This document shows positions 1-64,000 of a stretch of DNA of 64,000 nucleotides, piece by piece. Both the position numbers and the translations under genes were made by a program. Source of the stretch: Streptomyces hiroshimensis (GTDB lineage Bacteria > Actinomycetota > Actinomycetes > Streptomycetales > Streptomycetaceae); the NCBI RefSeq assembly GCF_014650335.1, contig NZ_BMUT01000007.1, positions 253,864 to 317,863 of the forward strand. The letters run 5' to 3'. Each line of letters starts with the position of its first letter. Positions within the stretch are counted from its first letter, which is position 1. A model generated the notes under the pieces. The model ran no database searches and was not told where the DNA came from. It saw only the letters and a list, made by a program, of their open reading frames with translations.

Positions 1-1617
1 CCGCATCATCTCGTAGCGCACGAGGGACGCGGCCGGCGAGTCCTCGATGCCGAGCCGGACGGTCTCCTCCTGGGCGAAGACCAGCAGGTCGCGCGCCTCG
101 CTCTGGTGACGGAAGCGGGTCCCCGGCGCGTGCTCGGCGTTGTACTCCTCGATCCAGGCGACCCAGCGCTCGTACCAGTCCATGGGCGAGTCGTAGTACG
201 GCAGGAGCCGCGGCCACAGGGACGCGAGAACGACGACGTGGCCCGAGAGCTCCTCGGCGGCGTCGATCAGCGCGTCGCCCACTTCCGGGCAGGCGAAGCG
301 GTAGTCGGTGCAGAACATGTCCTTGTGCTCGCGCCGGTACTGCTGGATCTGTGCCATGGGCCGGTCGGTGACGGGGATGTCGTAGTACTCGGCGGGCCGG
401 TTGAGGGTGGGCGCGTACTGCTTGTACATGGGCGACTGGTGCAGCGGCACGAGCGTGAAGAGCTGGCTGCGGCCCTGGCCCTCCTCCAGGAACTGGAAGA
501 AGCGGGTGAGGGTCTCGGACATGGTTTCGCGGGTCTCGGTCGGGTAGCCGACGATGAAGCCGGTGACGGGACGGATGCCCGCGGCCTTCGTCGCCCGGAC
601 GACCTCCAGGGACCGTTCGAGATCGAGGTTCTTCTTGATCCAGCGCTGCATCTTCGGCGAGCCGCTCTCGATGCCGTAATAGATCTCCTCGCAGCCCGCC
701 GCGCCCATCTTGTCCAGGAGTTCGGCGTCGATGAGGTCGGTCCGGGTGCTGCAGCCCCAGGTGACGCCGAGGTCGCGGGCGATCACGGCGTCGCAGAACT
801 TGTGGGCCCAGGGGCGGTCGCAGGTGAAGATGTCGTGCGAGAAGTTCACGCTGGTGCGGCCGAAGGCGTCGCGGACGTACTCCAGCTGCCGGATGATGTC
901 GTCGATCGGCCGCATGCGGAACTTGCGCTCCCAGAAGGGTGCGGTGGCGCAGAAGGAGCAGCGGAAGGGGCAGCCGCGGCCGACGTCCAGGTACAGGCGG
1001 GCGCCCTTGGACATGTCGTAGGCGTAGTAGGCGGGCCAGGGCAGCTCGGCGAGGTCCTGGAACAGCGGCCGTTCGGCGTTGACGACGGCCCGGCCGTCCT
1101 TGCGGTGGGTCAGGCCGCGGACCCCCGAGGGGTCCTGGCCGGCGTGCAGGGTCTCCAGGAGCTCGGTGAAGGTCGCCTCGCCCTCGCCCCGCACGATGAA
1201 GTCGGCCCAGGGGAAGCGGTCGAGGAACTCGGCGCTGATGGGGGTGACGGCCGGCCCGCCGAGGCAGATCCGGGTGTCCGGGGAGCGCCTGCGCAGGGCC
1301 TGCCCGAGGAGGACGGTGTGGACGAGCGAGTCCGCGTCGGTCATCAGGCCGACCAGGGAGTCGCCGGCCGCGAGCACGGACCGGGCGAGGCCGTCGTAGA
1401 GGGCGTCGTCGTTGGGGACGGCGCCGTCGAGCAGCAGCTGATTGGTCTCGACGACCTCGATCGCGGCGGGCGCCCCGGCCGCGTCGGCGGCGGCCTTGAG
1501 GGACAGCAGGCCGACGGGGACGAAGTTCTGCATGGGCGGCGGGTCGCCGGGCCGGGTCCGCAGGGACATCCCGCCGTGGTTGAGGTGCGGGCTGGTGGCG
1601 AGCGCGACCTTCATCAT
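1..1617 (-). CDS. B12-binding-domain radical SAM enzyme (3' end off left edge)
   Basis: The visible 539 codons run off the window before a stop. The N-terminal ~190 residues have the layout of a cobalamin-binding domain, with the segment ICLGGPAVT and a GEGEATFTELLE motif common in B12-binding radical SAM proteins. The radical SAM cluster motif CPFRCSFC lies near residue 215 and would bind a 4Fe-4S cluster that cleaves S-adenosylmethionine. Start chosen at 1617 (ATGATGAAG), because its ATGA overlaps the stop of the upstream SPASM gene, implying translational coupling. Family members methylate unactivated carbon or phosphorus, or rearrange rings, often in natural-product pathways. No substrate can be read from the sequence. 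With the SPASM enzyme and the SnoaL-like protein it probably forms a three-gene operon. Confidence 0.85.
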   Translation of the reverse strand, partial: MMKVALATSPHLNHGGMSLRTRPGDPPPMQNFVPVGLLSLKAAADAAGAPAAIEVVETNQLLLDGAVPNDDALYDGLARSVLAAGDSLVGLMTDADSLVHTVLLGQALRRRSPDTRICLGGPAVTPISAEFLDRFPWADFIVRGEGEATFTELLETLHAGQDPSGVRGLTHRKDGRAVVNAERPLFQDLAELPWPAYYAYDMSKGARLYLDVGRGCPFRCSFCATAPFWERKFRMRPIDDIIRQLEYVRDAFGRTSVNFSHDIFTCDRPWAHKFCDAVIARDLGVTWGCSTRTDLIDAELLDKMGAAGCEEIYYGIESGSPKMQRWIKKNLDLERSLEVVRATKAAGIRPVTGFIVGYPTETRETMSETLTRFFQFLEEGQGRSQLFTLVPLHQSPMYKQYAPTLNRPAEYYDIPVTDRPMAQIQQYRREHKDMFCTDYRFACPEVGDALIDAAEELSGHVVVLASLWPRLLPYYDSPMDWYERWVAWIEEYNAEHAPGTRFRHQSEARDLLVFAQEETVRLGIEDSPAASLVRYEMMR

Positions 1618-2948
1618 GAGCGCTCCCCGGGTACGGTGCTGTGTTCGCCGCGGCGCAGTTCGACGCGCGGCTCGGCCATGATGCGTTCGCGGAAGAGCTC
1701 TTCCCGGCGCAGGATGCTCTGCCGCTGGAAGTCGCTGGTGCCGCAGCCGTCGAAGGTGCCGTTGAGGATGCTGGACTGGCTCGGGCAGCGCCCGGTGCAG
1801 AAGTACTTGTCGTCGTTGATGGGGCAGCCTTCGCAGGTGTCGCGGTAGTTGTCCCAGGTGATCTTTCTGACGAGCCAGTCCTCGCTCTCCCAGATCCCGG
1901 CGAACGGCGTCAGCTGGACGTTCCCGCCGCACAGCACCTTGTTCCCGGCGCAGGTGCTGCACGGGAAGACGTCCCCGGCGGAGTTCACGTAGCAGACGCC
2001 GCGCCCGCTCATGCAGCGGCGCGTCGCGAAGACCATGGTGTAGAGGAAGTCCAGCACCTTGCCCGCGCACAGGCCGAGGGTGCGGTCCTTCTCGCGGCCC
2101 CACTCCTCCTCGTCGATCCAGAACCGGGCGGTCCGCTCGACGTCGTGCATCGAGCTCGCGAGGTCGTGGTGGAGGGCGCCGCGGCCCATCGGGATGAACG
2201 GGACGCTGCGCAGGCTGACGTCGTTCTCCTTCGCCCAGCCGATGATGACGGGGAGGTCGTCGACGTTCTCGTGGGTCGTGGTGGTCATGATGCTGGTGTT
2301 GAATCCCCGGTCCCGGAGTTCGGCGAGCCGGCGCGTGACGTAGGCGAATTCGCCCTCGTTGCGGTATTTCCCCTGTCCGTGCAGGCCGTCGATGCTCATG
2401 CTGATGATGACGTCGTCCTGCGGTATGCGGGAGAGGATGCGTTCGCCGAGCGTCGTGCCGTTCGTGGCGATGCCGATGACGAATCCCAGGTCGTACGCGC
2501 GCTGCACGATGTCGCAGAAATCGGGGTGCATGGTGGGTTCGCCGCCGGTCACGATCAGCGAGAAGACACCCATGGCCGCCCATTCGTCGAGCAGCCGCAT
2601 GATGAGCTCGGTGGGCAATTCCGAGCTGCGCGCCCGGCCGCCCTCGACGAAGCAGTGCGGGCAGCGGAGATTGCAGGAGCGGGTGATCTCCAGCCACACC
2701 ATGGCGGGTGCCCGGAAATGGAAATCCGTCTCCACGGAGAGTCTTTCGACGAGGTGGTCCGTGCACCGTTCGGGTGGTTCGCCCGCACGCAGCAGGGCTT
2801 CGGCGCCCTCGTCGTACATGGCCACCGAACCGTCCGGGAACGCGGCCAGCCAGCCGAAGTCCTCCCGGCGGTAGCGAATCAGCGGCCGGGTCCTCGGTGG
2901 CAGCCGCCGGGCGTATTCGGGCGTACAGGACGAAACGTGCTGCAGCAA
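1614..2948 (-). CDS. radical SAM/SPASM domain protein
   Basis: 444 residues. The first ~70 residues (RYRREDFGWLAAF, then an aspartate/glutamate-rich stretch) resemble a PqqD-like or RRE-like fold but are too divergent to be sure. The radical SAM motif CNLRCPHC sits near residue 93, followed by a GGEPT motif. The C-terminal third carries many cysteines (CMSGRGVC, CSTCAGNKVLC, CEGCPINDDKYFCTGRC) typical of a SPASM domain with two auxiliary Fe-S clusters. SPASM enzymes commonly modify ribosomal peptides, mature enzymes or epimerise residues. The start is TTG at 2948, preceded by GGAGGGG four bases upstream; no in-frame ATG fits better. The stop overlaps the downstream B12 radical SAM gene. No precursor peptide is visible next to it inside the window. 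Confidence 0.85.
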   Translation of the reverse strand: MLQHVSSCTPEYARRLPPRTRPLIRYRREDFGWLAAFPDGSVAMYDEGAEALLRAGEPPERCTDHLVERLSVETDFHFRAPAMVWLEITRSCNLRCPHCFVEGGRARSSELPTELIMRLLDEWAAMGVFSLIVTGGEPTMHPDFCDIVQRAYDLGFVIGIATNGTTLGERILSRIPQDDVIISMSIDGLHGQGKYRNEGEFAYVTRRLAELRDRGFNTSIMTTTTHENVDDLPVIIGWAKENDVSLRSVPFIPMGRGALHHDLASSMHDVERTARFWIDEEEWGREKDRTLGLCAGKVLDFLYTMVFATRRCMSGRGVCYVNSAGDVFPCSTCAGNKVLCGGNVQLTPFAGIWESEDWLVRKITWDNYRDTCEGCPINDDKYFCTGRCPSQSSILNGTFDGCGTSDFQRQSILRREELFRERIMAEPRVELRRGEHSTVPGERS

Positions 2949-3027
2949 CGTACCCCTCCATCGTCTCCGTCGTCGTCCGTCTCCCTCGCGCGGGACGGAC
3001 GCTCCCTCGCGCGCGGCACGGACGTGA

Positions 3028-3070
3028 ACCGCCGGGACCCTCGCCCGGTGAGCACGAGAGCCCCGGCGGT
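3028..3070. repeat. 9-bp inverted repeat between SnoaL-like and SPASM genes
   Basis: ACCGCCGGG at 3028-3036 pairs with CCCGGCGGT at 3062-3070 around a 25-base loop. It lies in the 147-base gap inside the apparent operon, so it may be an attenuator, an RNA-processing site or a partial terminator. Just beside it (2979-3024) is an imperfect tandem repeat of CCCTCGCGCG followed by GGACGGAC or GCACGGAC. Confidence 0.4.
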
Positions 3071-3095
3071 CGTCGGGTGCTCCGGTCCCCCGCTG

Positions 3096-3593
3096 CTACT
3101 TGGGGGTACCGACGGTGCTGGCCGTGGTGGCCGTGCGCTCTTCGATGACGGAGATCTCCTCGACGGCGCGCTCGGGCGAGTCGGGGACGGACGGCATGTC
3201 CTGGGGCGAGATGTGCAGGTGGGCGATGCGCAGCTCACCACGCGCCCCGCGGGTCACCACGAGGGTCTCGCGCAGGTACTGCTGCTCCTCGCCGAGGGCC
3301 ACCCGGCAGTGCAGGCTGACGAGGGCCGTGTCGCCGAGGATCCGGATCTCGGGCGAGAGCAGCTGGCTGCGCCGGGCCGGGCCGGCGGAGAGGGTGAACA
3401 CCCGCTGGAATTCCTCACGGCTGTCGATGCGGGTGGGCGACGACAGAATGAAGAAGGTGGCGTCGGGGGCGAACAGGTCGAAGTACCCCTGGTCGCAGCG
3501 GTCATATGCCGACCGGTACTCCTCGAGGAGCTGCTGGACGGCTTCCCTGGTGATGGCGCCCGCGGTCACCGTGGGCACGAAATCTATGGTCAT
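3096..3593 (-). CDS. SnoaL/NTF2-like domain protein
   Basis: 165 residues. The segment AVQQLLEEYRSAYDRCDQG followed by YFDLFAPDATFFI, and later EEFQRVF, is typical of SnoaL-like or DUF4440 proteins of the NTF2-like alpha+beta barrel superfamily. Such proteins act as cyclases, isomerases, hydratases or non-catalytic binding partners; the active residues are not conserved enough to choose. It is the first gene of an apparent operon with two radical SAM enzymes, so it may act on their product or substrate. ATG at 3593. Confidence 0.7.
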   Translation of the reverse strand: MTIDFVPTVTAGAITREAVQQLLEEYRSAYDRCDQGYFDLFAPDATFFILSSPTRIDSREEFQRVFTLSAGPARRSQLLSPEIRILGDTALVSLHCRVALGEEQQYLRETLVVTRGARGELRIAHLHISPQDMPSVPDSPERAVEEISVIEERTATTASTVGTPK

Positions 3594-3889
3594 TGAGCGA
3601 TTCCCTTGTTTTTCGGCTGCTCCGGCTGCGTCGACTGCATGAGGGACCGGAAAGGGACGTCGTGCGGGAGCACCCCCAGCGGAGGCTGAGGGAGGGTACC
3701 TGCGGAGAATTTCTCACTCTCGCCCTTGCATCAGATCGCAAGGCTCACCCAGTCGCTCGCATGTTCGCTGGTACCCGACTATCACCGAGGGTGAGTGGGC
3801 TGTCAATACCCGGGAACTCCCCGGGAAAGGCGCCCAGTTGGGAGGTTTGATCGCGGCCTCGATCAGCGGTTTTCGGCACGGAATCCGAT

Positions 3890-3908
3890 ATTCACGCGGG
3901 GCGTGAAT
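3890..3908. promoter_or_regulatory. perfect palindrome, candidate operator
   Basis: ATTCACGC, then GGG, then GCGTGAAT: eight-base arms around a three-base centre. The symmetry, short spacer and position in a divergent promoter region fit a repressor site better than a terminator, because there is no gene end nearby. Confidence 0.45.
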
Positions 3909-3961
3909 TCGGGAATCCCGTTCCGCATACAGGACCGCCCGCCCCGGGCGCCCGGACGGCC

Positions 3962-3982
3962 GTGGCGCAGATCTGGCGCCAC
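3962..3982. promoter_or_regulatory. inverted repeat upstream of ribbon-helix-helix gene
   Basis: GTGGCGC and GCGCCAC flank AGATCTG. The half-site TGGCGCCACGG recurs at about 4040-4050, just before the start of the ribbon-helix-helix gene, so two copies of one word lie within 80 bases. This would suit autoregulation by the downstream DNA-binding protein; that is inference. Confidence 0.35.
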
Positions 3983-4068
3983 GGGCTGGACGACCGGCCG
4001 CGACCGGCCCCGGCCCGCAGGCCCCGGGCGGTTTGCGCATGGCGCCACGGCGGTGCGAGGATGACGCC

Positions 4069-4617
4069 ATGGAACTCATGCGGTATGTCGACAATCTGCG
4101 CCAGGAACTCCTGGTCGCAGCCGAGGCGGGCGACGCGGAATCGCGTGAGGTCGCCGAGCGTCTCGTCGCGCCGCTCTCCTCCGCCGTCCGGCTCGTGCTG
4201 CTCGACGCCCTGTCCGCCGCCGCGGACGAGATCACCAGCGATCTGGCGCCGGGCTCGGTCGAGGTCCGGCTGCGCGGGCTCGACCCGAGCTTCGTCGTCA
4301 CGCTCCCCCCGGCCGACCACGGCCCCGGCGACGCCGAGGGCGGCTTCGAGCGCCCGCACGCCGGTGCGGTGCCCTCGCTGCCCGCCGCGCCGCCGGCGCC
4401 CGCGGGCGGGGAGGACGGCGCGACGTCCCGCATCAACTTCCGGCCGCCCGAGCACCTGAAGGCACGGATCGAGGAGGCCGCCGGGCGCGAGGGCCTGTCG
4501 GTCAACGCCTGGCTGGTCCGGGCGGTGTCCGCGATGCTCGACTTCGACGAGCAGGCGCGTCGTCCCGAGCGCCGCGCGCCGCGCGGCGGCCAGCACTACA
4601 CGGGCTGGGTGACCTGA
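4069..4617 (+). CDS. ribbon-helix-helix (HicB/Arc-like) DNA-binding protein
   Basis: 182 residues. An N-terminal helical part (MELMRYVDNLRQELLVAAE) and a Pro/Ala-rich linker precede a C-terminal Arc/MetJ-type segment: INFRPPEHLKARIEEA, then GLSVNAWLVRAVSAML near residues 125-160. This is the pattern of a HicB-type antitoxin or small repressor, but no HicA toxin gene is next to it. Start at 4069 with GAGGA eight bases upstream; an in-frame ATG at 4033 has no ribosome-binding site. The next gene, 52 bases downstream, is a DUF4097 protein, a pairing often seen in Streptomyces, usually ahead of a drug-export ABC transporter that is absent here. Confidence 0.75.
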   Translation: MELMRYVDNLRQELLVAAEAGDAESREVAERLVAPLSSAVRLVLLDALSAAADEITSDLAPGSVEVRLRGLDPSFVVTLPPADHGPGDAEGGFERPHAGAVPSLPAAPPAPAGGEDGATSRINFRPPEHLKARIEEAAGREGLSVNAWLVRAVSAMLDFDEQARRPERRAPRGGQHYTGWVT

Positions 4618-4669
4618 CCCCGGCCGGTACCGGAGCACGACCACCCTTCCGACCAGCGGGGACGACACC

Positions 4670-5515
4670 ATGCCTGTTTTCGAGACGCCGCACCCCATCA
4701 CCGTCTCCGTCGACCTCCCCGTCGGAGACGTCCGCCTCCGGGCGGGCGACCGCACCGACACCGTGGTCGAGGTGCGCCCGAGCGATCCGGGCAGCGCGGC
4801 GGACACGAAGGCCGCCGAGGACACCCGCGTCGAGTACGCCGGGGGCCGGCTGCTCGTCAAAGGGCCCAAGCCGCGCGTCTTCGGCCGGGCCGGATCCGTC
4901 GACGTGACGATCGGCCTGCCGTCGGATTCGGAGGTCCAGGGGACGGGCCAGATGACCGCCTTCCACTGCAGCGGGCGTCTGGGCGAGTGCCGGATCAAGA
5001 CGTCGACGGGCGGCATCCACCTCCAGGAATCCGGCCGGCTCACCGCCACCACCTCGCTCGGCGACGTCACGGCGGACCGGGTGGACGGCACCGCCGCGAT
5101 CACGACCGGGACGGGCGGGGTACGGGCCGGCGCGCTGACCGGCCCGGCGGTGATCAAGAACTCCAACGGGGAGACCTGGGTCGGCGAGGCCTCGGCGGAC
5201 CTGCGGGTGCGCTCGGCCAGCGGCAGCATCGCCGTCGGCACGGCGCACGCGGACCTGGAGGCCAAGACCGCCCACGGGGACATCCGCGTCGGCGAGGTCG
5301 TGCGCGGCTCGGCGGTGCTCGCCACGTCGAGCGGCCAGATCGAGATCGGCATCCGCCCCGGCACGGCCGCACGCCTCGACGTACGGACGAAGTTCGGGCA
5401 CGTCCACAACCTCCTGACGGCCTCCGACGGGCCCGGACGGTCGGATGAGAGGGCCGAGGTGTACGCGACCACGTCGGTCGGCGACGTGACGGTCCGCCGC
5501 GCCGGGGGCGCGTGA
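4670..5515 (+). CDS. DUF4097 beta-strand repeat protein
   Basis: 281 residues made of repeated short strands (GDVTADRVDGTAAI, TTGTGGVRAGALTG, TAHGDIRVGEVVRGSAV), the hallmark of DUF4097/DUF2807-type beta-solenoid proteins. There is no signal peptide or membrane segment, so it is probably cytoplasmic. Its role is unknown; it follows the ribbon-helix-helix gene and likely shares its transcript. ATG at 4670 with GGGGACG upstream. The 3' end converges on the alcohol dehydrogenase gene. Confidence 0.75.
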   Translation: MPVFETPHPITVSVDLPVGDVRLRAGDRTDTVVEVRPSDPGSAADTKAAEDTRVEYAGGRLLVKGPKPRVFGRAGSVDVTIGLPSDSEVQGTGQMTAFHCSGRLGECRIKTSTGGIHLQESGRLTATTSLGDVTADRVDGTAAITTGTGGVRAGALTGPAVIKNSNGETWVGEASADLRVRSASGSIAVGTAHADLEAKTAHGDIRVGEVVRGSAVLATSSGQIEIGIRPGTAARLDVRTKFGHVHNLLTASDGPGRSDERAEVYATTSVGDVTVRRAGGA

Positions 5516-5551
5516 CGCGGACGGCGCCGCCGTAGCCCGCGCCTCCACGTC

Positions 5552-5590
5552 CAAGGCACCGCGTCTAAGGCACCGCGTCTAAGGCACCAC
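5552..5590. repeat. 14-bp tandem repeat spanning a stop codon
   Basis: The 14-base unit (C/T)AAGGCACCGCGTC occurs twice and is followed by a partial third copy (TAAGGCACC). The last copy contains the TAG stop of the alcohol dehydrogenase gene on the minus strand; the middle copy repeats that stop 14 bases downstream. It looks like slippage duplication at a gene end. Confidence 0.7.
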
Positions 5591-6568
5591 CACGATCTTG
5601 CAGCCCTCCCCGGCCCGGAAGCGGTCCATCGCCTCGGGGTACCGCTCCAGCGGCAGCCGGTGGCTGATGAACACCCCGGGGTCGAGGACCCCGGCCGCGA
5701 ACAGCTCGGCGGCCCGCTCGTAGCTGTGGAGTACCGCCATGGATCCGGTGATGGTGATCTCGTGGTGGTAGATGCGGTACGGCTCGATGGTGGCCGTGGC
5801 CGCGAGCTCGCTGACGCCGAACTGCAGGAACGTGCCGGCCTTGGCGACCCGCCCCAGGCCGTCCTGGATGGCGGCGGCGTTGCCGGTGGCGTCGATGACC
5901 ACGTCCCAGCCGCGCGCCTGCTCCAGTTCCTGCGCCGAGGCGGCGGTCCGCGTACAGCCCAGGGCGCGGGCCGTCGCCAGCCGCGCGGGGTTGACGTCGA
6001 CGACGTCCACGGAGCCGGCCCCCGTGCGCTTGGCCAGCTCCAGCATCATCAGGCCCATCGTCCCCGAGCCGTAGATCAGCACGTCGGCGCCGAGCCGGCT
6101 GCCGAGCACGTCGTAGCCGCGCACCGCGCAGGACAGCGGCTCGATGAGCGGCGCGTCGCGCACGTCGACGTGCTCGGGCAGGCGCACGCAGTTGGCCGCC
6201 GGGGCGAGGGCGTACTCGGCGGCACCGCCCGCCGCGGTGACGCCGATCGCGCCCCGGCGGTCGCACAGGTTGCCCCGCCCCATGCGGCAGTAGCGGCACT
6301 CCTGGCAGTAGAGCGAGGGGTCGACGGCCACCCGGTCGCCGACCCGCAGCCGGGTCACGCCGGAACCGGTGCCGACGACCTCCCCCGCGAACTCGTGCCC
6401 CGGTACGACCGGCAGGCTCGCGGCGCACCCTCCCTGCACGATGTGCAGGTCGGTGCCGCACAGCCCGCACGCGGCCACGTCGATCACGACCTCGTGCGGG
6501 CCCGGGGCCGGGTCCGCGAGCGTGGCGATACGGATCCGGCCCGGGGCTTCGACGACGGCGGCCTTCAT
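5579..6568 (-). CDS. zinc-dependent medium-chain alcohol/polyol dehydrogenase
   Basis: 329 residues. GroES-like catalytic domain with CGLCGTD and GHEFAGEVVG (catalytic zinc site) and the structural-zinc cysteines CQECRYCRMGRGNLC. The Rossmann domain follows, with IYGSGTMGLMM as the dinucleotide site and a VDVNPARL acidic turn that favours NAD(H). It most resembles sorbitol/threonine dehydrogenase-type MDR enzymes. It ends a sugar ABC transporter operon and its ATG overlaps the permease stop (ATGA), so it probably oxidises the imported polyol or a product of it. The exact substrate is not visible. Confidence 0.88.
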   Translation of the reverse strand: MKAAVVEAPGRIRIATLADPAPGPHEVVIDVAACGLCGTDLHIVQGGCAASLPVVPGHEFAGEVVGTGSGVTRLRVGDRVAVDPSLYCQECRYCRMGRGNLCDRRGAIGVTAAGGAAEYALAPAANCVRLPEHVDVRDAPLIEPLSCAVRGYDVLGSRLGADVLIYGSGTMGLMMLELAKRTGAGSVDVVDVNPARLATARALGCTRTAASAQELEQARGWDVVIDATGNAAAIQDGLGRVAKAGTFLQFGVSELAATATIEPYRIYHHEITITGSMAVLHSYERAAELFAAGVLDPGVFISHRLPLERYPEAMDRFRAGEGCKIVVVP

Positions 6569-7437
6569 TTGACGGCTCCTAGGGAGAGGCCCTGGACGAG
6601 CTTGTCCTGGGCGGCGAAGCCGCCGGCCAGGACCGGCAGCGAGATGACGACCGAGGCGGCGCAGACCTGTGCGAGGAAGAGGCCCTGGCTGGTGATGAAC
6701 CCGGTCAGGAAGACCGGCGCGGTCTGCGCGGTCACCGCGGTCAGGGCCCGGGCGAAGAGCAGCTCGTTCCAGCTGAAGATGAAGCAGATCAGTGCAGTGG
6801 CCGCGATCCCCGGGCCGGCCAGCGGGGCGACCACCCGGCCGAGGACCGCGGGCAGCCGGGCGCCGTCGAGTCGGGCGGCCTCGACGAGGGAGACGGGGAT
6901 GTCGGAGAGGAAGGACTGCAGCATCCACACGGCGACCGGCAGGTTCATCGACGTGTGGAGGACGACGAGCAGCCAGATGTTGTCGAGCAGCGAGGTGTCC
7001 CTGGCGAACAGGTACACGGGCAGCAGCCCGGCCACCACCGGCAGCATCTTCGTGGAGAGGAAGAAGAACAGCGCGTCGGTCCACTTGCGCACCGGACGGA
7101 TGGACAGCGCGTAGGCCGCGGGCAGCGCGAGGGTCAGGACGAGCACCGTCGACGTCACTCCGGCCGTGGCCGAGTTGATCAGCGCGGGCCAGGGGCTCGT
7201 CCCTCCCCCGGCCCCGAAGAACGTGCGGTAGCCGTCGAGGGTCAGGGAAGCGGCGACCGACGGGGGGTTGGTGGCGGCGTCGCTCTCCGAGTGCAGGGAG
7301 GTGAGCACCATCCAGGCCACCGGCAGGAAGAGGACGAGGCCTGCCAGCCAGGCCAGCAGCCCCGGCAGGAGGCCGCGGCAGCGGGCCCGGCGGGCCTCCG
7401 GCGGCAGGGCGGCGGCGTCGGCATCGGCGGCGGTCAT
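6565..7437 (-). CDS. carbohydrate ABC transporter permease (MalG type)
   Basis: 290 residues with about six membrane helices. The EAA loop (EAARLDGARLPAVLGRVVAPL) that contacts the ATPase is present around residue 190. It pairs with the upstream MalF-type permease; start and stop overlap both neighbours by ATGA, so the operon is translationally coupled. Confidence 0.92.
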   Translation of the reverse strand: MTAADADAAALPPEARRARCRGLLPGLLAWLAGLVLFLPVAWMVLTSLHSESDAATNPPSVAASLTLDGYRTFFGAGGGTSPWPALINSATAGVTSTVLVLTLALPAAYALSIRPVRKWTDALFFFLSTKMLPVVAGLLPVYLFARDTSLLDNIWLLVVLHTSMNLPVAVWMLQSFLSDIPVSLVEAARLDGARLPAVLGRVVAPLAGPGIAATALICFIFSWNELLFARALTAVTAQTAPVFLTGFITSQGLFLAQVCAASVVISLPVLAGGFAAQDKLVQGLSLGAVK

Positions 7438-8408
7438 CCTCGGGACACCCCTCCCCGGAACAGGGACGAGACCACGCGCAGGGCGAATGTCGCGATCACG
7501 GCCGAGCCGGTCACGACGAGCACTCCGGCGGCGGAGGCCTGCCCGTACTCGTGGGCCTGGTAGAAGGTCCGGTAGATCGCGTACGGCAGATTCGCGGTGC
7601 CCAGGCTCCCGGAGGTGACGGTGAACACCGCGTCGAAGTTCTGCACGATGTGGATCGCGCCCAGGAGCGTGCCCAGTTCGAGGTACCGGCGCAGGTGAGG
7701 CAGCGTCACGTACCGGAAGACCTGCCAGTCGCCGGCGCCGTCCAGCCGGGCCGCCTGCACCGTCTCCGGGGAGCGGCTCTGCAGCCCGGCCAGCAGGATG
7801 AGCATCATGAACGGCGTCCACTGCCACACCAGCGCGGCCTCCACCGCGGGCAGCGGCATCGAGGAGATCCAGTCCGGCTGGGGCGGGCTGTCGACGCCGA
7901 AGAGCCGGCCGGCCCAGGTGAGGGCGCCGTTGAGCAGCCCGTACTCGGGGTTGTAGAGCACGTGCTTCCACAGCAGGGCGGCCGCGACGGGCACGAGCAG
8001 GAAGGGTGCGATCAGGAGGGTGCGCACCAGCCCGCGGCCGCGGAACGAGCGGTCGAGCAGCAGGGCGAGCAGCAGTCCGAGGACGAGACTGGTGACGACC
8101 ACGGAGGCGGTCAGGACCATGGTCGTGACGACCGCGTCCCGCAGACCGGCGTCGTGCACGACGGCGGTGTAGTTCGACAGGCCGGTGAAGCGGCGCTCGC
8201 CGGGCCGGAGGGCATTCCAGTCGAAGAGGGAGATGACCAGGGTGGCCGCGAACGGCAGCTGGGTGACCGCGATCAGGAACACCAGCGCCGGCAGCAGCGG
8301 GGCACGGGTGGCCCAGGCCCGCAGGGCCGGGGGCTTCGGCCGGGGGCCGGCGGTGCGGGGCACGGCTCCGGCGCGGGCTGCGGGCGCCGCCGTCAGCGGA
8401 TCGGTCAT
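7434..8408 (-). CDS. carbohydrate ABC transporter permease (MalF type)
   Basis: 324 residues. A short polar N-terminus precedes six predicted membrane helices, with the EAA-type motif QAARLDGAGDWQVFRYVTLP near residue 225. It forms the membrane channel with the next gene. Its start overlaps the stop of the binding-protein gene. No nucleotide-binding subunit gene occurs in the operon; in Streptomyces a shared ATPase (MsiK) serves such importers, which is the likely partner here. Confidence 0.92.
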   Translation of the reverse strand: MTDPLTAAPAARAGAVPRTAGPRPKPPALRAWATRAPLLPALVFLIAVTQLPFAATLVISLFDWNALRPGERRFTGLSNYTAVVHDAGLRDAVVTTMVLTASVVVTSLVLGLLLALLLDRSFRGRGLVRTLLIAPFLLVPVAAALLWKHVLYNPEYGLLNGALTWAGRLFGVDSPPQPDWISSMPLPAVEAALVWQWTPFMMLILLAGLQSRSPETVQAARLDGAGDWQVFRYVTLPHLRRYLELGTLLGAIHIVQNFDAVFTVTSGSLGTANLPYAIYRTFYQAHEYGQASAAGVLVVTGSAVIATFALRVVSSLFRGGVSRG

Positions 8409-9763
8409 CGGTTGCGGTACTCCTCGCCGATCTTGGCCGCCATCGCCTGGGACTTCCGCAGCGCCTCCCCGACGGACCGGCGCCCGGCGATGGCGGCGCT
8501 GATCTCCTGGGAGACCCTGGTGCCCAGGTCGGAGAATTCCAGGATGCCGACGAACTGAATGCCGGGGGCCGGGCGCGGCTGGGTGCCCGGGCTGCGCGGA
8601 TCGGCGCTGCCGATGGCCTCGCGGGTGACCTCGGCGAAGGCGCCCGCCGCCTTGCGGTAGTCCTCGTTCGCATAGGTCGAGGCCCGCTTGCCGGCCGGCG
8701 CGGCGGCCCAGCCGGCCTCCTTGCCCACCAGCGCCTCGTACGCCTTGCCCGACGCCCAGGAGATGAACTTCCACGCCTTGTCCGGGTGCCTGGCGGCCTT
8801 CTGCACTCCCCAGGCCCAGGTGTAGAGCCAGCCGGAGGACTTCGTCCTGTCCACCGGGGCCGGTGCGTAGCCGATCCTGCCCTTCACCGGGGACCCGGCG
8901 GCCTCCAGCGATCCGGCGGCGGCCGTCGCGTCGTACCACATGGCGGTCCTGCCCTGGGTGAGGCTGTTGAGGCACTCGGCGTAGCCGGCCTGGGCGGCTC
9001 CGGCCTCACCGTGCTTGCGCACGAGGCCGACGTAGAACTCCGTCGCCCTGACGAACTCCGGCGCGGTGAGCTGCGCCCGCCAGTCCTCGCCGAACCAGGT
9101 GCCGCCGAAGGTGTTGACGACGGTGGTCAGCGGGGCGATCACCTCTCCCCAGCCGGGCTGGCCGCGCAGGCAGATGCCCTTCATGCCGGGCCGTGCGCCG
9201 TCGGCCTTCGCGGCGAGGCCTGCGACCTGCTCCCAGGTGGGGCGGGCGGGCATGGTCAGGCCTTTCTCCGCGAAGACGTCCTTGCGGTACATGAGGAAGG
9301 ACGACTCGCCGTAGAAGGGCTCGGCGTACAGCCTGCCGTCGTCCGCCGTCAGCGAGTCCCGGACCGGCTTGAGGATGTCGTCCTGGTCGAAGGCGGTGTC
9401 CTGTGCCGCGTACGCGTCCAGGGGGAGCAGCCAGCGGTTCTTCGCGTAGAAGGGGACTTCGTAATTGCTGATGGTGGCCACGTCGTACTGGCCCGTCTGG
9501 TGGGAGAAGTCCTGGCCCGTCTTGTCGCGGACGTCGTTCTCCGGGAGCAGCGTGTAGTTCACCTTGATGCCGGTGGCCTTGGTGAAGTGCGCGGCGGTCA
9601 GCTTCTGCAACTGCGCCATCTGCGGGTTGTTGACCATGAGCACGTTGAGGGCGTCGCCGCCGAAGGCTGCGGTGCCGCCGGCCCCGGCGCATGCGGCGAG
9701 CAGTCCGGACGCTGCGGCGGCCGCGACGAGCGCCCTCGGGCCGCGTGGGGTTCGGTGGGTCAT
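8405..9763 (-). CDS. extracellular solute-binding lipoprotein (sugar family)
   Basis: 452 residues. The N-terminus is a lipoprotein signal: basic residues, an Ala/Leu core, then a lipobox ending LLAAC. The rest is a family 1 solute-binding protein (VLMVNNPQMAQLQKL, YDVATISNYEVPFYAKN, FAEKGLTMPARPTWEQV). It captures a carbohydrate or polyol outside the membrane and delivers it to the two permeases encoded next. The ligand cannot be assigned, though the downstream dehydrogenase suggests a polyol. Confidence 0.9.
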   Translation of the reverse strand: MTHRTPRGPRALVAAAAASGLLAACAGAGGTAAFGGDALNVLMVNNPQMAQLQKLTAAHFTKATGIKVNYTLLPENDVRDKTGQDFSHQTGQYDVATISNYEVPFYAKNRWLLPLDAYAAQDTAFDQDDILKPVRDSLTADDGRLYAEPFYGESSFLMYRKDVFAEKGLTMPARPTWEQVAGLAAKADGARPGMKGICLRGQPGWGEVIAPLTTVVNTFGGTWFGEDWRAQLTAPEFVRATEFYVGLVRKHGEAGAAQAGYAECLNSLTQGRTAMWYDATAAAGSLEAAGSPVKGRIGYAPAPVDRTKSSGWLYTWAWGVQKAARHPDKAWKFISWASGKAYEALVGKEAGWAAAPAGKRASTYANEDYRKAAGAFAEVTREAIGSADPRSPGTQPRPAPGIQFVGILEFSDLGTRVSQEISAAIAGRRSVGEALRKSQAMAAKIGEEYRNR

Positions 9764-9832
9764 CGCAGGGCTCCCGGTCTGGGGTGGAGGCGTCCGGTCG
9801 GGTTCCAGGGGCGCCGGTCGGCAGGGGGCCGG

Positions 9833-10594
9833 TCATACGCGGATGACCTGGGGGCCCATGAGCGAGTAGCGGTGCGCCTCGGCCAGGGGCAGCGCCGTGT
9901 CCGTGATGATCGTTTCGAAGTCGGAGACGTCCGCGAACCGGCAGAAGCTGCCGGCCCCGAACTTGGTGTGCACACCGGCGAACACCCGGCGCCGCGAGAC
10001 CCGTACGGCCTGGGCCTTGACCTCGCCGACGGCGGGGTCGGGCGTGGTCAGCCCGTACTCCCGGGAGATGCCGTTGGCACCGATGAACGCCAGGTCGATC
10101 ACGAACCCGGCGAGCATGCGGGTGGCCCAGTGGCTCACGGTCGCCAGGGTGCTGCCGCGCACCCTCCCGCCGAGCAGCAGGACGGTGACGAGTTCGGCGG
10201 ACGCCAGGCTGCTCGCCGCCGCGAGGGAGGCGGTGACCACCGTCAGGGGACGGTCGCGGGGCAGTGCCTGCGCGATCAGCTGAGGGGTGAACCCCTCGTC
10301 GACGAAGACCGTCTCGGCGTCCCCGACGACCTCCCCGGCGGCGGCCGCGATCCGCTGCTTCTCCAGGACGTGCATGGTGGTCCGGAAGGCCAGCGTGGTC
10401 TCGTAGCCCGCGCTCTCCACGGGATACGCGCCCCCGTGGGTGCGCCGGACCAGCCCGTGCTCCTCCAGGACCCGCAGGTCGCGGCGGACGGTCTCTCTCG
10501 ACACACCGAAGTCGACGGCGAGTTTGCCGACGTCGACCATTCCGTTGCGCCGGGCCAGTTCGAGCATCCCCCGTCTTCGCTCTTCGGCTTCCAA
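9833..10594 (-). CDS. DeoR/GlpR-family transcriptional regulator
   Basis: 253 residues. N-terminal winged HTH (MVDVGKLAVDFGVSRETVRR, then the LEEHGLVRRTHGGAY signature) and a C-terminal sugar-phosphate sensor domain (FVDEGFTPQLIAQAL, LLLGGRVRGSTLATVS, FIGANGIS). DeoR proteins usually repress sugar or polyol operons and are released by a phosphorylated intermediate. Start set at TTG 10594, with GGGAG six bases upstream; no ATG fits. It heads the ABC transporter/dehydrogenase operon, which it probably controls. Confidence 0.88.
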   Translation of the reverse strand: MEAEERRRGMLELARRNGMVDVGKLAVDFGVSRETVRRDLRVLEEHGLVRRTHGGAYPVESAGYETTLAFRTTMHVLEKQRIAAAAGEVVGDAETVFVDEGFTPQLIAQALPRDRPLTVVTASLAAASSLASAELVTVLLLGGRVRGSTLATVSHWATRMLAGFVIDLAFIGANGISREYGLTTPDPAVGEVKAQAVRVSRRRVFAGVHTKFGAGSFCRFADVSDFETIITDTALPLAEAHRYSLMGPQVIRV

Positions 10595-11221
10595 GGTGCA
10601 CTCCCTGCCGCGTGGTGGTGGCACCGCGATGCCCGTACGGGCCTCCGGGTGCGTTTCTACAAGTGCCCGGGTGGAGTGGGCATGCCCGGCGCAGGGGAGT
10701 TCCTGCCCGGATCCGCCCGCCGGGGAACGCGAAGCGATGCGGCGGGACCTGGCCTTCGCCGGCCGGCCCCGGCGTTCCCGCGCCCGGTCGCGGCGGTGCG
10801 GGCAACCGCTTCATGACCGTCCCGCTCCTTCCGCTTTCCCGTCCGGCGGTCGGAGAGGGGGTGGGCGGAGCGCCGGGTCCAACGACGACAAGCGTGGCCG
10901 GTATTCAACCGGGCCGTTCCGGCGCGCCCCGGCCTCTCAGGCGTCCCTGGCCGCCCCTTTGCGGGTTGTCATTTCTTTTCGGCGCGTCGTTCCGGGCACC
11001 CCTGAACCCCGGTACGGGCATTCGCCGTGCCCGCTCGGTCATCGCCCGTGCAAAGCGCCTGCGTTCAGGGCCGGTTGATGATTCGGCCAACCGTCCCGGC
11101 GTTGATTGACGCTGCTTGAGGGCCGGTGCCACGCTTTCTTCATCGTCGATGACGCACACCGGGAAGATGTGAAGAAGCAAGTGAAGAAGCGCATGCAGAA
11201 GCAAGTGAAGGAGCAATCGCG
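10595..11221. promoter_or_regulatory. 627-bp divergent intergenic region
   Basis: No convincing protein gene apart from a possible leader peptide at its right end. It must hold the promoter of the DeoR/ABC operon (minus) and that of the deoxyribosyltransferase operon (plus). Visible symmetry: GGCCGGT-ATTC-AACCGG near 10897-10914 and CGGTTG (11072-11077) mirrored by CAACCG (11088-11093). Either could be an operator. Promoter boxes are not clear. Confidence 0.5.
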
Positions 11222-11224
11222 GTG
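11168..11224 (+). CDS. possible lysine-rich leader peptide
   Basis: A GTG-started frame of 18 codons encodes MKKQVKKRMQKQVKEQSR and ends in TGA that overlaps the GTG start of the next gene (GTGA). The DNA is a degenerate repeat of AAGCAAGTGAAG-like units, and its last unit supplies the AAGGAG ribosome-binding site of the downstream gene. It could be a translated leader that couples translation, or simply a purine-rich repeat. No good ribosome-binding site precedes it. Confidence 0.3.
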
Positions 11225-11767
11225 AAAATCGTAAGGAATCGTCCCGGCCCCCTCACCGGCCTCGACGTATTCGTCGGCGGACCGATCCAGCACGCCATTC
11301 TCCCCGGCGGGTTCACCGCCTCGCTGCAGGATGCGATCTCGACCGCGATCGCCGTCGTCGAAGAGAACGGCGGGAACATATTCTCCGCCCACGTCGTGGA
11401 GAAGTTCGGTGCGGAGACCGATTCCTTCACCCCGGAGCAGGTGTCGGTGCGCGATTACCGCTGGATGCGGAAGTGCGACGTCTTCGTCCCCGTTCTCCCC
11501 CTGCTGGACGACAAGACGCTGCACCGGACGGACGGCACGCACGTGGAACTCGGCTGGGCCACGGCCATGGGCCGCCCCGTCGTCCTCATCACCCGGCAGC
11601 CCTTCGCCGAATCGGCGAGCCACCTTCTCAAGGGCCTGCACCGTGTGGGCTCCGTACACGCCGTCGACTTCGACGAATTCGCCGGGAAGCCGGACCTGCT
11701 GATCGACGCCATCGTGTCGGCCACCGGACAGCAGCAGAAAGCCGTCCAGGCCGGCATCCCCGCCTGA
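11222..11767 (+). CDS. nucleoside 2-deoxyribosyltransferase-like protein
   Basis: 181 residues. DVFVGGPIQ at the start, DYRWMRKCDVFVPVLPLLD in the middle and GTHVELGWATAMGRPVVLI near residue 110 match the nucleoside 2-deoxyribosyltransferase / CMP-hydrolase superfamily, where the Glu in this last motif is the nucleophile that attacks the N-glycosidic bond. Relatives such as MilB and BlsM hydrolyse CMP in peptidyl-nucleoside antibiotic pathways. GTG at 11222 with AAGGAG eight bases before it. First gene of a four-gene set with a DHODH-like flavoprotein, a creatininase-type hydrolase and a flavin monooxygenase, which suggests it frees or swaps a nucleobase. Confidence 0.75.
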   Translation: MKIVRNRPGPLTGLDVFVGGPIQHAILPGGFTASLQDAISTAIAVVEENGGNIFSAHVVEKFGAETDSFTPEQVSVRDYRWMRKCDVFVPVLPLLDDKTLHRTDGTHVELGWATAMGRPVVLITRQPFAESASHLLKGLHRVGSVHAVDFDEFAGKPDLLIDAIVSATGQQQKAVQAGIPA

Positions 11768-11785
11768 CACCTCCCGGAGGACCGT

Positions 11786-12649
11786 GTGTCCGCTGTTCAC
11801 GTACTGGGCCTGAGGATCAGGAACGCCGTGATCGTCGGGTCCGGGCTCCTGACGGACCAGGAGCGCAACATCCGCAGGCTCCTGGAGACCGGCGCAGGAG
11901 CCGTGGTCACCAAGACCATTCACCCCAGCCCGCCGAGGGGGCTGGACGAGCGGCTCGTGCGGCTGCCCGTGGGCATGCTCAACAGCACCACGTACTCGAA
12001 GCGGACGGTCGACCACTGGCTCATGGTGCTCCGCTCCTTCGCCCAGGACGACCTGCCGGTCATCGCCTCGCTGCACGCCGACACCCCCCGCGAGCTGGGC
12101 GCGCTGGCCGCCGAGGTGCAGGCCACGGGGTGCCGGGCCCTGGAGCTCGGCATCTCGTGCCTGAACGAGGGGCCGGGGCTCACCGACGACACTCCGGAGC
12201 GGGTGTACGCCTACGCCGCCGCGACGCGGAGCCGGACCTCGCTGCCCTTCTCGGTGAAACTGGCCATCGGCGAGGGCCTGGAGGCCCGGGTGCGTGCGGC
12301 GCTGGCCGGCGGGGCCGACGCCGTGACCGTGAGCGACACGATCCCGGGGGCGGCCGTGGTGCCGGACACCGGCGAGCTGGAGCTGGGCGGCACCTTCGGC
12401 TATTCCGGCCCCGGCATCAAGCCGCTCGTCCTCGCGGCCGTCTGGCGCCTGCGCAAGCGCGGCTTCGATCTGCCCGTGCTGGGCTGCGGAGGCGTCGCCT
12501 CGGGCCGCGACGTCGCCGACTACCTGAGCGTCGGCGCCCAGGCCGTGCAGGTCTACACGGCGCTGCACACCGACACGTACGCCACCTTGGACCGCATCGT
12601 CGGCGAAGCCGCGGGCCTCGCACAGGGCCCCCTGGAGGCGGCCACATGA
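11786..12649 (+). CDS. dihydroorotate dehydrogenase-like flavoprotein
   Basis: 287 residues, a TIM barrel of the DHODH/PreA type. It begins LGLRIRNAVIVGSGLLT, has GAGAVVTKTI (strand 2), HADTPRELGALAAEV, and ends with an FMN-phosphate site: PVLGCGGVASGRDVADYL then VGAQAVQVYTAL. These enzymes reduce or oxidise pyrimidine rings. True PyrD would be expected in a pyrimidine biosynthesis locus; here the neighbours suggest a specialised substrate. GTG at 11786 follows GGAGG closely. The stop overlaps the next ATG (ATGA). Confidence 0.82.
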   Translation: MSAVHVLGLRIRNAVIVGSGLLTDQERNIRRLLETGAGAVVTKTIHPSPPRGLDERLVRLPVGMLNSTTYSKRTVDHWLMVLRSFAQDDLPVIASLHADTPRELGALAAEVQATGCRALELGISCLNEGPGLTDDTPERVYAYAAATRSRTSLPFSVKLAIGEGLEARVRAALAGGADAVTVSDTIPGAAVVPDTGELELGGTFGYSGPGIKPLVLAAVWRLRKRGFDLPVLGCGGVASGRDVADYLSVGAQAVQVYTALHTDTYATLDRIVGEAAGLAQGPLEAAT

Positions 12650-13551
12650 GCAGCCTGCTCCCGGACCCCTGCTCCTCCCCCGCTCCCGTCTCCGGTTCCT
12701 TCGCCGATCTCACCAGCTCCTGCGTCGAGGAGCGGGTGGCCGCGGCCCGTACGCTGGTCTGGCCGATCGGGGCCACCGAGCAGCACGGTCCGCACCTCCC
12801 GCTCTGCGTGGACACCGTGCTCGCCGAGGAGTTCGCCCGGCAGCTCGCGGCCGACCTGGGCGGGATCACCCTGCCCGTGCAGTCGGTCGCCGCCCGCTCG
12901 CTGCCGCAGAGCGGCGGCGGGCTGTCCTTTCCCGGCACGGTGTACGTGAACGGCGACACCCTCATCCGGTTCCTCCGCGACGCCCTCACGTCCCTGGCCG
13001 GGCTGCCGTTCCTGCGCCTGATCGTGGTCAACGGGCACTACGAGAACGAGCCGTTCATCTTCGAGGCCCTGGAGCAGGTGCGGCAGGAAGGGCTGGTCGA
13101 GGAGCAGGAGATCTTCGCCTTCAGCTGGTGGAGCCTCGTCCAGGAGTCCTGGCTGACGGCGGAGTTCCCCGCCTTCCCCGGCTGGCACGCCGAACACGCC
13201 GGGCTGACCGAGACGAGCCTGATGCTGTACCTGCGGCCCGACCTGGTGGGCGCATCCCGCCCGGACCACGACCGCCCGCCGCGCAGCGGGGTGTACCTGC
13301 ATCCCGTCGACACGGAGCAGACCACCACCGGCGGGGTGCTGTCGCCCACGTCGGGGGCGAGCGCCGCCTTCGGGGAGAAGCTGTTCCGCCATGTGACCGC
13401 GGAGGCGGCCGCCCTGGTGCGCGGCGGCGAGGGCCTGCTCTTCGCCCGCTCCCGGCCGGACCGGCGCGAGGCGTCCACCGGGAGCGGGCCGGCATCCACC
13501 GGGAGCGGCGCGGCATCCACCGAGAGCGGAGGGAAGACGCATGACGCGTAA
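12646..13551 (+). CDS. creatininase-family amidohydrolase
   Basis: 301 residues. PIGATEQHGPHLPL with Glu and two His is the creatininase metal motif; VDTVLAEEF, NGHYENE and the WHAEHAGLTETS segment supply the remaining metal ligands. The family opens cyclic amides or formamides (creatininase, FAPy hydrolases). In this operon it may cleave a ring amide of a nucleobase derivative. The last ~40 residues are low-complexity, from a tandem DNA repeat giving three TGSG/TESG units. Start overlaps the DHODH-like gene; the end overlaps the next start by 11 bases. Confidence 0.85.
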   Translation: MSSLLPDPCSSPAPVSGSFADLTSSCVEERVAAARTLVWPIGATEQHGPHLPLCVDTVLAEEFARQLAADLGGITLPVQSVAARSLPQSGGGLSFPGTVYVNGDTLIRFLRDALTSLAGLPFLRLIVVNGHYENEPFIFEALEQVRQEGLVEEQEIFAFSWWSLVQESWLTAEFPAFPGWHAEHAGLTETSLMLYLRPDLVGASRPDHDRPPRSGVYLHPVDTEQTTTGGVLSPTSGASAAFGEKLFRHVTAEAAALVRGGEGLLFARSRPDRREASTGSGPASTGSGAASTESGGKTHDA

Positions 13552-14854
13552 GTTCCACCTCGCCTTCATCTTCAACTTCACGCCCGACGACTGGCAGGGG
13601 CCGTTCGGTACGGGCGGGTCCCCGTGGGACGGAAAGTTCCACACCGAGGTCGCCCGGGCCCTGGAGCGCGCCTGCTTCGACTACGTGATCGTCGAGGACA
13701 AGCTGATGGTCCCGGAGAGCTACGGCGGCTCCACGGAGGCGGCCCTCCGTCAGGCGATGTCCGTTCCCAAGCACGATCCGGTGCCGCTGGCCGTGGCCAT
13801 GGGGCTGGCCACCTCGCACCTGGGCATCGTCACCACACTGTCCACGATGGCCTATCCGCCGTTCATGACCGCACGCCTGGCCTCGACGATGGACAGCATG
13901 CTGGGCGGGCGCTTCGGGTGGAACATCGTCACCAGCGCGGAGACCCTGGCGGCGCGGAACTTCGGCATGGACGAGCTGCCGCCGCGTAACGTCCGGTACG
14001 AGATGGCGGACGAGTACGTCGACGTGGTCCGGCAGCTGTTCGCCTCCTGGGACCGCGACGCCGTCGTCCTGGACCGGGAGAAGGGGATCTACGCCGACCA
14101 CACCAAGGTGCGCCCGATCCACTTCAGGGGCAAGCACTTCAGCGTGCGCGGCCCGCTGAACACCGTGCCCTCGCCCCAGCACCGCCCCGCGTTCGTCCAG
14201 GCCGGCGCCTCTCCGCGCGGGCGGGTCTTCGCCGCACGGAACGCCGACTCGATCATCGCCATCGCCAACGGCGTCGAGGGGATGCGGAAGTTCCGTGACG
14301 ACGTGCGCCGCCACGCCGCGGACTTCGGCCGCGATCCGGACCGCATCAAGGTGCTGTTCTGCGTCACGCCCGTGCTGGGCGAGACCGAGCAGGACGCCCG
14401 CGACAAGCACGCCCGCATGGTCTCCTCACCGCAGTTCATCCACGACATCCTGGCCCAGACCTCCGCGCTCACGGAGATCGACTTCGCCCGGTTCGACCTC
14501 GACGAGCCCCTGCCGTACCGGCTGGAGACCAACGGCGAGCAGGGCTCCCTCGACCAGCTGCAGCAGTGGGGCAGCGGCAAGACCCTGCGCGAGCTGGTCG
14601 TGGACGGCGCGGGCGGGCTGGTGTCCTCGGTGGACCTGGTCGGCACGCCGGATCAGGTCGCGGAGCGCATGGGCGAGGTGATGGAGGAGGCCGGGGGCGA
14701 CGGCTTCATGCTCACCACGCCCCTGCTGCGGCTGAACCGGCGCTACATCGCGGAGGTCACCGACGGCCTCGTCCCCGCGCTGCAGCGCCGCGGCCTGACC
14801 CGTGCGGCCTACGAGCCCGGCCGCACGCTCAAGGAGAACCTCAGGGAGTTCTAG
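13541..14854 (+). CDS. LLM-class flavin-dependent monooxygenase (NtaA/SnaA/RutA-like)
   Basis: 437 residues. The sequence shows the long NtaA/SnaA/DszA/RutA subfamily pattern: FHTEVARALERACFDYVIVED, LGIVTTLSTMAYPPF, GRFGWNIVTSAE and YADEYVDV-like EYVDVVRQLF, and AFVQAGASPRGRVFAA. These two-component oxygenases take FMNH2 from a separate reductase and oxygenate substrates such as nitrilotriacetate, dibenzothiophene sulfone or uracil. RutA-type uracil ring opening would fit the neighbours. ATG at 13541 lies inside the previous gene's end. The TAG stop shares CTAG with the stop of the convergent HxlR gene. Confidence 0.87.
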   Translation: MTRKFHLAFIFNFTPDDWQGPFGTGGSPWDGKFHTEVARALERACFDYVIVEDKLMVPESYGGSTEAALRQAMSVPKHDPVPLAVAMGLATSHLGIVTTLSTMAYPPFMTARLASTMDSMLGGRFGWNIVTSAETLAARNFGMDELPPRNVRYEMADEYVDVVRQLFASWDRDAVVLDREKGIYADHTKVRPIHFRGKHFSVRGPLNTVPSPQHRPAFVQAGASPRGRVFAARNADSIIAIANGVEGMRKFRDDVRRHAADFGRDPDRIKVLFCVTPVLGETEQDARDKHARMVSSPQFIHDILAQTSALTEIDFARFDLDEPLPYRLETNGEQGSLDQLQQWGSGKTLRELVVDGAGGLVSSVDLVGTPDQVAERMGEVMEEAGGDGFMLTTPLLRLNRRYIAEVTDGLVPALQRRGLTRAAYEPGRTLKENLREF

Positions 14855-15237
14855 GGAGTTCCGACGGCCGTGGCGGTGGGCTGCTCCTGCGCGGAGCGGT
14901 CCGCCGCGCGGTACGTGTCGCGGTACCAGCGGCCCCATGTGTCGAGCTGGTCCGCGATGGCGTCCAGGCTCCGGCCGGCCTCGGTCAGCGCGTACTCGAC
15001 GCGCGGCGGCACCTCGCGGTACACGGTGCGGGTGATCAGCCCGTCCGCCTCCAGCTCGCGCAGCTGGCGCGTGAGCATGCGCTGGGTGATACGGGGCAGG
15101 GCGCGCTTGAGCTCGCTGAACCGCAGCGTCCCCGTGAGCAGTTGTTTGAGGATGGCGAGCTTCCAGCGGCCGCCGAGCACCTCCATCGCGGTCTCGATCG
15201 CGCAGTACTCCGGCGTCTCCTGGCTGCTGTCCCGCAC
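14851..15237 (-). CDS. HxlR-family transcriptional regulator
   Basis: 128 residues from GTG 15237, which has GGAGG eight bases upstream; a TTG at 15252 would add five residues but lacks a site. Winged HTH of the HxlR type: CAIETAMEVLGGRWKLAIL, then FSELKRALPRITQRMLTRQL and ELEADGLITRTVYREVPPRV. HxlR proteins often sense reactive electrophiles or aromatic compounds. It is divergent from the DHA2 exporter across a region with three 13-bp repeats, so it probably controls that exporter. Confidence 0.85.
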   Translation of the reverse strand: MRDSSQETPEYCAIETAMEVLGGRWKLAILKQLLTGTLRFSELKRALPRITQRMLTRQLRELEADGLITRTVYREVPPRVEYALTEAGRSLDAIADQLDTWGRWYRDTYRAADRSAQEQPTATAVGTP

Positions 15238-15261
15238 GGGGACCACCTCCAAGTCGGTGGG

Positions 15262-15300
15262 CAGAGTCGATATGCAGAGTCGGTATACAGAGTGGTACTA
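15262..15300. promoter_or_regulatory. three 13-bp direct repeats, candidate HxlR operator
   Basis: CAGAGTCGATATG, CAGAGTCGGTATA and CAGAGTGGTACTA follow each other without gaps between the divergent HxlR and MFS genes. Three in-phase copies in a 119-base divergent promoter region are a good candidate operator. A possible TTGTAT...CATAGT promoter with an 18-base spacer (about 15321-15350) would place the exporter start close to its ATG, suggesting a very short leader. Confidence 0.5.
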
Positions 15301-15356
15301 CGGCACATTCATGACCGTTCTTGTATGCCGCGTGGGTAGCGTCCCATAGTGCGGGT

Positions 15357-16910
15357 ATGGCGAAAAGCGAGGCACCGGCACGCGCGGAAGCGGGAACGGA
15401 AGCGGAGTCGCCGGTCACCCCGGGCAGACGCCGGGCGGTCCTGGCCGTGCTCTGCACGAGCCTGCTGCTGTGCGGCATCGACCTGACCGTGCTCCACGTC
15501 GCCGTACCGAGCATGAGCAGGGACCTGCACCCGAGCGGAGTGCAGCTGCTGTGGATCGTCGACGTCTATTCCCTGACGCTCGCCGCCCTGCTGGTCACGT
15601 GCGGCACGCTGGGCGACCGCATCGGCCGCAAGCGCATGGTGCTCGGCGGCTTCGCCGTGTTCGGCCTGGCGTCCGCGGCCGCCGCGTTCTCCGCCTCGAC
15701 GCCCCAGCTGATCGCCGCGCGGATCGCCCTCGGCGTCGGCGCCGCCATGATCATGGCCTCGACGGTCGCCGTCATCAGGGTCGTCTTCACCGACGCCCGT
15801 GAGCGGGCCGTCGCCATCGGCATCTGGACGGCGGCGCACAGCGTCGGCGCGACCATAGGACCGCTGGTGGGCGGGCTGGTGACGGAGCGGTGGGGCTGGG
15901 GCGCCGTCTTCCTCGTCAACGTGCCGATCGTCCTCGTCATCCTGGCCGTCGGCGCGCGCGTCATCCCCGAGTCGAGGAACCCCGCGCCGCGCCGCTGGGA
16001 CCTGGCGAGCGTCGCGCTGTCCGTCACGGGCCTCGGCGGCGTCGTCTACGCCCTCAAGCAGGCCGGCGAGCGTCTGAGCGTGGACTGGGCCGTGGTTGTC
16101 GCCGCCCTCGGCGGGGCCCTGTTGCTTCACGCCTTCGTACGGCGGCAGCGGCGGCTCGCCGAACCCCTGCTGGACTTCTCGCTGTTCGCCGACCGCCGGT
16201 TCTCGACGGCCACCGTGTGCGTCATCAGCTGCTTCGGCAGCTACGTCGCCCTGCTGTTCTTCCTCACGCAGTGGCTGCAGCAGACCGGGGGCTACTCCCC
16301 CCTGCGGGCGGGGCTCGCGCTGATGCCCCTGGCGGGCGCCAACGCCGTCGGCGCGACGACCGCGCCGTGGCTGTCGGCCCGGTGGGGCAACCGGTGGTCG
16401 CTCACGGGAGCGCTCACCGTCTTCGCGGGCGCCCTGGCGGTACTGACCCTGGTCGGGGAGACGGCCCAGTACGGCACGCTCATCGGGCCGATGCTGGTGG
16501 CCGGGTACGGGGCCGGCATCGTCATGACGCTGGGCGCCGACTCCATCATGAGTGCGGCGCGGCCGGAGCGCTCCGGCGAGGCGGCCGCGATCCAGGAGAC
16601 GTCCTTCGAGCTGGGCGCCGGCCTGGGGGTGGCCGTGCTGGGGACGGTGCTGACCGCGACGTACCGCGTGGCCCTGCCCGCGTTCCCCGGGCTCTCCCCC
16701 GAGCAGCGGACTTCCGTCGAACAGTCGTTCAGCGGGGCGGCGGAGACGGGGGACGGGCTCGGTGCGTCCGCGGCCCGCGGCGTACTGGGCGCCGCCCGGC
16801 GGGCCTACGACGAGGGGTTCACGGCGGTGTCCGCCGTCGCCGCCGCGTGCCTCGCGGTCACGGCGGTCCTGGTGGCGCTGGTGCTGCGCCCGCGCCGAGA
16901 GGGCCCGTAG
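15357..16910 (+). CDS. DHA2-family MFS drug exporter
   Basis: 517 residues with about 14 membrane helices. Motif A-like GDRIGRKRMVLGG follows helix 2, and the QLLWIVDVYSLTLAALLV helix is typical of the DHA2 (14-TM) branch that exports drugs by proton antiport, such as QacA and actinorhodin-type exporters. The N-terminal 20 residues are polar. Divergent from an HxlR repressor. Together with the upstream four-gene operon it may export the product or protect against it. Confidence 0.88.
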   Translation: MAKSEAPARAEAGTEAESPVTPGRRRAVLAVLCTSLLLCGIDLTVLHVAVPSMSRDLHPSGVQLLWIVDVYSLTLAALLVTCGTLGDRIGRKRMVLGGFAVFGLASAAAAFSASTPQLIAARIALGVGAAMIMASTVAVIRVVFTDARERAVAIGIWTAAHSVGATIGPLVGGLVTERWGWGAVFLVNVPIVLVILAVGARVIPESRNPAPRRWDLASVALSVTGLGGVVYALKQAGERLSVDWAVVVAALGGALLLHAFVRRQRRLAEPLLDFSLFADRRFSTATVCVISCFGSYVALLFFLTQWLQQTGGYSPLRAGLALMPLAGANAVGATTAPWLSARWGNRWSLTGALTVFAGALAVLTLVGETAQYGTLIGPMLVAGYGAGIVMTLGADSIMSAARPERSGEAAAIQETSFELGAGLGVAVLGTVLTATYRVALPAFPGLSPEQRTSVEQSFSGAAETGDGLGASAARGVLGAARRAYDEGFTAVSAVAAACLAVTAVLVALVLRPRREGP

Positions 16911-16920
16911 GCGCGGCCTC

Positions 16921-16947
16921 GGGCGGGGCTCCGCGCCGGGCCCGCCC
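16921..16947. terminator. hairpin between convergent genes
   Basis: GGGCGGG (16921-16927) pairs with CCCGCCC (16941-16947) around a 13-base loop, exactly filling the 37-base gap between the stops of the MFS gene and the small zinc-ribbon gene. It could terminate both strands. There is no U-tract, as is usual in Streptomyces. Confidence 0.55.
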
Positions 16948-17160
16948 TCAGTCGGTCAGGACCCTCACCACGGTCCGGATCACGCGCCACACCCAGCCCA
17001 GTGCGCCGATCTCGATCGCGGTGTCCGCGGCGTCGACGGCCAGATCGGCCCGCTCGGCCCGGTCCGGGCGCCGGCAGCGCCGGCACGTGCGCCGCCAGAA
17101 GCGGCCGTCCCTTCCACAGCGCCTGCACGCGCCCCCGCGGTTCCACATGGGCATGATCAT
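16948..17160 (-). CDS. small zinc-ribbon protein downstream of CobW GTPase
   Basis: 70 residues. Two CxxC pairs (CRRC near residue 12 and CRRC near residue 27) form a zinc ribbon in a very Arg-rich context, followed by an acidic stretch and a C-terminal hydrophobic helix ([18 protein letters not shown]). Its ATG overlaps the CobW stop (ATGA), so it is co-translated with a putative zinc metallochaperone. It may be a zinc client or sensor, possibly membrane-associated. No known family name is recognised. Confidence 0.6.
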
Positions 17161-18353
17161 CCCACGGGCGGCCCCGGGACCCCGGCCTCGCAGGCGTCGT
17201 CGATTCCGTGGGTGTCCCACGCGGGGAACGGGTCCGCGGCAGGGAGGCCTTCGCCGTCCTGCATGAGGCAGCCCGCCAGGGCGGCGCGGAGTTCGTCGGC
17301 GCGCAGGCCGGTGCCGATGAAGACCAACTCCTGGCCCTGGGCACTGCCCGGCTCCGAGCCGGCGTCCGCGCCCGTGTCCGTGTCCCGGAATCCGGAGGGC
17401 TCGAAGCGGGCGACAGAGCCGGCCTGCGACCACAGGCCGGTCACCCGGGGCCGGCTCGCCAGCCGGAAGAAGCCCTTGGAGCGCAGGACCCGGCCGTAAG
17501 CCCCGCTGTCGAGGCCTACGGTGACGAACTCCCACAGGCGGCCCGGGTGGAACGGGGTGCCGGAGCGGAAGACCGTGCTGGAGATGCCGTACTCCTCGGT
17601 CTCCGGGACATGGTCCCCGTTGAGCTCCATGACCCAGCCCGGGGCCTGCTGCGCCCGCTCCAGGTCGAACAGCCCGGTCCCGAGGACGTCGCCGAGGTCC
17701 ACGCGCCCGTGGGTGGCGGTCACGACCCGGGCAGGCGGGTTGAGCCGGGCGAGGGCGGCCCGCAGCCGTCCGGCGCTCTCCGCGTCGACGAGGTCGAGCT
17801 TGTTGAGCACGATGACGTCGGCGAATTCGATCTGGTCCATCAGCAGGTCGCTGACGGTGCGCTCGTCGCCCTCGTACTGGTCGAGCCCGCGTTCGGCGAG
17901 CCCGTCCCCGCCTTCCAGCTCAGGCAGGAAACCCGCGGCATCGACGACCGTCACCATGGTGTCGAGGCGCGCCAGGTCGCCGAGGGTGGCGCCGTCGTCG
18001 CGGGGGAAGGCGAAGGTCGCCGCCACGGGCATCGGTTCGGAGATGCCGCTGGACTCGATGAGGAGATGGTCGAAGCGGTCCTCGCGGGCGAGGCGGCCGA
18101 CCTCCTCCAGCAGGTCGTCCCGCAGGGTGCAGCAGATGCACCCGTTGGTCATCTCGACCAGGCGCTCCTCGGTCCGCGACAGGGCGGCCTCACCGCCGCG
18201 CACGAGCGCGGCGTCGATGTTGATCTCGCTCATGTCATTGACGATCACGGCGACCCGCAGGCCCTCGCGGTTGCTCAGCACGTGGTTGAGCAGGGTGGTC
18301 TTGCCCGCTCCGAGGAAGCCGGAGAGAACGGTGACGGGCAGTCGTCCGCGCAT
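17157..18353 (-). CDS. CobW/COG0523-family metal-chaperone GTPase
   Basis: 398 residues. P-loop GTPase domain: [17 protein letters not shown] (Walker A), [17 protein letters not shown] (base recognition). [12 protein letters not shown] contains the CxCC metal-binding motif that defines COG0523 proteins. A C-terminal CobW_C domain follows ([17 protein letters not shown]). Such GTPases insert zinc into client proteins when zinc is scarce. Start 18353, five bases after the bL32 stop. Linkage to a cysteine-free bL32 and a Zur-like box upstream supports a role in zinc limitation. Confidence 0.88.
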
Positions 18354-18358
18354 GCCCG

Positions 18359-18529
18359 TCAGCCTTCGGGGCGCAGCAGCCCGCGCTCGTAGGCCTTGAC
18401 CAGGCGCTGCGGCACCAGGCGGGCGACGCCGTCGACCGTGAGGGGCACCAGCTGCGGCGTGACGGCCTTCCACTGGGCGCGGCGGTGGCGGGTGTTGCTG
18501 CGGGACATCTTCCGCTTGGGAACGGCCAT
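18359..18529 (-). CDS. rpmF: 50S ribosomal protein bL32, cysteine-free form
   Basis: 56 residues starting [20 protein letters not shown], the conserved bL32 N-terminus. The zinc-binding cysteines found in C+ bL32 are absent, so this is a C- paralogue. In actinomycetes such C- ribosomal proteins replace the zinc-loaded forms when zinc is low and are repressed by Zur. First gene of a three-gene operon with the CobW GTPase and a zinc-ribbon protein. Confidence 0.9.
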
Positions 18530-18571
18530 GGGGTTCGGGGTCCTCTCCGGTCGGTACGGACCCGACGCTAT

Positions 18572-18592
18572 ATGAAAATGGATCCCATTACC
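18572..18592 (-). promoter_or_regulatory. probable Zur box
   Basis: ATGAAAATGGATCCCATTACC is an imperfect palindrome centred on GATC with the ATGAAAATG half-site typical of actinobacterial Zur operators. It lies 43 bases upstream of the bL32 start. The assignment rests on motif resemblance and on the zinc-related genes it would control. Confidence 0.55.
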
Positions 18593-18705
18593 AACTGTGG
18601 AGGCGATCTTCCGCCGCGCTTGCGTGGCATTCACGCCAAGCGGCCGCCTCCGGCGCCGGGACCTGGCAGGGTGACCGGCAGTCGTGACGAGTGAGGTGGT
18701 CGGGC

Positions 18706-19965
18706 GTGCCCGGTAAGTCCTGGCTCCGGTTCGTGATGGCGGCGCTGATCGTGCTGGCCGTCCTTCCGGACACCGCCGGCGCGTCCTCGCCCGGCAGAAC
18801 CCCGGTCGTGCTGTTCCCCGCGTTCCGCCTCACCCGGCTGCAGGTGAACGTCGAGCGCCAGACGGCGGCGCCCGGCTGCCCCCGGTCGGGCACCTTCCAG
18901 GACTGGTACCGCAACGATCACCCCAGCACCGTCTTCAGCCAGGTCTGCCAGGACCGGCTGCTCACCCTCCGCTACGACGGCGACCGGTCGAAGCCGATGC
19001 CGGAACGCTTCTCGGAGCAGCCCGGGGTCACGGTCCGGATCGCCGGCCACGGCAGGACGGACAGCGCGCCCTTCTACGAGCCGCTGTACCGGGCGCTCGA
19101 AGACCGGGGGTACCGGCGCGACGCCGACATCCGGGTGGCGGGCTACGACGCCCGGCTCACCCCGGACATGGGCGGCTTCCTGGAGCGGACCCGCAGGCTC
19201 GTCGAGCGCACGTACAGGGAGAACGGCAACCGCCCCGTCCACCTCGTCGGCCACTCCAACGGGCCGCTCTACGCGCAGTACCTGCTGACCCACACCTCAC
19301 GCGCGTGGCGCGACACCTACGTCCACGGCTTCACGTCCCTCGCGGGGAACCTCCCCGGGCAGGGCCTGCTCTACCCAGTGCTGTTCACCGGCCTGAACGC
19401 CCAGGACTTCGGCTACCCGGCGACGCGGGAGAATGCCGTCAGCAGCGCGCTCATGTACCTCACCGCGCCCTCGACGTACATGAGCGCCTCCGATCCCGCG
19501 GTCTTCGGGAACCGGGAGGCCGTGGTCCGGGACACCTCGACCGGCCGCTCTTACACGCCGCGCGACTACCGGAAGCTGTTCGCCGACGCGGGCCTGCCGG
19601 TGGCCTCGGAGCTCGCCGATCACTACCTCGGCTTCGTCCGCTTCACCGGCCCCCGCTGGTTCCCCGGCGTCGATGCGTACGCGGAGAAGGGGTCCGGGCT
19701 GCCGTCGGTCGTCGGTGCACAGCTGGACGGACTGAAGCCGGGGCAGGTGATCACCACCGACCGCTTCCTCCACCGGGACGGCGACGGCAATCAGGAGGAC
19801 ATCACCAACGAGGCGGTCGAGGCCTGGCGGGCCATGCCCTGCCACCGCTTCAGCCTGACCGACAACCCCGGCATCGAGCACTTCGCCCTGCCCGGCGACC
19901 GGAACGTGCTCGGCCGCCTGCTCACCCGCCTTGCGCAGCCGCGCTCGCGGTGCCTCAGCGGGTGA
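18706..19965 (+). CDS. secreted LCAT-like lipase/acyltransferase
   Basis: 419 residues. Signal peptide: [22 protein letters not shown]. The alpha/beta-hydrolase nucleophile elbow GHSNG is near residue 185, preceded by PVHLV; a late Asp and the motif [12 protein letters not shown] supply the likely acid and catalytic His. The opening [16 protein letters not shown] resembles lecithin:cholesterol acyltransferase-type enzymes. It probably hydrolyses or transfers acyl groups of lipids outside the cell. Start at GTG 18706; an upstream in-frame GTG at 18691 is possible. Monocistronic. Confidence 0.78.
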
Positions 19966-19983
19966 GGGAGGCGCACGCCCGGG

Positions 19984-20799
19984 TCACGACTTGCGGCGGG
20001 GCTTTCCGCGCTGGGCGCCCTTGGAGCCGGCCGCGCCGCCCCGGGGGGCCTTGCCGCCGGACTTGCCGGCCGCCGGCTTGCGCTGCGCGCCGCCGCCCGT
20101 GCCGGGGCGCTTCTGCTTGGGCTGCGCCTTGCCCTGGGTCTTGGCCTGGGCCTTGGTCCGTTCCTTGGTCTGCCCCGCCTGGGGCAGGGGTCGGCCCCGC
20201 GAGCTGTTGACCGTCCGCCCGCGGACGATCCCGATGAAGTGCTCGACCAGGTCGGTGGTCTCATCCTGCGGCCACGACAGGGCGACGCGGGATTCGGGGG
20301 CGTCCGACAGCGGCCGGTAGGTGAGGTCCTTGCGGTGGTGCAGGCGGGCGAGCGACTGCGGCACGACGAGCACGCCCACCCCCGCCGCCACCAGCTCGAT
20401 GGCGTCCGCCGTCGTGGCGGGACGCTCGATCGCGGGCTGCCCGGGAAGCGTCTCCCAGCCCAGGACGTCGTCGAGGGGATGCAGCACGATCTCGTCGGCC
20501 AGATCCTCCGGGGACACCTCGTCGACCGCCGCCACGACGTGGTCCTTGGGGATCACGACCACGGTCGTCTCGGTGTAGAGGGGGATCGCGCTGAGGTCCT
20601 GCCGGTCCACCGGCAGCCGTACGAAACCCGCGTCGGCGTCGCCGCGCCGCAGCGTCTCGCACGCTTCGGCGGCGGGCACCGCCACGAGCGTCAGTGGGAC
20701 TTCGGGCAGCCGCTCGTTCCAGATCCGCACCCACTTGGTGGGTGTCACTCCAGGGACATACGCGAGCCGGAACGAAGGGGAGTCTTCCGAGCCTGTCAC
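19984..20799 (-). CDS. LysR-type effector-binding domain protein without HTH, basic tail
   Basis: 271 residues. Residues 1-200 match the LysR substrate-binding domain (FRLAYVPGVTPTKWVRIWNE, GDADAGFVRLPVD, AIELVAAGVGVLVVPQSLA) but the N-terminal winged HTH is missing; the protein starts directly at the first beta-strand of the effector domain. The last ~65 residues are a Lys/Arg/Gly/Ala tail (TKAQAKTQGKAQPKQKRP and similar) that could bind nucleic acid. Divergent from a DUF5997 gene 37 bases away; this pair is conserved in actinobacteria. Function unknown. Confidence 0.75.
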   Translation of the reverse strand: MTGSEDSPSFRLAYVPGVTPTKWVRIWNERLPEVPLTLVAVPAAEACETLRRGDADAGFVRLPVDRQDLSAIPLYTETTVVVIPKDHVVAAVDEVSPEDLADEIVLHPLDDVLGWETLPGQPAIERPATTADAIELVAAGVGVLVVPQSLARLHHRKDLTYRPLSDAPESRVALSWPQDETTDLVEHFIGIVRGRTVNSSRGRPLPQAGQTKERTKAQAKTQGKAQPKQKRPGTGGGAQRKPAAGKSGGKAPRGGAAGSKGAQRGKPRRKS

Positions 20800-20836
20800 C
20801 CCGCCAGGTTACCGGTCGTGGTCAGAGGTAGCTCAC

Positions 20837-21262
20837 ATGCTCGATACCCTTGACAGCATGACGTCGCACAAGACCACCCAGACCATGAAGCCCGCGACCG
20901 CGGCGAAGAAGCTGGGTGTGTACCTCCAGGCCACCCCCGCAGAGTTCCAGGAGGGTGTCGTCTCGCGCAGCGAGCTCAACGCACTGCAGGCCGATCCGCC
21001 CCAGTGGCTGCAGGAGCTGCGCCGCAACGGCCCGCACCCCCGGCCCGTGGTCGCGGCGAAGCTCGGCGTCTCCATCGCGGGCCTGGCCCGCGGCGGGGTC
21101 ACGGAAGCCCTCACCACCGAGCAGATCGACGCTCTGAAGGACGCGCAGCCCGAGTGGCTGCAGCGCGAGCGCGCCGTCCAGGCCGAGGTCCGCAAGGAGG
21201 CCGCGCGCATCAAGGAGAAGAACGCGGCCCGCGACGGTCAGGCCGACGGCCCGAACGCCTGA
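20837..21262 (+). CDS. DUF5997 family protein
   Basis: 141 residues, from ATG 20837 with AGAGG upstream; ATG 20858 (MTSHKTTQTMKPATAAKKLG) is an alternative start. Helical protein with KLGVYLQATPAEFQEGVVSR, two Trp-Leu repeats (PPQWLQELR and QPEWLQRER) and KLGVSIAGLARGGVTEALT in the middle, then a charged C-terminal helix. The repeat of a KLGV...E..DPP.WL unit suggests two copies of a small helical, possibly DNA-binding, module. Divergent from the LysR effector-domain gene. Function unknown. Confidence 0.72.
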   Translation: MLDTLDSMTSHKTTQTMKPATAAKKLGVYLQATPAEFQEGVVSRSELNALQADPPQWLQELRRNGPHPRPVVAAKLGVSIAGLARGGVTEALTTEQIDALKDAQPEWLQRERAVQAEVRKEAARIKEKNAARDGQADGPNA

Positions 21263-21331
21263 CCCCTCCGTGACCTTGGTCACCCGCCTCACCTGCCTCA
21301 CGCGTCGGCGCCGGTCGGGGCGCACGGCCGT

Positions 21332-21352
21332 CGGCCGGTAAGCCTCCGGCCG
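21332..21352. terminator. hairpin between convergent genes
   Basis: CGGCCGG (21332-21338) pairs with CCGGCCG (21346-21352) around TAAGCCT. It lies in the 126-base gap between convergent DUF5997 and the 146-aa hypothetical gene, and can act in both directions. A separate palindrome GTGACC-TT-GGTCAC sits at 21269-21282. Confidence 0.55.
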
Positions 21353-21388
21353 GCCGCCGGGCCGTGAGGATCAAGGAACGCGGGGACG

Positions 21389-21829
21389 TCAGCGGCGCAG
21401 GTCGCGGGAGAGGTCGATGAGCCCGCCCGCCAAGGTGACGACGACCTGTTCACGGAACTCGTCCGGCGTCAGCTTCACCGGGGTGTCGGGGCCGGTGTGC
21501 CCGGTGATGACACCCGACGGCGCCTCCGCCTTCGCGGCCTGCTCCTCGGATATGCCGTCCAGGGAGTGGGCTACGGCTCCGGACACCGCGCTCTGCATCG
21601 ACTTGGCCACGCTGAGGTCGTCGACGGAGAACCCCACGTAGGCCGCGATCACCTTGCCCGAGCCGTCCACCACGCGGATGCCCTTGGCGATGGCGTTCCC
21701 CCCGCTCACCGTGAGCGTCGGGATGCCGTCCTCCGACTGCGTCAGTGAGAGCGTGCCGCGCTTGATCGCCGGATTGGCCATGGCGTCACTTGAGCCACCA
21801 GGCACATCTGCCGCACTGCGGTCGGCCAT
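21389..21829 (-). CDS. hypothetical protein
   Basis: 146 residues, not recognised with confidence. The N-terminal 20 residues are polar; the body alternates short strands and helices (GTLSLTQSEDGIPTLTVSGG, GIRVVDGSGKVIAAYVGFSV) and reads TPVKLTPDEFREQVVVTLAG near the C-terminus. No signal peptide or membrane segment. ATG at 21829 with AAGGGGAAG upstream supports the start. Third-position GC is normal for the genome. It is monocistronic. Confidence 0.6.
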   Translation of the reverse strand: MADRSAADVPGGSSDAMANPAIKRGTLSLTQSEDGIPTLTVSGGNAIAKGIRVVDGSGKVIAAYVGFSVDDLSVAKSMQSAVSGAVAHSLDGISEEQAAKAEAPSGVITGHTGPDTPVKLTPDEFREQVVVTLAGGLIDLSRDLRR

Positions 21830-21937
21830 GATGCTTCCCCTTCGCCGGAGTGTCGGGACGCGCTCTCCCTACTACCCCGGCAGCCGGGCGCCGATACGCG
21901 AGGCGTAGAACCGTTCAACGGGGCTACGCGTACCGAT

Positions 21938-22294
21938 ATGACTACTTCTCACCTCGTCGGTCCCGAAGGGCCGAGGGCCGGGGTCCGCCCTGTCGCCGAG
22001 GTCCAGCAGGCCCATCGCCGGCTCGACCGGAAGGCGGCGGGGCCGGTCCGGCAGACGCAGTACACGCGCGGCGCCCTCACCGCGTACCTCTGGGCTCTGG
22101 GCCGGGGACAGGTGTCCCCGGTGACCGGCGGCCGCTGCGACGGGCGCCCGGACCTGCCCGCCCTGACGGCCGAAGCGGACGCCGCCCAAGCGCAACTGGA
22201 GGACTTCACGCAGCGGACCGTGCCCAGGGACTACGTTCACGGAGTGCTCGACACCCTGGCCTGGGTGTGCGGCCACAGCGACGCCCGTCCCTGA
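21938..22294 (+). CDS. hypothetical protein
   Basis: 118 residues, not recognised. Mostly helical (VAEVQQAHRRLDRKAAGPV; TAEADAAQAQLEDFTQR; VLDTLAWVCGHSDARP). GALTAYLWALGRGQVSPVTG may be a short loop-helix motif. It ends seven bases from the convergent BesD-like gene. ATG at 21938; the ribosome-binding site is weak. Codon usage is typical for the region. Confidence 0.55.
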   Translation: MTTSHLVGPEGPRAGVRPVAEVQQAHRRLDRKAAGPVRQTQYTRGALTAYLWALGRGQVSPVTGGRCDGRPDLPALTAEADAAQAQLEDFTQRTVPRDYVHGVLDTLAWVCGHSDARP

Positions 22295-22300
22295 CCGGGG

Positions 22301-23128
22301 TCAGGCGGCCCGGTGCACCGGCCGCGCCGCACCGGCCTCGGGGTTCTCCCACCAGCGGTCGTTCCCGGTCAGCTCCTTGCCGAGATCGCGCTCGGCGGAC
22401 CAGGAGACGACGAGCATGGTGCGCACCGCCCCGTCCTCCGCCAGCGGCACCGTCCGGTGCATCGTGGTGTCGCTGCGCAGCAGGTAGAGGTCCCCCGAGG
22501 CGAGCCCGTAGGTGTCGATCTGCCGCTCGCACAGGGTCTCGTTGATCCGGGGGTCGTTCTTGTCCCAGTGCGTGTGCGGCACGGCCTGGACCATGCCGCC
22601 GCTCGCGATCGGGGGCATGCGCAGCGCCCAGTTGAACGCGAAGCTGTAGTCGTCCCAGTGCCAGCCGTGGGTGTCCGACGCGAACTCCTGGTGCGTGATC
22701 AGATAGCGCTCGTCATCGGACACTTCCGGAATGATCCGCTCGCGAGTGATGCCCGCCAGGAAGGTCAGCAGGACCTCCGAGCCGGTGACGGCGCGGATCA
22801 GGTCGCTCTGCTCGACGTCCTGGCTCTTGACCACGCTCAGATTGCGCGGTGTGCCGCCGGTGGTGCCGAGCACGAGGTCGCGGCGCTCCTTGTGCTCCCG
22901 GATGAGCCGGTCGGCCTCGGCGCGCACGGCGTTTATCAGCTCTTCGGGGACGATCCGCATGTGCGCGTCGAACTTCACGAAGCCGGTGCGCTGGAAGCGG
23001 TCCGCCAGCTGCTGCACCCGCTCCGGCGTGTAGTTCTCGGCCAGGAATTTCCCGAGCGTCTCGTCGATCTCGCCCACGTTGATCTCGCTTACGGTGATCT
23101 CGTCTGCGTTGATCTCGCCTGCGTTCAT
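22301..23128 (-). CDS. BesD/HalD-like Fe(II)/2-oxoglutarate oxygenase
   Basis: 275 residues. The first ~25 residues are repetitive (EIN/EID units) because of a 15-bp DNA repeat. The iron-binding part reads HGWHWDDYSFAFNW near residue 155, giving an HxD facial triad; the distal His and 2OG Arg are probably in MHRTVPL and VRTMLVVSW. The length and WHW(D/G)DY context resemble the BesD/HalD family acting on free amino acids. BesD halogenases carry HxG, so HxD here predicts hydroxylation rather than chlorination. Last gene of the 7-deazapurine operon; its start overlaps the MFS stop (ATGA). Confidence 0.7.
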   Translation of the reverse strand: MNAGEINADEITVSEINVGEIDETLGKFLAENYTPERVQQLADRFQRTGFVKFDAHMRIVPEELINAVRAEADRLIREHKERRDLVLGTTGGTPRNLSVVKSQDVEQSDLIRAVTGSEVLLTFLAGITRERIIPEVSDDERYLITHQEFASDTHGWHWDDYSFAFNWALRMPPIASGGMVQAVPHTHWDKNDPRINETLCERQIDTYGLASGDLYLLRSDTTMHRTVPLAEDGAVRTMLVVSWSAERDLGKELTGNDRWWENPEAGAARPVHRAA

Positions 23129-24369
23129 GGCGCGTTCTTCTCCTTTGCTGAGGGGTCGGGTTTCGTTTTCCAGCCGATCGCCGCGGCCAGGAGGGCCACG
23201 GCCGGTACCAGCAGGAGCGCCGTGCCGCCGCCCTGCGCGGCGGCGACGTGCGCACCCGCCGCCGCCCCCACCGCCCCGCCGGCCTGGTTGAGGCTGCTGA
23301 GCCAGGCCATGGTCTCGGTGACCCTCCCCTCGGGGGCGAGGTCCCCGGCGAGGGTGTACAGGGTGCCGAAGGCGGAGCCCACGACCGCTCCGGCCACCGG
23401 GCAGACCAGGAGGACCGTCAGCGGCGACAGGCGCGCGGCCAGGGCCAGCAGGCCGGCCCCCGCCGCGAACGCGCAGAGCAGTACGGAGATCCGCGGGCCG
23501 CGCGACAGCAGGGCGGGGGCGGCGCCCAGGGCGAGGCTGCCCAGGATGCTGCCGACGGACATGGCCCCCAGGTACAGGCCCGCGTACCCGGCCGCGCCGG
23601 AGGCCTGGGCGTGGAGGGGCAGTACGACGTCCACGACGGTGATCGCGACGACGAAGAGGCCGTGCGCGGCCATCAGGCGGCGCAGGGGTGCCGAGGCCAG
23701 GGGCCCGGCCGCCCGGTGACCGGGACGGGCCGGGCGCGGTGCGAGCGGGAAGCCGGTCAGCACGCCGACCGCACCGGCCATGAGGGCCGCGATGGCGGCG
23801 AACGGCGCGAATCCCGAGACCGACAGGCTGAGCCAGCCGGTCAGCACCGGGCCGGTGATCAGGGCGGCGTTCGTCAGGGTGGTGTCCAGGGCCATCGCGG
23901 TGGGCAGCGTCCGGGCACCGGCGCTTGCGAACCAGACCGAGCGCATCATGATGCCGACCGGGGGAACGGTGGCTCCCACGACCGCCGTGAGGCAGCAGAT
24001 CGCGACGGCGGACACCCCGTGGGCCACGGCCAGGAGCAGCAGGGCGCCGGCCGTCAGGTATCCGGCGAGGCAGACGGGCAGCACCACGCGGGGCGAACGG
24101 CGGTCGGCGAGCCGGCCGCGCAGGGGGGCGGTCAGCCCCTCCCCCACCGCCAGGCTGCTCACGGCCAGGCCCGCGACGCCGTAGGAGTACTCCCGGCCGA
24201 TGAGCAGCAGCAGGCTCAGGGGGACCATGCCGGCCGGGAGCTTCGACGCGAGGGCGGCCGCCGCGATCCGCCGGAAGCCGGGGGCTCCCAGCAGGTCGCG
24301 GTAGCCGGCGAGCAGCCGGCGCGGTGCGGGCTCGGTCGCCGCGGCGGGCTCGGCGGGCTCGGCGGACAT
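23125..24369 (-). CDS. MFS transporter in deazapurine operon
   Basis: 414 residues with about 12 membrane helices and a short polar N-terminus. GRLADRRSPRVVLP is motif A between helices 2 and 3. The composition is the compact Ala/Leu/Gly-rich type of small-molecule exporters in natural-product clusters. Start overlaps the ATP-grasp stop by one base (TGATG) and its own stop overlaps the hydroxylase start. It most likely exports the operon's product. Confidence 0.85.
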   Translation of the reverse strand: MSAEPAEPAAATEPAPRRLLAGYRDLLGAPGFRRIAAAALASKLPAGMVPLSLLLLIGREYSYGVAGLAVSSLAVGEGLTAPLRGRLADRRSPRVVLPVCLAGYLTAGALLLLAVAHGVSAVAICCLTAVVGATVPPVGIMMRSVWFASAGARTLPTAMALDTTLTNAALITGPVLTGWLSLSVSGFAPFAAIAALMAGAVGVLTGFPLAPRPARPGHRAAGPLASAPLRRLMAAHGLFVVAITVVDVVLPLHAQASGAAGYAGLYLGAMSVGSILGSLALGAAPALLSRGPRISVLLCAFAAGAGLLALAARLSPLTVLLVCPVAGAVVGSAFGTLYTLAGDLAPEGRVTETMAWLSSLNQAGGAVGAAAGAHVAAAQGGGTALLLVPAVALLAAAIGWKTKPDPSAKEKNAP

Positions 24370-25613
24370 CAGTGCGGATCCGGGGCGATCTCCAGCCTGA
24401 CGGTCGCCCTGATCTCGGCGAGCACGCGCTCGACCGTCTGCTGATCGGGGCCCGACACCCAGGCGCCGACGGGAATGGTCTTGACCTCGTGGGTGACGGG
24501 GACGTGGTCACCCGGCTCGTAGGAGACCAGCACCTTGTCGACCAGCGGATGGCTGCGGACCTGCTCCAGCCCGTGCACGGCGACGAGCGTGCCGGGGGCG
24601 TCGTCGTTGCGGACGGCGATGGCCCCGAAGAGCGCGCGGCTGCCGATCGGCTTGTCCATGATCTCCGGGCGGCGCCCCAGGTAGCACTGGAGGGAGTCGT
24701 GGAAGGGCCGGATGTCGGTGTACTGCTCCCACTGGTCCGTGGCGGGGCCGCCGGGGAGCCTGGCCCCCAGCTCGATGAGATGGACCCCCCGGGCGTTGAC
24801 CTTGACCTCGGTGTGGCTGGGTCCGCGGTGCACGCCGAAGGCGGTGAGCAGGTGCGTGACGTGTTCCGCGACCCGGTCCCAGTCGGGGTCCTCGGGGACG
24901 GCCTGGACGTTGTCCCAGAGCGGGAAGTCGTAGTCCCGGGAATCGGGCTGGCGGTACTCCCACATGTCCACGACGCGGTGGTCGCCGTCGCTGCTGAAGC
25001 AGTTGACCGCGAACTCCCGGCCCCTGACGTACTCCTCGACCAGCCACTCGTCCGGCCAGCTGAAGAGGCCGTTCTCGTCCTCGATCCTGAGGTTCTCGGC
25101 GGCCTGCGCGTCCCTGACCAGCGTGACGCCGTTCGCGCCGGCGTCCATGGTGGGCTTGACGATGACCGGGTAGCCGATCTCCGCGGCCGCCGCCGGGACC
25201 TCGGAGAGCTCCCGCACCCGGCGGAAGGCCGGGATGCGGACGCCCGCCCCGGCCGCGTGGGCGCGCATCGCGGCCTTGTTCCGCCGGGCCCACGCGAGGG
25301 AGACGTCGTTGCCCGGCAGCCCGAGGGCGTCCGCGACGACGTCGGCGAGGTGGACCGCGGACTCGAAGGCGGGGACGACGGCCCTGATCTCGTAGTCGAG
25401 GCTGCCGAGGGCTGCCAGCGCTTCGGAGGCGTCCGAGGCGTAGAGGGACAGGTCGTCGCCGTCGGTGTGGTCCGGCCAACGGGCGTTCAGTTCGCGGACC
25501 CCCAGGGTGTACAGGGCGACGACGGCCAGCCCCATGTCCGCGGCCGCCTTCTTGTAGCCCTCCCCGCTCTTGAGCGGGTCGACCAGGAGGACGGCGGGTT
25601 TGCACTCGTTCAC
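24369..25613 (-). CDS. ATP-grasp carboxylate-amine ligase
   Basis: 414 residues. Pre-ATP-grasp Rossmann region (VLLVDPLKSGEGYKKAAADM), then ATP-grasp: YPVIVKPTMDAGANGVTLV for the nucleotide lid, EEYVRGREFAVNCFSSDG, and the Mg-ATP end HTEVKVNARGVHLIELGARLP. Such enzymes activate a carboxylate as acyl phosphate and join it to an amine (dipeptide ligases such as BacD and BesA). It lies in the deazapurine operon, between an IPNS-like oxygenase and the exporter. GTG at 25613 follows GAGAGGGA. The substrate is unknown. Confidence 0.85.
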   Translation of the reverse strand: MNECKPAVLLVDPLKSGEGYKKAAADMGLAVVALYTLGVRELNARWPDHTDGDDLSLYASDASEALAALGSLDYEIRAVVPAFESAVHLADVVADALGLPGNDVSLAWARRNKAAMRAHAAGAGVRIPAFRRVRELSEVPAAAAEIGYPVIVKPTMDAGANGVTLVRDAQAAENLRIEDENGLFSWPDEWLVEEYVRGREFAVNCFSSDGDHRVVDMWEYRQPDSRDYDFPLWDNVQAVPEDPDWDRVAEHVTHLLTAFGVHRGPSHTEVKVNARGVHLIELGARLPGGPATDQWEQYTDIRPFHDSLQCYLGRRPEIMDKPIGSRALFGAIAVRNDDAPGTLVAVHGLEQVRSHPLVDKVLVSYEPGDHVPVTHEVKTIPVGAWVSGPDQQTVERVLAEIRATVRLEIAPDPH

Positions 25614-25667
25614 GGTGTCCCTCTCACGGGAGTCGTCTCGGCAGGGCTCGCGGCGGGCACGGGCGCG

Positions 25668-26678
25668 TCATGCGGCCGGTGCCCGCATGCCGGGGTGGTG
25701 GGCCGCGACGACCTCGGGAAAGGCCCGCAGCATTCCCTTCATGACGTTTTCGCCGTAGCCGGCGAACAGCGGGTTGGCGGGGTCGTCCTCGACTCCGCCG
25801 GCCGCGCTGACGTAGGGGCTCGGCAGCGGCCGCATGGCGGCGTGCAGCTGCGGGTTGTAGAAGAACGGCGCGGAGTAGCGGTCGACGCCGGGGGCGGGCC
25901 GGCGCACGCGGTGGGTGGTGGCCCGCAGGTAGCCGCGGGTGGCGACCTCCAGGAGCTCGCCGAGGTTCACCACGAACGCTCCCGGGACGACGGGGACGTC
26001 CACGAACCGGCCGTCGCCGACGTCGACCTGCAGTCCGCCCTTGTCGTCCTGGAGCAGCAGGGTGAGCAGGCCGTAGTCCTTGTGGACGCCCACTCCCTGC
26101 TCCTCCTCGCCCGCCGCGGAGGCCGCCGGCCCCGGGTAGTGCAGGAGCTTGAAGTGCACGTGCGGGCTCGGGGCCACGACGTCGTCGAGGAAGTCCGCGG
26201 GCGTGTCCAGCGCCTCCAGGATGAGCCGGAGCAGCCGGTGCGAGACCCCGGTCAGCCGGTCCGTCCACTCCAGCACCGCGGGGCGCAGGCCCGGCAGCGC
26301 GGACGGCCACTGGTTGGGCCCGGCGAGCCACAGGTAGGAGGGGTCGCCCGGGCCGGGGCGCAGGGCCGGGCACTCCGGTCCCACGTCCAGCTGCCGGCGC
26401 TGGTCCGGCAGGCCCTGTGTCCGTTCGCGGCCGAGCTCCGAGTACCCGCGGAAGTAGGGCGACTTGAGGATGCTGAGCTCGTCCCGCTCGGATTCGGGCA
26501 GGGCGAAGAACTCGCGGGCGAGTCCGAGCAGGGCGTCGGCGCCCTCGACGCCGTGGCCCACGAGCTGGAAGAAGCCGATGTCGTGGACGGCCGCCCGCAG
26601 GGCGTCCAGGAATGCGGCGCGGGATTGCGCACTCCGTTCGGCGTCGCGCAGGTCGAGCACGGGGAAGATCTCTGGCAA
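25668..26678 (-). CDS. isopenicillin-N-synthase-like Fe(II) oxygenase
   Basis: 336 residues. DIGFFQLVGHGVE near residue 35 and YFRGYSELGRERT are typical of the DIOX_N/IPNS-like superfamily. Iron ligands: His and Asp in GVGVHKDYGLLTLLLQDD, second His in RATTHRVRRP, and RYSAPFF giving the RxS 2-oxoglutarate motif. It likely hydroxylates or desaturates a small substrate. Start is TTG 26678 with AAGGA just upstream. It lies between folE and the ATP-grasp gene in the deazapurine operon. Confidence 0.83.
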   Translation of the reverse strand: MPEIFPVLDLRDAERSAQSRAAFLDALRAAVHDIGFFQLVGHGVEGADALLGLAREFFALPESERDELSILKSPYFRGYSELGRERTQGLPDQRRQLDVGPECPALRPGPGDPSYLWLAGPNQWPSALPGLRPAVLEWTDRLTGVSHRLLRLILEALDTPADFLDDVVAPSPHVHFKLLHYPGPAASAAGEEEQGVGVHKDYGLLTLLLQDDKGGLQVDVGDGRFVDVPVVPGAFVVNLGELLEVATRGYLRATTHRVRRPAPGVDRYSAPFFYNPQLHAAMRPLPSPYVSAAGGVEDDPANPLFAGYGENVMKGMLRAFPEVVAAHHPGMRAPAA

Positions 26679-26723
26679 GGCGTGTCCTTCGTCGGTGGGT
26701 GGGGCTGTCTGCGGGTGCTCCCG

Positions 26724-26764
26724 CCTTCCGGTGTCAGGCGGTGCCCTGGCTTCCGGTCAGGCGG
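26724..26764. repeat. direct repeat at the folE stop codon
   Basis: CCTTCCGGTGTCAGGCGG (26724-26741) and GCTTCCGGTCAGGCGG (26749-26764) repeat the sequence around the TGA stop of folE on the minus strand. Both copies contain the stop triplet. Confidence 0.55.
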
Positions 26765-27353
26765 AGCCCCGGACGAAGGTCAGCAGTTCGGAGCGTGCGG
26801 GGCTGTCCTCCGCGAAGGCTCCGTGGAAGGAGGTCGAGGTCATCCGGGCACTGGTCCTGATCCCGCGCATGGTCATGCACAGGTGCTCGCCCTGGCCGAT
26901 GACGGCGACGTCCTGCGCTCCGGTGATGCGCATGATGTCGTGCGCGACGTCCGAGACGAGGCGCTCCTGGACCTGCAGCTTGTGGGCGTGCTGGTGGGCG
27001 ATCCGGGCGAACTTCGACAGCCCGAGCAGTTGCTCGGCGGACCGGTAGGCGATGGTGAGGGAGCAGTTGAAGGGGAGCAGGTGGTGCTCGCACAGCGACC
27101 ACACCTCGATCCCCGAGACCAGCACCATCTGCCCCGAGGAGGTCGTCTCGAAGAGGGTCTCGATGGTGCCCGGGTCGTAGTTGGTGAACTCCCGCCACCA
27201 GCGGGCGTAGCGCGCCGGGGTGTCCTTCAGGCCGTCCCGCGTCGGGTCCTCGCCGATCTCCAGGAGGAGCCGGCGCGCGAGGCGCTCCAGGGGATCCGCG
27301 TCGGTCTCGCCGACGATGCCCCGCAGCTCGGCGTCCATCTCTGTGTTGAGCAT
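26757..27353 (-). CDS. folE: GTP cyclohydrolase I
   Basis: 198 residues. SLCEHHLLPF carries the zinc Cys and His; HQHAHKLQVQERLV, GEHLCMTMRG and SARMTSTSFHG are the conserved active-site segments. It converts GTP to 7,8-dihydroneopterin triphosphate, the first step to both folate and preQ0. Placement three bases after queE in an operon with queD and queC points to the 7-deazapurine role, as a dedicated copy. Confidence 0.95.
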   Translation of the reverse strand: MLNTEMDAELRGIVGETDADPLERLARRLLLEIGEDPTRDGLKDTPARYARWWREFTNYDPGTIETLFETTSSGQMVLVSGIEVWSLCEHHLLPFNCSLTIAYRSAEQLLGLSKFARIAHQHAHKLQVQERLVSDVAHDIMRITGAQDVAVIGQGEHLCMTMRGIRTSARMTSTSFHGAFAEDSPARSELLTFVRGSA

Positions 27354-27356
27354 CGC

Positions 27357-28088
27357 TCAGACACCTCTCTTGTGTCCCCAGACCAGGGTGTGCAGCCTGG
27401 TCGTGATGTTCCAGCCGCGGTCGATGACCTCGGATACGAGTACGTCCATGTGCTTGCCGATCGCCTCGCTGCTCTGCCCCTCGGGCATGATCCAGACCGA
27501 TCGGATGCCGTACTCCCCGACGAGGCCGGCGACCTCGTCGAGATCGCTCGTCCCCCGGCAGACGAACTTGAAGGTGCTGGAGGGAAGCCCCGCCAGCCTG
27601 TGCAGGGCGGCCGGCACGATGCGCCGCCCGACCGGGTCTCCCGCGTGCGAGAGCTTCGGCGAGACGTTGAAGCGCACGCCGGCCGCGATCAGGTCCTCGT
27701 CGGGCTCCCTGGTGCCGTTCGTCTCGATCTCGATCTCGACGCCACGGCCGGTCAGTTCGCCGACGAGCGGTACCAGCCGCTTCTGCTGGTTCAAGGGCTC
27801 GCCGCCCGAGATCACCACCATGCCGGTGCCGAAGGCGAGCAGCTTTTCCGCGACTTCGCCGACGGGCATGAGATGGAGCTCGGCCTTGGGATCGAACGCG
27901 GTCGCCGCGTCGCTCTCCCCCGCCCAGTCCCAGGTGTACGGGGTGTCGCACCAGTGGCACGAGAGGTTGCAGCCTCCCAGCCGCAGGAAGGCGCACCGGC
28001 GGCCGATGGACCGGCCTTCGCCCTGGAAGGCCGCTAGGTGGGGCCGAAGATCTCGTTGACGACGAGTTCCGGTTCCACAGGGCACCAC
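27357..28088 (-). CDS. queE: 7-carboxy-7-deazaguanine synthase, N-terminus frameshifted
   Basis: 243 residues as an open frame. Radical SAM motif CNLSCHWC, then SGGEPL, IEIETNGT and FNVSPKLSHAGD are QueE signatures; the enzyme converts carboxytetrahydropterin to 7-carboxy-7-deazaguanine. The family N-terminus VVNEIFGPT is present but in another frame: from GTG 28078, nine bases after AAGGAGG, it reads MEPELVVNEIFGPT and hits TAG at 28034-28036. The body frame resumes at FQGEGRS after eight extra bases (TAGCGGCC, 28029-28036). The long frame from GTG 28088 has an unrelated N-terminus and a ribosome site only two bases away. So this is a frameshifted gene, an error, or an enzyme with a new start. 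Confidence 0.85.
   Translation of the reverse strand: MVPCGTGTRRQRDLRPHLAAFQGEGRSIGRRCAFLRLGGCNLSCHWCDTPYTWDWAGESDAATAFDPKAELHLMPVGEVAEKLLAFGTGMVVISGGEPLNQQKRLVPLVGELTGRGVEIEIETNGTREPDEDLIAAGVRFNVSPKLSHAGDPVGRRIVPAALHRLAGLPSSTFKFVCRGTSDLDEVAGLVGEYGIRSVWIMPEGQSSEAIGKHMDVLVSEVIDRGWNITTRLHTLVWGHKRGV
28029..28036 (-). other. frame break in queE (eight extra bases)
   Basis: On the minus strand, codons for GPT are followed by TAGCGGCC and then codons for FQGEG. Removing the eight bases would restore the usual GPTxQGEG junction in one frame. The insertion itself supplies the stop codon. Confidence 0.65.
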
Positions 28089-28099
28089 CTCCTTTTCTT

Positions 28100-28145
28100 G
28101 TCGGGACTCTTCTGGTCAGGCCCTTCTGGTCGGGCCCTTCAGCGG
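28100..28145. repeat. tandem repeat between queE and queD
   Basis: Two copies of a 14-base unit, CTTCTGGTC(A/G)GGCC, follow each other in the queD-queE gap, and a related GGTCAGGGCC occurs at the queD stop. Together with the RBS (AAGGAGG near 28088-28094 on minus) this fills the 67-base gap. Confidence 0.5.
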
Positions 28146-28155
28146 TGAGCCGGGG

Positions 28156-28521
28156 TCAGGGCCGGTACTCGGCCCAGGTCTTCGGCGTCTCGGAGACGCG
28201 TACGGCCGTCAGCTCCGGGTAGACCGTGAACCACTGTTCGTAGATCCACACCGCGAGGTTCTCGGCCGAGGGGTTCTGCTCCTTGACCACGTCGTTCAGG
28301 TGCCGGTGGTCGAGCAGCTCGTCGATCCACTTCTTGAGCTCGGAGAGCTCCCCGTAGTCCCGGACGAAGCCGGGCGGGGTGAGCCGGTCGCGTCCGGCGC
28401 TCAGCTCGACCTCGACGACGTAGTTGTGGCCGTGAAGGCGGCCGCACTGGTGGCCTTCGGGCAGTCCGGCCAGCTGATGGCTCGCCGAGAAGGCGAACTG
28501 CTTGGTGATGCGCAGGGTCAT
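28156..28521 (-). CDS. queD: 6-carboxytetrahydropterin synthase
   Basis: 121 residues. Zinc-binding FSASHQL and GRLHGHNY, the catalytic Cys in HQCGRL, DHRHLND, SAENLAVWIYEQW and RVSETP are the QueD/PTPS signatures. It converts dihydroneopterin triphosphate to 6-carboxy-5,6,7,8-tetrahydropterin, second step of 7-deazaguanine formation. The ATG at 28521 overlaps the queC stop (ATGA). Confidence 0.95.
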   Translation of the reverse strand: MTLRITKQFAFSASHQLAGLPEGHQCGRLHGHNYVVEVELSAGRDRLTPPGFVRDYGELSELKKWIDELLDHRHLNDVVKEQNPSAENLAVWIYEQWFTVYPELTAVRVSETPKTWAEYRP

Positions 28522-29198
28522 GATCCACCGTCCTGATAAATCGTGGGGTCTTGTACTCCGGCGTCGCGGAAGGCTTCCTGCCGTTCCCAGCAGGGTGCGC
28601 AGCGGCCGCAGTGGGTCTCCTCGCCGCGGAAGCAGGTCCACGTCCGGGTCCACGGCACGCCGAGCCGCTCGCCCAGCAGGACGACGCCGCTCTTCTCCAT
28701 CCCGGACAGGGGCGCCAGCAGGTCGAGGTCCGGGTGGGCGTATCCGCGGGTCGCGATCCTCTCCATGGCGATGAAGGATTCGAGGAACGCGGGGGTGCTG
28801 TCGGGAACCGAGGTGACGTCGCCCGCTATGACGCCGATGGCGACGGCCTCGGCCTTCTCCACGACGGCGATCGCGAAGGCGACGGCGAGGAGCAGGGCAT
28901 TGCGGTTCGGAACGATGTTCGGGCTCTCCCCGTAACCGCTCCAGGTCTGCTCGGGCACGTCGACCGAGGGGTCGGTGAGGGAGGAGCCGCGGAACATGGC
29001 GCCGACGGCGCGCAGGTCGGCGACCTGGTGAACGGCGCCGAGCCGCTCGGCCGCGGCGGCCGCGAAGTCGTGCTCCTTGCGGTGCCGCTGGCCGTAGTCG
29101 ACCGACAGCAGGTGTACGTCGTTGCCCTGCTCCTTGAGCTGGTGGGCCATGGTCACGGAGTCCATGCCCCCGGAGACGATGGCGATGATCTTCGACAA
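28518..29198 (-). CDS. queC: 7-cyano-7-deazaguanine (preQ0) synthase
   Basis: 226 residues. PP-loop SGGMDSVTMA near residue 9, VDYGQRH, SPNIVPNRN, and a C-terminal zinc site CFRGEETHCGRCAPCW. QueC uses ATP to turn 7-carboxy-7-deazaguanine into the amide and then the nitrile preQ0. All signature residues are present, so nitrile formation is likely intact. ATG at 29198; next upstream gene is the double ATP-grasp protein, 64 bases away. Confidence 0.95.
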   Translation of the reverse strand: MSKIIAIVSGGMDSVTMAHQLKEQGNDVHLLSVDYGQRHRKEHDFAAAAAERLGAVHQVADLRAVGAMFRGSSLTDPSVDVPEQTWSGYGESPNIVPNRNALLLAVAFAIAVVEKAEAVAIGVIAGDVTSVPDSTPAFLESFIAMERIATRGYAHPDLDLLAPLSGMEKSGVVLLGERLGVPWTRTWTCFRGEETHCGRCAPCWERQEAFRDAGVQDPTIYQDGGS

Positions 29199-29262
29199 TG
29201 GGTGTCCTTGCTGAGGGGTGGGTGCCGGCCGGTGCCGGCGGGTGGGCCCGGCGACGGCGTCG

Positions 29263-31776
29263 TCAGGCGAGCGGGGTGCCGTGGACGGTCACGGCCGCGG
29301 CCGCCTCGTCCAGCGCTGCCGCGCAGCTCTGCTCCGTCCCGGCCACCGCGATGACGAAGGCGTAGCGGGAGCGGACGGGGTCCTTGGGCGGCAGCCGGAG
29401 TTCCTTGCCCGGGCCCGCCAGGACCTGGACGTCGTGGGTAGCGTCCGGGAGCCGGTCGCGGTCGACCTCGACGGACGCGGTCGTCAGGTCCCGGTCGGGG
29501 TAGAGGAAGCGGATGGCGGCGACGGCCGACCGCGTGGGTTCGGTGTCCGGCACCGCGCCGACGGCCAGGTCGGCCGCGATCAGGCCGATGTCCACGCCGG
29601 TGGCGAGCCCGCCCAGGTAGGGGATGCGGTCTCCGCCGACCCGGGCGTTGATCTCCACGACGCGCGGTCCGTCGCCGGTCAGCCGCAGCTCCGTGTGGGT
29701 GACGGTATCGGTGAGCCCGAGCGCGGTGTGCGCGTCCTGGAGGACCTTCAGCAGGCGGGGGTCGTCCAGGAGCGGGTCCCCGGCCAGGACCAGGTGGCCG
29801 GTCTCCTCGAAGCCGGGGGCGTATCCGAGCGACTTGCGGGCCACGAACAGGGCGGTGACGCGGCCGTCGCGGCACACGGCCTCCACGCTGATCTCCGGGC
29901 CGTCGAGGAACTCCTCGATCAGGATCGGGCGCTCGTACGTGGCGACCTCGTCGAACCAGATCCGGCCGGCCTCCTCGAAGGCCTCCTCCAGCTGCTCCGG
30001 ACCGGCCGCGAAGGTCACGCCGCAGCTGGCCGAGAGGGCGCGCGGTTTGACGACCACCGGATAGCCGATCCGGTCGGCGGCCTCCCGGGCCTCTTCGAGG
30101 CCGGCGACGGCGATCGACTCGGCCTGCGGGACCCCGGCGCGCCTCAGCGCCTCGCGCCCGGCGTACTTGTCGCGGCAGGCGCGGACCGCCTCGGGCGGGC
30201 TGGTGCGCAGGCCCAGCGCGGTGGCCAGCCCGGCGGCGGCCTCCACCCGCGTCTCCTCGTAGGTCAGCACCCCGGAGAACTCCTCCGAAGCGGAAGCGGA
30301 AGCCGAAGCCGAACCGGCCCGGGCGAGGGCCGTCATCGCTTCGACGTCCAGCGTGTCCACCACGCCGTGGCCCTCGATGTAGGGGAGCTCCCAGGTCGGA
30401 GGCTCCGGGCAGAACAGGTGCACCCGGTACCTGGTCGCCATCGACCGGAGCATGTACTCGCGCCAGACCTGCCCGCCGCTGCCGATCAGCAGCAACAGCG
30501 GCCTTTCGGCGGCGTCCACGGCGGGCGTGGTGTCCGCGGCGTCGGCGAGCTCCACGGCGAACTGCGCGACGGACTCCTTCGCCCGGGCCAGGGCGGTGTC
30601 CGCGTCGGCTCCGGTGGCGAAGGCGAAGCCCGCCCGGTCCTCCGAAGTCCGGACCGGAGGAATCACATCGCCCACCGCCGCCGTGAGGACGGCGTCCTCC
30701 ACTCCCTCGCAGGCCAGAGCCTCCGCCACGCCGCCGACGGCCGTCACCCGGCCCTCCGGAGGCGTGCAGAACCAGATGGCCGCGGCGCCGGCGAACGGCT
30801 CCCGCACCATGTCCACCGGCTCCCCCGACAGCCACGAGAACGTGAGCTGGTGGATGTCGAAGCCCGTGGCGAGCCGGACGAGCTCGACGATCGCGTCGCC
30901 TCCCGGGCGGGTGTGCGTCTCGATGAGACGGGGCCCCCGTGCGGTGAGGATCATCTCGGTGTGTCCCGGGCCCTCCTGCACGCCGAGGGCGGTCAGCACC
31001 GCCTTCGTCTCGTCGGCGAGCGCGGCACGTTCCGCGGGCGTGATGCGCGCGGGCACCACATGGCCGATCTCGACGCGGTTGTCGTTCGTGAACTTCTCGG
31101 TGACGGCCAGGAGGTGGTGCTCGCCGGCGGTGCTGTGGGTCTCGACGCTGAATTCCCGGCCCACGAGGAACTCTTCGACCACCCACGAGGCCGCGCCCTC
31201 CCCGTCGCCAATGCCTTCCCTGTCGCCGGTGCCGCTGAAGTCCAGCTCCTCCGCCGCGCTTTCGAGCTCCGGCGGGTCGCCGATGACGTGGATGCCGCTG
31301 CTCCCGCTCCCCCGGGCCGGCTTGAGGATCACCGGGAATCCGTGGGCCGCGGCGAATTCCCGGAGGTCGTCCCGGTTCCGCACCGTCGCGGCGGCGACCT
31401 GCCGCACGACCGTGCCCCGCAGGACGTCGCGCATGAGCGCCTTGTCGTTGACGGCCGAGATCGTCCGCAGGGCGTTCGCGCCGAGCCCGAGTACGTGGTT
31501 GATCTGCGCGACAGCCTGGAGGTACGTGTCCCCCGCTGTCAGGGCCAGGTCGAACGGCGCCGCCTCATGCAGCGCGATCGCGGCACGGACGGCCTGCTCG
31601 GGCGTGAGCCCGGGCACCGCGGTCACGGCATCGGCCAGATCGTGGTGGCGCTGGGTCACCGAGGACTCCGGGCCCATGTAGGTGATGTGCAGGCCCGCGT
31701 TCCGGGCCGCCTCCAGCACCTCCGTGCGCATGCCCCCGATGATCAGGACGCTTTTGACGACAGAATTCCGTATCAC
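29263..31776 (-). CDS. fused double ATP-grasp ligase
   Basis: 837 residues holding two complete ATP-grasp modules. Module 1 (about 8-420): FPVILKPARGSGSSGIHVI, EEFLVGREFSVETHS, HTEMILTARGPRLIETHTRP. Module 2 (about 425-837): YPVVVKPRALSASCGVTF, EEFLDGPEISVEAV, HTELRLTGDGPRVVEINARV. A Ser-Ala repeat joins strands near residue 495. Each half also has its own pre-ATP-grasp Rossmann region, so the protein probably carries out two ligations, or one half is regulatory as in carbamoyl-phosphate synthetase. It sits second in the deazapurine operon and its GTG overlaps the Rieske stop (GTGA). Likely role: amide or peptide bond formation on the deazapurine carboxylate or an amino acid. Confidence 0.85.
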   Translation of the reverse strand: MIRNSVVKSVLIIGGMRTEVLEAARNAGLHITYMGPESSVTQRHHDLADAVTAVPGLTPEQAVRAAIALHEAAPFDLALTAGDTYLQAVAQINHVLGLGANALRTISAVNDKALMRDVLRGTVVRQVAAATVRNRDDLREFAAAHGFPVILKPARGSGSSGIHVIGDPPELESAAEELDFSGTGDREGIGDGEGAASWVVEEFLVGREFSVETHSTAGEHHLLAVTEKFTNDNRVEIGHVVPARITPAERAALADETKAVLTALGVQEGPGHTEMILTARGPRLIETHTRPGGDAIVELVRLATGFDIHQLTFSWLSGEPVDMVREPFAGAAAIWFCTPPEGRVTAVGGVAEALACEGVEDAVLTAAVGDVIPPVRTSEDRAGFAFATGADADTALARAKESVAQFAVELADAADTTPAVDAAERPLLLLIGSGGQVWREYMLRSMATRYRVHLFCPEPPTWELPYIEGHGVVDTLDVEAMTALARAGSASASASASEEFSGVLTYEETRVEAAAGLATALGLRTSPPEAVRACRDKYAGREALRRAGVPQAESIAVAGLEEAREAADRIGYPVVVKPRALSASCGVTFAAGPEQLEEAFEEAGRIWFDEVATYERPILIEEFLDGPEISVEAVCRDGRVTALFVARKSLGYAPGFEETGHLVLAGDPLLDDPRLLKVLQDAHTALGLTDTVTHTELRLTGDGPRVVEINARVGGDRIPYLGGLATGVDIGLIAADLAVGAVPDTEPTRSAVAAIRFLYPDRDLTTASVEVDRDRLPDATHDVQVLAGPGKELRLPPKDPVRSRYAFVIAVAGTEQSCAAALDEAAAAVTVHGTPLA

Positions 31777-33077
31777 TCCGCGATACCTGCGATCTCTTCG
31801 TACTTCGCCTGGAGGTGCTCCGGGCGGCCGGCCTGGACGGAGTGGAATCCACCGATCCCGAACAGCCCGCTGCGCTTGCGGGCGGCGAGCTTCTCCTCGA
31901 AGACGGCGCGAGGCATTCCTTCGGTGTAGTAGGACTTGCTGTGGATCGGCAGCTGGATCCTCACGTTGGCCTCGGGGTCGCGCACCGTTCCCGGCGGGTC
32001 CTCGCCCCTGGCGACCTGCTCCATCGCCTCGAAGTACCGGCGGCGCAGCATGGTGATGCCCGCGTCGCTGCGCCCCAGCTGCTCACGGGTCCGGTCCGTG
32101 ACGGCTCCCTGGCCCGCCCAGGTCGCGAAGTCCTGGTTCAGGGTGTGCGACATGATGACGTCACCGGTCGCCGGGTCGGTGTAGGGGCCGTACCAGTACG
32201 GGACCGTGTCGGAGCCCTGCTCGCCGGTGGGCGCGTCGTCCGGGAGCACGGAGTACTGCCAGGTGATGTTGAGGGTGCGGCGCTCGTCCACCGGCACGCG
32301 GAACTCGATCGTGCTGCCGGAGACGAGGGTGTACGGCCACAGGCAGAGGATTCCTCCGTCGGCCACGTTGCTGGTGCGTGCGTACTCGCCCTTCGGGGCG
32401 TTGACCGTGTCGACCACCCGGCCGTTGACGAATCCGTACGCGAACTCCAGGAATTCGATGTCCAGATGGGTCGCGACGTAGTCACGGGCGTCGGGATTGC
32501 CGCGCACCACGTTGCCGTTCGAATGCAGCCATTCGAAGTGGACCGGGTCGACGCCGTTCTCGTGGCACTGGAACCAGTTGCACGGGAGTTCCGTCATGAT
32601 GACCTCGACGAAGCCGTGGCTCCAGCTGAAGGGTTCGAAGTCCGGCAGCAGCGGCGCGGGGTCCGGGCCCAGATAGGCCCAGACGAGACCGCCGAGGGTC
32701 GCGGTGGGGTACGAGGCCGTGCGGACCTTGTCGCGAAACCCTCCGGACGGGCCCGCCTCCTCGAACGGCTGGCTGACGCAGCGGCCGCTCGCGTCGAACG
32801 CCCATCCGTGGTAGGCGCAGCGCAGGGCGTCGCCGTCGACCCAGCCGAGGGCGAGGTCGGCACGCCGGTGGGGACAGTGGCGGGAGATCAGGCCGTGGCC
32901 GCCGTCCTGCTTGCGGAACAACAGGAGGTCCTCGCCCAGCAGCTTGACCGGCTTGACCCGCCGTTCGCGCAGCTCCATGGCCGGGGCGACCGGGTGCCAA
33001 TACCTGCGCAGCAGTTCACCCATGGGCGTGCCGGGGCCCACTTCCGTCAAGGTCCGGTTCTTCTCCGCTGACAGCAC
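31773..33077 (-). CDS. Rieske non-heme iron oxygenase, alpha subunit
   Basis: 434 residues. Rieske centre: CPH near residue 68 and CAYHGW near residue 88 (C-x-H ... C-x2-H). The catalytic iron site is in NGVDPVHFEWLHSNG, with the His-x4-His pair and a preceding Asp bridge. A C-terminal starred-START-like domain follows. Start GTG 33077 with AGGA six bases upstream. It is the first gene of the operon. It needs a reductase, not encoded nearby. It probably hydroxylates, demethylates or desaturates the deazapurine product or a side chain. Confidence 0.9.
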   Translation of the reverse strand: MLSAEKNRTLTEVGPGTPMGELLRRYWHPVAPAMELRERRVKPVKLLGEDLLLFRKQDGGHGLISRHCPHRRADLALGWVDGDALRCAYHGWAFDASGRCVSQPFEEAGPSGGFRDKVRTASYPTATLGGLVWAYLGPDPAPLLPDFEPFSWSHGFVEVIMTELPCNWFQCHENGVDPVHFEWLHSNGNVVRGNPDARDYVATHLDIEFLEFAYGFVNGRVVDTVNAPKGEYARTSNVADGGILCLWPYTLVSGSTIEFRVPVDERRTLNITWQYSVLPDDAPTGEQGSDTVPYWYGPYTDPATGDVIMSHTLNQDFATWAGQGAVTDRTREQLGRSDAGITMLRRRYFEAMEQVARGEDPPGTVRDPEANVRIQLPIHSKSYYTEGMPRAVFEEKLAARKRSGLFGIGGFHSVQAGRPEHLQAKYEEIAGIAE

Positions 33078-33446
33078 TGTGATCCTGTCTTTCGCGCCGT
33101 GAAAACGAATGGGGAAAGGAGCATGGAAAGGAGGGGAAAGGGGGAATCAGGGGGGGGTGGAAAGGGGGTTGGGAAGGGGATTGGGAAAGAGGTGGCCGGA
33201 AAGGACCGTGGAAGCGAATTCCGTTCTTTCCTGTGGACAGCCTGTGGCGCGACGCCACCGGTGTTCAAGGTGTTGCCTGTTGTCCGAGCGGTTGGGCAAC
33301 GGCTGACAACGGCGGCACCGGAGCGGGTGCCCCGGGCCGGAACACGCCTCTCACCTGCACGGACACGGTCGGCTGAGCTGACGTAGGGTGAGAAACGGGG
33401 CGGCGCGCACGGCAGGGCGGCCGACAGGAGTGCCGGGGGGAAACGG
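33078..33446. promoter_or_regulatory. 369-bp divergent regulatory region
   Basis: No gene. It separates the Rieske-led operon (minus) from its likely regulator (plus). From left to right: a G-rich purine tract (33111-33190), palindrome GTGGCG-CGA-CGCCAC (33244-33258), and nested repeats GTTGTC (33279-33284) / GACAAC (33305-33310) enclosing GTTGGGCAAC (33291-33300). These are good places for operators. Confidence 0.6.
33111..33190 (+). repeat. G-rich tract, potential G-quadruplex
   Basis: Runs of G at 33111-33114, 33133-33136, 33140-33144, 33150-33157, 33164-33168, 33171-33173, 33176-33179 and 33183-33185 are separated by short A/T-rich linkers. The spacing meets the usual quadruplex pattern of four or more G-runs with short loops. 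The minus-strand transcript of the operon would carry a C/U-rich leader here. Confidence 0.6.
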
Positions 33447-35909
33447 GTGCTGATCGGGGAGCGGATCCGGGCCCTGCGCACGGAGCGCGGGTGGTCGCTG
33501 GCGCAGCTGTCGCAGCTCGTCAACTACAGCAAGAGCTATCTGAGCCGGGTCGAGAACGGCACCCGTGCGGTCTCCCCCGAGGTCGCCCGGCTGTGCGACC
33601 GCGTGATGGACACGGACGGCGAGCTGACGCGGCTGGTCACGGCGGCGGAAGCGTCCGCGCTGGGCTGCCGCGAGCCGGAGGCCCGGACGTCGGAGGCCCG
33701 GACGGCGGACGCTCGTACCGAGGAGGCCCGTACCGAGGAGGCGCGGGCGGCGGGGGGCCCCCGGCGTCCCGTCCCCGCGCAGCTGCCCGCCGCCGGGGAG
33801 ATGTGGGGCCGGGACGGCGAACTGGCCCGTGCGGAGGCGCTCCTCGCGCGGCACTCCGGGCCGACGGTGCTCGTGGTGGACGGGATGGGCGGCGCGGGCA
33901 AGACCACGTTCGCCGTCTCGCTGGCCCGGCGCCTGGGCCCGTCGTACCCCGACGGGGCGCTCTTCACCGACCTGCAGGCGCACGGCCCGGACGGCAGCCC
34001 GGCGGTGCCGGGCGACGTGGCCGCGGGGCTGCTGCGTGCTCTCGGGGCGGCGCCGGAGGACGTCGTCGTCGATCCGGCCGAGCGCGCGGCGCTGCTGCGG
34101 AGCGTCCTGGCGGAGCGCCGCGTGGTCATGGTTCTCGACGACGCGGACTCGGCCTTGCAGGTCGCGCCGCTGCTGCCCGGCACGGGCCACAGCCTCGTCC
34201 TGGTCACCAGCAGACGGCGGCTGACGGGCCTGAGCGTCCGGCACGACGCGATGCGCCTGAGCCTGGAGCCGCTGTCCGCCGACGAGGCCGTGCTGCTGCT
34301 GCGTCGGGCGCTCGACCGGCGCGCGGTGTCCCCGGCAGCGGTGCTTCCGGCTCCGCTGTCTCATGAGGCCGTGCCGGCCGGCTCCCCCGGCGGCGATGTC
34401 GTGCTGGCCGCCATCGCGCACCGCTGCGCGTACCTTCCGCTGGCGCTGCGCATAGCCGCCGAGCGGGTGGCCGACCGGGGGGAGGTCTTCGCCGCCGCGC
34501 TGGCCGAGGAGCTGGGCCGGGCGAGTTCGCGGCTGGACGCCCTGGCGGTGCCGGGAGAGGCCGAGACGGCGGTGCGCCCGGTGTTCGCCTGCTCGTACCG
34601 GACGCTGCCGGAGGAGCAGGCGCGGGCGTTCCGGCTGCTGGCACGTCACCCGGGCGTCGTGGCGGGAGTGGACGCCGTGGCGGCCCTGCTGGGCGAGCCG
34701 TCCGCCGTCGCGTCACGCCTGCTCGGCGAATTGCACGCCGCCCATCTGGTGGCGGAGGTCGCGCCCGGCCGGTACCGGATGCACGACCTGCTGCGGGAGT
34801 ACGCGGGGGAACGCGCCGAGGCCGAGGAGTCCCCGGAGATCCTGGCGGCCTGCACCGGGCGGGTGCTCGGCTGGTACCTGCACACCGCCGAGGCCGCTGC
34901 CGACCAGTTGCTCGGGCTCGGACGCCACCGCGTGCCGCTCGATCCGCTTTCCGAAGGGTGCCGCCCGCTGCGCTTCGCGTCCGTCACCGCGGCACTGGAG
35001 TGGTACGAGGAGGAGCGCGTGAACCTGCTGGCCTGTGCGCGGGCCGCCCGCGCGGCGGGCAGCGCGGTGGCCTGGCAACTGCCCCACGCGCTCTGGAGCT
35101 TCTCGTTCCTGCGCCACCACCATCACGATCAGCTGCAGGCCGGGCGCATCGCCCGCAGCGCCGTCGGCGCAGGCGCGGGGGCGCCGCTGGCCGAGGCGTG
35201 CGCGGAGCTGGTCCTGGCCAGCGCTCACGCGGGTCTTCGGCAGCATGCGACGGCGGACGGGCACTACCGCCGGTCGATCGAGCGGTTCGCCGCGGCGGGG
35301 GACCACACCGGCGAAGGGGGCGTGCTCCTGGGCTACGCCTTGTCCTGCATGCGGCAGGGCCGCGTCGCCGAGGCGAACGGGCACGTCGAGCGCGCCCTGG
35401 AGCTGTTCACGGCGGCCGGCAGCGGCTGGGGCACGGCGATGGCGCTCATCGGAGTGGGCGAGGCGCTCCTGGCGCAGGGCCGGCCGCGGGCGGCGCTCGC
35501 ACCGCTGTCCCGGGCGCGCGAGCTGCACCGCACGCACGGCTCGCTGTGGCTGCAGGCGTCGTCCTGGACGCTCACCGGGACCGCCTACCGGGAGCTGGGC
35601 GAGCACACGAGCGCGGAGGACTGCTACCGCGCTGCGCTGGAGCTCCACGGCCGCACCGGGATGCTCGCCGGCACCGCGCAGGCCCTGCACCAGCTCGGCA
35701 TCTGCCTGAGCCTGCAGGGCCGCGCGCAGCAGGCGCGGCGGGCCTGGCTGCGGGCATGGGCGATCTACGAAGCGCTGACGGATCCGCGCGAACAGGACGT
35801 CCGGCGCTCCCTCGCCGGGCTGGCGCCCTGCCGCGCGGCGGCGGGCGGCGACGGTCCGGGACAGCCTGCCCGCTCACGAGCCGGGCGCCCGGCACTTCCC
35901 GCCCCCTGA
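33447..35909 (+). CDS. HTH/NB-ARC/TPR transcriptional regulator
   Basis: 820 residues. XRE-type HTH at 5-60 ([20 protein letters not shown]), then an NB-ARC ATPase with Walker [13 protein letters not shown] near residue 150 and [11 protein letters not shown] as Walker B, and a C-terminal half of TPR-like helical repeats. This is the STAND/AfsR-like layout of cluster-situated activators that switch with ATP or ADP. GTG at 33447. A Glu-Ala repeat ([12 protein letters not shown]) lies in the linker. It is divergent from the deazapurine operon and likely activates it. Confidence 0.85.
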
Positions 35910-36036
35910 GACGCCGGCCTCGCGCGGCTGGGCCCCGCGATCCGCGAGCGGCACACCAGCCCCGGGATTGGCTGACCGACACCAGCCGCCCGAAGGGCAC
36001 TGCGGCTCCTGCTGTGACAGAGCGGGCACCATGCAG

Positions 36037-36069
36037 GCAGGTGGGACGGCAACCGCCCAGCTCACCTGC
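36037..36069. repeat. inverted repeat upstream of HAD phosphatase
   Basis: GCAGGTG (36037-36043) and CACCTGC (36063-36069) flank a 19-base spacer, ending 27 bases before the HAD start. It could be an operator or a leader hairpin. Confidence 0.35.
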
Positions 36070-36096
36070 ATGTTCACGCCATGTACGCTCCCAGCC

Positions 36097-36753
36097 ATGC
36101 GATTTACGGCGAGTGCCCTTCTCTTCGACAGTGACGAAACGCTGGTCTCCTCCCTGCAGTCGGTCCAGCACGTCTGGAGCCGGTGGGTCGAGTCGTACGG
36201 CATGACGCTTGAAGAGGCCATGGCCCGCGTCGAGGTGCACGGCCGGCCGGCTGCCGAGATCGTCGCCGCTCTCCTGCCCGCCGAGAAGGTCGCCGAAGGG
36301 CTCCGGCGTCTGGTCGATGCCGAGGTGGCCGACGCGCTGGCCGGTGGCGTGACGCCCGTTCCCGGGGCGGCCGCATTGCTGGCGTCGCTGCCGGAGGACC
36401 GCTGGGCCGTGGTGACGTCCAGCAGCCGGCGTGTGGCCGAGACCCGCCTGGCCCAGGCGGGCATTCACCCCAAGTTCCTCATCACGTCGGACGACGACAT
36501 CACCCACTACAAGCCCCACCCCGAGCCGTTCCTGCTGGCGGCCGAGCGGCTCGGGGTCGACCCGTCCCGCTGCGTCGTCGTCGAGGACGCGCCTGCGGGT
36601 CTTGCGGCCGGACGGGCGGCCGGCATGGCGACCGTCGCCTTGACGACGACGCACCGCCCGGACCAGCTCCGGGCGGACGCCACGGTCGCCGACCTCACCG
36701 CCGTGTCCGCGCGGGTCGACGAGGCCGGAGACCTGGAGATCACCGTCGGCTGA
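36097..36753 (+). CDS. HAD-family sugar phosphatase/phosphoglucomutase-like
   Basis: 218 residues. HAD motif I is [10 protein letters not shown] (nucleophile first Asp), motif II VVTSSS, motif III Lys in HYKPHPEPF and motif [15 protein letters not shown] helical cap lies at about 20-85. It resembles beta-phosphoglucomutase/hexitol-phosphatase subfamily members; the usual DxDGT is here DSDET. ATG 36097 chosen because the protein then begins just before motif I. It converges on a GH65 gene, a family often linked to beta-phosphoglucomutase, so a disaccharide role is possible. Confidence 0.8.
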
Positions 36754-36786
36754 GCGGGCCGCTCGCCCCGGCCTTCCCCGGCCCGC
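36754..36786. terminator. hairpin between HAD and GH65 genes
   Basis: GCGGGCCG (36754-36761) pairs with CGGCCCGC (36779-36786) around a 17-base loop, directly after the HAD stop, in the 64-base convergent gap. It is followed by a GACTGCC tandem repeat. Confidence 0.5.
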
Positions 36787-36817
36787 CCGCCCAGCCGACT
36801 GCCGACTGCCGACCGCC

Positions 36818-39586
36818 TTATGAGACCGTCAGCTCGGCAATGCCCGTACGGGACTTGGCGGCGGCATCGCCGCGCACGACCACGCGTACGTACCGCGCAG
36901 ACTCCTGCTTGCCCGTGTGCGCGTCGGCGGCGGCGTCGCGCCAGTGCCGGCCGTCGGGAGAGATCCGGACATCGTACGAGGCCGGCGCCGGGCCGTTCCA
37001 GGTCGGGGTGACCTTGGTGACGGGTACGGGCTTGCCCAGGTCGGTCGTGAGGGTGCCGGTCGGCCCGTCCGGGACCCAGGCCGTGGACGTGTTGCCGTCG
37101 ACGGCGGCGGCCGCGTACATACCGGGTTCCTCGGAGGAGGCGGTGACGGGGGTGCACCGGGCCAGGTTGCCGGTGGGCGCGAGGTCGGGGCGGCGGGTCT
37201 TGAGAACGGCCGGGGCGCCCTTGGTGAGGATCTGTTCGCCCTGCGGGGTGTCGAGGGTCATGGGCGCGCCGTCGGTGAGCCGCACGGTGGTCTCGTGGGC
37301 GCCGAGCTCGATGTCGTACGTGCGGCCCTGCCAGCGCAGGCCGCGCAGGGTGACGCCGCGGCCGAGCTGCGGGGGCAGCATCGGGTCGAGGCGGAGCCGG
37401 TCCTCGCGCATCCGCATGCCGGTCAGGCCGTTGGTGAAGGTCTGCAGGAAACCGCCCTTGCCGGTGAGGAAGTCGTGCGCGGGCGAGCCGGCCAGCGGGT
37501 CCTCGGCGCCCGCCTTGGCGCCGCGGGCCTCCGAGAACTGCGCGAAGGGGCCGCGGACGAACGGCCTGATGGAGCGCTGCAGGTAGGTGTACGTCGAGCA
37601 GCCGGGCTCGCCCGTGCCCGCCGCGGCGATGGCGTGGACCGAGTCCGTCATGGCGGGGCCGTCGGGGTCGGTCCGCTGGGCGTAGTAGTCGAGGGTGCTC
37701 GCCGCGGCGCCCTCGGGCATCGGCCACTCCAGGGGGTACATCAGCAGCACCGTGTCGGCCTGCTTGATCTTGCTGCCGCTGTAGCCGTCGTACTGCAGGA
37801 AGACCTTGCGCTGCGCGTCGTAAGGGATCCGGATCCGGTCGGCGATCGCCGTCCACTCCTCCGGGGCGCGCTCGCCGAGCAGTTGCGCGACGCGGGTGGC
37901 GTGGCGCAGCGCGGTGACGGCTCCGGCGTTGGTGAACACCGCATCGTCGACGCCGTTGCTGTACTCGTCGGGGCCGGCGGTGTCCTTGATGGAGTAGCTG
38001 CCGTCGGTGTTGCGGGTGACGCGCCCGGCCCAGAACTCGGCGATGCCCTTCATGACCGGCCAGCCGCGCTCGCGCAGCCAGCCGGTGTCACCGGTGGCGA
38101 GGTAGTACTGCCAGGTGGCGAGGGAGATGTCCGACTGGAGGTGGATCTGGGTGCGGCAGTGGGGCGGGTCCACACTGTGGCACTCCTGGGCGAGGTCGCC
38201 CTTGCTGCCGCTGTTCCAGGGGTAGAAGAGCCCCTGGTAGCCGAGCTTGCGGGCGTTCTCGCGGGCTCCCGGGATGGTCCGGTAGCGGTAGTCGACGACG
38301 GTCTTGGCGAGTTCGGGCGAGGCGGCCAGCAGGGCCGGGTACATCCAGGTCTCGGCGTCCCAGAACACCAGGCCCGCGTAGTTGTCGCTGGTCAGCCCGG
38401 CCGGGGCGATGCTGTTGGCGGCGCCCTCCCGTGTGCTGGACAGCAGCCCGTACCGTGCGGAGCGCACCCATGCCTGCAGGTCGCGCTGCCCCGGCACCTC
38501 GATGTCGGCGCGCCACAGCCGGGCCCATGCGGCGGAGTGGGCGCTCAGCAGGCCGTCCCATCCGCGCCGGGCGGCGCGCAGCGAAGCGGCCGTGGCGTCC
38601 TGGCGGGGCGAGCGCGAGGTCAGGGCGGTGTCGACGCCCACGTACTTGGTGAGCTCGTACGCGTGGCCCTCGCGGACGGGGAAGGTGAGCGACTGCTGTG
38701 CGCTCAGGTCCTTGGCCGCATCCGCCGGGCGGGCCTTGGCCGTGCGCACGCCCTGTCCGGCGCGCAGGGTGGAGGCGACGGCGCCGTCGGTGTCCGTGCC
38801 GTCGGTACGGAAGGCCACGTCCATGGTCCGGCCGTCGCGGCCTGCGGCTGTGGCTGTGGTGCGGTCGCCGCCGCCGGTCTGCCGGATGCGCCGGGCGCCG
38901 CGCCCGTCGAGCAGGTCGGTGACGGTGGCCTCGCCGCTCCAGCGCGGCGTCATGCTCAGCCGGACGGCGCCCGCGTGCGGGTCGTTGCGGTCGGCCAGTA
39001 CGTCGTAGACCAGGTCGGTCTTCCGCCCGTCGGCGGCGGTCCAGGTCAGGGAGGTCCGGACGATGCCGCAGTGCAGGAAGAGGGTCTGACGGTAGCCGGA
39101 GATACGACCCGGCTTCGTCGAAGAGTTGAAGGTATCGGCGTGTTGGCCGCCGGTGCCGACGGTGAGCCCGGTCCAGGTGGGCAGGGCCGCGACGGCCTGC
39201 CGGTCCCCGGCGGTCTGCGGGTTGTGCGCGTAGAGCCCGGAGACGAACGAGCCGTCGTAACTCGGGGTGAAGAGCGGCCAGCCGGTCTTGGCGCTGCTGT
39301 CGGTGTAGCCGGTGCCGTTGGGCGCCACGCGCTGCCCCAAGTAGCCGTTGCCCACGTAGGCGTGGTGGGTGTCGTCGGGGTCGATGCGGCTGGTCCCGAG
39401 AGTCCAGCCGTCATCCGTCCGGCAACTGCCGGACGGCGGGGCGACGGAGGCGGGGGGACGGTCGGCGGTGGGGGGTGGTGGTGCTGGCGCGGCGGCCGCG
39501 GGCGGCACCGAGGCAACGAGCACGCCTGCGAGCAGCCATGCGGACAGGCGGACGGGGCGCGGCCGCGCGTCGGGAGAGTACGTCAT
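36818..39586 (-). CDS. secreted GH65 glycosidase (trehalase/kojibiose-type) with C-terminal F5/8-type domain
   Basis: 922 residues. Signal peptide (LSAWLLAGVLVASVPPAAAA). The GH65 core (about 50-760) begins HHAYVGNGYLGQRV and holds DAETWMYP and KDTAGPDEYSNGVDDA; the Glu in GPDEY is the family's catalytic acid. The C-terminal ~150 residues (NLARCTPVTASSEEPGMYAA, TLTTDLGKPVPVTKV, YDVRISPDG) form a discoidin-type carbohydrate-binding module. Being secreted, it is more likely a hydrolase (acid trehalase or kojibiose hydrolase) than an intracellular phosphorylase. ATG at 39586. Confidence 0.85.
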   Translation of the reverse strand: MTYSPDARPRPVRLSAWLLAGVLVASVPPAAAAPAPPPPTADRPPASVAPPSGSCRTDDGWTLGTSRIDPDDTHHAYVGNGYLGQRVAPNGTGYTDSSAKTGWPLFTPSYDGSFVSGLYAHNPQTAGDRQAVAALPTWTGLTVGTGGQHADTFNSSTKPGRISGYRQTLFLHCGIVRTSLTWTAADGRKTDLVYDVLADRNDPHAGAVRLSMTPRWSGEATVTDLLDGRGARRIRQTGGGDRTTATAAGRDGRTMDVAFRTDGTDTDGAVASTLRAGQGVRTAKARPADAAKDLSAQQSLTFPVREGHAYELTKYVGVDTALTSRSPRQDATAASLRAARRGWDGLLSAHSAAWARLWRADIEVPGQRDLQAWVRSARYGLLSSTREGAANSIAPAGLTSDNYAGLVFWDAETWMYPALLAASPELAKTVVDYRYRTIPGARENARKLGYQGLFYPWNSGSKGDLAQECHSVDPPHCRTQIHLQSDISLATWQYYLATGDTGWLRERGWPVMKGIAEFWAGRVTRNTDGSYSIKDTAGPDEYSNGVDDAVFTNAGAVTALRHATRVAQLLGERAPEEWTAIADRIRIPYDAQRKVFLQYDGYSGSKIKQADTVLLMYPLEWPMPEGAAASTLDYYAQRTDPDGPAMTDSVHAIAAAGTGEPGCSTYTYLQRSIRPFVRGPFAQFSEARGAKAGAEDPLAGSPAHDFLTGKGGFLQTFTNGLTGMRMREDRLRLDPMLPPQLGRGVTLRGLRWQGRTYDIELGAHETTVRLTDGAPMTLDTPQGEQILTKGAPAVLKTRRPDLAPTGNLARCTPVTASSEEPGMYAAAAVDGNTSTAWVPDGPTGTLTTDLGKPVPVTKVTPTWNGPAPASYDVRISPDGRHWRDAAADAHTGKQESARYVRVVVRGDAAAKSRTGIAELTVS

Positions 39587-39794
39587 TGGTCTCCGTCGTC
39601 TTGTTCTCCGGCGAGAGTCCCGAGACCATAATTTTCATGAACGATAAACGTCAATACCCTCGGTAACTCATAAGGTTCTTGAAGGCGAGGCGATGCCCGA
39701 CCCTACCAACAGCTCGATCCTGGCCCGGGCGACGGCGGCCCGCTCGGTGAGCTGCGCCATCAGGGTCCCGGTGTCGACGTGGTCGAGGGCCTGT

Positions 39795-41405
39795 TCACCG
39801 AGGACGCCCGCCGTGCTCCACGGGCAGGCGGTACTCCGCGCCGGCCTCCGGGATGCGGGCGCCCGTGGCCCGCAAGTGGCCGACCCGCGTCTGGTGGGCG
39901 GCTCCGCGCATCAGATGCTCCGCGACCACCGCGGCCTCGCGGCGGGCAGGCTCCGCCAGGGCCGTGCCGGCGGTCCAGACGTTGAACGCCCCCATCGCCG
40001 GGCCGCACCAGATCTGCCGGTCCCCCGCGCGCTCCGGTGCTCCGGTGACGGCCCACCGGGAGGTCATACCGAGGTACCAGCGGAACACCATGGCCATGCG
40101 GTACTTCGGATCGCGCTCGGCCCGGGCCAGCCAGTCCGGATGGTGTTCCTTCAGGTACGCGGCCGTGTCCGCCCACGTCCGGTCCAGCGACCGGTGCAGC
40201 ACGCGCTCCTCCAGACGCCTGCGCTCGGTGTCCGGCAGCTCGTCGAGGCCGCCGTGCTCGTGGTAGAGGCGGTACAGCAGCCCGGCCCGGGCGGGAAACA
40301 TCGTGCCGCGCCCGAGCACCTGCACCTGGATGCCCTGCTCGAACATGTCGGCGGCCGGTGCCATCACGCAGTCGGCGATCCCGGCCTCCGCCAGCAGCCC
40401 CTTGACCGCCGCCGACGTGTCCGCCTCCACTGCGGCCTGGTTCACCGAGCCGGTGACCACGTAGTCGGCGCCCAGCGCGAAGGCCGCCGCCACCGCGTGC
40501 GGCGAGCCGATGCCGCCCGCCGCCCCCAGATGCACCGGCGGCAGCGCGTCGCCGTACTCTCGCGCGACCCGCGCCCGCACCCGTGCCAGCGCGGGCAGCA
40601 GCACCGTCAGCGGCCTGCGGTCGGTGTGACCTCCCGAGTCGGACTCGGCCGTGACGGCGTCGGCCACCGGCACCGAACGGGCCAGCTCCGCCTGCTCGGT
40701 GGTCACCCGGCCCTGGTCCCGCAGCGCGCGCACCAGCGCCTCCGGCGCCGGCCGCAGGAACATCTCCGCCGTCTCCTCCCGGGAGACCTTGCCGATGACG
40801 CGGTGCTCCGCGCACACCCCGCCCGTCCGGTCGCGCCGCAGCCCGGTGAGGCGGTATCGCACCAGCTCCGGCGTGAGCCGGACGAACGCCGACGCCTCCA
40901 CGCACCGCACCCGGTGCCGCAGGCACAGGTCCACCACGATCCGTTCCAGGTGCGGCGCCGCCGGGCTGTGGATGAGGTTGCACGCGTACGGGCCGTCGCC
41001 CGGCTCCCGGGCCAGCTCGCCCAGCGCCGCGTCGATCCGCCCCTCCGGCAGCCCCGCCGAGCCGAACGCCGCGAGGGCGCCGGCCCGGGACAGGGCGGCC
41101 ACCAGGCGCGTACCGGCGATGCCGCCGGCCATGGCCCCCGCCATGTAGGGCAGGCGCAGGCCGTGCCGGTGCAGGAAGCCGGGCGAACCGAGCCGCTCGG
41201 GCGGCATCGCCCCCGCGGTGGCCAGCACCTCCGCTCCCCGCGGCGGCACCTGGCACATGCCCACCCGGCCGCCGCTGCGCACCAGGTGGCAGGGGACCTC
41301 CAGCGACGACAGCACCCGGTACACGCCCTCGGGATCGCTGTACACACCTTCGGGGGCGCCGGGCACGCTCCCGGGGGCGCCGGGCACGGCAGTCGTGCGG
41401 TCCAT
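39795..41405 (-). CDS. PfaD-like enoyl reductase (nitropropane-dioxygenase fold)
   Basis: 536 residues. After a Pro/Gly-rich N-terminus, a flavin TIM barrel follows: LPYMAGAMAGGIAGTRLV, AAGGIGSPHAVAAAFALGADYVVTGSVNQAA, and the PfaD-specific C-terminal part with MFPARAGLLYRLY, RDPKYRMAMVFRWYLGM and GPAMGAFNVW. In PUFA synthases PfaD is the FMN enoyl reductase acting in trans. Start overlaps the previous stop by one base. It ends YRLPVEHGGRPR, a plausible family terminus, but coding-like sequence continues in the next frame (see findings). Confidence 0.87.
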   Translation of the reverse strand: MDRTTAVPGAPGSVPGAPEGVYSDPEGVYRVLSSLEVPCHLVRSGGRVGMCQVPPRGAEVLATAGAMPPERLGSPGFLHRHGLRLPYMAGAMAGGIAGTRLVAALSRAGALAAFGSAGLPEGRIDAALGELAREPGDGPYACNLIHSPAAPHLERIVVDLCLRHRVRCVEASAFVRLTPELVRYRLTGLRRDRTGGVCAEHRVIGKVSREETAEMFLRPAPEALVRALRDQGRVTTEQAELARSVPVADAVTAESDSGGHTDRRPLTVLLPALARVRARVAREYGDALPPVHLGAAGGIGSPHAVAAAFALGADYVVTGSVNQAAVEADTSAAVKGLLAEAGIADCVMAPAADMFEQGIQVQVLGRGTMFPARAGLLYRLYHEHGGLDELPDTERRRLEERVLHRSLDRTWADTAAYLKEHHPDWLARAERDPKYRMAMVFRWYLGMTSRWAVTGAPERAGDRQIWCGPAMGAFNVWTAGTALAEPARREAAVVAEHLMRGAAHQTRVGHLRATGARIPEAGAEYRLPVEHGGRPR

Positions 41406-43873
41406 CAGGCGCTGCCCTTCCGGCCCGTCGGCTGCGCCGGCCGGTTGCCGAGGACGATGTTCCGTACGTGGTAGATCCGCAGGTCGTCGCGCCACACGCT
41501 GCCGTCCGCCCGGATCAGCAGCCGGTCCCGCTTCCGGGTCACCTTGCGGATGTGCACCTCGCCGCGGACCTGCCGGTGCTCGCGCAGGATCTGCGCACCG
41601 TAGGTCCAGGCGAGCTCCTCGCCGGTGACCAGGCCGAGCTCCGGGCCGGGCAGGCCGTCGGTGAGCCCGGTGTGGAGGGCGAACGCCTGCACCAGCTGGA
41701 ACAGCATCTGCACGCCGGCCGAGCCGGGCATCACCGGGTCGCGGAAGAAGTGGTGGTCGAAGTACCAGTCGTCGGCGCGCACCGGCTTGGTGCACAGCAC
41801 GTACCCCGCTCCGTGTTCGCCGCCGTCCGGGACGAGCACCAGGTCCTCCAGCAGTGCCAGCCGTCCGGTGCCCAGCCGCGCGTCGCCCCGCGCGTCCAGC
41901 CTGCGCAGCCCGTCCGGCGGCGCGCCCTGCCGGTCCAGCCACGGGGGGACGCAGCGGCCGTTGTCCATGCCCTGCTGGAGGTCCAGCACTGCCTGGGTGA
42001 GGTAGCCGTGCAGAGCTTCGCCCTTGTAGAACGGCTCGCCGACCGTGCTCAGTTCGAAGCGGTAGCGGTGCAGCGTCGCGCCCGGCAGGTCGGTGACCGA
42101 CAGCACGGTGATGCGCTGGGTGACGGTCGTGCCGCGGGGGTCGGCGTCGCGCAGCAGCGTGCCCTTCCCGTTGAGGTTGCGGCACACGTAGGGCTCGTCG
42201 GGGTGCTGGAGGGCCACGTCCAGGGCCAGGGCGCTCAGCAGGCCCGCCGGCTGCAGCGAGATCTCCATCAGGGCCAGGGCCGGCACCGATCGCGCGCCGT
42301 TCTCCCGGCAGTACCAGGGGTCGGGCGGCATGTCGTACTCGGTGACGCCGCACGCGCCCGTCCTGTCCGCCGCCGTTCCCTTCTTGACGTCCACCCCGCG
42401 GTCGATCATCAGGAAGTCGCCCCGGGGCAGGCGAGGGCGTACCGGGCACAGCGAGGCGTCGTACTTCCCGCTCGTGGCGGCCAGCTGCGCCACGTCCCCC
42501 TCGGACGCGTGTGCCATGTGCAGTTCGGTGGAGTACGCCGGGCTGCCGCCGGAGGTCAGCCGGATGCCCGCATCGCCGACGTGGAGCCAGGGGTCGAGCT
42601 CGGGCCTGCCGTACAGCGCCACGCCCACGTCCCGCAGCCGGGCCACCACCTCTCCGTCCGCGGCCGTGACCTCCGCGTCGGCGGTGACGAAGGGGCGCGG
42701 GATCCAGCCCGTTCCGCTGACCTCCACGCGCAGCGTCAACGGGCCGGCGGCCGGGCCGATCAGCTCCACGTGGGCCGTGGCGTCCGGCAGGGGTACCGCG
42801 TGCGCTCCCGGCAGGCACAGGTGGACGCCTCGGTGGAAGAGGAACACCCGCAGGGTTTCGGTGACGGCACCCAGCAGGAAGGGCCAGGAGTCCCCGTCGG
42901 CAGCCGGGCGGGTGGTGGCGGTCAGCGATCCCTGCTTCCAGTGCCCGCCGCGCGGCGCGATCCCGCTGACCTCCTCCAGCAGCCGCTCGGGCCACTGTTC
43001 GGGCCGGAGTTCCGGCGCCACGTGCTGCTGGCCGAAGGCGCTGCCGAGGACCGCCGCCCCCTCACCGCGCGCCAGTGCGTCGAGGTCGCCGGCCGACAGC
43101 CGGTCGACGGACGTACGGGCCGGGGGCTTGAACTCCCGCGGGTAGCGGGCGGTGCAGGGCCGGTCCGACGGGCTGCCGCTCGCCGGGCCGGCGGACACGG
43201 TCAGGAGCCTGCGGTCCTCCTCGTCGTGCACGTCGCAGTGCGCCGGGCCGCCGGTCCCGCCGGTCCCGCCGGGGTGGTACGACGTGCGCAGGGGCACCGG
43301 CACCGGCCCGGAGGGCGGCAGCCTGTGCCATGTGACCTCCACGTGCCCGGACGTCGAGGGCCCGGTCCCGCGCAGCCGCGCGGCCGCCGCGTGCACGACG
43401 GCAGCCGGGCCGCCGAGGCGGGACCAGTCAGAGGGGGACGGGGTGAGGGCGGCTCCGCGAGACGGAGGCGCGGGCTCCGAATCCCGTGCCCTGCCCTTCG
43501 CGTTGGCCGACCAGTCCGCCTTCAGGTTGCTCAGGGCGCGGCCGAAGTCCAGGCCGCCGGGGACTTGTGACGGCGGCGGCGCAGGGCGATCCGGTACCTG
43601 CCGGGGCGCCGCAGGCGGAGAGGCCGGAGAGGTCACGCGCCGCATCTGCCAGGCGCTGATCGCCCGGTGGGCTTCCACGACGGCCGCGTGCGCCCGCTGC
43701 ACCTGCTGCGCCATGCCGACGGCGAGGGCGTCCGGGTCCGCGAAGCCGCCGCGGACCCGCCCGTCCGGTTCGGGTGCCTCCGTACCCGGGGACGGAGGCG
43801 CGGCAGGGGCGACGGTGGCGACGGGCTCGGGCACGCGGCCCACCGGCGTGCCCTCGAAGCCGAGTTCGTCCAT
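41405..43873 (-). CDS. PfaC-like dehydratase protein lacking KS-CLF
   Basis: 822 residues. The first ~270 are low-complexity and helical linkers (AVGMAQQVQRAHAAVVEAHRAI). Two FabA-type hot-dog regions follow, about 280-560 and 570-800. The second has the full dehydratase site DDWYFDHHFFRDPVMPGSAG with the catalytic His; the first equivalent (DPWYCRENGARSVPALALME) lacks that His. In PUFA synthases PfaC is KS-CLF-DH-DH; here both KS and CLF are missing. ATG 43873, 11 bases after the PfaA-like stop. Confidence 0.8.
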   Translation of the reverse strand: MDELGFEGTPVGRVPEPVATVAPAAPPSPGTEAPEPDGRVRGGFADPDALAVGMAQQVQRAHAAVVEAHRAISAWQMRRVTSPASPPAAPRQVPDRPAPPPSQVPGGLDFGRALSNLKADWSANAKGRARDSEPAPPSRGAALTPSPSDWSRLGGPAAVVHAAAARLRGTGPSTSGHVEVTWHRLPPSGPVPVPLRTSYHPGGTGGTGGPAHCDVHDEEDRRLLTVSAGPASGSPSDRPCTARYPREFKPPARTSVDRLSAGDLDALARGEGAAVLGSAFGQQHVAPELRPEQWPERLLEEVSGIAPRGGHWKQGSLTATTRPAADGDSWPFLLGAVTETLRVFLFHRGVHLCLPGAHAVPLPDATAHVELIGPAAGPLTLRVEVSGTGWIPRPFVTADAEVTAADGEVVARLRDVGVALYGRPELDPWLHVGDAGIRLTSGGSPAYSTELHMAHASEGDVAQLAATSGKYDASLCPVRPRLPRGDFLMIDRGVDVKKGTAADRTGACGVTEYDMPPDPWYCRENGARSVPALALMEISLQPAGLLSALALDVALQHPDEPYVCRNLNGKGTLLRDADPRGTTVTQRITVLSVTDLPGATLHRYRFELSTVGEPFYKGEALHGYLTQAVLDLQQGMDNGRCVPPWLDRQGAPPDGLRRLDARGDARLGTGRLALLEDLVLVPDGGEHGAGYVLCTKPVRADDWYFDHHFFRDPVMPGSAGVQMLFQLVQAFALHTGLTDGLPGPELGLVTGEELAWTYGAQILREHRQVRGEVHIRKVTRKRDRLLIRADGSVWRDDLRIYHVRNIVLGNRPAQPTGRKGSA

Positions 43874-43884
43874 GACAGCCGCCC

Positions 43885-46800
43885 TCACCCGGTGCCCGTA
43901 CGGCCGGTCACCGCCGCGGTGGAAGTGGAGACGGAGGAGGTGAGCAGGCGGACCGCCTGGACCTCGTTCACGTCCAGCATCCGCAGCCCGGTCCACTTCT
44001 GCAGGACCCGGCCGCCGGGTTCGCACGCGGTGACGGTGCAGTATGTGTCCAGCACGGACGTCCTTCCGGCTTCGGCGACGACCACGAACGGCTCGTCGTC
44101 GGGCAGGGGTGCGTAGAGGTCGACGCGTTCGGCGCTCACCGGGATGCCGCCGCTGCCCTTGATCCGGTGGGTGATCAGCGCTGCTCCCTGCAGCAGGAGG
44201 TCGGAGAGCGCGGGGCTGAACAGCCGTCCGGCGTACGCCCCGGAGGCGAACGCCGGATCGCGCAGCCGCGCGGACAGCACGAGCCGCTCCGCGTCCTCCT
44301 CCAGGACGTCCCGCAGCCCGGCCAGGGACGGCCCGTGGAAGATGGTCCGCTCCGTGTAGCAGGGGTGCGGGGTGCCGGTGGGCTCGTAGCGGGGGAGGTC
44401 GAGGCGCGGTGCTTCCCCGGGCTCCTCGGCACACTCCACGAGCACCTCGACGTGCGTCTGGCCGTCCTTCCCGTCCGCGTGGTGCATCCGGGCCCGGACG
44501 ACGCCGGCATCGGCGTCGGCGTCGCCCTGCTCGGCCGGCACCAAGTGGAAGCCCACGGTCCGCGGGTGGTGGCCGTCCAGGTACAGGCCGCGGACGATAC
44601 GGAGGTCCTGGCACCGTACGGCCGGCATGATGCCGCCCCGGGCACGCTCCACGGTGTGCAGGACCGCTCCGAGCAGCCCCGTCATCGGCACCAGCGGATG
44701 GCCCGCCACGCGGTGGTCGCGCAGCATCGGCTCGTCCTCCAGGCCCGTGAGCGAGCGTACGGCGGTCAGCCCCTCGGCGGGCAGGCTGTGGGCCCTGCTC
44801 AGCCAAGGCGCAACGGGCCCCACCACGGTCACCTCGCCGGCCGGATGCTCCGGCCCCATCAGGTCGCGGAAGTACGCCGTCCCGGCCTCGCGGGAGAGCA
44901 CGGGCACGCCGGCCTCGGCGAAGAGCCGGTGCACGCCCTCGGCCATGCCGCCCTCCCACGGCCCCCAGACGACGGGGGTCGCCCGCAGGGCCGGGTACGC
45001 CGCCTGCATCGCGCAGACGTGGCGGACCATGGCCTCGTTGGCGAGGGCGTAGTCGGCCTGCCGTACGTTGCCCCACAGGCCCGCCACCGAGGCGAACACC
45101 ACCAGGTGCCGCAGCCGTTCGGCGCCGAGGGCGTCGAGCACGTGCTGCAGGCCGGAGAGCTTCGTCGCGATCACCGGTGCCGCGGACTCGGCCGTCATCT
45201 CGGCCAGCGGCCGGTCACCCAGCACACCGGCCGCGTGCAGCACGCCCGTGATGCGGTCCGCGTACGGTGCCAGCGCCGCCCGTACGGCGCCGGCGTCCCG
45301 CACGTCGGCGCTGATGTACTCGGCCCGGACGCCGCGCGAGCGCAGCGCCTCCAGCGCCGACCGGACACCGTCGTCCTCCCCGGGCCGCCGCCCCATGAGG
45401 ACGTACCCGCACCGGTGGTCTTCCGCCAGAGCGTCCAGGCACCACGCCGTGATGCCGCTCGCGCCGCCCGTGACCAGCAGCGTGTCGTCCTCGGTGAGAC
45501 GGGGCGGGCCGCCGGGGGCGTGCGGCAGGAGCCGCTGCGGGGTGTCCGACAGGGCCGGAGTGCGCCGGTGCCGCCCGTCCCGGCCCACTTCCAGGACGTC
45601 GGTGGCCACGTCCGCGATCTCCTCCAGGAGCGCCTCGCCCACCGCGTCCGGCGCCATGTCCGGAGCGAGGTCGAGCGCACGGCAGAAGACCGGGTACGCC
45701 TCCAGGGCGACGGACTTGACCAGGCCGGCCAGACCTCCGGCGAGGGCGGCCACGGGCTCTCCTCCGGCGCCCGCGTACCCCGAGGACCCGTCGAGCTGCG
45801 TCACCGTGACGAACGCCGCCCGGCGGCCCGCCCGCGCGGCGTCCAGCAGCAACGCCCTGGCGCGCTTGGCGAACAGAAGGCCGTGGGTCAGCCGGGCGAC
45901 CGCCTCGTCGGCGCTCGTGATGCGTGAGCGGCTCACCGGCAGCAGGCACAGGTCGATGCGCGAGGCCTTGCCGAGGGCTTCGGCGACGCGGTCGCGCAGC
46001 TCACCGTCCGACCAACTGTCCAGCGGCCGGGCGTCCGGGCCTCCGGCGGGCACGCCGGGAACGGTCAGGCGCAGCACGCTCCAGCCGCGGCCGTCCAGCG
46101 CCTGCCCGAGGGCGGCACAGAGCTCGCCGCCGTCGTCGAGCATCAGGGCGCACGGCTGCTCGTGGTGGACGCCGGCGAGGACGTCCACGGGCGGCAGGGG
46201 CCGCAGCGAGACGTACGCCCGGCCGAGCGGCACGCCGCCCGTGTGCCGCAGACCGGACCGCGGTGAGGTGAACAACTCCTTGAGCATCGTGCTCAGGTCG
46301 CCGACCGTACGGGCCTCACTGAAGCGGAAGAGCTCCTCGCGTTTGATCACCGGGTACCGGCGCCACACTTCGGCACCGATCTCCACCTGCTTGAGGGAGT
46401 CGATGCCCAGGTCCTCCTGGATGTACATGTCCGGTTCCAGCATGCCGACGTCGTAACCGGTCTTGTCCGCGACGATCTGGCGAAGCACCTGCTCCGCTTC
46501 CATCGGGTCGATGTCCGAGAGCTCCTGGACGGGGCTGTCGAGCATCCTGTCGCCGGCCATCAGCGCGGCCAAAGCCGACCGGTCGTTCTCCTCCGGGCCG
46601 GTGCCGGGCGTCCCGGCGGCGGCGAGTGCCCGTTCCGCAGTATTTGTCGCTTCCGCGGCATCCGTGACAAGGGGCGGTGCGCCGGGGACCGGTACGGCAC
46701 CCGAACCGAGGTCAGCATCCACCCGGCCGTTCGTCACCGGCAGTACCGGGGGCGCCCCTGCTGCCGCCGGCGTCCCTGCTGCCGCGCCCGTTCCGCCCAG

Positions 46801-49800
46801 AATCTCGGCCACCACCTCGCCCGCCCGGGTGTGGGCCTCGCCCACGGCCAGGCTGTGCTCGGTGATCGCGCCCACCGTCATGGCCAGGGCCGCGTCGAGG
46901 CCCTGCCCGTTGCCCGTCCGGGAGCGCAGCAGCTCCCTCAGCTCCCGCTGGGTCGCGAGCTGGCCGTCGAGGTAGCGGACGTGAGCGGCGAGGTGGTCGG
47001 CGGCGGCCCGGGACAGCGGATCGGTCCCTGCGGGGGCCGCCATTCCGTCGGCGGCTGGCACGACCTGCCCGGCGGTGGGCACGAGCGGCCCGGTGGCAGG
47101 CACACCGGCCCGGCCCTCCCCCTGCCGGAGCCGCTCCTGACGGGCCTTGACCGCGAAGTTCGGCCCCTCCAGCAGCCTGGCCACCGCCGACGGTGCCGGG
47201 CGCTCCTCCGGCGCCGGGGCGTCGTACCGGTTGATGCCGGCGACCGGAAGTCCCAGCACGGCCAGGCGCAGGGCCGCCTCCTTCAGTACGGCGGCGCTGT
47301 CGGGACCCTTCTCGCCCCGGTCACAGGGGACCGCCACCACCGCGTCGGCACCGAGCGTGCTTTCCACCAGGCGGGTCAGCGTGCTGCGGGGCCCGAACTC
47401 GACGAAGACCCCGAAGCCGTCGGCCCGCATCTGCCGCAAGCGCCCGGCGAAGTCCACCGGCCGCAGGAGCTGCCCGACCAGGGTGCGCCGGTCCGCGTCC
47501 GGCCCCTGCCCGTAGCGCGCACCTGCCGCACCGGCGTACACGGGCACCTCGGGCGCGGCGAAGTCCACCTGCGCACAGGCGTCGGCGAGCGGGCGGGTCG
47601 CGTGCTCGACGAGCGGCGTGTGGAACGCGGCGGCCACCGGCAGCCGCTTCGCCGGGACGCCCTCCCGCAGGCAGTGGGTCACGAAGCGCTCGACGGCCCC
47701 GGTGGGGCCGCCCACGACCTGCTCGTCGGGGGCGTTCCGAGTGCACACCGACAGCTCCGGGTGGTCTGCCAGAATGCCGGCGACCGCCTCGTCCGCAGCC
47801 CGGACGACGGCCATCGCCCCCGCGTCCGACCCCGCCTCCGGCCGTTCCTCCATCGCCCGTCCCCGGGCCCATGCCAGGCGCCGGAAGGCGCCGTCGTCCA
47901 GCACGCCGGCCGCCCACAGCGCCGTCAGCTCACCGAAACTGTGCCCCAGAACGCCGTCCGGGGCGAACCCCAGCTCCCGCAGAAACCGGTACTGCCCGGC
48001 CGCCAGGGCCCCGATGGCCGACTGGGCGTAGGAGGTACGGTTCAGCCGCTCGCGGGCCGCGCGGGCGGTGTCCTTGTCGCCCGGAGGCGGGAACACCGTA
48101 CGGGCCAGCGTGTCCCCGGGCGGGGACAGGGCGTTGGCCTTGTCGAAGGCCGCCCGCAGGGGCGGAACCGCCAGCAGCGCCCGCAGCCCCATCTCCGGGT
48201 ACTGGTTGCCCTGCCCCGTGAACAGCGCCGCCGCCTTCGTGCCGGCCGGCAGTGCCCTACGGCGGTAGTGCACGCCCTCGGCGAGCCGCCACGACTCTTC
48301 CTCCGCGCCGTTCGTACGCAGCCGTTCGACGGCGGCGGCCAGCAGGTGCGCCCGCTGCTCGTCGTCCGCCGCGACGAACCCCAGGCGGGCGTGCTCCTGC
48401 GGCACGGTGCCACCCTCGGCCGGATCCACGCCGGCTTCGAGGAGCGACAGCAGCTCCCCGGGGGTGGGGGCGTGCCACAGACAGGCGCGCGGCACGAGGT
48501 GCAGCACCCGCTCCTCCCGCATGCCGCCTTGGTATTCCTCCAGCACTGCGTGGTAGTTCACCCCGCCGAACCCGAAGGCGGATACGCCCGCGCGCCGCAC
48601 CGGGCGGCCGGGGTCGCGCACCCACGGCCGGGCAGTGGTGTTGACGTAGACGGCGCCGTCCGGTGTGACCGCCGGGGCAGGCGACTCCACGTTGACGGTG
48701 GGCGGCAGCAGCCTGTGGTGCAGGGCCAGCGCCGCCTTGATCATCCCTGCCGCGCCGGCCGCCGCCTTCGTGTGGCCCACCTGTGACTTGATGCTGCCCA
48801 CGGCCACGTGCCGGCTGTCCCCGGAGGCCTTCATGAACTCGTTGAGCGCCGTGACCTCCACCTCGTCGCCGGTGGGGGTGCCCGTGCCGTGCGCCTCCAC
48901 CAGCTCCACCGAGTCCGGCGGGCACCCGGCGTCGTCGTACGCCCGCCGGAGCGCCGTCAACTGGCCGTCCTTGCTGGGCGCGTAGATGCTCCTGGCCACG
49001 CCGTCGCTCGAACTGCCCAGGCCACGCAGCACCGCGTAGACGCGGTCCCCGTCGCGCTCGGCGTCGGCCAGCCTCTTGAGCGCCAGCATCCCGATGCCCT
49101 CGCCGATCAGCGTGCCGTCGGCGGCGGCGTCGAAGGGACGCACCCGGCCGCTGAAGGACAGCGCCGGCGTCTTGCTGAAGCACATGAACGACACGATGGA
49201 GTTGTCCGCGTCGCACCCGCCGGTGATCATCAGGTCGGCGCGGCGGCACACCAGCTCGTCGACCGCGGCCCGCACGGCCGCCAGCGAACTGGCGCATGCG
49301 GCGTCCACGGTGTGGTTGGCCGCCCGCAGGTCCAGGCGGTTGGCGACCCTCCCCGAGACGACGTTCCCCAGGATCCCGGGGAACGAGTCCTCCGTCCACG
49401 GCGGAAGCTCCTGCAGGTAGTCGCGCGCTGCCCGCCGCGCCTCCTCCTCGGCCAGGCCGCGGGCCCGCATCGCCTTGACCAGCAGGGGCGCGAGCAGGCG
49501 GGCCGCGAGCGGCATGAGGGTGGTGTTGGTGCCGCACACGCCCAGCACGACGCCCGTACGGCCCGGGTCGTACCACCCGTCGCGGCCGCACGCGCCGTCG
49601 CGCAGCACGTCGCGTGCCACCACCAGGCTCAGCAACTGGACGAGCCCGGTGGAGTCGAGCGTCTTCGGCGGCATGCCGAATTCCATCGGGTCGAACGTCA
49701 CGGGGGTGAGGAAGCCGCCGCGCCGGCCGTAGGTCTTGTCGGGAGCGAAGGGGTCGGGGTCGTAGTAGTCCTCCGGCTCCCACCAGGCGGGGGGAACCTC

Positions 49801-49935
49801 CTCGGTGCAGTCGCGGCCCGCCACGATGTTGTCCCAGAACGCCCGGAGGTCACGGGCCTTGGGGAACATCCCGGCCAGCCCCACGAGGGCCACCGGGTCC
49901 CGGGAAAGGCGACGGTCGAGTTCCTGAGGCATCAC
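43885..49935 (-). CDS. PfaA-like polyketide/fatty-acid synthase: KS-AT-ACP-KR-DH
   Basis: 2016 residues. KS 10-470: active Cys in VDAACASSLAAV near 212, VEAHGTGTPTGD and GHTKAAAG. AT 555-860: GQGNQYPEMG and GHSFGE (Ser near 665). One ACP near 1180 (DLGIDSLKQVEI). KR about 1480-1700: TGGASGI and YALANEAM. PS-DH-type C-terminus from 1735 with HRVAGHPLVP, the HxxxGxxxxP motif. The order is that of PfaA of PUFA synthases, but those carry three or more tandem ACPs. Start GTG 49935 or ATG 49932, both after AGGGGGG. No phosphopantetheinyl transferase is encoded here. Likely product is a long-chain or hydroxylated secondary lipid. Confidence 0.9.
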   Translation of the reverse strand: MMPQELDRRLSRDPVALVGLAGMFPKARDLRAFWDNIVAGRDCTEEVPPAWWEPEDYYDPDPFAPDKTYGRRGGFLTPVTFDPMEFGMPPKTLDSTGLVQLLSLVVARDVLRDGACGRDGWYDPGRTGVVLGVCGTNTTLMPLAARLLAPLLVKAMRARGLAEEEARRAARDYLQELPPWTEDSFPGILGNVVSGRVANRLDLRAANHTVDAACASSLAAVRAAVDELVCRRADLMITGGCDADNSIVSFMCFSKTPALSFSGRVRPFDAAADGTLIGEGIGMLALKRLADAERDGDRVYAVLRGLGSSSDGVARSIYAPSKDGQLTALRRAYDDAGCPPDSVELVEAHGTGTPTGDEVEVTALNEFMKASGDSRHVAVGSIKSQVGHTKAAAGAAGMIKAALALHHRLLPPTVNVESPAPAVTPDGAVYVNTTARPWVRDPGRPVRRAGVSAFGFGGVNYHAVLEEYQGGMREERVLHLVPRACLWHAPTPGELLSLLEAGVDPAEGGTVPQEHARLGFVAADDEQRAHLLAAAVERLRTNGAEEESWRLAEGVHYRRRALPAGTKAAALFTGQGNQYPEMGLRALLAVPPLRAAFDKANALSPPGDTLARTVFPPPGDKDTARAARERLNRTSYAQSAIGALAAGQYRFLRELGFAPDGVLGHSFGELTALWAAGVLDDGAFRRLAWARGRAMEERPEAGSDAGAMAVVRAADEAVAGILADHPELSVCTRNAPDEQVVGGPTGAVERFVTHCLREGVPAKRLPVAAAFHTPLVEHATRPLADACAQVDFAAPEVPVYAGAAGARYGQGPDADRRTLVGQLLRPVDFAGRLRQMRADGFGVFVEFGPRSTLTRLVESTLGADAVVAVPCDRGEKGPDSAAVLKEAALRLAVLGLPVAGINRYDAPAPEERPAPSAVARLLEGPNFAVKARQERLRQGEGRAGVPATGPLVPTAGQVVPAADGMAAPAGTDPLSRAAADHLAAHVRYLDGQLATQRELRELLRSRTGNGQGLDAALAMTVGAITEHSLAVGEAHTRAGEVVAEILGGTGAAAGTPAAAGAPPVLPVTNGRVDADLGSGAVPVPGAPPLVTDAAEATNTAERALAAAGTPGTGPEENDRSALAALMAGDRMLDSPVQELSDIDPMEAEQVLRQIVADKTGYDVGMLEPDMYIQEDLGIDSLKQVEIGAEVWRRYPVIKREELFRFSEARTVGDLSTMLKELFTSPRSGLRHTGGVPLGRAYVSLRPLPPVDVLAGVHHEQPCALMLDDGGELCAALGQALDGRGWSVLRLTVPGVPAGGPDARPLDSWSDGELRDRVAEALGKASRIDLCLLPVSRSRITSADEAVARLTHGLLFAKRARALLLDAARAGRRAAFVTVTQLDGSSGYAGAGGEPVAALAGGLAGLVKSVALEAYPVFCRALDLAPDMAPDAVGEALLEEIADVATDVLEVGRDGRHRRTPALSDTPQRLLPHAPGGPPRLTEDDTLLVTGGASGITAWCLDALAEDHRCGYVLMGRRPGEDDGVRSALEALRSRGVRAEYISADVRDAGAVRAALAPYADRITGVLHAAGVLGDRPLAEMTAESAAPVIATKLSGLQHVLDALGAERLRHLVVFASVAGLWGNVRQADYALANEAMVRHVCAMQAAYPALRATPVVWGPWEGGMAEGVHRLFAEAGVPVLSREAGTAYFRDLMGPEHPAGEVTVVGPVAPWLSRAHSLPAEGLTAVRSLTGLEDEPMLRDHRVAGHPLVPMTGLLGAVLHTVERARGGIMPAVRCQDLRIVRGLYLDGHHPRTVGFHLVPAEQGDADADAGVVRARMHHADGKDGQTHVEVLVECAEEPGEAPRLDLPRYEPTGTPHPCYTERTIFHGPSLAGLRDVLEEDAERLVLSARLRDPAFASGAYAGRLFSPALSDLLLQGAALITHRIKGSGGIPVSAERVDLYAPLPDDEPFVVVAEAGRTSVLDTYCTVTACEPGGRVLQKWTGLRMLDVNEVQAVRLLTSSVSTSTAAVTGRTGTG

Positions 49936-50029
49936 GCGATCCCCCCCTGCCTTTTACCTCTTGCCCCCTGGCAGTCATCCCGTACTACCGTCACATGGCT
50001 GCCCGGCCGTCGACACGGAGACGCCCCCA

Positions 50030-50045
50030 TCACCCGTTCGGGTGA
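50030..50045. promoter_or_regulatory. perfect 16-bp palindrome upstream of PfaA-like gene
   Basis: TCACCCG-TT-CGGGTGA, seven-base arms, about 95 bases upstream of the PfaA-like start. The compact symmetry fits a dimeric repressor or activator site for the PUFA-like operon. Confidence 0.45.
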
Positions 50046-50087
50046 ACGCCGGGCTATTCGTGCGGGGTGTCCCGGGGCACCCGTGCG

Positions 50088-50117
50088 CGGCGCCGGGCCC
50101 CCTCAGGCCCGGCGCCG
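50088..50117 (-). terminator. strong hairpin downstream of the fadB/aceB operon
   Basis: Perfect 12-base arms CGGCGCCGGGCC and GGCCCGGCGCCG around CCCTCA, 51 bases after the 3-hydroxyacyl-CoA dehydrogenase stop. Stem strength and position mark it as the operon terminator; it also insulates the PUFA-like operon. Confidence 0.75.
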
Positions 50118-50120
50118 GGT

Positions 50121-50204
50121 GCCCGGGACGTTCAGCTCCGGCCATAGGCATGTACGGCCCGGGACGTTCAGCTCCGGGCGTCAGCTCCGGCCGTAGGCAC
50201 GTAC
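50121..50204. repeat. tandem duplication at the end of the dehydrogenase gene
   Basis: GCCCGGGACGTTCAGCTCCGG occurs at 50121-50141 and 50157-50177, and the flanking TAGGCATGTAC / TAGGCACGTAC also repeats. The copies include the gene's last codons and TGA stop, so the sequence around the stop has been duplicated downstream. Confidence 0.6.
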
Positions 50205-51051
50205 GTATGGAACCCCCTTCCCGTCTTGCGCCCGAGGAGGCCCGCCTGCACCATCCGCTGCAGCAGCGGGGGCGGGGCGTAGAGCGGCTCCTTGAACTCC
50301 TCGTAGAGGGACTCCGCGATGGAGGCGACCGTGTCCAGCCCGATGAGGTCGGCGAGCTTGAGCGGGCCCATCGGGTGGGCGCAGCCCAGTTCCATGCCGG
50401 CGTCCACGTCGGCGGCGGTGGCGAACCCTGATTCGGCCATGCGGACGGCCGAGAGGAGGTACGGGATGAGCAGCGCGTTGACGACGAATCCGGCCCGGTC
50501 CCGGGAACGGACGACCGTCTTGCCCAGGGTGGCGGCGAAGTCCTCGACGGCGGTGACGGTCTCCGGCGCGGTGTGCAGGGAGGCGACCACCTCCACCAGG
50601 GGAAGGACGGGCACCGGGTTGAAGAAGTGCAGGCCTATGACACGGTCGGCGCGCCGGGTCGCCATGCCGAGGCGCATGACGGGGATGGAGGAGGTGTTGG
50701 TGACGAGGATCGCCTCCGGGTCCTCGACGATCTTGTCCAGGGCGGCGAAGATCTCGGTCTTCACGTCCGGGTTCTCGACCACGGCCTCGATGACGAGGTG
50801 GCGGTCGGCCAGGTCGTCGAGGCTGCCGGTGAAGACGAGACGGGCCAGGGCGGCCTCGGCGGACGCCCGGTCCAGCTTGCCCTTGCCGACGGCGCGGGCG
50901 AGGGACGCCGTCACACGGTCGCGCGCGGCGTCGGCGGCGGTGGCATCCGCCTCGCAGACCACGGTGTCGAGTCCGGCGCGGGCGCAGACCTCGGCGATGC
51001 CGGCTCCCATCTGACCGCCGCCGACCACGCCGATCCGTCGCAGGGACGCGT

Positions 51052-51055
<4 letters not shown>
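50168..51055 (-). CDS. 3-hydroxybutyryl-CoA dehydrogenase
   Basis: 295 residues. NAD-binding GVVGGGQMGAGIAEV at the start, NTSSIPV, GLHFFNPVPVLPLVEVV with the catalytic His, and GFVVNALLIPY are signatures of short 3-hydroxyacyl-CoA dehydrogenases (Hbd/PaaH). It oxidises 3-hydroxybutyryl-CoA to acetoacetyl-CoA with NAD(P). The GTG start overlaps the malate synthase stop (GTGA), so it is co-expressed with glyoxylate-shunt genes; this suggests use of short acyl-CoA or stored hydroxybutyrate. Confidence 0.92.
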
Positions 51056-52659
<1,604 letters not shown>

Positions 52660-52686
52660 GCGGGGTCTCCATCGGCGGAGCGGTGG

Positions 52687-52727
52687 GGGCAGGACGAGGA
52701 CGGGTCGTCCTCGCCCTCGTCCTGCCC
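52687..52727 (-). terminator. strong hairpin between aceA and aceB
   Basis: GGGCAGGACGAG (52687-52698) pairs perfectly with CTCGTCCTGCCC (52716-52727), with an inner GACG-GGT-CGTC stem. It lies 80 bases after the isocitrate lyase stop and 28 bases before the malate synthase start. It could terminate aceA or form a leader structure for aceB. Confidence 0.6.
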
Positions 52728-52737
52728 TCGTCTGGGC

Positions 52738-52801
52738 GTGAACCGGCGTGGTGCCGGGGCGGGGTGGACGTGAACCGGCGTCGTGCCGGGGCGGGGCGGG
52801 C
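52738..52801. repeat. 32-bp tandem repeat downstream of aceA
   Basis: Two nearly identical units starting CGTGAACCGGCGT and ending GGGGCGGGG(T/C)GG lie end to end, just after the isocitrate lyase stop. They differ at a few positions. No function can be read from them. Confidence 0.6.
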
Positions 52802-52806
52802 GGCTC

Positions 52807-54099
<1,293 letters not shown>

Positions 54100-54465
54100 G
54101 TTCGTCTCCCGGTGTCGCGTTCCGGAGCGTGTCCTGAACCGCGTCGAAGTTCCGTCGATCCTGCGATCTGTCAATCCTGCGAAGGGAAGCAGGGGAATCC
54201 GCCCCCTTGAAAAGTCATGTGAAAAGTCATGGCCCGCCGTGCCTGGGCCGGGGTACGCAAAGGCTCTGCCGCCTCGGCTCTCCTCGGTTCCTGCGGGCCT
54301 GGCTACGACTCTGGCAGTGGCACTGAGTGCCATCAAGGGTGGCCTTCTGCCAAGTGTTGCGAATCTTCTCCGCGCGTTCCGCCAAGTCTGCGAAGGTTCA
54401 ACTCCGCACTCGAAGACGGACAGAAGACCGACGCAAGACGGACGCAAGACGGACAGGAGTCGACG
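54100..54465. promoter_or_regulatory. divergent aceA / regulator promoter region with TGCGAA sites
   Basis: 366 bases without a gene. CCTGCGAAGG (54177-54186), CCAAGTGTTGCGAA (54350-54363) and CCAAGTCTGCGAA (54382-54394) resemble RamB/ScfR operators, which contain TTTGC(A/G)AA-like words. The last two are near-direct repeats 32 bases apart, three helical turns. A run of GAC(G/C)CAAGACG-type repeats precedes the regulator start. Confidence 0.55.
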
Positions 54466-55869
54466 GTGAGCAAGACGTACGCAGGAGCCCGGCTGCGGAG
54501 GCTGCGCGAGGAGCGGCGGCTCAGCCAGGCCGAGTTCGCCCGCGTCCTGGCCATATCCCCGAGCTATCTGAACCAGATGGAGCACGATTCCCGGCCGCTG
54601 ACCGTCCCCGTCCTGCTGCGCCTGACCGAGGCGTTCGGCGTCGACCCCGCCTTCTTCTCCGAGACCGACACCACCCGGGTCCTGGCCGACCTGCGCGAAG
54701 CGCTCGCCGACGAGATCTCCGCCGCCCGCGTCTCCCCGTCGGACCTGTCCGAACTCGCCTCCCGCCTGCCCGCGATCGCCTCCGTCCTGCTCGACCTGGG
54801 CCGCCGCAACCAGGCCCTGACCGAGCGCCTGGCGGAAGCCTCGGACGGCCGGGGCGGCGCACCCGGCCCGGCCGCGCAGCGCTCCCCGCACGAGGAGATC
54901 CGGGAGTTCTTCTACCGCCGCCAGAACTACCTCCACGACCTCGACGTCGCCGCCGAGAAACTGGCCGCCGGCCTCGGCATCCGCCCCGGCGGCGTGCTCC
55001 CGGCCCTGACCACGCGCCTCACGCAGCGCCACGCCGTACAACTGACCACGGACTCCGGCCGCCTGCACCACTACGATCCGGCGCGCCGGACCCTGTACCT
55101 CTCCAACCGGCTCCGCCCCGGCCAGCGGGCCTTCCGGATGGCCACGCAACTGGCCCTGCTCGAATTCGCCGACGAGCTGTCGGCGCTCGCCTCGGAGGAC
55201 TACGACGAGGGCTCCACCACGTGGTCGCTGGCGCGGATCGGCATCGCCAACTACGTGGCGGCCGCGCTGATCCTGCCCTACAGCGCCTTCCACGCGACGG
55301 CCGAGGAGCTGCGCTACGACATCGAACGGCTCACCGACCGCTTCGGAGTCGGCTACGAGACCGTCTGCCACCGGCTCAGCACGCTCCAGCGTCCGCGGCT
55401 GCGGGGCGTGCCGTTCTCCTTCGTCCGCGTCGACCGCGCCGGCAACATGTCCAAACGCCAGTCGGCGACCGGCTTCCACTTCTCCCGCGCGGGCGGCACC
55501 TGCCCCCTGTGGAACGTCTACGAGGCCTTCGCCGCCCCCGGCCGCATCCACGTGCAGATCGCCTCCATGCCCGACGGGCAGCGCTACCTCTGGACCGCCC
55601 GCACCGTGACCCGCCAGCGCGGCGGCTGGGGCGAGCCCGGCAAGACGTTCGCCATCGGACTCGGCTGCGAGATCCGGCACGCCGCCCGCCTCGTCTACTC
55701 CGACGGCCTCGACCTCGGCAACGCCTCCGCCGCCACCCCCATCGGCATGGGCTGCCGCATCTGCGAACGCCTCGACTGCCCCCAGCGGGCCGTACCCCCG
55801 CTCGGCCGCCCCCTCGCCGTCGACGAGAACAGCAGCACGTTCGTGCCGTACCCGGTGGCGGACGAGTGA
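54466..55869 (+). CDS. RamB/ScfR-type short-chain acyl-CoA regulator
   Basis: 467 residues. XRE HTH at about 8-60 ([20 protein letters not shown]). An IrrE/ImmA-like domain follows (about 150-260) and a C-terminal DUF2083-like domain with [20 protein letters not shown] and four Cys in CRICERLDC and nearby. These are the features of RamB in corynebacteria and ScfR in Streptomyces, which control glyoxylate-shunt genes in response to short acyl-CoAs. GTG 54466 with AGGAG seven bases before. Divergent from aceA, which it very likely regulates. Confidence 0.88.
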
Positions 55870-56020
55870 TCGCGCCGCGGTCAGGCGGACACCACCCCCG
55901 GACGGCGCACGCTGAGCGCAGGCTCGGAAGTGTCCACTCCATACTGTCCGAGGTTGAGAACGACGCAGTCACACACCCGATAGGTCAGCAGCCCGCCCGT
56001 CCCCATCCGAGGAGCCCCGC

Positions 56021-57013
56021 ATGAAAATGTTGATCAACGTCCCCGAGACCGTCGTCCCCGATGCCCTGCGGGGTATGGCCGCTGCGCATCCCGAGCTCAG
56101 CGTCGACGTCGAGCGGCGCATCGTCGTGCGGCGGGATGCGCCCGTGGCGGGGAAGGTGGCGCTCGTGTCCGGGGGCGGGTCCGGGCATGAGCCGTTGCAC
56201 GGGGGGTTCGTGGGGGCCGGGATGCTGGATGCCGCGTGTCCCGGGGAGGTGTTCACCTCGCCCGTGCCCGATCAGATGGTGCGGGCCGCCGCTGCCGTGG
56301 ACAGCGGCAAGGGCGTGCTGTTCATCGTGAAGAACTACACGGGTGACGTCCTCAACTTCAACATGGCCGCCGAGCTGGCCGAGGACGAGGGCATCCAGGT
56401 GGCGAGCGTGCTCGTCAACGACGATGTCGCCGTCACCGACAGCCTGTACACGGCCGGCCGGCGCGGTACCGGTGCCACGCTCTTCGTGGAGAAGATCGCC
56501 GGCGCGGCGGCCGAGGAAGGGGCGCCGCTGGAGCGGGTGGAGGCGATCGCGCGGCGGGTGAACGAGGCGTCGCGCAGCTTCGGCGTGGCCCTCGCCTCCT
56601 GCACCACTCCCGCCAAGGGCGGTCCCACCTTCGACCTGCCCGCCGGGGAGCTTGAGCTCGGCGTCGGGATCCACGGTGAGCCGGGGCGGGAGCGCCGCGC
56701 GATGATGACGTCGGGCGAGATCGCGGACTTCGCCGTGGACGCCGTGCTGGCCGATCTGCAGCCGAGCGGCCCCGTGCTGGCGCTGGTGAACGGGGCCGGA
56801 GCGACGCCGCTGCTGGAGCTGTACGGCTTCACCGCCGAGGTGCACCGGGTGCTGCGCGAGCGCGGCGTGCCGGTGGCGCGGACGCTCGTCGGCAACTACG
56901 TCACCTCCCTCGACATGGCCGGTGCCTCGGTGACGCTGTGCCAGGTGGACGAGGAGCTGCTGCGGCTGTGGGATGCGCCCGTGCAGACGCCCGGGCTGCG
57001 CTGGGGGCGCTGA
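56021..57013 (+). CDS. dhaK: dihydroxyacetone kinase subunit DhaK (orphan)
   Basis: 330 residues. VSGGGSGHEPLHGGFVG, VKNYTGDVLNF, LVNDDVAV and the catalytic His in GVGIHGEPGRERR (covalent hemiaminal with dihydroxyacetone) are DhaK signatures. PTS-type DhaK needs DhaL (ADP-binding) and DhaM (phosphoryl donor); neither follows. The next gene is on the other strand. So the kinase either works with subunits encoded elsewhere or is a relic. ATG 56021 with GAGGAG upstream. Confidence 0.92.
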   Translation: MKMLINVPETVVPDALRGMAAAHPELSVDVERRIVVRRDAPVAGKVALVSGGGSGHEPLHGGFVGAGMLDAACPGEVFTSPVPDQMVRAAAAVDSGKGVLFIVKNYTGDVLNFNMAAELAEDEGIQVASVLVNDDVAVTDSLYTAGRRGTGATLFVEKIAGAAAEEGAPLERVEAIARRVNEASRSFGVALASCTTPAKGGPTFDLPAGELELGVGIHGEPGRERRAMMTSGEIADFAVDAVLADLQPSGPVLALVNGAGATPLLELYGFTAEVHRVLRERGVPVARTLVGNYVTSLDMAGASVTLCQVDEELLRLWDAPVQTPGLRWGR

Positions 57014-57091
57014 CCCGCCGTTCGGCGTCCCCCGCTTCAGCGCCGCGTACTCCTCGAAGGCGGTCCGTTCCTTGCTCGACGGTGACAGCCG

Positions 57092-58210
57092 CTACTTGAC
57101 GTTGACCGCCGCCCACGTGGCGGCGACCGTCGCGTACTCGTCGCCGTTCGTGCCGTAGAGGTCGGCCGCGGCGCGCAGGGTCGCGGCGCGGGCTGCCGCG
57201 TAGTTGGTGTTCGAGGTCATGTACACCGTGAGCGCGCGGTACCAGATCCGCTCCGCGGCGGACCGGCCGATGCCCTTGACGGGCTTGCCGTCGTACGTGG
57301 GGCTGTCGTAGGGGACGCCGTTGATGACCTTGGGGCCGCTGCCCTCGGCGAGCAGGTAGAAGAAGTGGTCGGCGGGGCCGCTGGAGTAGTGGACGTCGAT
57401 GCCGCCGATGCCCGGGTACCAGTAGTCCTTGGAGCGCCCGTCCTTCGAGGGCTTGTCCATCCAGCCGGTCGCGGTGTTCCCGAAGATGTCGGTGCCCTCG
57501 CCGGTGAGGTAGTCGCCGGGGTCGTTCGGGTTGTTCGCGAAGAACTCGGCGGCCGCGGCGAAGATGGTGCTGGTCGCCTCGTTGAGGCCGCCGGACTCGC
57601 CGCTGTAGGTCAGGTTGGCGGTCGCCTCCGTGACGCCGTGCGTCATTTCGTGGGCGGCGGTCTCGATGGTGATGAGGGACCGCCCGTTCCCGGTGCCGGT
57701 GCCGTCGCCGTACGTCATGCAGCCGCTGCCGGAGGACCAGAAGGCGTTGGCGTAGTGGTCTCCGTAGTGGACCCGGCTGCAGGTACCACGGCCGTTGCCG
57801 TAGACGCCCTTGCGGCCGTGCGTGCCCAGGTAGTAGTCCCAGACGACGGCCTGGACGTAGTGGGCATCGACGCCGGCACTCTGCCGGCCGCCCTCGCACC
57901 ATACGTTGTCGGCGTCGGTGAACAGCGTGCCGCTGCCGGTGGTCGCGCCGTTCATGTCGTACGTCTTGTGGTTGCCGCGCTTGGGGTCGTTGAGCTCGTA
58001 GAGGCCCGTGGTGGTGTTGCGGGTGGTGTCGAGCGTGACGTTGCCGTAGGAGCTGCAGCCGCGGCCGGTGGCCGGCTCGCCGGCGGACCGGGCGCCTGCG
58101 GGGCCGGCGCTCGCGGGGCCGGCCTGCAGTCCGGACACGAGGAGGACGGCGGCGGCCGGGAGAGCCAGGGCGAGGGCGAGGGGCTTTCTGCGGGACTTTC
58201 CGAGCGGCAT
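57092..58210 (-). CDS. secreted M4-family (thermolysin-like) zinc metalloprotease, short form
   Basis: 372 residues. Signal peptide (LALALALPAAAVLLVSGLQA). The catalytic domain has HEMTHGVTE (zinc His pair and catalytic Glu), GGLNEATS (third zinc ligand Glu) and HYSSGPADHFFYLL (transition-state His). The usual ~200-residue propeptide (FTP/PepSY) is absent: the catalytic domain follows the signal within about 15 residues. That is the layout of minimal M4 peptidases. ATG 58210. Confidence 0.88.
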   Translation of the reverse strand: MPLGKSRRKPLALALALPAAAVLLVSGLQAGPASAGPAGARSAGEPATGRGCSSYGNVTLDTTRNTTTGLYELNDPKRGNHKTYDMNGATTGSGTLFTDADNVWCEGGRQSAGVDAHYVQAVVWDYYLGTHGRKGVYGNGRGTCSRVHYGDHYANAFWSSGSGCMTYGDGTGTGNGRSLITIETAAHEMTHGVTEATANLTYSGESGGLNEATSTIFAAAAEFFANNPNDPGDYLTGEGTDIFGNTATGWMDKPSKDGRSKDYWYPGIGGIDVHYSSGPADHFFYLLAEGSGPKVINGVPYDSPTYDGKPVKGIGRSAAERIWYRALTVYMTSNTNYAAARAATLRAAADLYGTNGDEYATVAATWAAVNVK

Positions 58211-58321
58211 GGCGGCACCTTCTTCGGCTTCTTCGGGCTGCGGGGGTGCGCTGCGACGGTGAGGGGCTGTGCCTGTGGGGGAAACGTGGGCAGGAACGAG
58301 CGTGCCACCGTATGCCGCTTC

Positions 58322-58339
58322 TTGTCAGGATCCCGACAA
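58322..58339. promoter_or_regulatory. imperfect palindrome TTGTC...GACAA
   Basis: TTGTCAGGATCCCGACAA, with a GGATCC core, lies in the 135-base gap between the response-regulator stop and the protease start. It could be the regulator's terminator or an operator for the protease. Confidence 0.35.
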
Positions 58340-58345
58340 CAAATG

Positions 58346-59059
58346 TCAGTTGTGCGGCACCTGCGATCCGTTCGGCCCGTGCGGCGCGTGCCGGAGATAG
58401 GCGAGGACGGCGCTGACGCGCCGGTGCAGCTGTGGTATTTCGGCGAGGCCCAGCTTGGCGAAAGTGGAGTTGACGTGCTTCTCGATGGTCGACTCGGACA
58501 GCCGCAGGGACTCGGCGATCGCCCGGTTCGTCTTGCCCTCCGCCATGTGCCGCAGGACGTCGAGCTCCCTGCGGGTGAGCCGCGACAGCGGGGCGTCGGC
58601 GGCGCGGGCATGGCTGCCCATCAGCACTTCCACGATGCGCGGGTCGACCACGGAGCGCCCGGCGGCCACCTCGCGCAGGGCGCGCAGCAGTTCGTCGACC
58701 TCGCCGATGCGCTCCTTGAGGAGGTAGGCGAGACCGTCGGTGCCGCAGCGGAAGAGGTCGAACGCGTAGTTCTCGTTGGCGTGCTGGGAGAGCACGACGA
58801 CGCCGATGCCCGGGTGGCCGGCGCGGATGGCGTGCGCGGCGGTGATGCCCTCGGTGTGGTGGCCGGGCGGCATGCGGATGTCGGCGATGACGACGTCGGG
58901 GCGGAACCGCTCGACGGCGTCGAGGAGTTCGACGGCCGTGCCGACGGCGGCGACGACGTCGGCCTGGCCGGTGTCCTCCAGCAGCCGCCGGGTGCCTTCG
59001 CGCACCAGGTAGTGGTCCTCGGCGATGACGACGCGCAGGGGGCCGGACAGGTCAGGCAC
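58346..59059 (-). CDS. NarL/LuxR-family response regulator
   Basis: 237 residues. Receiver domain: VVIAEDHYLVREG with the acidic pair, phospho-acceptor Asp in VVIADIRMPPG, and Lys in LLKERI. C-terminal LuxR HTH: LTRRELDVLRHMAEGKTNRA, then SESTIEKHVNSTFAKLG. GTG 59059 overlaps the kinase gene end by eight bases, so the two are a pair. The target is unknown; the protease gene downstream is a candidate. Confidence 0.92.
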   Translation of the reverse strand: MPDLSGPLRVVIAEDHYLVREGTRRLLEDTGQADVVAAVGTAVELLDAVERFRPDVVIADIRMPPGHHTEGITAAHAIRAGHPGIGVVVLSQHANENYAFDLFRCGTDGLAYLLKERIGEVDELLRALREVAAGRSVVDPRIVEVLMGSHARAADAPLSRLTRRELDVLRHMAEGKTNRAIAESLRLSESTIEKHVNSTFAKLGLAEIPQLHRRVSAVLAYLRHAPHGPNGSQVPHN

Positions 59060-61118
59060 GGGTCTCCTCCCTCACTCGCTCCAGGAGCCGGGCGCGGATG
59101 GTGGTGCCGGCGCCGGCGCCGCTGGTGATCGTGAGCTCGCCGCCCACGGCCTCGATGCGGTCGCGCATGCCGGTGAGCCCGGATCCGCGGGTGGTCTCGG
59201 TCGGGAATCCGGTGCCGTCGTCGCGGACCTCCACCAGGAGCCGGCCGTCGCCGCGGGCGATGGAGATGGTGACGTGGGTGGCTCCGGCGTGTTTGAGCAC
59301 GTTGGTGAGCGCCTCGGAGACCAGGTAGAAGGCGGATTCCTCGATGTCGAGGGCGAAGCGCAACCCGCCCAGCGACTCCGCGCTGTGGACGGTGACGGGG
59401 ATGGGCATCCGGCGGGCGCAGGAGGTCACGGCGGCCACGAGGCCCTGGTCGGTGAGGATCGGCGGGTGGATGCCGTGGGCGAGTTCGCGCAGCTCGTCGA
59501 TGACGCGGTAGGCGTCGTCCTGCATCTCGGTCAGGGCGGCGTCGATGTCGCCGCCGCGGTGCAGGCGGTTGCGGGCGAGGGCCAGTTTGGCGACGAGGGC
59601 GACGAGTTCCTGCTGGATGCCGTCGTGGAGGCGGCGCTCGATGCGGCGGCGCTCGGTGTCCTGGGCGTGGACGATGCGGGCGCGGGAGGCGTCGAGCTCG
59701 GCGGCCTGGCGCTGCACCTCCTCGACGCGGGCGCACAGCTCGGCGGTGAGGCGTACGTTGTGCACGGCCAGGGCGGCCGAGCGGGCCAGGGTTTCGCCGA
59801 TGTCGTGGTCCTCGGGGGTGCAGCGGCCTTCGGCCTTGGGTCCGTAGGTGATGAGGCCCAGGACGTCCTCTCCGTACAGGAGGGGGAACTCCCCGAGGGG
59901 CGCGGCGCCGGCGGGCCGTTCCCCGGCTTCGGCGGCGGACACGGGCAGGCCGTCGCCGCCGAGCCGGACGGCGACCCACTGCAGGTTCAGGCCCTCGCGC
60001 AGGCCGGTGGCGAGCTGCGGCGCGAGCCGGTCGAGGTCGTAGGCGTGCTCCAGCGTGGTACCGAACTGGACGAGGAGCTCGAACCTGCTCAGGCGCTTGC
60101 CGAAGACGCGGCGCTCGGCGAGGGCGTTGAGGCGGGCGCGCAGCGGCTGGAAGAGGGCCGTGGCGACGACGGCGACGAGCAGGGACAGGCCGATGGGGAA
60201 GTACTGGCCCGCGGTGAGCCCGAGGGTCAGCGCCATGCCCAGGTACCAGCTGTTGATGATGAGCCACAGGGATCCGTAGACGGCCGAGCGGCGCAGCACG
60301 AGGTCGACGCCGAGGAGGCGGTGGCGGAAGGCGGCGTAGACGATCACGAGGGAGACGGACACGTACGGCAGCGCGCCGAGGACGGCGCCGACGAAGTAGA
60401 GCACGCCCTGCTCGCCCTGCCAGGAGCGGAAGAGCCGGGAGGCGGCCCGGGCCAGCAGGATCGCCGCGCCGGGGGCGGCGAAGGGCAGCAGGGCGGCGAC
60501 GTCCCGGCGGCCGGCGGCGTGGGCGCGCAGGCAGCGTACGACGAGGAGGACGGCGCCGAGGCCCGGCATCCACGCCTCGGGGTAGTAGAAGACGATGTAG
60601 TGGACGGTGAGCTGCGACATTCCGGTCAGGGGCAGCAGGAAGGGCAGGGCCAGCAGGCCCCACAGGGCGCGCAGGATCCGGCGCTCGTAGGGGAAGAGGA
60701 CGGCGCCGTCGGGCAGCAGGGCGAGCAGCCGCACCAGGAGGATGCTGACGATCAGGTCGAAGGACTGGCTGAGGATCTGGAGGCCGAAGTCCGCGGGCAG
60801 GAGGAGGGCGTAGGGGCGCGGGCGGAGGTTCCAGCCGAAGGCCCGGATCAGCAGGCTGGTGCTGTAGCGGATCGCAATGGTCACCGAAAGCCAGGTACCG
60901 ATCAGCAAGAGGCGCCTTGCGACCGGACTTGACGGTGCGTGCCACCAAATGAACAGACCGGCGAAATAGCACGGGAGAACGGAACCCAGGATCCACGGCA
61001 GCGTATACCGATTCTGCAACTGCGTCGTCCCGATGAGCGTTGCCCAGAGCATGCACAGTCCGCCGCATACGGCGATGATGCGCATCCCCCCGCTTCGGGC
61101 TCCTGCCATAAAGGACAT
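59052..61118 (-). CDS. membrane-bound NarX-type sensor histidine kinase
   Basis: 688 residues from ATG 61118 (alternatives at 61109 and 61085). The N-terminal ~300 residues contain about eight membrane helices. A GAF-like region follows (GEFPLLYGEDVLGLITYG), then a HisKA_3 dimerisation helix with phospho-acceptor His in RRLHDGIQQELV (near residue 497), and a HATPase domain (ALTNVLKHAGATHV, DDGTGFPTE, GLTGMRDRI). It would autophosphorylate and pass phosphate to the response regulator encoded next. The stimulus is unknown. Confidence 0.9.
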   Translation of the reverse strand: MSFMAGARSGGMRIIAVCGGLCMLWATLIGTTQLQNRYTLPWILGSVLPCYFAGLFIWWHAPSSPVARRLLLIGTWLSVTIAIRYSTSLLIRAFGWNLRPRPYALLLPADFGLQILSQSFDLIVSILLVRLLALLPDGAVLFPYERRILRALWGLLALPFLLPLTGMSQLTVHYIVFYYPEAWMPGLGAVLLVVRCLRAHAAGRRDVAALLPFAAPGAAILLARAASRLFRSWQGEQGVLYFVGAVLGALPYVSVSLVIVYAAFRHRLLGVDLVLRRSAVYGSLWLIINSWYLGMALTLGLTAGQYFPIGLSLLVAVVATALFQPLRARLNALAERRVFGKRLSRFELLVQFGTTLEHAYDLDRLAPQLATGLREGLNLQWVAVRLGGDGLPVSAAEAGERPAGAAPLGEFPLLYGEDVLGLITYGPKAEGRCTPEDHDIGETLARSAALAVHNVRLTAELCARVEEVQRQAAELDASRARIVHAQDTERRRIERRLHDGIQQELVALVAKLALARNRLHRGGDIDAALTEMQDDAYRVIDELRELAHGIHPPILTDQGLVAAVTSCARRMPIPVTVHSAESLGGLRFALDIEESAFYLVSEALTNVLKHAGATHVTISIARGDGRLLVEVRDDGTGFPTETTRGSGLTGMRDRIEAVGGELTITSGAGAGTTIRARLLERVREETRA

Positions 61119-61272
61119 TATCGCGGGCCGTCCCAACGGCAGTCCAGAGAAGTAATCCTCCGACGTGCATGGCGGAAAACCTCCATGCGCATTGGAGGGC
61201 CCCGGGGTGCCCAGGAAAGACGGCGCCCAGCAGACTCGGAGCATCGCATCAGGGAAGTCGCGGTACGGGGGA

Positions 61273-61318
61273 GACCGGACCCGGGCCGGAGCGCCCGCCG
61301 GGGCGCCCGGGCCCGGTC
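61273..61318. repeat. long GC-rich inverted repeat in divergent leader region
   Basis: GACCGGACCCGGGC (61273-61286) and GCCCGGGCCCGGTC (61305-61318) match at 13 of 14 positions around an 18-base loop that itself can pair. It lies between the histidine kinase and the radical SAM gene, not at a gene end, so it is a leader structure or operator rather than a normal terminator. Confidence 0.5.
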
Positions 61319-61404
61319 TGCCGGCCCGCCGCCGGCCTTTCGGCTTCTCCGAGTTCTTCGGGTCCTTCGAGTGCTTCGAGTCCTTCGAGAACGGGGTGGC
61401 TGCC

Positions 61405-62550
61405 ATGAGTCGTTCCTCCGGTTCTGAGTCCGGTCCTGAGCCTTCTTCCGAGCCTCGCGTTGAGTCCGGGACCGAGGACGAGCCTGAGTCCGGGACCGAG
61501 GCCGGGCCCGAGGTGGTCGTCTGGGACACCACCTACGCCTGTCCCCTGCGCTGCTCGCACTGCTACTCGGAATCGGGCCGCCGCCCGTCCCGGCAGCTGA
61601 GCCCACCGGACATGCTGCGGGTCGCCGACGCCCTCCTCTCGCTCGGCCCGCGGGTCGTCGCCCTGTCCGGCGGCGAACCCCTTATCGTCCAGGGCATCTT
61701 CGAGGTGGCCGCGCGGCTGCGCGACGCAGGGGTGAAGATGTCCGTCAACACCAGCGGCTGGGTGATGAACCGGGCGCTGGCCGAGCGCCTCGCCGACCAC
61801 TTCGACGAGGTCATCGTCAGCCTCGACGGGGCGACGCCCGAGGTGCACGACCGCATCCGGGGCCGGGCCGGCTCCTTCGACCGCGTCATGGCCGCGCTGG
61901 CGCTGCTGGACGAGGTGGCGCAGGAACGCCTGGCGGCGGGGCGGAAACGCCTGGTCTTCGGCATCGACTGCGTGGTCATCCGCAGCAATTTCGGCCAGCT
62001 GGAGGACTTCGCCGCCGACATCGCCCACCGCTTCCCCCGGCTGCGCAGCCTGGCCTTCAATTCGGCCGTTCCCGAAGGGCTCGCCAGCCGCCGGGAATTC
62101 TGCCGCCGCGAACTCCTCGACGACGCCCAGGTGGCCCGGCTGACCGGCGCGGAACAGCTGGCCCGGCTGCGCGAGCTCGCCCCCGCGTCGGTATCGGTCT
62201 TCACCACGGACAACTTCAATCTCGTCATGAACCCCGAGCGGGTGTCGCGCCGCGTCGACACCCTGGTGATGCAGGTGGAGCCGGACGGCAGGGTCCGCGG
62301 GATCCCCGTCTACGAGGGGACGGTCGGCAGCCTCCTCGAGGAGCCCGCGGCGCTGCTGTGGAAGCGCACGCTGGCCCGGCTGAGCGATCCGTTCGTGGTG
62401 GAGACCCTCTCCTCGGTGCACTCCATGCAGACCTGGGCCGAGGCCGTCCGGCGCATGGACCTCCACTTCGGCTCCCGGGAGGACCTGGCGAGGATCGCCC
62501 GGCGCTCGGTCCGGACCGATCCCCCGGAATTCGCCGCCTTGATGCGATGA
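61405..62550 (+). CDS. radical SAM protein without SPASM domain
   Basis: 381 residues from ATG 61405; an in-frame GTG at 61165 would add 80 atypical residues. The first 35 residues are Ser/Glu/Pro-rich with a tandem repeat (ESGTEDEPESGTEAGPE). Radical SAM motif CPLRCSHC near residue 47, then LSGGEPL, SVNTSGW and SLDGATPEV. No cysteine cluster near the C-terminus, so a single 4Fe-4S cluster is expected. Its neighbour is a lanthionine-synthetase-like gene 159 bases downstream, which suggests peptide modification. The substrate is not visible. Confidence 0.85.
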   Translation: MSRSSGSESGPEPSSEPRVESGTEDEPESGTEAGPEVVVWDTTYACPLRCSHCYSESGRRPSRQLSPPDMLRVADALLSLGPRVVALSGGEPLIVQGIFEVAARLRDAGVKMSVNTSGWVMNRALAERLADHFDEVIVSLDGATPEVHDRIRGRAGSFDRVMAALALLDEVAQERLAAGRKRLVFGIDCVVIRSNFGQLEDFAADIAHRFPRLRSLAFNSAVPEGLASRREFCRRELLDDAQVARLTGAEQLARLRELAPASVSVFTTDNFNLVMNPERVSRRVDTLVMQVEPDGRVRGIPVYEGTVGSLLEEPAALLWKRTLARLSDPFVVETLSSVHSMQTWAEAVRRMDLHFGSREDLARIARRSVRTDPPEFAALMR

Positions 62551-62709
62551 GCGACGCTGTTACGCGATGACCGGCGTTGCGAAATCGTGGTTGCGCAATG
62601 GGCTTTTCCCATCGATCGGCGTTACGGACAACAGCTGCGGGTGCGTGATATCCGGTCAGAATTCTCCTCGGAATGGAATTCCTCGCCGCAACCGAACGGA
62701 GGGGCCGCC
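62551..62709. other. gap between radical SAM and LanKC-like genes
   Basis: 159 bases with no open frame resembling a lanthipeptide precursor. It holds repeats of GCGATGA(G/C)CG(A/G)CG around the radical SAM stop, a weak hairpin ATGGG-CTTTT-CCCAT (62598-62612), and a GAATTC...GAATTC pair before the LanKC ribosome-binding site. Confidence 0.45.
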
Positions 62710-64000
62710 ATGATGAAACTCAAGGACTACGACCGCTTCTACCGGGCGGACCCCGACTTCTTCGAATTCCCCGAGCGGCTCGACGACGTCGGGGAAAGGC
62801 TGCCCGCGGCGCTCCGTACGCCGCCGAAGGGCTGGGACCGCACGGACGCCGGCTGGTGGGTGACCCTGCGGCCGCGGGCGGCGACAGCGGGACCCGGGGC
62901 GAGGGGGACACGGGCGAAGGCGGCGGAACTCCCCGCGCAGGGATGGCGGATCCACGTCTCCGTGACGCTTCCCCACCTGCCGCGGGCGGCGGAGATCGTC
63001 CGCGGCTTCTGTCTCCGGAGCGGCATCCCCTTCGACCTCGTCCGCAGCGTCCCCGCCGCCCGGGCGCTGGGGGACGAGCACGCCGAGCGCCTCACCGGCG
63101 GCGACCTGATGACGCTCTACCCCGCCGACGAGGCCGCGCTGGCCGGTGCGCTCACGGAGCTCACCACCTTGCTGGAAACGCTCCCGGGCCCGTACGTCCT
63201 GGGCGGCCTGCGACACCGTTCCGGCCCCCTGTACGTGCGCTACGGCGCCTCCGGGACGCGGCGATGTCCCGACGGCGCCGGAGGCGGCGACGGCGGGGCC
63301 TATGCGCCCGGTGACGAGCCCGTCCTGGTCCCCGCGCTGGAGCGCCCCGACGGGAGTCTCGTCCCCGAGAACCGCCGCCCGGTCTTCCGCTGCCCGGACT
63401 GGGTGCCCCTGCCCGGGATCCTCGGCCCGGATCTGGAGGCGCTGCACGCCGCGCCCGACGGCCCGTTCCCCTACCGGGTGCGACGGGCGCTGAACGTCAC
63501 CAACGGCGGCGGCACCTACCTCGCGTCCTGCACCAGCACCAGCGCCAGCACCACGGTCGTCCTGCGCGAGGCACGGCCCCACGCCGGTCTCGACCTGCGC
63601 GGCGAAGACGCCGTCACCCGCCTCGCCCGCGAACGCGCCGTCCTCGCGCAGCTGGCGGGCCTGGACTGCGTTCCCCGCGCCCTCGGCCACCATGTCCACG
63701 CCGGGCACCACTTCCTCGCCGTCGAGCACATCGAGGGCCGCACGCTGGCCGAGGCCGCGGCCGCCGGATTCCCGCTGACCTCGGACGAACGAGCCGCCAA
63801 GGAGGCACCCGGGTACGCGGCGTGGGCCCTGGAAACCGTGGACCGCATCGCCGACGCCCTGCGCGCGCTCCACGCCCGGGGCGTGCGCCTCGGGGAGCTC
63901 AACCCGAAGAACGTCCTCCTCCGTCCCGACGGGCGCGTCGTCCTCGTCGACTTCGAGACCGCCACGGACCTGACCGACGGCCGGGCTCCGGCACTGGGCG
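62710..64000 (+). CDS. class III/IV LanKC-like lanthionine synthetase (3' end off right edge)
   Basis: 430 codons visible, no stop. ATG 62710 with GGAGGGG six bases upstream. The first ~230 residues (KDYDRFYRADPDFFEFPERL) match the N-terminal phospho-Ser/Thr lyase region of class III and IV lanthipeptide synthetases. The kinase-like domain follows: LNVTNGGGTYLA (glycine loop), VVLREARPHAGLD (usual VxKEARPHAG), GELNPKNVLL (usual GDLSPxNVL) and VDFETA. The cyclase domain would lie outside the window. Such enzymes phosphorylate, eliminate and cyclise Ser/Thr/Cys in a precursor peptide. The Lys-to-Arg and Asp-to-Glu changes in the kinase motifs are unusual. Confidence 0.8.
   Translation, partial: MMKLKDYDRFYRADPDFFEFPERLDDVGERLPAALRTPPKGWDRTDAGWWVTLRPRAATAGPGARGTRAKAAELPAQGWRIHVSVTLPHLPRAAEIVRGFCLRSGIPFDLVRSVPAARALGDEHAERLTGGDLMTLYPADEAALAGALTELTTLLETLPGPYVLGGLRHRSGPLYVRYGASGTRRCPDGAGGGDGGAYAPGDEPVLVPALERPDGSLVPENRRPVFRCPDWVPLPGILGPDLEALHAAPDGPFPYRVRRALNVTNGGGTYLASCTSTSASTTVVLREARPHAGLDLRGEDAVTRLARERAVLAQLAGLDCVPRALGHHVHAGHHFLAVEHIEGRTLAEAAAAGFPLTSDERAAKEAPGYAAWALETVDRIADALRALHARGVRLGELNPKNVLLRPDGRVVLVDFETATDLTDGRAPALG

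What the first reader, a model, noticed from the sequence alone, without database searches (positions are those of the whole stretch)
22301..33077. Candidate undescribed 7-deazapurine natural-product operon with two ATP-grasp ligases and three oxygenases
Seen directly: ten same-strand genes with mostly overlapping or closely spaced ends: Rieske oxygenase, double ATP-grasp, queC, queD, queE, folE, IPNS-like oxygenase, ATP-grasp, MFS, BesD-like oxygenase. Known: FolE-QueD-QueE-QueC build 7-carboxy-7-deazaguanine (CDG) and preQ0. Known deazapurine antibiotics such as toyocamycin and sangivamycin add sugar-transfer genes; none is seen here. Inference: CDG or preQ0 is joined to amino acids by the ATP-grasp enzymes and oxidised, giving a deazapurine amide or pseudopeptide that is exported. 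No tgt, queF or dpd genes accompany it, which argues against tRNA or DNA modification. I do not recognise this combination from a characterised cluster.
Basis: partly seen in the sequence, partly recalled or inferred. Interest (0 to 1): 0.85.

Follow-up and report, generated by a model that had tools for sequence, protein, structure and literature searches.

The report
Deazaguanine–lysine pseudopeptide biosynthetic gene cluster
This ten-gene Streptomyces operon most likely makes and exports a small molecule in which a guanine-like base is joined by an amide bond to hydroxylated lysine and other amino acids, and it belongs to a recently named class of natural products.

Summary
The operon is real: ten minus-strand genes (22301-33077), overlapping or closely spaced. 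The genome has no TGT match and one full-length QueC, so the que genes do not serve tRNA queuosine. All ten proteins have counterparts in S. palmae (two contigs); eight, plus half of the double ATP-grasp, recur rearranged in S. rimosus.

Among 53 QueC loci (52 Streptomyces genomes' or plasmid loci plus the window's), all 15 with an ATP-grasp gene nearby lack both tyrosines (E. coli Y131, Y189) reported essential for making preQ0; all 38 without one keep both. The 15 form one clade, so this is one evolutionary event. I read this QueC as a ligase joining 7-carboxy-7-deazaguanine to an amino acid or peptide amine, not a preQ0 synthase.

The "BesD-like" gene is 95% identical to the crystallised L-lysine 4-hydroxylase "Hydrox". 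Its S. palmae counterpart carries the three changes that turned Hydrox mainly into a chlorinase, so sister clusters may make hydroxy- and chlorolysine versions.

The product class is not new: a 2025 JACS paper, seen only as a citation, names "deazapurine amide-bond synthetases" and "peptidyl deazapurine natural products". I file this as a new variant of that kind. The roles of the Rieske and second 2OG oxygenase are unresolved.

The parts
31773..33077 (-). Rieske non-haem oxygenase, first gene of the operon; role unknown (oxidation of the deazaguanine or of the pseudopeptide)
   Evidence: Pfam Rieske 9e-20 and LigXa_C 1e-12; 76% identical in S. palmae, 73% in S. rimosus, next listed match 60% in a pattern-based scan of 84,980 genomes that kept the best 80 of 395 relatives
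29263..31776 (-). double ATP-grasp amino-acid ligase (two ATP-grasp + LAL_C2 units fused)
   Evidence: Pfam, two stretches each; two separate genes in S. palmae, only the C-terminal half as close homologue in S. rimosus
28518..29198 (-). QueC-like protein lacking the tyrosines equivalent to E. coli Y131 and Y189; proposed CDG-amine amide synthetase
   Evidence: Pfam QueC 8e-51; motif comparison and tree
28156..28521 (-). QueD, 6-carboxytetrahydropterin synthase (ATG taken at MTLRITKQ)
   Evidence: Pfam PTPS 5e-32; TIGR03367 9e-25, just below its cut-off
27357..28088 (-). [quoted passage not shown]
   Evidence: Pfam Radical_SAM 1e-9; TIGR03365 3e-22, below its curated cut-off
26757..27353 (-). 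FolE, GTP cyclohydrolase I, second copy in the genome
   Evidence: Pfam 3e-51; better-scoring copy on another contig
25668..26678 (-). Fe(II)/2OG oxygenase of a clade found with these que genes
   Evidence: Pfam; clade of cluster types A, B and D, support 94/100
24369..25613 (-). ATP-grasp amino-acid ligase (ATPg1), the ligase family shared by cluster types A, C, D and E
   Evidence: Pfam ATP-grasp_4 and LAL_C2; 47-68% homologues
23125..24369 (-). MFS exporter
   Evidence: Pfam MFS_1 3e-29; 60-61% homologues in S. rimosus and S. palmae
22301..23128 (-). L-lysine 4-hydroxylase of the BesD/HalD family (HxD motif)
   Evidence: 246/259 identical to PDB 7JSD 'Hydrox'
33447..35909 (+). divergent HTH/NB-ARC/TPR regulator, candidate pathway regulator by position only
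   Evidence: Pfam; the S. palmae and S. rimosus clusters instead have a MmyB-type regulator beside the Rieske gene

Best explanation
A biosynthetic operon for an exported 7-deazaguanine pseudopeptide ('peptidyl deazapurine'). FolE, QueD and QueE make CDG from GTP (established pathway, inferred for these proteins). The last gene hydroxylates L-lysine at C4 (shown in print for a 95% identical protein, inferred here). The three ATP-grasp units condense (hydroxy)lysine and other amino acids into a short peptide (inferred from family). The divergent QueC adenylates the CDG carboxylate and passes it to an amine of that amino acid or peptide, instead of ammonia, giving a deazaguanine carboxamide rather than preQ0 (inferred from the loss of two preQ0-essential tyrosines across its clade). 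The 2OG oxygenase and the Rieske enzyme oxidise the base or the peptide (position unknown), and the MFS protein exports the product.
For: All ten genes, spaced as an operon. No TGT match and one full-length QueC in the genome, the other PF06508 match covering 68 of 210 positions. All ten proteins have counterparts in S. palmae, the double ATP-grasp as two genes; in S. rimosus nine of ten lie on one contig, the double ATP-grasp as its C-terminal half, without the hydroxylase. Of 53 QueC loci (all 51 matches at 1e-25 in 392 Streptomyces genomes, plus S. palmae and an S. angustmyceticus plasmid), 15 of 15 with an ATP-grasp gene within 10 kb lack both Y131 and Y189, and 38 of 38 without keep both. 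Published E. coli Y131A and Y189A mutants are inactive (PMC13329287). The 15 form one clade, 99/98, with E146 in 15/15 versus 0/38. Cap9, another QueC-family protein, is reported to conjugate a deazaguanine to a protein N-terminus (PMC11996544 abstract). Hydroxylase 95% identical to Hydrox. 'Peptidyl deazapurine' products and 'deazapurine amide-bond synthetases' are named in print. Amino-acid enzymes vary between cluster types.
Against: No product, expression or assay data. The tyrosine pattern is one evolutionary event, not 15 independent ones. A diverged Virgisporangium QueC (L113) also lacks both tyrosines with no ATP-grasp found in its 19 kb, so the rule fails outside the set I counted. 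Cap9, the clearest precedent for amide conjugation, keeps the YxDC tyrosine. The JACS paper was not readable, so I do not know that its synthetases are QueC homologues. The S. rimosus contig lacks the hydroxylase, so lysine is not shown to be general. Nothing fixes the sites of the Rieske and 2OG reactions, or the number and order of amino acids.
Confidence: 0.72

Rival explanations
1. QueC supplies only the primary amide (ADG) or is a helper, and an ATP-grasp ligase joins CDG to the amino acid, or amino acids are attached elsewhere on the base. The first reader's mechanism.
For: ATP-grasp genes are the other constant component of these clusters; ATP-grasp amino-acid ligases activate carboxylates (established for the family); the phosphate-loop, YxQxHxxE, VPxRN and zinc motifs of QueC are kept.
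Against: Direct use of CDG by an ATP-grasp enzyme would make QueC dispensable, yet QueC is kept in these clusters with two preQ0-essential tyrosines replaced. The clusters were found through QueC, so clusters without QueC would have been missed.
Confidence: 0.17
2. The cluster makes a preQ0-derived nitrile or amidine natural product, with QueC acting canonically.
For: The NCBIfam preQ0-synthase model matches, though below its curated cut-off (141.6 against 150.3 bits); toyocamycin, sangivamycin and huimycin use preQ0 (PMC6112128 and PMC7439116, passages).
Against: Loss of Y131 and Y189 in the whole clade; E. coli Y131A and Y189A are inactive.
Confidence: 0.08
3. The que genes serve tRNA queuosine or DNA modification, and the neighbours are unrelated.
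For: 91% of the QueC family falls in the canonical cluster with those roles (PMC13329287).
Against: No TGT-family match in the genome while the same search finds it in 14 of 14 control genomes; co-clustering with ligases and oxygenases in other genomes.
Confidence: 0.01

Closest known systems
Peptidyl deazapurine natural products / deazapurine amide-bond synthetases (Ji et al., JACS 2025, 10.1021/jacs.5c13285; seen only as a reference and one citing sentence in PMC13144596)
   Same: By title and citing sentence: deazapurines joined by amide bonds to peptides, made from clusters expressed in S. albidoflavus J1074.
   Different: Cannot be compared: the paper is not held. Whether the Rieske-containing, lysine-hydroxylating variant with a fused double ATP-grasp is among its clusters is unknown.
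Echiguanine A/B (echiguanine A from Streptomyces sp. MI698-50F1 is listed in PMC6112128)
   Same: Recalled, not from a call: a 7-deazaguanine carboxamide with a basic amino side chain, and no published gene cluster that I know of.
   Different: The exact structure was not available to me; no sequence link. A lead only.
Toyocamycin/sangivamycin, tubercidin and huimycin clusters
   Same: FolE, QueD, QueE homologues (and QueC in toyocamycin and huimycin) make the deazapurine core.
   Different: Those are nucleosides or glycosides; no sugar-transfer gene was identified in this operon. The 38 QueC loci without ATP-grasp, including the second S. rimosus QueC, keep both tyrosines.
Cap9 (type IV CBASS) and QatC
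   Same: QueC-family proteins reported or proposed to attach a deazaguanine to an N-terminal amine.
   Different: Those modify proteins in phage defence; Cap9 keeps YxDC and has a reduced YxQxHxxE, QatC is remodelled and about 400 aa. Here the other motifs are canonical and the two tyrosines are lost.
Hydrox (PDB 7JSD) and BesD
   Same: Hydrox is 95% identical to the last gene product and hydroxylates L-lysine at C4 (PMC11185610, passages).
   Different: BesD chlorinates lysine (PMC13244439), with HxG in place of HxD, in another pathway (motif and pathway recalled).

Membership tests
Canonical QueC (preQ0 synthase) | SGGxDS, YxQxHxxE, VPxRN and Zn-Cys motifs | tested here: met
Canonical QueC (preQ0 synthase) | Y131 (YPDC) and Y189 (TCY) | tested here: not met
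   V and F in the window protein; 0 of 15 clade members have either tyrosine, 38 of 38 others have both
Peptidyl deazapurine cluster (features inferred from a title, not from the paper) | CDG pathway genes beside amino-acid ligases and no sugar-transfer gene | tested here: met
Deazapurine amide-bond synthetase | homology of the QueC-like protein to the published synthetase | not testable with these tools
   JACS paper not held
Deazapurine amide-bond synthetase | amide bond between CDG and an amino acid formed by the enzyme | not testable with these tools
   needs an assay
L-lysine 4-hydroxylase (Hydrox) | close homology and HxD iron-ligand motif | tested here: met
   246/259 identical; HWD
BesD-type lysine halogenase | HxG motif | tested here: not met
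   window HWD; the S. palmae counterpart has HWG
tRNA-queuosine or dpd DNA-modification locus | a TGT-family transglycosylase in the genome | tested here: not met
   0 matches, 14 of 14 controls positive
Isopenicillin N synthase | IPNS as nearest relative of the 2OG oxygenase | tested here: not met
   best PDB match 9OVH (7e-58); IPNS about 1e-9

The most novel reading that the evidence does not exclude
A pair of sister clusters naturally makes hydroxy- and chlorolysine versions of the same deazaguanine pseudopeptide, by a switch of the lysine oxygenase between hydroxylase (this genome) and halogenase (S. palmae, with the D142G, N149I and V223N changes that were engineered into Hydrox), joined to CDG by a QueC-derived amide synthetase and further oxidised by a Rieske enzyme on the deazaguanine, a modification I know of from no characterised deazapurine.
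Probability: 0.3. Interest if true: 0.72.

Novelty: new variant of a known kind. Interest (0 to 1): 0.55.

Why it matters
It gives a candidate natural pathway to Hydrox, a lysine hydroxylase that has been crystallised and repeatedly engineered, and shows an apparent hydroxylase-to-halogenase swap between orthologous clusters. It supplies a simple sequence rule (two missing tyrosines plus Glu at E. coli position 146) that separated, among the Streptomyces QueC loci examined, those beside amino-acid ligases from the rest, which should help to find further peptidyl deazapurine clusters (13 of 392 Streptomyces genomes sampled). If the ligase role is right, it is a further repurposing of the QueC fold beside Cap9 and QatC.

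Tried and rejected
Queuosine or DNA modification: rejected, no TGT match. IPNS-type chemistry: not supported. Chlorinated product in this strain: not expected, HxD motif. Inferring the 2OG oxygenase substrate from its common Streptomyces paralogues (88 of 296 relatives had a match at 1e-60 or better, cluster members included; most in the genus 55-60% identical): I looked at the neighbours of two of them (own contig C11 and G013), found no common or purine-related theme, and dropped it. The Rieske-anchored scan kept 79 loci (best 80 of 395 relatives): two are these clusters (S. palmae, S. rimosus); of the other 77, screened against the window proteins (three at 1e-4, 74 at 1e-10), none showed a que or ATP-grasp homologue and one a weak 2OG match. 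Double-ATP-grasp search in 392 Streptomyces genomes at 1e-100: 19 genomes, mostly single-domain matches of about 47-53% without que genes in the 1.5-kb flanks; only S. rimosus led on. Plasmid searches: one related cluster, S. angustmyceticus p1, of another type. Class-wide QueC search: 6 of 394 genomes at 1e-45 including the window's own; the other five QueCs have both tyrosines. Virgisporangium QueC (L113) lacks both tyrosines and no ATP-grasp was found in its 19 kb; it came through another route and is not in the 53-locus count. Echiguanine as product: two held papers name it, neither gives its structure in the passages I saw. Promoter and terminator scan: 0 and 2 found against 0.4 and 3.0 in shuffles.
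Full report
What is there. The window holds ten minus-strand genes between 22301 and 33077 in the order Rieske, double ATP-grasp, queC, queD, queE, folE, 2OG oxygenase, ATP-grasp, MFS, BesD/HalD-family oxygenase. Three junctions overlap by 4 nt, one by 1 nt, one gap is 3 nt and the other four are 54-78 nt, as expected of one transcript. A divergent HTH/NB-ARC/TPR regulator starts at 33447. Beyond the operon's end lie genes of no evident relation (a 146-aa protein without a Pfam match, DUF5997, LysR-type, LCAT-like, CobW-type).

Not for tRNA or DNA. The 7.76 Mb genome has no TGT-family match, while the same search rings in 14 of 14 control genomes. It has one full-length QueC, the other PF06508 match covering 68 of 210 positions, and a second folE on another contig. 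queF was not searched for.

Conservation. A Rieske-anchored scan of 84,980 genomes gave two further clusters. In S. palmae, two contigs together hold counterparts of all ten proteins (Rieske 76%, QueC 85%, QueD 86%, QueE 74%, FolE 81%, 2OG oxygenase 74%, ATPg1 68%, HalD-type 66%, MFS 61%), with the double ATP-grasp as two genes (64% and 72%). That the two contigs are adjacent is not shown. In S. rimosus NRRL WC-3904 one 18-kb contig holds nine of the ten, rearranged, with only the C-terminal half of the double ATP-grasp (69%; the N-terminal half finds there only the two other ligases, at 26-31%) and no HalD-type match; the rest of that genome was not searched for them. The N-terminal ATP-grasp half and the lysine oxygenase are thus present or absent together in three clusters, which suggests, on three cases only, that this half handles the modified lysine.

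A wider family. A QueC search found matches at 1e-25 in 45 of 392 Streptomyces genomes, 51 loci. I took DNA round all 51 (the window itself) and added S. palmae and the S. angustmyceticus plasmid p1. Fifteen of 53 have an ATP-grasp gene within 10 kb; 38 do not. Limits: 10 of the 38 have under 8 kb held on one side, the ATP-grasp HMM was built from proteins of these same clusters, and more diverged QueCs fall below 1e-25. By gene content I sort the 15 into types: A (window, S. palmae, S. rimosus); B (six; methyltransferase, aspartyl hydroxylase-like, one ATP-grasp, BTAD regulators; an LPG-synthase-like transferase in four, out of reach in one, not found in about 3.9 kb beyond the ligase in one); C (three; class III aminotransferase in the two annotated; three ATP-grasp matches in each of the two with extended flanks); D (two; DapD-like protein in both, with a DAP/Orn decarboxylase in one and an aminotransferase in the other); E (one; beta-eliminating lyase). 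Que genes, ligases and, where the flanks reach, exporters recur while the amino-acid enzymes change, which is what a family of base-amino acid conjugates would look like. The 2OG oxygenases of types A, B and D form one clade (94/100) apart from the common Streptomyces paralogues; type C has a distant one, and none matched in E (in the tree one gene was entered twice and one row was truncated).

The QueC signature. A 2026 study reports that E. coli QueC Y131A and Y189A are inactive, Y131F partly active (PMC13329287; passages and parts 1 and 2 of 5 read). All 15 ATP-grasp-associated QueCs lack both (V/A/G or a gap at 131; F/L/M at 189), and all 38 others have both. The 15 also have E146 (15/15 against 0/38) and V171 (15/15, where the 38 have I), and lack R135. 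In a tree of 39 rows (16 of the 38 canonical rows left out, E. coli and B. subtilis added) the 15 are one clade with support 99/98, so this is one change, later inherited; it is not a sample of 15 independent cases. A result against a clean rule: a diverged QueC of Virgisporangium (L113, not in the count) also lacks both tyrosines, and no ATP-grasp was found in its 19 kb. The other QueC motifs are kept in the 15, with D-type variants in the phosphate loop of one, so an adenylating enzyme that no longer makes the nitrile is the simplest reading. QueC-family proteins that attach a deazaguanine to an amine are reported: Cap9 (PMC11996544 abstract) and, as proposed, QatC (PMC13329287; two passages of PMC13279940). 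Cap9 keeps its YxDC tyrosine but has Glu next to the zinc cysteine, so the parallel is partial.

The lysine oxygenase. From its ATG at 23128 the product matches PDB 7JSD at 246 of 259 positions. 7JSD is 'Hydrox', an L-lysine C4 hydroxylase (PMC11185610 and PMC13244439, passages). The variant with D142G, N149I and V223N chlorinates with about 84% selectivity (PMC13244439). The window protein keeps D, N and V; the S. palmae homologue has G, I and N at the same places. So this strain should make 4-hydroxylysine, and S. palmae is predicted to make 4-chlorolysine, within otherwise matching clusters. This is inferred; neither protein has been assayed here.

Mechanism, with status. GTP to CDG by FolE, QueD, QueE: established for the families, inferred here. 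Lysine C4 hydroxylation: shown in print for a 95% identical protein. Peptide formation by three L-amino-acid-ligase-type ATP-grasp units: inferred. CDG amide formation by QueC: inferred from signature, clade and precedent. 2OG and Rieske oxidations: sites unknown. Export by MFS: inferred.

What is known. A citing sentence and reference in PMC13144596 (passages) name 'peptidyl deazapurine natural products' and 'deazapurine amide-bond synthetases' (Ji et al., JACS 2025). That paper is not held, and one further search found no other paper on it. Earlier searches (listings capped in 63 and 76) showed me no title or abstract start that describes this gene set; led to the citation. I had written down the QueC reading before seeing that title. 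PMC11888242, PMC12648386, PMC6112128 and PMC7439116 (passages) describe dpd islands and deazapurine nucleosides, not this set. I therefore call this a new variant of a known kind; if the JACS paper treats this very cluster type, it is already known. Echiguanine A is listed as a Streptomyces deazapurine (PMC6112128); its carboxamide structure is my recall.

Noticed in passing
L112 about 5187-5933 (S. palmae) against window 22301-23128: Natural counterpart of the engineered Hydrox-to-halogenase switch: G, I and N replace D, N and V.
   Followed up: partly
window 43885-49935 (-) and 39795-42995 (-): Large polyketide synthase ORF with KS, AT, KR and DH domain matches, and a neighbouring ORF with a FabD helical insert domain; another biosynthetic locus in the window.
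   Followed up: no
L113 (Virgisporangium aurantiacum, G393:C101), QueC at about 9730-10308: A diverged QueC with QueD- and QueE-like neighbours that also lacks both tyrosines but has no ATP-grasp in its 19 kb; the genome was reached through a 60% Rieske match on another contig.
   Followed up: partly
L130 (S. angustmyceticus plasmid p1, NZ_CP104318.1): Type B cluster on a 616-kb plasmid, with an LPG-synthase-like gene, an aspartyl hydroxylase-like gene and a weakly WelO5-like oxygenase.
   Followed up: partly
L170 and L171 (type D, G199 and G388): DapD-like protein in both, with an aminotransferase in G199 and a DAP/Orn decarboxylase in G388, beside que genes; resembles tabtoxin precursor genes (recalled), so these may couple CDG to a lysine-pathway amino acid.
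   Followed up: no
G048 C48 (L177), S. rimosus: A second QueC with both tyrosines in the same genome as the divergent one; possibly a toyocamycin-type locus, since S. rimosus ATCC 14673 makes toyocamycin (PMC6112128); its neighbours were not annotated.
   Followed up: no
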